Source: Actinomycetota bacterium (GTDB taxonomy: Bacteria > Actinomycetota > Acidimicrobiia > Acidimicrobiales > Microtrichaceae). From it: a stretch of 14,597 nucleotides of DNA. The translations under genes were made by a program, and so were the position numbers. Positions 1-14,597 of this stretch are shown here, piece after piece. The DNA is taken from assembly GCA_018268735.1 (NCBI GenBank), contig JAFDWA010000017.1, positions 1 through 14,597 of the forward strand, written 5' to 3'. Numbering within the stretch: position 1 is the first letter of the stretch; every line of letters begins with the position of its first letter. The notes under the pieces were generated by a model. It had not been told where the DNA came from. It did no database searches and was given only the letters and a program-made list of their open reading frames with translations.

Positions 1-1
1 G

Positions 2-433
2 GTGATCGACGAGATCGACGGCGTCGACCACGTCCTGCTCCTGTGGCGACACCGCTTCATCACCGACACGTGGGGATGGGAGGTGCCCGCGGGTGGCCTC
101 GACCCGGGCGAGGCATCGGTCGACGGGGCGCGTCGGGAGGTGCTGGAGGAGACGGGGTGGCAGGTCGGCGAGCTCACGCACCTCGTCGACTACTACCCGG
201 CGAACGGCCTGTCCGACCACCGCTTCGACCTGTACCTCGCCCGGGGCGCCACCCACGTCGGTGAGCCGAGCGACCCGTCGGAGTCCGAGCGGATCGAATG
301 GGTGCCGCTGGAGGTCGTCCGTGACGCGGTCGTGTCCGGGCGCATCACCGACGGCCTGTCGGTCACCGCGCTCGCGTGGTACTTCGCGTTCGGCGACCCG
401 TCGGGTGGGATCAGCCAAGACCCAGCCGAGTGA
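2..433 (+). CDS. NUDIX hydrolase, 5' end cut by window edge
   Basis: NUDIX family pyrophosphohydrolase, likely cleaving a nucleoside-diphosphate-linked substrate such as ADP-ribose or a related sugar nucleotide; the substrate cannot be read from sequence. The full Nudix box G-x5-E-x7-RE-V-x-EE-x-G-W is seen at residues 31-53 of the visible part, with metal-binding E46, E49 and E50. The segment WGWEVPAGG just before it is typical of the ADP-ribose/GDP-mannose pyrophosphatase branch. A GTG lies at the extreme left edge, but the family normally has a further beta strand and some 30-40 residues before this point, so the real start is probably outside the window. The 3' end overlaps the tail of the convergent sulfatase gene by 23 bp. 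Confidence 0.88.
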   Translation: MIDEIDGVDHVLLLWRHRFITDTWGWEVPAGGLDPGEASVDGARREVLEETGWQVGELTHLVDYYPANGLSDHRFDLYLARGATHVGEPSDPSESERIEWVPLEVVRDAVVSGRITDGLSVTALAWYFAFGDPSGGISQDPAE

Positions 434-2042
434 ACTGCTCGGCGGGTGCGTCGATGCCCACGAGCGCCTCCCGGAGGAGCTCGACCATGTCGCCCTCGGC
501 TGCGGTGTCGGAGGCGCCGGTGCCCACCAGGTCGCGCTGCTCGTCGGGATCCTCGTCGAGGTCGAACAGCATGTCCTGGCCGGCCTGGTGCCCACCGGCT
601 GCCCAGAACGGCACCGGGTCGCCGACGTCGAAGGGCTGGCGGATCACCGGCACGTCCGATCCCGGCATGAAGTCGAGCGCGGCACGTCGGTCGGGGCGGG
701 GCAGGCGGAGCTCCGGGAACGCCGGGATCGGCATCGTCGACCAGCGGTTCGACCACATCGACAGCGGGCGGTTGCCCTCCCGGGGCGCCCGGAGGTAGCG
801 GTGGCGGCCGTCGGTCACCGCGACGCCCTGGCCCCACACGCCGGTCAACGCCCAGTCCCGCTGCGTGGCCCCGGCGCGGGCGACGGGGTCGTCCCGACCG
901 TTGCCGTCGAGGTGATCGGACGGTTCCAGCAGCGGACGCAGCGACCGCCCGTGGGTCCGGTGTGCGGGCGTCACGCCGAACACGTCGCAGATCGTGGCGT
1001 GCACGTCGACGGTGGTCGTCAACGAGTCGACCACGCCGGCGGGGCGACCCGGCCAGGCGACCATGAGCGGGATGTGGCCCAGCACGGCTCGCACGGGGGT
1101 CGCCGGCTTGCCGAAGATGTCGTGCTCGCCGAGGTAGTGGCCGTGGTCGGTGCACACGATGACCGCGGTGTCGTCCCAACGGTCCTGTCGGTCGAGCTCG
1201 TCGAGCAGCCGGCCGAACTGGTGGTCGATGAAGGTGAGCTTCGCTCCGTAGTTCGCGCGGACGTGCGCTGCGGTGCGTTCGTCGATCACCCCGGACGCGA
1301 CGGCGTCGACCGCGTACGGCGGCCAGATGACCCTGTGTCCGTCCCAGTCGGGGTCGTATCTCGACGCCCACGGCTCGGGCACGTCGAACGGCTCGTGCGG
1401 GTCGAACTCGTCGACGAACAACAGGAAGCGGTCGGCCGAGGCGGACTCCTCCGCCAGCCAGCGCGTCGCCTCGGCCATGGTCGCAGCGCCGGGGAAGTCG
1501 TCCTCGGAGCGGAACCACGTGCGGCTCTCGTCGTACGCGTGGGTCACCCAGCCCTCCCGCGCCGGCAGCGCCGGAGCACCGATCCACGACGGGTCCGCAG
1601 CGGTGCGCCACGGATCGCTCTCGTGGCCGCGGAGGTAGCGCCAGGCGCCGAAGTCGGTGTGGTAGTTCTCGCCGCCGGTCTCGAACAGGTGCGGATGGTC
1701 CGACACGAGCATCGAGGTGATGCCCGCACGTCGCAGGTCGTAGGTGACGGCGTCCTCCCAGATCTCGACCGATCCCCACGGCCGCCACAGGAAGTCGATC
1801 GCACCGACGAGGATGTCGTGGCGGGCGGGCATGCACGGCAGCGACCCCGTGTGGTGGCGGTCGAAGCGGACCGCACGCGCCGCGAAGCGGTCCAGGTTCG
1901 GCGTGTCGAACTCGGGTGGGTGACCGAGCACGGGCGCGTACGCGCCGAGCATGTGGCGGTTCAGGCTGTCGAGCAGCACGACCACGAGGTTGCGTGGTCG
2001 GCGCCGCGGCAGCGGGCCCGGTTCAGCCGACGCGGGCGTCAC
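411..2042 (-). CDS. Cysteine-type sulfatase (alkaline phosphatase superfamily)
   Basis: Type I sulfatase that would hydrolyse a sulfate ester. With the GTG at 2042 it has 543 residues. The active-site motif C-x-P-x-R is seen as CMPAR at 70-74; in this family the Cys is converted to formylglycine by a separate enzyme not encoded here. Metal-site residues are recognisable in LLDS (D25), DEFDPHEP (212-218) and TDHGHYLGEH (298-307), with K312 following. There is no signal peptide, so it probably acts in the cytoplasm. The frame is open further upstream, but that part is the shadow of the preceding synthetase gene; GTG 2042 gives a 20-bp overlap with that gene and suggests translational coupling. 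No clear SD is visible. Natural substrate unknown; a sulfated lipid or sterol would fit the neighbours, but that is inference. Confidence 0.9.
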   Translation of the reverse strand: MTPASAEPGPLPRRRPRNLVVVLLDSLNRHMLGAYAPVLGHPPEFDTPNLDRFAARAVRFDRHHTGSLPCMPARHDILVGAIDFLWRPWGSVEIWEDAVTYDLRRAGITSMLVSDHPHLFETGGENYHTDFGAWRYLRGHESDPWRTAADPSWIGAPALPAREGWVTHAYDESRTWFRSEDDFPGAATMAEATRWLAEESASADRFLLFVDEFDPHEPFDVPEPWASRYDPDWDGHRVIWPPYAVDAVASGVIDERTAAHVRANYGAKLTFIDHQFGRLLDELDRQDRWDDTAVIVCTDHGHYLGEHDIFGKPATPVRAVLGHIPLMVAWPGRPAGVVDSLTTTVDVHATICDVFGVTPAHRTHGRSLRPLLEPSDHLDGNGRDDPVARAGATQRDWALTGVWGQGVAVTDGRHRYLRAPREGNRPLSMWSNRWSTMPIPAFPELRLPRPDRRAALDFMPGSDVPVIRQPFDVGDPVPFWAAGGHQAGQDMLFDLDEDPDEQRDLVGTGASDTAAEGDMVELLREALVGIDAPAEQFTRLGLG

Positions 2043-3648
2043 CGTGCTCGGCCAGGTGCTTGGCCCACGGGTAGTCGGGCTTGCCGGAGGGGGAGCGCAC
2101 GATCTCGTCGACCACGTGGAGCTCGCGGGGCACCTTGTAGCCGGCGATGTGGCCACGGGCGTGCTCGACGAGGTCCTCGAGCGTGACGTCGTGGCCGTCG
2201 CGGGTCTGCACGACCGCAGCGACCCGCTGACCCCAACGCTCGTCGGGGACGCCGACGACGAGGCAGTCGTAGACCGCCGGATGGGACTTCAACGCTGCCT
2301 CGACCTCCTCGGGGAAGATCTTCTCGCCGCCGGAGTTGATCGACACCGATCCGCGGCCGAGCATCACGAGGCGGCCGTCCTCGGTCCAGCGCGCGAAGTC
2401 GCCGCCCATCGAGTAGCGCCGGCCGTCGGCTGCGGTCACGAACACCTCGGCGGTCTTGGCCGGGTCGTTGAAGTAGCCGAGCGGGATGTTGCCGGTGCGA
2501 CCGAGTCGACCGACGCGTGTGTCGCCGGGCGGGATGATCGCCAGGTCGTCATCCAGCACCGCGACGTCGCGCCCGGCGTTCACCGTCGGCCCGCCGCCGT
2601 CGGCCTTCGCTCCCTTCGCCGCGTAGGTGACGCCGTTGAACCCGCCCTCGGTCGAGCCGATCGAGTCGGTGATGATCAGGTTCGGGAACCGGTCGAGGAA
2701 GCGGTCCTTCACCGACTGGGAGAACAGCGCGGCGCTCGACGACAGCGAGATGAAGCTGGTGGTGTCCCAGCGGCCGGGATGGGCCTCGAGCGCCTCGATC
2801 ATCGGGCGGGCGACCGCGTCGCCGGTGATGATGATCGAGTTGACGCCATGTGCGGAGATCAGGTCCCACACCTCCTCGGCGTCGAACTTCCCCACCAGCA
2901 CGATCGTCGATCCGATGAACCACTGGCTGAGCGTCGCGATCTGTGCGGCGCCGTGCATCAGCGGTGGGATCACCCCGAACACCAATCCGCTCGGCGACGC
3001 GGCCGCCTGCTCCGCCTTCGTGAACTCGGAGCTGACCCGCTCGTTGGTCAGCGCGTCGATGCCCTGGCCGAGCGCGAAGTAGATGTCCTCGTGGCGCCAC
3101 ATCACGCCCTTGGGCATGCCCGTCGTGCCGCCGGTGTAGATGATGTACACGTCATCCGCGGAGCGCTCGGGGAAGTCGCGCTCCGGCCCTCCCTGTTCGC
3201 ACGCCTCGTCGAAGTCGACCGAGCCCAGCGCGGAGGTGTCGGCATCGGAGCCGTCCTCGATGTGCACCAGCGTGCGGAGCTTCGGTGATGCCTCGAGCAC
3301 CGCCGCCACACGTGGCGCGTACTCCCGGTCGAACACGCAGGCGACGAGCTCGGCGTTGCCGATGAGGTAGGCGAGTTCGGCCTCCACGTAGCGGTAGTTC
3401 ACGTTGACCGGGACAGCCCGGACCTTGAGGCAGCCGAGCATCGCGGTGACCCACGGCTCGGAGTTGATCGCGTAGATGCCGACGTGGTCGCCCGGGCCGA
3501 TCCCCTGCGACGCGAGGTAGTGGCCGAAGCGGTTGGCCCGTGCGTCGAGCTCGGCGAACGTGAGGGTGCTCCCGCCGGCGATGAGCGCCGGTCGGTCCGG
3601 CACGGCGTCGACGGTGTGCTCGAAGAGGTCTGCGATGTTGTAGGCCAC
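2023..3648 (-). CDS. FadD-type acyl-CoA synthetase
   Basis: ATP-dependent carboxylate-CoA ligase of the ANL superfamily, forming acyl-CoA through an acyl-adenylate. The 541 residues are the usual length. The AMP-binding P-loop is YTGGTTGMPKG at 171-181, followed by VMWRHEDIY, a sequence I associate with the FadD19/FadD17 steroid side-chain branch of actinobacteria. Later motifs are GGDFARW, GRGSVSINSGGEKIFPEEVE and the C-terminal SPSGK with catalytic lysine near K523. The start is GTG at 3648 with no SD, but TAGCGT lies 6 nt upstream, fitting a leaderless promoter. It lies 52 bp downstream of the WS/DGAT gene and overlaps the sulfatase start. Activation of fatty or sterol side-chain acids feeding the neighbouring acyltransferase is a reasonable inference; exact substrate not determinable. 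Confidence 0.93.
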   Translation of the reverse strand: MAYNIADLFEHTVDAVPDRPALIAGGSTLTFAELDARANRFGHYLASQGIGPGDHVGIYAINSEPWVTAMLGCLKVRAVPVNVNYRYVEAELAYLIGNAELVACVFDREYAPRVAAVLEASPKLRTLVHIEDGSDADTSALGSVDFDEACEQGGPERDFPERSADDVYIIYTGGTTGMPKGVMWRHEDIYFALGQGIDALTNERVSSEFTKAEQAAASPSGLVFGVIPPLMHGAAQIATLSQWFIGSTIVLVGKFDAEEVWDLISAHGVNSIIITGDAVARPMIEALEAHPGRWDTTSFISLSSSAALFSQSVKDRFLDRFPNLIITDSIGSTEGGFNGVTYAAKGAKADGGGPTVNAGRDVAVLDDDLAIIPPGDTRVGRLGRTGNIPLGYFNDPAKTAEVFVTAADGRRYSMGGDFARWTEDGRLVMLGRGSVSINSGGEKIFPEEVEAALKSHPAVYDCLVVGVPDERWGQRVAAVVQTRDGHDVTLEDLVEHARGHIAGYKVPRELHVVDEIVRSPSGKPDYPWAKHLAEHGDARVG

Positions 3649-3700
3649 GGCGCAACGCTACGGCATGGCGTCGGCGGTGGACCGCGGCGGCGTCCGACGG

Positions 3701-5197
3701 TCAGTTCGGCGAGACGTGCTGCGTCGTCGGGGGATGCTGTGCCGATGGGGTGTGCTTGCGCGTCGAGGTCACCGGCGCCGGACGCTTGACGAGCGTCGGA
3801 TCCCTGGTCGCTGCGGCGGCCTTGATCTCCTCGAAGGCGTGGCCGACCGCGTCGGCGAGATCCCACACGTCGGGCACGAGGTCCGTGCAGGCGAGGAACC
3901 CGAAGTCGATGCTGTTGCGGTACGACATGACGGTGATGTTCAGGCCGGCGCCGTCCATGATCGGACCCATCGGGTAGGTCGCGACCATCTCGGCGCCGGC
4001 CATGTAGAGCGGGAAGTCCGGACCGGGCACGTTCGAGATCACGAGGTTGTGGATCGGCCGGTGCGAGTTCGCGAGGTTCATCGAGCTGTACAGGCGTGCC
4101 GCGAGGCCGAAGGTGCGGGGCGTCGCCCACTCTGCCCAGTCCGTGAGGGTCCTGGCCCCGATCGCGTTCTGGTCCTCCTTGGCGCCGGCGGTGGAGTTGG
4201 CGATCGTCTGGATTCGCTCGAACGGGTCGTCCACATCGGTTGCGAGCGAGGTGAACATCGCAGAGACCTTGTTGCCCTGGGTGTTGCGCTCGTCCTCGGT
4301 GCGCACCGACACCGGACACACCGCCATCAGCGACTCCTCCGGCAGCGCACCCAGCCCTTCGAGGTAGTGGCGCAAGGTGCCCGAGCAGATCGCGAGCACG
4401 ACGTCGTTCACCTTGACGCCGAGAGCGGCCTTGATCGCCTTGGTCTCGTCGAGGGGCACCCGAGCGAAGGACACCGACCGGTCCGGGGTGATCGACGCGT
4501 TGAACGGGGTGCGTGGCGCGGTCAGCGGGACGGCGCCGTGGCGACGCTCGGGGTTGCGGATCCCGGTGATCACGTTGTTCACCGACTGCGCCGTCCGCCC
4601 GATCAGCCCGAACGCGTCGCCGAAGCGCCTGGCCTTCGACAGCGCCGCATACGACAGCAGCTCCACGTCGCTCGGCACGTGCTCGACCGGAACCGGGTCG
4701 AAGTCGATCTCCCGGCCGTCGGCCGACAGGTCGAACAGCGCCGTCATCAGCTCGGCTCCGCCGGAGCCGTCGATCGTCGCGTGGTGGACCTTGACGACCA
4801 GTCCGAACCGGTCGTGCTTGAGGCCTTCGATCACCCATGCCTCCCACAGCGGGTGGCTCCGGTCGAGGGGTTCCGAGGCGATCTGCGCGGCGAGCCGTGC
4901 GAGCTCGCGCCGGCCGCCCGGCGCGGGACAGGTGACGCGGTGGACGTGGTGGTCCAGGTCGAAGTCGGGGTCCTCGATCCACACCGGGTGGTGGAACTGG
5001 AACGGCACCTCGACCAGGCGTCGCCGGAACGGCGGGACCAGCGGGAGCCGCTCTTCGATCGTGGCCCTGACCTTGTCGAAGCTGTAGCCGCCCGCCATCG
5101 TGGATGCGTCATAGATGCCGGTCATCGCCACGTGCATGTGCCCTGCAGGTGTCTCCAGGTACAGGAACGTGGCGTCCATCCCTGACAGTCGTTCCAC
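3701..5197 (-). CDS. WS/DGAT wax ester synthase / diacylglycerol acyltransferase
   Basis: Bifunctional O-acyltransferase that esterifies fatty alcohols or diacylglycerol with acyl-CoA to make wax esters or triacylglycerol, normally at the cytoplasmic membrane and lipid droplets. The 498 residues match the family. The N-terminus MERLSGMDATFLYLE is typical; PLW is at 116-118, the catalytic HHxxxDG is HHATIDG at 138-144, and a later KVNDVVLA carries the conserved ND motif. The last 30 or so residues are low-complexity and probably disordered. The start is GTG 5197, decided by a strong SD AGGAGGAGGG (5202-5211); the longer open frame upstream lacks family similarity. It heads a minus-strand cluster with the acyl-CoA synthetase, which could supply its acyl-CoA. 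Confidence 0.94.
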   Translation of the reverse strand: MERLSGMDATFLYLETPAGHMHVAMTGIYDASTMAGGYSFDKVRATIEERLPLVPPFRRRLVEVPFQFHHPVWIEDPDFDLDHHVHRVTCPAPGGRRELARLAAQIASEPLDRSHPLWEAWVIEGLKHDRFGLVVKVHHATIDGSGGAELMTALFDLSADGREIDFDPVPVEHVPSDVELLSYAALSKARRFGDAFGLIGRTAQSVNNVITGIRNPERRHGAVPLTAPRTPFNASITPDRSVSFARVPLDETKAIKAALGVKVNDVVLAICSGTLRHYLEGLGALPEESLMAVCPVSVRTEDERNTQGNKVSAMFTSLATDVDDPFERIQTIANSTAGAKEDQNAIGARTLTDWAEWATPRTFGLAARLYSSMNLANSHRPIHNLVISNVPGPDFPLYMAGAEMVATYPMGPIMDGAGLNITVMSYRNSIDFGFLACTDLVPDVWDLADAVGHAFEEIKAAAATRDPTLVKRPAPVTSTRKHTPSAQHPPTTQHVSPN

Positions 5198-5201
5198 GTG
5201 T

Positions 5202-5211
5202 CCCTCCTCCT
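5202..5211 (-). promoter_or_regulatory. Strong Shine-Dalgarno of the WS/DGAT gene
   Basis: On the minus strand AGGAGGAGGG ends 4 nt before GTG 5197, with the AGGAGG core 8 nt away. It decides the start codon and contrasts with the SD-less starts of several neighbours. Confidence 0.85.
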
Positions 5212-5255
5212 CGTCGGGACCTCGGCGCGGCCCGCTGAGGGACATTCTCGCGGGA

Positions 5256-5292
5256 AGGGCGCCCGCGTGCCGGTTCGACTCGCGGGCGCCCT
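5256..5292 (-). terminator. Strong hairpin downstream of yceI-family gene
   Basis: A perfect 12-bp inverted repeat (arms 5256-5267 and 5281-5292) with a 13-nt loop lies 39 bp past the yceI-family stop and about 60 bp before the WS/DGAT start. The arms are almost pure G/C. No U-tract follows on either strand, so it is a terminator-like hairpin of the kind common in high-GC actinobacteria rather than a textbook intrinsic terminator. It probably insulates the lipid cluster from yceI transcription. Confidence 0.65.
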
Positions 5293-5331
5293 CGGCGCGT
5301 TGGTGGGATCGGCCGACGCGGCCGTGCTGGC

Positions 5332-5877
5332 TCAGGCGTCCTTCGGGCGGACGGCCTCGACCTCCAGGACGATCTTGACCTTCTTCCCGACGACGAGACC
5401 ACCGGTCTCGAGGGCCTGGTTCCACGTCAGGCCGAAGTCCGTGCGGTCGATCTCCGTCTCGGCGGAGAAGGCGATGCGCTCCTGGCCGTAGGGGTCGTCG
5501 ATCACGCCGTCGAGCTCCGTCTCCAGCTCGACCGAACGGGTGACGCCGTGGATGGTCAGCTCGCCGGTCACCACCCAGTCGTCGCCGTCGGAGCGGAGGC
5601 CGGTCGAACGGAACTCGAGCGTCGGGAAGTTGTCGACGTCGAGGAAGTCGGCGGAGTGGATGTGCGCGTCGCGACCGGCGTCACGGGTGTTGAACGACGT
5701 CGCGTCGATCGTGACCTCCACGTGGGAGTCGGTGATCGGATCGGCGATCGTGATCGCGCCGTCGAACTTGTCGAACTCGCCCCTGACCTTGGAGAGGCCG
5801 AAGTGCTTGACCGCGAATCCGACGTGCGTGTGGCTCGCGTCGATCGAGTAGGTGCCGGGGGTGGGGAGGTCGCTCAT
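5332..5877 (-). CDS. YceI-family lipid/isoprenoid-binding protein
   Basis: YceI family proteins form a lipocalin-like beta barrel that binds isoprenoid quinones or other long-chain amphiphiles; many respond to stress. This copy has 181 residues. Family motifs seen are DASHTHVGFAVKH (13-25), RDAHIHSADFLDVDNFPTLEF (69-89), LTIHGVTRSV (107-116) and RTDFGLTWN (145-153). There is no signal peptide, so a cytoplasmic location is likely. The start is ATG 5877, chosen because GGAG lies 5 nt upstream (5883-5886); an ATG five codons earlier is the alternative. It is transcribed divergently from a MarR-type regulator, which probably controls it. Confidence 0.93.
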   Translation of the reverse strand: MSDLPTPGTYSIDASHTHVGFAVKHFGLSKVRGEFDKFDGAITIADPITDSHVEVTIDATSFNTRDAGRDAHIHSADFLDVDNFPTLEFRSTGLRSDGDDWVVTGELTIHGVTRSVELETELDGVIDDPYGQERIAFSAETEIDRTDFGLTWNQALETGGLVVGKKVKIVLEVEAVRPKDA

Positions 5878-5917
5878 CGGTGCTCCAGTCATGGGTCGAG
5901 GTGGTTGATGACAACGA

Positions 5918-5946
5918 TGTCTATCAGTCAATAATTGAGAAGTCAA
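5918..5946 (-). promoter_or_regulatory. yceI-family promoter with embedded MarR-like palindrome
   Basis: On the minus strand TTGACT (5941-5946) and TAGACA (5918-5923) are separated by exactly 17 nt, a plausible sigma-70-type promoter. The spacer contains TCAATAATTGA (5928-5938 on the plus strand), a perfect odd-centred palindrome of the size and AT-rich character of MarR-family operators. The region is sharply AT-richer than its surroundings. The gene for a MarR protein starts 48 bp away on the other strand, so repression of yceI and possible autoregulation are inferred. Confidence 0.6.
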
Positions 5947-5972
5947 ATACTGCACCAGCAGCGATTGTCGGG

Positions 5973-5988
5973 TAGAGTTCGAGTCGTG
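5973..5988 (+). promoter_or_regulatory. Probable leaderless -10 element of the MarR gene
   Basis: TAGAGT (5973-5978) lies 7 nt before GTG 5986, so transcription would begin at or next to the start codon. No SD precedes this GTG. TANNNT at this distance is the usual actinobacterial leaderless arrangement. No convincing -35 is visible. Confidence 0.5.
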
Positions 5989-6549
5989 TCCGACGACTGC
6001 GCCTCCCTGCTCCCGGTCGACCCACCACCCCCTCGTGCCCCTGCCGACGTCGAGGAGGGCGCGATCCGGACGTTCGGGTTGCTGCTCGAAGCGCACACGC
6101 GCATCACTCGGCTGCTCGACGCCGACCTGCAGCGCTCCACGGGGATCTCGCTGCAGACCCTCGAGGTCCTCCTGCGCGTCTCCCGCGCACCGTGGGGTGT
6201 GATGACGATGTCGGAGCTGGCCGACCAGGTCGCGTTGAGCACCGGAGGTGTGACGCGGCTGGCGGACCGACTGTCCGACGACGGCCTGGTGGAGCGTCGG
6301 GCCTGTCCCGAGGACCGGCGACGGGTCCACCTCGGGCTCACCCCCCGGGGCGTCGAGGTGCTCGAGCAGGCGCTGACCCACCACGTCGATGCCCTCGACA
6401 CCCACGTGATGCGCCGCATCGATCCGGCGGACCTCGCGGGCTTCGAGCGGGTGCTCGACGCGCTGCGCACGGCGCCGGACCTCCATGGCGCGACCCCGGG
6501 CCGTGCTGCCGGCACCGCCGCCGGACCTGCTGCCGGACCTGCTGCCTGA
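5986..6549 (+). CDS. MarR-family transcriptional regulator
   Basis: Winged helix-turn-helix dimeric regulator. The 187-residue protein has a helical dimerisation start, a helix-turn-helix around SELADQVALSTGGVTRLADRL (76-96) and a wing with PEDRRRVHLGLTPRG (108-122), the DRR/R hallmark of MarR proteins. The ligand cannot be inferred; there is no redox-type Cys pair, though C5 and C107 are present. GTG 5986 is preferred because TAGAGT is 7 nt upstream and residues before it are not family-like; TTG codons upstream are alternatives. The last 14 residues come from a 12-bp tandem repeat giving an Ala/Gly/Pro tail. Divergence from the yceI-family gene suggests that gene is its target. Confidence 0.9.
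   Translation: MSDDCASLLPVDPPPPRAPADVEEGAIRTFGLLLEAHTRITRLLDADLQRSTGISLQTLEVLLRVSRAPWGVMTMSELADQVALSTGGVTRLADRLSDDGLVERRACPEDRRRVHLGLTPRGVEVLEQALTHHVDALDTHVMRRIDPADLAGFERVLDALRTAPDLHGATPGRAAGTAAGPAAGPAA
6505..6546 (+). repeat. 12-bp tandem repeat in the MarR C-terminus
   Basis: Three and a half imperfect copies of a GCTGCCGGACCT-type unit (6505-6516, 6517-6528, 6529-6540, 6541-6546) encode AAGT, AAGP, AAGP, AA and run directly into the stop codon. Unit number could vary without a frameshift. Confidence 0.85.
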
Positions 6550-6567
6550 GGGGCCTGTCAGGTCCCC
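6550..6567 (+). terminator. Short hairpin just after the MarR stop
   Basis: GGGGCCT and AGGTCCCC pair with one bulged T around a 3-nt loop directly after the stop codon. No T-tract follows. It may end or attenuate the MarR transcript before the next gene. Confidence 0.35.
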
Positions 6568-6596
6568 GCAGGCGTTCATCGAGCTCTCACCCTGCT

Positions 6597-6620
6597 CACA
6601 CCGTGGATCGCGACGGTGTG
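6597..6620 (+). promoter_or_regulatory. 8-bp inverted repeat abutting the next start codon
   Basis: CACACCGT (6597-6604) and ACGGTGTG (6613-6620) form a perfect 8-bp inverted repeat around an 8-nt centre, ending two bases before ATG 6623. In RNA it would fold over the ribosome entry site; in DNA it has the size of a dimeric repressor operator. No SD is visible for the gene. Confidence 0.5.
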
Positions 6621-6622
6621 GC

Positions 6623-7054
6623 ATGGACGAGCTCCCACCCCCGATCCCACCCTCGATCCCATCGGCGCACGGTGCCCCGCCCGGGGTCCCTCCCCGCCAT
6701 GGCAAGCGGGCCTCGAGGAGCCGGGTCGCCGCAGCGGTGATCGCGACCGGCGCCATGGGCGGGTTCGTCGGCTACTTCAGCGGCGGCGGCGCCGCTGACA
6801 GATCGGCGGGCAGCTCCACCTCGGGCGGCGCTGCCGGCTCGGCCGCGGTCACGCCACCCTCGTCGACGGTTCCGTCGTTCGGCGACCGGTCAGGCGACGG
6901 AGCCGACCCCGGCGGGGTCGGGTACGGAAAGGCCGGGTACGGAGGAGGGGGCGTCACCGACCGCGGGGGCTTCGGATCCGGCTCCGCTGCTGCGGTGCCC
7001 GGTGGGTCGTCCAACTCCTCATCCGGACCGTCCACGGTGACACGAGGCAGCTGA
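6623..7054 (+). CDS. Small single-TM protein, Pro-rich N-terminus and Gly/Ser-rich exterior
   Basis: I do not recognise a named family. The 143-residue product begins with a Pro-rich segment (MDELPPPIPPSIP), then a basic stretch RHGKRASRSR (25-34) and one hydrophobic segment (about 35-53). The positive charges before the helix suggest the N-terminus is inside and the Gly/Ser/Tyr-rich remainder (54-143) is outside and probably disordered. ATG 6623 is chosen because the open frame before it is not protein-like. The stop is 4 bp before the ApbE start, so the two are probably co-translated. A membrane anchor or partner for a flavinylation or redox system is possible, but no FMN-attachment motif of the D-x-x-S/T-G-A-T type is visible. 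Confidence 0.7.
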   Translation: MDELPPPIPPSIPSAHGAPPGVPPRHGKRASRSRVAAAVIATGAMGGFVGYFSGGGAADRSAGSSTSGGAAGSAAVTPPSSTVPSFGDRSGDGADPGGVGYGKAGYGGGGVTDRGGFGSGSAAAVPGGSSNSSSGPSTVTRGS

Positions 7055-7058
7055 CCCG

Positions 7059-8156
7059 GTGGTGGTGTCGAGCACGGCCACAGCCGTGTCCACGACCACG
7101 ACAGCGGCGGGGACCGTGGTCGTCGAGGACCGGTTCGCATGCATGGGCTCCGAGGCGCACGTGGTGCTCACCGGAGCCGACCCAGGTGCGCTCGAGGGGC
7201 TCCCCGAGCTGGCCCGCGCCCGGATCGATCGGCTCGAGCGCATCTGGAGCCGCTTCATCGCCGACAGCGAGCTGAGCCTCCTCAACGCCTCGCCGGGTCG
7301 GTGGCACGACGTCAGCGACGAGACCTTCGAGCTGGTCCGTCGCGGGCTCGCGGCCCGACGAGCGACCGCCGGTCGGTTCGACCCGACGATGCTCGACGCC
7401 GTCGTCGCCGCGGGGTACACGAGCTCGCTCGCACCGGTGGACGTCGGACCGGTGGACGTCATGGGCGCTCCGCACGCCCCGGGCGTCCGTCGCCGCTCGG
7501 GGCGTGCTGGTTCGGACGGTGCCGGTTCGGAGCGTGCCGGCGGCGAGCACGACGGGTCCTGCGGTGTCGAGCTCGATCCGTCGGGGCGTCGCGTCCGGGT
7601 CCGGCCAGGGTGCGGGTTCGACCCGGGCGGCATCGGCAAGGGGTTCGCTTCGGACTTGGTCGTCGACGAGCTCATCGACGCCGGTGCAGGTGGAGCGTGC
7701 GTGAACATCGGCGGCGACCTGCGCGTCGCCGGTGCCCCACCGGGGGTCCCCGTCGGCACCGGATGGGCGACGGCGCCGGCTGACGGCGTCGGCTCCTGGG
7801 TCGTCGGGGTGGAGGATCCACGTGACCCCTCGGGACCGGTGCTGCGTCGACTGTCGCTGCTCGACGGCGCGGTCGCGACGTCGAGCAGGTGTCGTCGTCG
7901 GTGGCGGCGCGAGGACGGCAGCGAGGCGCACCACCTGATCGACCCCTCCACTCGCGAACCGGCGACCGGCGAGGTCCTCACAGCGACCGTCGTCGCCGCA
8001 CGTGGTTGGATCGCCGAGGCGCTCGCGACAGCGGCGTTCCTCGAAGGCTCGCAGGGTGCGGCGCCGGTCGTCGCGGACCTCGGTGCGACCGGCGTGCTCG
8101 TCACCAGCTCCGGTGTCGTCGAGCTGCCCGGTCTCGACGCGTTCCTCCTGCGGTGA
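7059..8156 (+). CDS. apbE: ApbE-type FAD:protein FMN transferase
   Basis: ApbE enzymes use FAD to attach FMN covalently to Ser/Thr of redox proteins such as Rnf/Nqr subunits and extracellular reductases. Motifs in this 365-residue protein are FACMGSEAHVVL (26-37), RIWSRFIADSELSLLNAS (61-78), FDPTMLDAV (108-116), FDPGGIGKGFASDL (187-200), CVNIGGDLRV (214-223), VATSS (272-276) and HHLIDPSTREPA (291-302). The C-terminal metal motif, usually D-A-L-A/S-T, is EALAT here (320-324), so Asp is replaced by Glu. Residues about 126-168 are a low-complexity insertion. No signal peptide or lipobox is present, so it should be cytoplasmic unless mis-started. GTG 7059 has GAGG 11 nt upstream; the next two codons are also GTG. 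Its protein substrate is not evident. Confidence 0.9.
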   Translation: MVVSSTATAVSTTTTAAGTVVVEDRFACMGSEAHVVLTGADPGALEGLPELARARIDRLERIWSRFIADSELSLLNASPGRWHDVSDETFELVRRGLAARRATAGRFDPTMLDAVVAAGYTSSLAPVDVGPVDVMGAPHAPGVRRRSGRAGSDGAGSERAGGEHDGSCGVELDPSGRRVRVRPGCGFDPGGIGKGFASDLVVDELIDAGAGGACVNIGGDLRVAGAPPGVPVGTGWATAPADGVGSWVVGVEDPRDPSGPVLRRLSLLDGAVATSSRCRRRWRREDGSEAHHLIDPSTREPATGEVLTATVVAARGWIAEALATAAFLEGSQGAAPVVADLGATGVLVTSSGVVELPGLDAFLLR

Positions 8157-8175
8157 CACCGGACGTCGCGACGGA

Positions 8176-8196
8176 CTGCTGTGCTAGAGCAGCGCC
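8176..8196 (+). promoter_or_regulatory. Possible leaderless promoter and small hairpin before aacS
   Basis: TAGAGC (8185-8190) is 6 nt before ATG 8197, and no SD is seen, suggesting a leaderless start, although the sixth base is C instead of T. CTGCT (8176-8180) and AGCAG (8188-8192) also form a 5-bp inverted repeat with a 7-nt loop over the same spot. Confidence 0.35.
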
Positions 8197-10245
8197 ATGA
8201 TCGCCGAGCCCGCCCCCGACCCGTCGGACACGCCGCTGTGGACGCCGCCACCCTCGCGCGTGCTGGGGTCGCGGATGGCCGGGCTCCTCGTGCAGGCCTC
8301 CGACATGGCGGGGCGCAGGATGTCGGGAACAGCGGAGCTGCACCGGTGGTCGGTCGAGCACCCGGAGACCTTCTGGCGGATGGCGCTCGCCTCGCTGCTG
8401 CCAGGGGTCGTGCCGCACGGTCCGGTGCTCGAGCGCGGCGCGCACATGGCGGACGTCCGCTGGTTCCCCGAGGTGCAGATGAACGTCGCGCACGAGATCC
8501 TCGCCGGTGGTGCGCCCGACTCGGTGCTCCTGGTCGCGGTCGACGAGCGCGGACGGCGTCGTGAGCTGACCCGGGCCGATGCCACCGTCGAGGTCGCACG
8601 GATCGCCGAGGCGCTCCGTGGTGACGGCGTCGAGGCGGGCGACAGGGTCGTGGCGTGGATGCCCAACACGGTGGAGACGGTGCTGCTGATGCTCGGCGCA
8701 GCGTCGATCGGCGCGGTCTTCTCGTCGGCCTCACCGGACTTCGGCGCCGACGGCGTGCTCGACCGGTTCGCGCAGATCTCCCCGACGGTGCTCGTCGCCG
8801 CCGACGGCTACACCTACGGGGGCAGGGCGTTCGACCGCACAGCCGAGCTGGCGACGGTCATCGACGGGCTGCCGACGTTGCGGCGTGTCGTCGTGGTGCC
8901 GTTCCTCGACGACGCTCCGTCCCTCACATCGCTGCCCGGTCCGTCCTCCAGCGGATCCACGGTGCTGTGGGAGGACTGGCTGTCGCCCCACGACGGCGCT
9001 GCGGCCCACTACGAGCCGCTCCCGTTCGACCACCCGTGGTACGTGCTGTTCAGCTCCGGCACCACCGGCGTGCCGAAGTGCATCGTGCACCGTGCCGGGG
9101 GGGTGCTGCTCACCCACGCCAAGGAGCAGCAGCTGCACCTCGACATCCGGGCCGGGGACCGGGTCTGCTACTTCACGACCTGCGGTTGGATGATGTGGAA
9201 CTGGCTCGTGTCGGTCCCCGCGTCGGGCGCGACGATCGTCCTCTACGACGGCAACCCCGCCCACCCCGGCCCGGAGCGCCTGTGGGATCTCGTCGCGGCG
9301 GAGGGTCTCCACCTGCTCGGCGTGTCGGCGAAGTTCCTCGACGCGGTCCGCTCCTCGGGGTACCGCCCTGCCGAGAGCACCGACCTGTCCACGCTGCGGA
9401 CCCTCGCGTCGACCGGGTCGCCGCTGTCACCCGAGGGCTTCGAGTGGGTGATGGACGCGGTGGCGCCCGGGGTCGGTTCCGACGGGTTGCACCTCGCGTC
9501 GATCTCGGGCGGCACCGACCTCTGCGGATGCTTCGTGCTGGGCGATCCGACCCGCCCGGTGTGGGCGGGTGAGATCCAGGGGCCGGCACTCGGGATGGCC
9601 GTCGACGTGTTCGGCGACGACGGGACCCCGGCGGGCGTCGGCGAGCGGGGCGAGCTCGTGTGCACCGAGCCGTTCCCGTCGATGCCGTTGCGGTTCTGGG
9701 GCGACGAGCCCGACGGCGGCCCTGCTGACGGTCCGGTCGACGGGCTCGGTCCGCGCTATCGCGCTGCGTACTTCGAGCGGTTCGGAGGCGTGTGGGCCCA
9801 CGGTGACTTCGCGACGTGGACCCGTCACGGTGGCATGGTCATCCACGGCCGTTCCGACACGACGCTGAACCCGGGTGGGGTCCGCATCGGCACTGCGGAG
9901 ATCTACCGGCAGGTCGAGCGCGTCGAGGGGGTCGAGGAGTCCCTCGTGTTCGGTCAGCACGTCGGTGACGACGTGCGGATCGTGCTGCTGGTGCGGTTGG
10001 CGGTCGGTGTCGAGTTGACCGATGACCTGCAGGCCGAGATCCGTGACCGTGTCCGGCGCGGCTGCACCCCGCGGCACGTGCCGGCGGTGATCGTGGCGGT
10101 CGCGGATCTGCCCCGGACCCGTTCGGGCAAGCTCGCCGAGCTCGCCGTTGCGGACACGGTCAACGGCCGGGAGGTCCGCAACACCACCGCGCTCGCGAAC
10201 CCCGAGGTGCTCGCCGACATCGCCGCAGCGGTGCCGGCCCCCTGA
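8197..10245 (+). CDS. aacS: Acetoacetate-CoA ligase (acetoacetyl-CoA synthetase)
   Basis: Activates acetoacetate with ATP and CoA to acetoacetyl-CoA in the cytoplasm, linking ketone bodies, branched-chain amino acid or polyhydroxybutyrate breakdown to acetyl-CoA or biosynthesis. Its 682 residues fit the family, which is longer than ordinary acyl-CoA ligases. Seen motifs: RWFPEVQMN (88-96), VAWMPN (152-157), SSASPDFG (176-183), P-loop LFSSGTTGVPK (284-294), CGWMMWNWLVS, ISGGTDLCGCF, HGRSDTTLNPGGVRIGTAEIY and the C-terminal RTRSGK with catalytic K645. The closing NGREVRNTTALANPE is a signature of this family. It begins 40 bp after apbE with no SD but a -10-like TAGAGC close to the ATG, so it may be independently transcribed. 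A short insertion rich in Asp/Gly/Pro follows LRFWGDEP. Confidence 0.95.
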   Translation: MIAEPAPDPSDTPLWTPPPSRVLGSRMAGLLVQASDMAGRRMSGTAELHRWSVEHPETFWRMALASLLPGVVPHGPVLERGAHMADVRWFPEVQMNVAHEILAGGAPDSVLLVAVDERGRRRELTRADATVEVARIAEALRGDGVEAGDRVVAWMPNTVETVLLMLGAASIGAVFSSASPDFGADGVLDRFAQISPTVLVAADGYTYGGRAFDRTAELATVIDGLPTLRRVVVVPFLDDAPSLTSLPGPSSSGSTVLWEDWLSPHDGAAAHYEPLPFDHPWYVLFSSGTTGVPKCIVHRAGGVLLTHAKEQQLHLDIRAGDRVCYFTTCGWMMWNWLVSVPASGATIVLYDGNPAHPGPERLWDLVAAEGLHLLGVSAKFLDAVRSSGYRPAESTDLSTLRTLASTGSPLSPEGFEWVMDAVAPGVGSDGLHLASISGGTDLCGCFVLGDPTRPVWAGEIQGPALGMAVDVFGDDGTPAGVGERGELVCTEPFPSMPLRFWGDEPDGGPADGPVDGLGPRYRAAYFERFGGVWAHGDFATWTRHGGMVIHGRSDTTLNPGGVRIGTAEIYRQVERVEGVEESLVFGQHVGDDVRIVLLVRLAVGVELTDDLQAEIRDRVRRGCTPRHVPAVIVAVADLPRTRSGKLAELAVADTVNGREVRNTTALANPEVLADIAAAVPAP

Positions 10246-10327
10246 GCACGTCGGGCCCACCGGGCGTTCGCGTGTGGGATCGACCTCCCAGTGGTCGTTG
10301 TGGCACACGAACGCCGGCTCGCCGGTG

Positions 10328-10347
10328 CGCCGAGCCCTGACTCGGCG
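10328..10347 (+). terminator. Hairpin in the aacS to acyl-CoA ligase gap
   Basis: CGCCGAG (10328-10334) and CTCGGCG (10341-10347) form a perfect 7-bp stem with a 6-nt loop, 83 bp past the aacS stop and just before the next gene's promoter region. No T-tract follows. It is the best terminator candidate in the 176-bp gap 10246-10421. The rest of the gap holds a weak GCCC/GGGC repeat at 10255-10265 and no apparent gene. Confidence 0.4.
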
Positions 10348-10362
10348 TCGGTTCTGGCGGAA

Positions 10363-10377
10363 CTGACATATCGTCAG
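10363..10377. promoter_or_regulatory. Palindromic operator candidate overlapping a -10 box
   Basis: CTGAC (10363-10367) and GTCAG (10373-10377) are inverted around ATATC. TATCGT (10369-10374) inside it fits an actinobacterial TANNNT -10, placing transcription start near 10381 and leaving room for the SD at 10408-10413. A repressor bound here, for example a TetR-type regulator as is common for acyl-CoA metabolism genes, would block initiation. No regulator gene is adjacent. Confidence 0.5.
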
Positions 10378-10421
10378 GTCCGCCAGAGCACCGGGCCGAG
10401 CACGCACAGGGGGCGTCCCAG

Positions 10422-12032
10422 ATGACCGAAGCGACCACGATCGACGCGGCCCGCGTCGCCGCCTACCAGTTCCAAGGCCAGGACATCCCGTGGCTGATCG
10501 ACCACTGGGCGACCCACCAGTCCGACAAGGCGTTCCTGATCTGGGAGCCGAAGGACGGCCCCTCGCGCACATGGACGTACGCGGAGTTCGCCGAGGAGAC
10601 CAAGCGGGTCGCCGCCGGACTCGCGGCGCGGGGCGTCGGGATCGGCGACATGGTGCTCATCCACGCCGAGAACTGCCCCGAGGCCGTCATCGGCTGGTAC
10701 GCGTGCTCCCGGCTCGGCGCGGTGGCGGTCACCACCAACACCCGCAGCGTCGCGGCGGAGGTCGAGTACTTCATCACCCACACCGGCTGCGTCGGAGCGA
10801 TCACCCAGCCGCGCTACGCGGCGCTCGTGGCCGAGGCCGGTCCGGACCTCGGCTGGATCGTCGTCACCGACGACAACTCCGGCGTCCCGGCGACCGCCGA
10901 CGAGCTCGCCCACGGACGTGACGGCTGGGGTTCGCTGCACGGCGACCCGTCCGGCGTCCCGGATCGCGAGCGCGACCCGATGCTGCCGGCCGGGATCCTG
11001 TTCACCTCGGGCACCACCTCCAAGCCGAAGGCCGTCGTGCACACCCACGCCAACGCGCTCTGGGCGGCGAAGGTGAACCCGACGAACATCCAACTCGAAG
11101 CCGACGACGTCTACCTGGCGTCGCTGCCGTTCTTCCACGTCAACACCCAGAGCTGGGCGATCTGGTCGATCCTCGGCGTCGGCGGCACCGTGGTGCTGCA
11201 ACCCAAGTTCTCGGCCAGCCGGTTCTGGCCGGTCATCGAGAAGTACTCCGTCACCCACATCTCGCTGCTGCCGTTCGTCATCCAGACCGCGTTCGAGCAG
11301 GGCATCCCCGAGGACCACACCGTCAAGGTCGGGGTGTTCGGGCTGATCATGGCCGTCCTCGACCAGATGATGGGCATGAAGGTCGTCGCTGCGTACGGCA
11401 TGACCGAGCTCGTCACCCACTGCGTCCACTCCAACCCGTGGGAGCAGTACCCGGAGATGGCGATGGGGAAGGTGTCGCCCGGCTACGAGATGCTGATCGT
11501 CACCGAGGACGGCTTGCTCGCCGGCGTCGGCGAGATGGGCGAGCTGTGGATCCGTGGCGTCCGGGGCGTGTCGGTGTGCCTGGAGTACTTCCGCAACGAC
11601 GAGGCGAACGAGAAGTTCTTCACCTCCGACGGCTGGGCTCGCACCGGCGACATCGTGATGCTGCTCGAGGACGGCAACATCCGCTACTGCGACCGTGACA
11701 AGGACGCGCTGAAGGTCGGCGGCGAGAACGTGTCGGCCCGCGAGGTCGAGGACGTCATCCGCACGGTTCCCGGTCTGGCCGACGTGCAGGTCGTCGCCAA
11801 GTCGCACCAGCGGCTCGACATGGTTGCCGTCGCGTTCGTGATCAAGGCCGACCAGGGAGCCGACGAGGAGGAGCTGTCGCGGCAGATCGTCGACGCGTGT
11901 CGACAGAACCTCGCCGACTTCAAGGTGCCCCGAGCGGTCTACTTCGTCACGGAGTACCCGACGGCCGAGCTCGGCAAGATCTCGAAGAAGGACCTGCGCG
12001 AGCTCGCCGACTCGTACGATCCCGTCGACTGA
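10422..12032 (+). CDS. CaiC-like acyl-CoA synthetase / AMP-dependent ligase
   Basis: ANL-superfamily ligase forming an acyl-CoA from a carboxylic acid, ATP and CoA. The 536 residues are full length. P-loop FTSGTTSKPK is at 194-203; later motifs are AAYGMTE, SDGWARTGDI, DRDKDALKVGGENVSAREVE and the C-terminal ELGKISKKDL with catalytic lysine near K519. The overall pattern resembles crotonobetaine/carnitine-CoA ligases and medium-chain or dicarboxylate-type ligases; the true substrate cannot be assigned. ATG 10422 is supported by AGGGGG (10408-10413) 8 nt upstream. The gene has its own promoter/operator region and ends about 18 bp before the left boundary of the inserted IS, so the coding sequence is intact but its original 3' flank has been separated. 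Confidence 0.92.
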   Translation: MTEATTIDAARVAAYQFQGQDIPWLIDHWATHQSDKAFLIWEPKDGPSRTWTYAEFAEETKRVAAGLAARGVGIGDMVLIHAENCPEAVIGWYACSRLGAVAVTTNTRSVAAEVEYFITHTGCVGAITQPRYAALVAEAGPDLGWIVVTDDNSGVPATADELAHGRDGWGSLHGDPSGVPDRERDPMLPAGILFTSGTTSKPKAVVHTHANALWAAKVNPTNIQLEADDVYLASLPFFHVNTQSWAIWSILGVGGTVVLQPKFSASRFWPVIEKYSVTHISLLPFVIQTAFEQGIPEDHTVKVGVFGLIMAVLDQMMGMKVVAAYGMTELVTHCVHSNPWEQYPEMAMGKVSPGYEMLIVTEDGLLAGVGEMGELWIRGVRGVSVCLEYFRNDEANEKFFTSDGWARTGDIVMLLEDGNIRYCDRDKDALKVGGENVSAREVEDVIRTVPGLADVQVVAKSHQRLDMVAVAFVIKADQGADEEELSRQIVDACRQNLADFKVPRAVYFVTEYPTAELGKISKKDLRELADSYDPVD

Positions 12033-12054
12033 ACGCCGCACCCGCTCGTCCCCT

Positions 12055-12060
12055 TACCTT
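12055..12060 (+). promoter_or_regulatory. Left-end half (-10) of the circle-junction promoter
   Basis: TACCTT fits a TANNNT -10 box but has no partner -35 to its left here. When the ends of the element join, the right-end TTGACA would lie 17-18 nt upstream, giving transcription from about 12067, one base before the first predicted bridge RNA stem. Confidence 0.6.
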
Positions 12061-12066
12061 TCTCCT

Positions 12067-12251
12067 TGAGGGGTGGCAAGGGGCTCGCGAGACTCCCCTC
12101 CTGGAAGATCCGGCTCTGCCGGCATGGCTCAGTGCCCCCTGTCGCTCGACGGCCTGGGGGGTGTTGCCACCGGCGGGACCGGGCGCACAGACCTCCAATA
12201 GGGACATGCGCTTGATCGCTCATTCGTAAGGTGGATGACGGCACGTGCGCC
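12067..12251 (+). ncRNA. Predicted bridge RNA of the IS110 element
   Basis: IS110 recombinases are known to use a bridge RNA from the non-coding end, with one loop for the target and one for the donor (element) DNA. Three consecutive folds are visible. The 5' hairpin has GAGGGG/CCCCTC arms (12068-12073, 12095-12100). The target-loop stem has GCCGG-CA-TGGC (12118-12128) with GCCACCGGC (12166-12174), enclosing a C5/G5 stem. The donor-loop stem has GGCGCAC (12182-12188) with GTGCGCC (12245-12251), enclosing a GCG/CGC hairpin. In the donor loop, ATAGGGAC (12198-12205) is identical to the right end, and GTAAGG (12226-12231) is complementary to CCTTAC at the left end (12052-12057). The length of about 185 nt agrees with known bridge RNAs. 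Ends and guide limits are inferred. Confidence 0.75.
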
Positions 12252-12317
12252 TCTCGGATCTTCCGTCCCGCCCGCCCGGATCAGCCGGTGGGCTTGAGCA
12301 GTCGGAGGACAACGAGC

Positions 12318-13541
12318 ATGGCCACACCCGCCCAGGTCGAGATCTGGATCGGTGTCGATGTCGGCAAGGAGTTCCACCACGCGGTGGTCCTCGACGACGC
12401 TGGCGAGATCCTCGTGGACCGGCGTGTCACCAACAGCGAGGCCGACCTGGTCAAGCTCCTCGACGCGGCCGCCGAGAATGGCGTGGTCGGCCTGGTAATC
12501 GATCAGCCCGGCTCGATCGCGCAGCTTGCCCTGGCGTTGGCCCGCCAGCGCGAGGTCCCGGTCGCGTACATCCCCGGGCTCGTGATGCGCCGCGCCGCGG
12601 ACCTCTACCCGGGCGACGCGAAGACCGACCGGCGCGACGCGTACGTCATTGCTGACACGGCACGAAGCCGACGAGGCCAGATCCACTGGCTGAGCATCGA
12701 CGACGACCTGCTTGTCCAGCTCCGGGTTCTCAACGGCCTCGACATCGACCTCGCCGCGGACTCGACCCGTCACGCCAACCGGCTCCGCGACGCCCTGACC
12801 AGCATCTCCCCGGCGTTGGAGCGGGCGGTGGGCTCGAAGCTCCAGCACGCCGGAGTGCGCGATCTCCTCGCCAAATACCCGAAACCGACCGCGTTGCGCA
12901 CCGCGGGCAAGACCCGCATCCGCACGTTGGTCTCGAAGCGATCGCCGCGCATGGCCACCTCGATCACTGAACGAGTCGGCAAGGCACTCGACGAGCAGAC
13001 CGTGTCGGTCCCGGCAGAAGAGACCCTCGGTCGTGTCATCGCCGAGCTCGCCGTGGAGTTCGGCCGGATCCGCGACCGTCGCGACGCCCTCGAAGCCGAG
13101 ATCGAGAAGGTGTTCCTCGCGCACCCTCTCGGACCGGTCCTGATCAGCCTGCCGGGGATCGGCGCCAGGACCGGAGCAAGGATCCTCGCAGAGATCGGTG
13201 ACGGCTCCGGGTTCGCGTCGGGTTCCAAGCTCGCCGCCTACGCCGGCCTCGCACCCGTCACCCGCCAGTCGGGCACCAGCATCCGTGGTGAGCACCGCAG
13301 CAGACGCGGGAACCACCGCCTCAAGAACGCCATGTTCCTCGCCGCGTTCGCGTCGCTCAACGACCCCGACTCCCGAGCCTTCTACGACCGCAAACGCGCC
13401 GAAGGCAAACGCCACAACGCCGCGCTCATCTGCCTCGCCCGCCGCCGCTGCGACGTCATCCATGCCATGCTCCGCACCGGCGAGCACTACCTCACCAGCG
13501 GCCAACTCGCCGACCGCACCCGAGACCAGAAAGCGGCATGA
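12318..13541 (+). CDS. IS110-family transposase (DEDD recombinase)
   Basis: RNA-guided recombinase of the IS110 family, 407 residues. The N-terminal RuvC-like DEDD domain shows IGVDVGK with D14, VIDQPGS with D62 (Asp where other members often have Glu) and KTDRRDA with D104 and D107. A helical middle part follows. The C-terminal Transposase_20 domain includes LISLPGIGARTGARILAEIGD (275-295), AAYAGLAPVTRQSGTSIRG (307-325) with the presumed catalytic serine S318 in RQSGTS, and a basic end YDRKRAEGKRHNAALICLAR. No frameshift or internal stop is present, so it looks functional. ATG 12318 has GGAGG at 12304-12308, 9 nt upstream; the frame is open 29 codons further, but that part is left-end DNA. 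Its guide is the upstream bridge RNA. Confidence 0.95.
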   Translation: MATPAQVEIWIGVDVGKEFHHAVVLDDAGEILVDRRVTNSEADLVKLLDAAAENGVVGLVIDQPGSIAQLALALARQREVPVAYIPGLVMRRAADLYPGDAKTDRRDAYVIADTARSRRGQIHWLSIDDDLLVQLRVLNGLDIDLAADSTRHANRLRDALTSISPALERAVGSKLQHAGVRDLLAKYPKPTALRTAGKTRIRTLVSKRSPRMATSITERVGKALDEQTVSVPAEETLGRVIAELAVEFGRIRDRRDALEAEIEKVFLAHPLGPVLISLPGIGARTGARILAEIGDGSGFASGSKLAAYAGLAPVTRQSGTSIRGEHRSRRGNHRLKNAMFLAAFASLNDPDSRAFYDRKRAEGKRHNAALICLARRRCDVIHAMLRTGEHYLTSGQLADRTRDQKAA

Positions 13542-13546
13542 ACCCC

Positions 13547-13552
13547 TTGACA
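13547..13552 (+). promoter_or_regulatory. Right-end half (-35) of the circle-junction promoter
   Basis: A consensus TTGACA lies 5 bp past the transposase stop and points outward. In the joined circle it pairs with TACCTT from the left end, a known trick by which excised IS110 circles drive their own bridge RNA and transposase. Confidence 0.65.
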
Positions 13553-13614
13553 AATCCATAGGGACCCCCCCGTACCCCTGAGGGTGGGCCGGTGTCGGAC
13601 GGGTCGGTGCATGG

Positions 13615-13640
13615 GCACGGTCAGGTCGACAGGACCGTGC
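13615..13640 (-). terminator. Hairpin overlapping the stop of the vWA gene
   Basis: GCACGGTC (13615-13622) and GACCGTGC (13633-13640) form a perfect 8-bp stem with a 10-nt loop; the stop codon of the minus-strand vWA gene (13621-13623) lies in the left arm. No U-tract follows. It may terminate or stabilise the vWA transcript. Before the IS landed, it would also have faced the end of the acyl-CoA ligase transcript. Confidence 0.5.
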
Positions 13641-14597
13641 TGATCACGGCCGGCACCGATGACGGTCCGTCGAGCTCGGTCCAACGGAGGCCGAGTGCGT
13701 CGGCGAACGCCTCGGCATCCGCCGTGTCACCCCGAGGGGCGAGCACCGCGATCTCGTGGGCGCCGGCGGCGTGGGGGAGCGGATCGCCGCCGGCGGTCGC
13801 GCGGCAGTCCGACAGCAGCAGCGTGATGCGCCTGCCGGCGGTCGACCGGCCGAGCTGCGCCGCTGCGACCCGCAGGGCCAGGCCGAGGTCGGTCACCCCG
13901 AAGCCCCGCAGCCGCAGGAGGTCGGTCACCACGTCCTCGGGGGGTCGGATCTCGTCCTGTGCCGTGATCACGACCGCGTCCTCCGCGAACGCGATGACCG
14001 AGCAGTCGAGCGGTGCGCGCAGCTGCACTGCGGCGGCGGCGACCGCCGCGGTCGCGAGCCGGTCACCCGTCATCGAACCGGAGCGGTCGACGAGCAGGCA
14101 CACCGCAGTCGCTGGGCGCTGCCAGGCGCGGACCTGGAGCCGGTCGCCGGTGACGACCCCGGCCCGTGCGGCGGTGATCACGTCGAGGGAGGCCTCGAGG
14201 TCGATGTCGCCGTCGTCGTGACCGGCCGGGACCCGCCGGAGTCGGCCGATGCCGTGTCGTCGATCGGTCCCGACCCGACCCAGGTCCACCATGACCCGCC
14301 CGGCGAGGCGACGAGCGAGGGTCCGGAGCCGCTCGTCGGTCGCTCCGGCCAGGTCTGCGAGCAGCGACAGCATCTCGTCGGGATCGGCCGCCATCGCTTC
14401 GGCGACCGCGTCCTCGTCCAGGACGCCGACCTCGGGGGACACCTGCTCGAAGCGGTCGTGGCGGGCGAGGTCGCGACGACCGATGGTCCGCCGTCCAGCG
14501 TCTGCGGTCGCCTCCCGAGCTGCGTCGCCTTCCTTGACCTCGTCGTGGTCGGTGCGCCCCCCGCCGGGCGGCGGGGTCAGGCTTTTCCCGAACCTCC
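13621..14597 (-). CDS. von Willebrand factor A domain protein, 5' end beyond window
   Basis: The visible 324 codons end at 13621 and stay open to the right window edge. A GTG at 14442 exists, but the upstream codons are protein-like (Pro/Gly-rich PPPGGGRTDHDEVKEGD, then GRRTIGRRDLARHDRF), so the true start is outside the window. The C-terminal half is a vWA domain with a complete metal-ion site: DRSGSM (codons near 14088-14071), a Thr in GFGVTDLGLAL and an Asp in LLLSDCRATAGGD. The arrangement resembles the BchD/ChlD-like vWA proteins often paired with MoxR AAA+ ATPases in actinobacteria, which act as chaperone or cofactor-insertion machines. True magnesium chelatase function is not implied. 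The MoxR partner would be expected to the right of the window. Confidence 0.8.
   Translation of the reverse strand, partial: RFGKSLTPPPGGGRTDHDEVKEGDAAREATADAGRRTIGRRDLARHDRFEQVSPEVGVLDEDAVAEAMAADPDEMLSLLADLAGATDERLRTLARRLAGRVMVDLGRVGTDRRHGIGRLRRVPAGHDDGDIDLEASLDVITAARAGVVTGDRLQVRAWQRPATAVCLLVDRSGSMTGDRLATAAVAAAAVQLRAPLDCSVIAFAEDAVVITAQDEIRPPEDVVTDLLRLRGFGVTDLGLALRVAAAQLGRSTAGRRITLLLSDCRATAGGDPLPHAAGAHEIAVLAPRGDTADAEAFADALGLRWTELDGPSSVPAVISTVLST

Follow-up and report, generated by a model that had tools for sequence, protein, structure and literature searches.

Element, recombinase and genomic setting

We analyzed a window of 14,597 nt from an actinobacterial assembly of 2.93 Mb, which consisted of 767 contigs and was 83% complete. 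An IS110-group element of 1515 bp was found on the forward strand at positions 12053–13567, and all features of the element described below lie on the same strand. Its bounds were taken from an alignment with copies at different sites and with the unoccupied site of a relative; bounds of 12052–13566 are equally possible, one C being present at both ends. The element is located between an AMP-binding enzyme gene (stop codon at 12032) and a VWA-domain frame (13621–14442, opposite strand), and thus neither flanking frame is broken. The region 414–12029 was lipid-related and contained three AMP-binding (acyl-CoA synthetase-like) genes, a wax ester synthase/DGAT gene, a sulfatase and an ApbE gene. 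A DNA search revealed one copy of the element in the assembly. A second right end of the same type, TTGACAACAAGACAGGGACACCCC, was located at the very start of another contig (G000:C89:7-30; L093 1-40); since this right end opens the contig, a second element is probably missing because of an assembly break.

An intact frame of 407 aa (12318–13541) encodes the recombinase, a DEDD transposase with both IS110 domains in one protein: PF01548 (residues 11–165, E 6.9e-43) and PF02371 (residues 274–356, E 5.1e-23). The motifs GVDVGK at 12, VIDQPG at 60, KTDRRD at 102, and QSGTS at 317 were identified; these may carry the four acidic residues and the catalytic serine. A phmmer search aligned residues 274–391 to the IS621 chain 8wt6_A (E 1.9e-15), i.e., the Tnp domain only, with the N-terminal half unaligned, and the same residues to the solved ISCro4 chain (E 3e-12). 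According to the accessible text of PMC11187229, recombinases of the subgroup including IS110 itself have 395–455 aa, and those of the IS621 branch 315–330 aa; the recombinase of the window falls into the former range. Both its length and the alignment of a single domain agree with the sequence-only reading, which had assigned the system to a lineage distant from IS621. The left non-coding end of the element comprised about 265 nt and the right one about 26 nt. A long left end bearing the RNA and a short right end correspond to the IS110 rather than the IS1111 group by the rule on non-coding end lengths given in section 12 of PMC11208160, as far as the sections consulted describe it.

Layout of the putative bridge RNA

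The putative bridge RNA occupied approximately positions 12067–12255; its 5′ terminus was placed about 7 nt past the −10 hexamer and its 3′ terminus at the end of the donor stem. A profile of left ends matched this region with an E value of 3.4e-24, the window being one of the 29 training rows, while an Rfam scan of the window matched no family. The general plan of bridge RNAs—two internal loops 3′ of a 5′ hairpin—was evident. The hairpin (12068–12100), in which GAGGGG (12068–12073) pairs with CCCCTC (12095–12100), was drawn from the window sequence only. The target loop (12118–12174) is closed by the stems 12118–12122/12170–12174 and 12125–12128/12166–12169, which are the covarying helices 1 and 2. 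It contains the left target guide AGUGCCCCC (12131–12139), positioned by alignment, and the right target guide GGGGGG (12156–12161), followed by UG (12162–12163); both are supported by the permutation test described below, the left one more weakly. The donor loop (12182–12251) is closed by the perfectly complementary GGCGCAC (12182–12188) and GTGCGCC (12245–12251); this stem is the covarying helix 4, with double changes in six of its seven pairs.

Two guides were recognized in the donor loop, and covariation supports both. The left donor guide AUAGGGACA (12198–12206) begins with the octamer ATAGGGAC (12198–12205), which occurs again in the right end of the element at 13558–13565. The right donor guide GUAAGGUG (12226–12233) begins with GTAAGG (12226–12231), the reverse complement of CCTTAC at 12052–12057; it extends beyond this hexamer by UG (12232–12233), and the whole of GUAAGGUG would pair with CACCTTAC of the joined ends. 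The loop side and the strand of both matches are those used by IS621, in which, according to section 7 of PMC11208160, the 5′ side of the donor loop pairs with the bottom strand and the 3′ side with the top strand. The sequence-only reading had placed a bridge RNA with these donor matches in the left end of the element; every coordinate that it gave was correct, and both guides and stems covary among relatives. Its proposal of three consecutive folds was borne out in part: covariation supports the target and donor stems, the hairpin stands as noted above, and folding energy lends no support, as the window folded no better than its shuffles (z 0.05; 103 of 200 shuffles folded at least equally well).

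The same reading held that the two donor matches are hard to explain otherwise. We compared 20,000 dinucleotide shuffles of the 56-nt donor loop with the 25–27 nt around each end: 81 shuffled loops reached the 8-nt match, 2113 the 6-nt match, and 3 both. The claim is thus strong for the octamer and weak for the hexamer when the window is taken alone.

The left donor half, ATAGGGACC (13558–13566), is the right end of the element, and the right donor half, CTTACC (12053–12058), is its left end. The last base of the former, 13566 (right-end position 7), is C, where the guides of the window itself call for A. The RNA could therefore be real while this copy, having lost one donor pair, is no longer fully competent, and the presence of a single copy in the assembly would suit such a loss. 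We consider it unlikely: the recombinase frame, stems and guides are intact, the same C was found in 4 further copies of 51, and an assembly of such completeness and contig number hides repeats.

The right end also contained the −35 hexamer TTGACA (13547–13552), and the left end contained a −10-like hexamer, TACCTT (12055–12060), 17 nt from it after joining of the ends through one C. A consensus scan of the integrated region detected no promoter.

Covariation of guides, stems and ends among related copies

Relatives with E values of 1e-60 or better were present in 19 of 396 genomes of the phylum and 14 of 397 genomes of the order, the window's own genome being counted in both. Named genome contigs provided 7 loci. 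At least 80% of the query was matched in 653 plasmid records, of which 25 were used. In viral contigs, 15 stretches fitted a pattern, and none encoded a relative. A right-end pattern gave 27 hits, distributed over 10 of 396 genomes, whereas the reversed pattern used as a control gave none. Element ends were fixed by multi-copy elements within one genome (G328, G469, G359, G004, G635). The sequence-only reading had recommended aligning the left ends of related copies. This was done with the profile, built from 29 left ends including that of the window: it matched 86 of 138 loci, and the target and donor stems covaried. The remaining 52 loci, which include several more distant IS110s, were not matched. 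The 82 matches of at least 40 bits represented 67 distinct copies.

Right ends were located in two ways. In the guide-aware set (51 copies, 36 guide sets), they were sought with the left donor guide of the copy itself and a bonus for TTGA[CT], so that the left-donor test and the promoter count (51/51) are favoured by construction; 16 of the 67 copies were omitted, 12 without a right end and four unsure (L009, L138, L140, L045). In the blind set (50 of the 67 copies, 35 guide sets), one fixed consensus was used without guide or TTGAC, and 45 positions coincided with the guide-aware ones. The blind set retains three probably misplaced ends (L130, L032, L033), which have neither TTGAC nor a C next to them; its consensus ends in A and hence favours A at position 7, and ten tied searches were broken by distance. 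In all counts, the guide column of the window stops one nucleotide short of the register in the coordinates given above.

Loops that do not covary with their own ends had been set in advance as the finding that would speak against a bridge RNA; the loops do covary. In the blind set, the left donor guide agreed with its own end at 7.51 of 8 positions (6.47 when permuted) and the right donor guide at 4.94 of 5 (4.28 when permuted), neither being equalled in 5000 permutations. The right target guide agreed with its own target at 5.83 of 7 positions (permuted 5.00; 0/5000), and the left target guide, more weakly, at 3.29 of 6 (permuted 2.90; 14/5000). The guide-aware set gave the same result (0, 0, 0, and 14 of 5000) and located the left-target signal at t5 (29/51, expected 18.5) and t4 (23, expected 13.2).

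The permutations treat copies irrespective of ancestry, and repeated matched changes of guide and end are therefore the stronger argument. Besides ATAGGGAC, seven left-donor variants were equal to their own right ends over 8 nt: ACAGGAAC, ATAAGGAC, ATAGAGGC, ATAGGGGC, ACAGGGAC, ATGGGGAC, and ACGGGGAC. The match was exact in 31 of 50 copies and inexact in 16 (eight other variants); the other 3 are ATAGGGAC copies with a spurious end. In 47 of 50 copies, the right donor guide was in full agreement with its own left end over the 5 nt compared. With regard to targets, all six copies with an A-run as right target guide (L110, L034, L114, L112, L128, L129) are adjoined by T-runs. In the window, the right target guide matches the right flank at 5 of 6 positions (C at 13567–13571, G at 13572), and the left target guide matches the left flank at 4 of 8, three of these being C.

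Stem covariation was analyzed in 32 RNAs, leaving out 7 incomplete or odd copies and near-duplicates. Four helices with 24 pairs had 92.9% of cells paired, and 17 pairs showed double changes. Double-change cells numbered 115 versus 31 in shuffles; the covariation score was 0.506 versus 0.241 in shuffled and 0.072–0.122 in slid alignments. RNAalifold recovered the target stem and failed to recover the donor stem from the alignment of RNAs; the latter was detected by scanning offsets on the same data.

The promoter elements were also common to the related copies. TTGAC was found within 16 nt before 46 of the 50 blind-located right ends versus 23 of 3590 control windows inside elements. With the ends joined through one C, its distance to the left-end hexamer was 18 nt in 30 copies and 17 nt in 16; the hexamer was TACCTT in 35 of 51 copies. 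Joining of the ends would, judging from these motifs and spacings, rebuild a promoter, as is likewise reported for IS621 and ISEc21 in the accessible text of PMC11208160 and PMC11187229, respectively.

We conclude, with a probability of about 0.93, that the left end of the 407-aa IS110 recombinase gene encodes a bridge RNA and that the element is an insertion sequence of the IS110 group. This reading is based on the guide matches and the way they covary between copies, on the covarying stems, on the promoter parts and on the place of crossover, whereas transcription, binding and catalysis are proposed by analogy with IS621. The element would leave as a circle, in which the right end (−35) joins the left end (−10); the rebuilt promoter would transcribe the left end into the bridge RNA, composed of the 5′ hairpin, target loop and donor loop. 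The target loop would specify a C-run with G on its left, and the recombinase would use both loops to join circle and target, recombining into the C-run. That the loop motifs act instead as DNA, being end-like repeats bound directly by the recombinase without a guide RNA, is very improbable: although copies of end sequences would covary with ends in this case too, and the guide RNA is known here from DNA sequence alone, the stems show base-pair covariation, the two end motifs differ in orientation (one direct, one inverted), which pairing to opposite strands would require, a third motif tracks the chromosomal target rather than the element, and the promoter is positioned to transcribe the region.

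Two Streptomyces plasmid copies (L112, L128) have guides specifying GCCCC-TTTTT and are located within or next to genes annotated as IS5-family transposases; one insertion sequence thus targets another. In two Rhodococcus plasmids (L118 and L130, 2695–3174 in the latter), a gene annotated as GNAT acetyltransferase separates the recombinase from a matching right end, which is about 1790 nt past the RNA; the arrangement resembles an IS110 element carrying a passenger gene.

Crossover core and comparison with known systems

Position 8 of both ends was C in all 51 copies of the guide-aware set; in the blind set, it was C in 50/50 left and 47/50 right ends, the three misplaced ends being the exceptions. 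At position 9, donor and target guides differed in 44 of the 50 blind-set copies, of which the left end was donor-type in 44/44 and the right end target-type in 40/44; the four exceptions were the three misplaced ends, with a donor-type reading, and L114, with neither type. The corresponding values of the guide-aware set were 45/45 and 44/45. At position 7 of the 51 copies, left ends had C (46), A (4) or G (1), and right ends had A (46) or C (5, including the window), the search favouring A.

Unoccupied sites were also compared. The homologue of the L112 site equals the flanks joined via a single overlapping C, without gaps, over 147/147 bases and at 99.5% over 200; farther out, ungapped identity was 56–59%. 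The L128 site aligned gaplessly to relatives at 84.8% identity or less. At an ISEc20 site in a C-run, the sister plasmid had 10 C versus 6 + 6 at the occupied ends, i.e., two added C, which slippage in the C-run could explain; another ISEc20 empty site had an indel beside the C-run and was uninformative on the core. CA at positions 8–9 was our first reading of the donor core and was replaced by the single C. A CC core, which the two added C at the ISEc20 site favour, was set aside and is not disproved.

In IS621, as described in the accessible text of PMC11208160, CT is common to donor and target, top strands are cut after CT, and bottom strands are cut further left. No such dinucleotide was found here: one core nucleotide, C, appears to be common to donor and target. 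From the junctions, we infer a cut after C8 and a first core base that differs between donor (A) and target (C), with U12162 and U12232 suiting the donor base. We lean slightly towards the reading that in this subgroup, which by recombinase size includes IS110 itself, donor and target share a single crossover nucleotide, with AC in the donor versus usually CC in the target left of the cut, and that this difference is encoded in the RNA. In such a scheme, the U opposite the first of the two positions in both loops would suit the donor and not the target, and strands would have to be exchanged before the target loop gained a pair. Natural copies would then preserve a record of which strand was retained at the mismatch: most would be target-type on the left and donor-type on the right, and a switched minority would include the right end of the window. 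Should a single shared core base be confirmed, the CT rule of IS621 would be relaxed, and the fate of the strand-exchange heteroduplex would become readable from genome sequences. A one-base core may already be in print. The covariation set of Durrant et al. preferred CT-core boundaries where several were predicted (PMC11208160, section 21, among the sections consulted), and therefore groups without CT may be thin in it.

The family of RNA-guided recombinases is already known, and the element is a further member of it rather than a new kind. Of the IS110s in ISfinder, 85.7% had a bridge RNA predicted by Durrant et al. (2024; PMC11208160, section 12), and guide RNAs have been tested, according to the literature consulted, in IS621 and relatives, ISEc21, and IS1111-type elements. 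The element shares with IS621, as far as the accessible text of PMC11208160 and PMC11208158 describes it, an RNA in the left end, the order of hairpin, target loop and donor loop, the strand rule of the guides, the junction-rebuilt promoter and the domain make-up of the recombinase. It differs from IS621 in the size of the recombinase (407 aa versus a chain of 328 residues), in the core (one C versus CT), and in the right target guide (6 nt or more versus 4), its target being a C-run. ISEc21 seekRNA likewise is a guide RNA originating from the upstream non-coding region of an element that forms a circle with a rebuilt promoter; however, it belongs to another cluster (345–385 aa), the RNA is given as 74 nt, and only target guides are described in the text of PMC11187229 consulted. 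ISAar29, one of six bridge RNAs drawn in Extended Data Fig. 10 (sections 12 and 43 of PMC11208160) and represented here by its name in the legend, is possibly the closest drawn example. With our data, the anatomy of bridge RNAs, backed by covariation, is extended to those IS110 elements that have the larger recombinase, and the set of copies shows natural retargeting, from C-runs to GCCCC-TTTTT sites.

ISEc20, ISArsp5 and ISBma3 (ISfinder names as annotated) are protein relatives with their own guide and end sequences; ISEc20 and ISBma3 have 72% and 74% identity, respectively, to ISArsp5 over 98% of its query. ISArsp5 (L117) matched the left-end profile, and ISEc20 had the same guide layout by eye. 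Of 5426 complete Escherichia coli genomes, 1123 contained at least 80% of a 151-bp query taken from an ISEc20 right end, at up to 8 places per genome; these copies are a ready set for insertion-site statistics.
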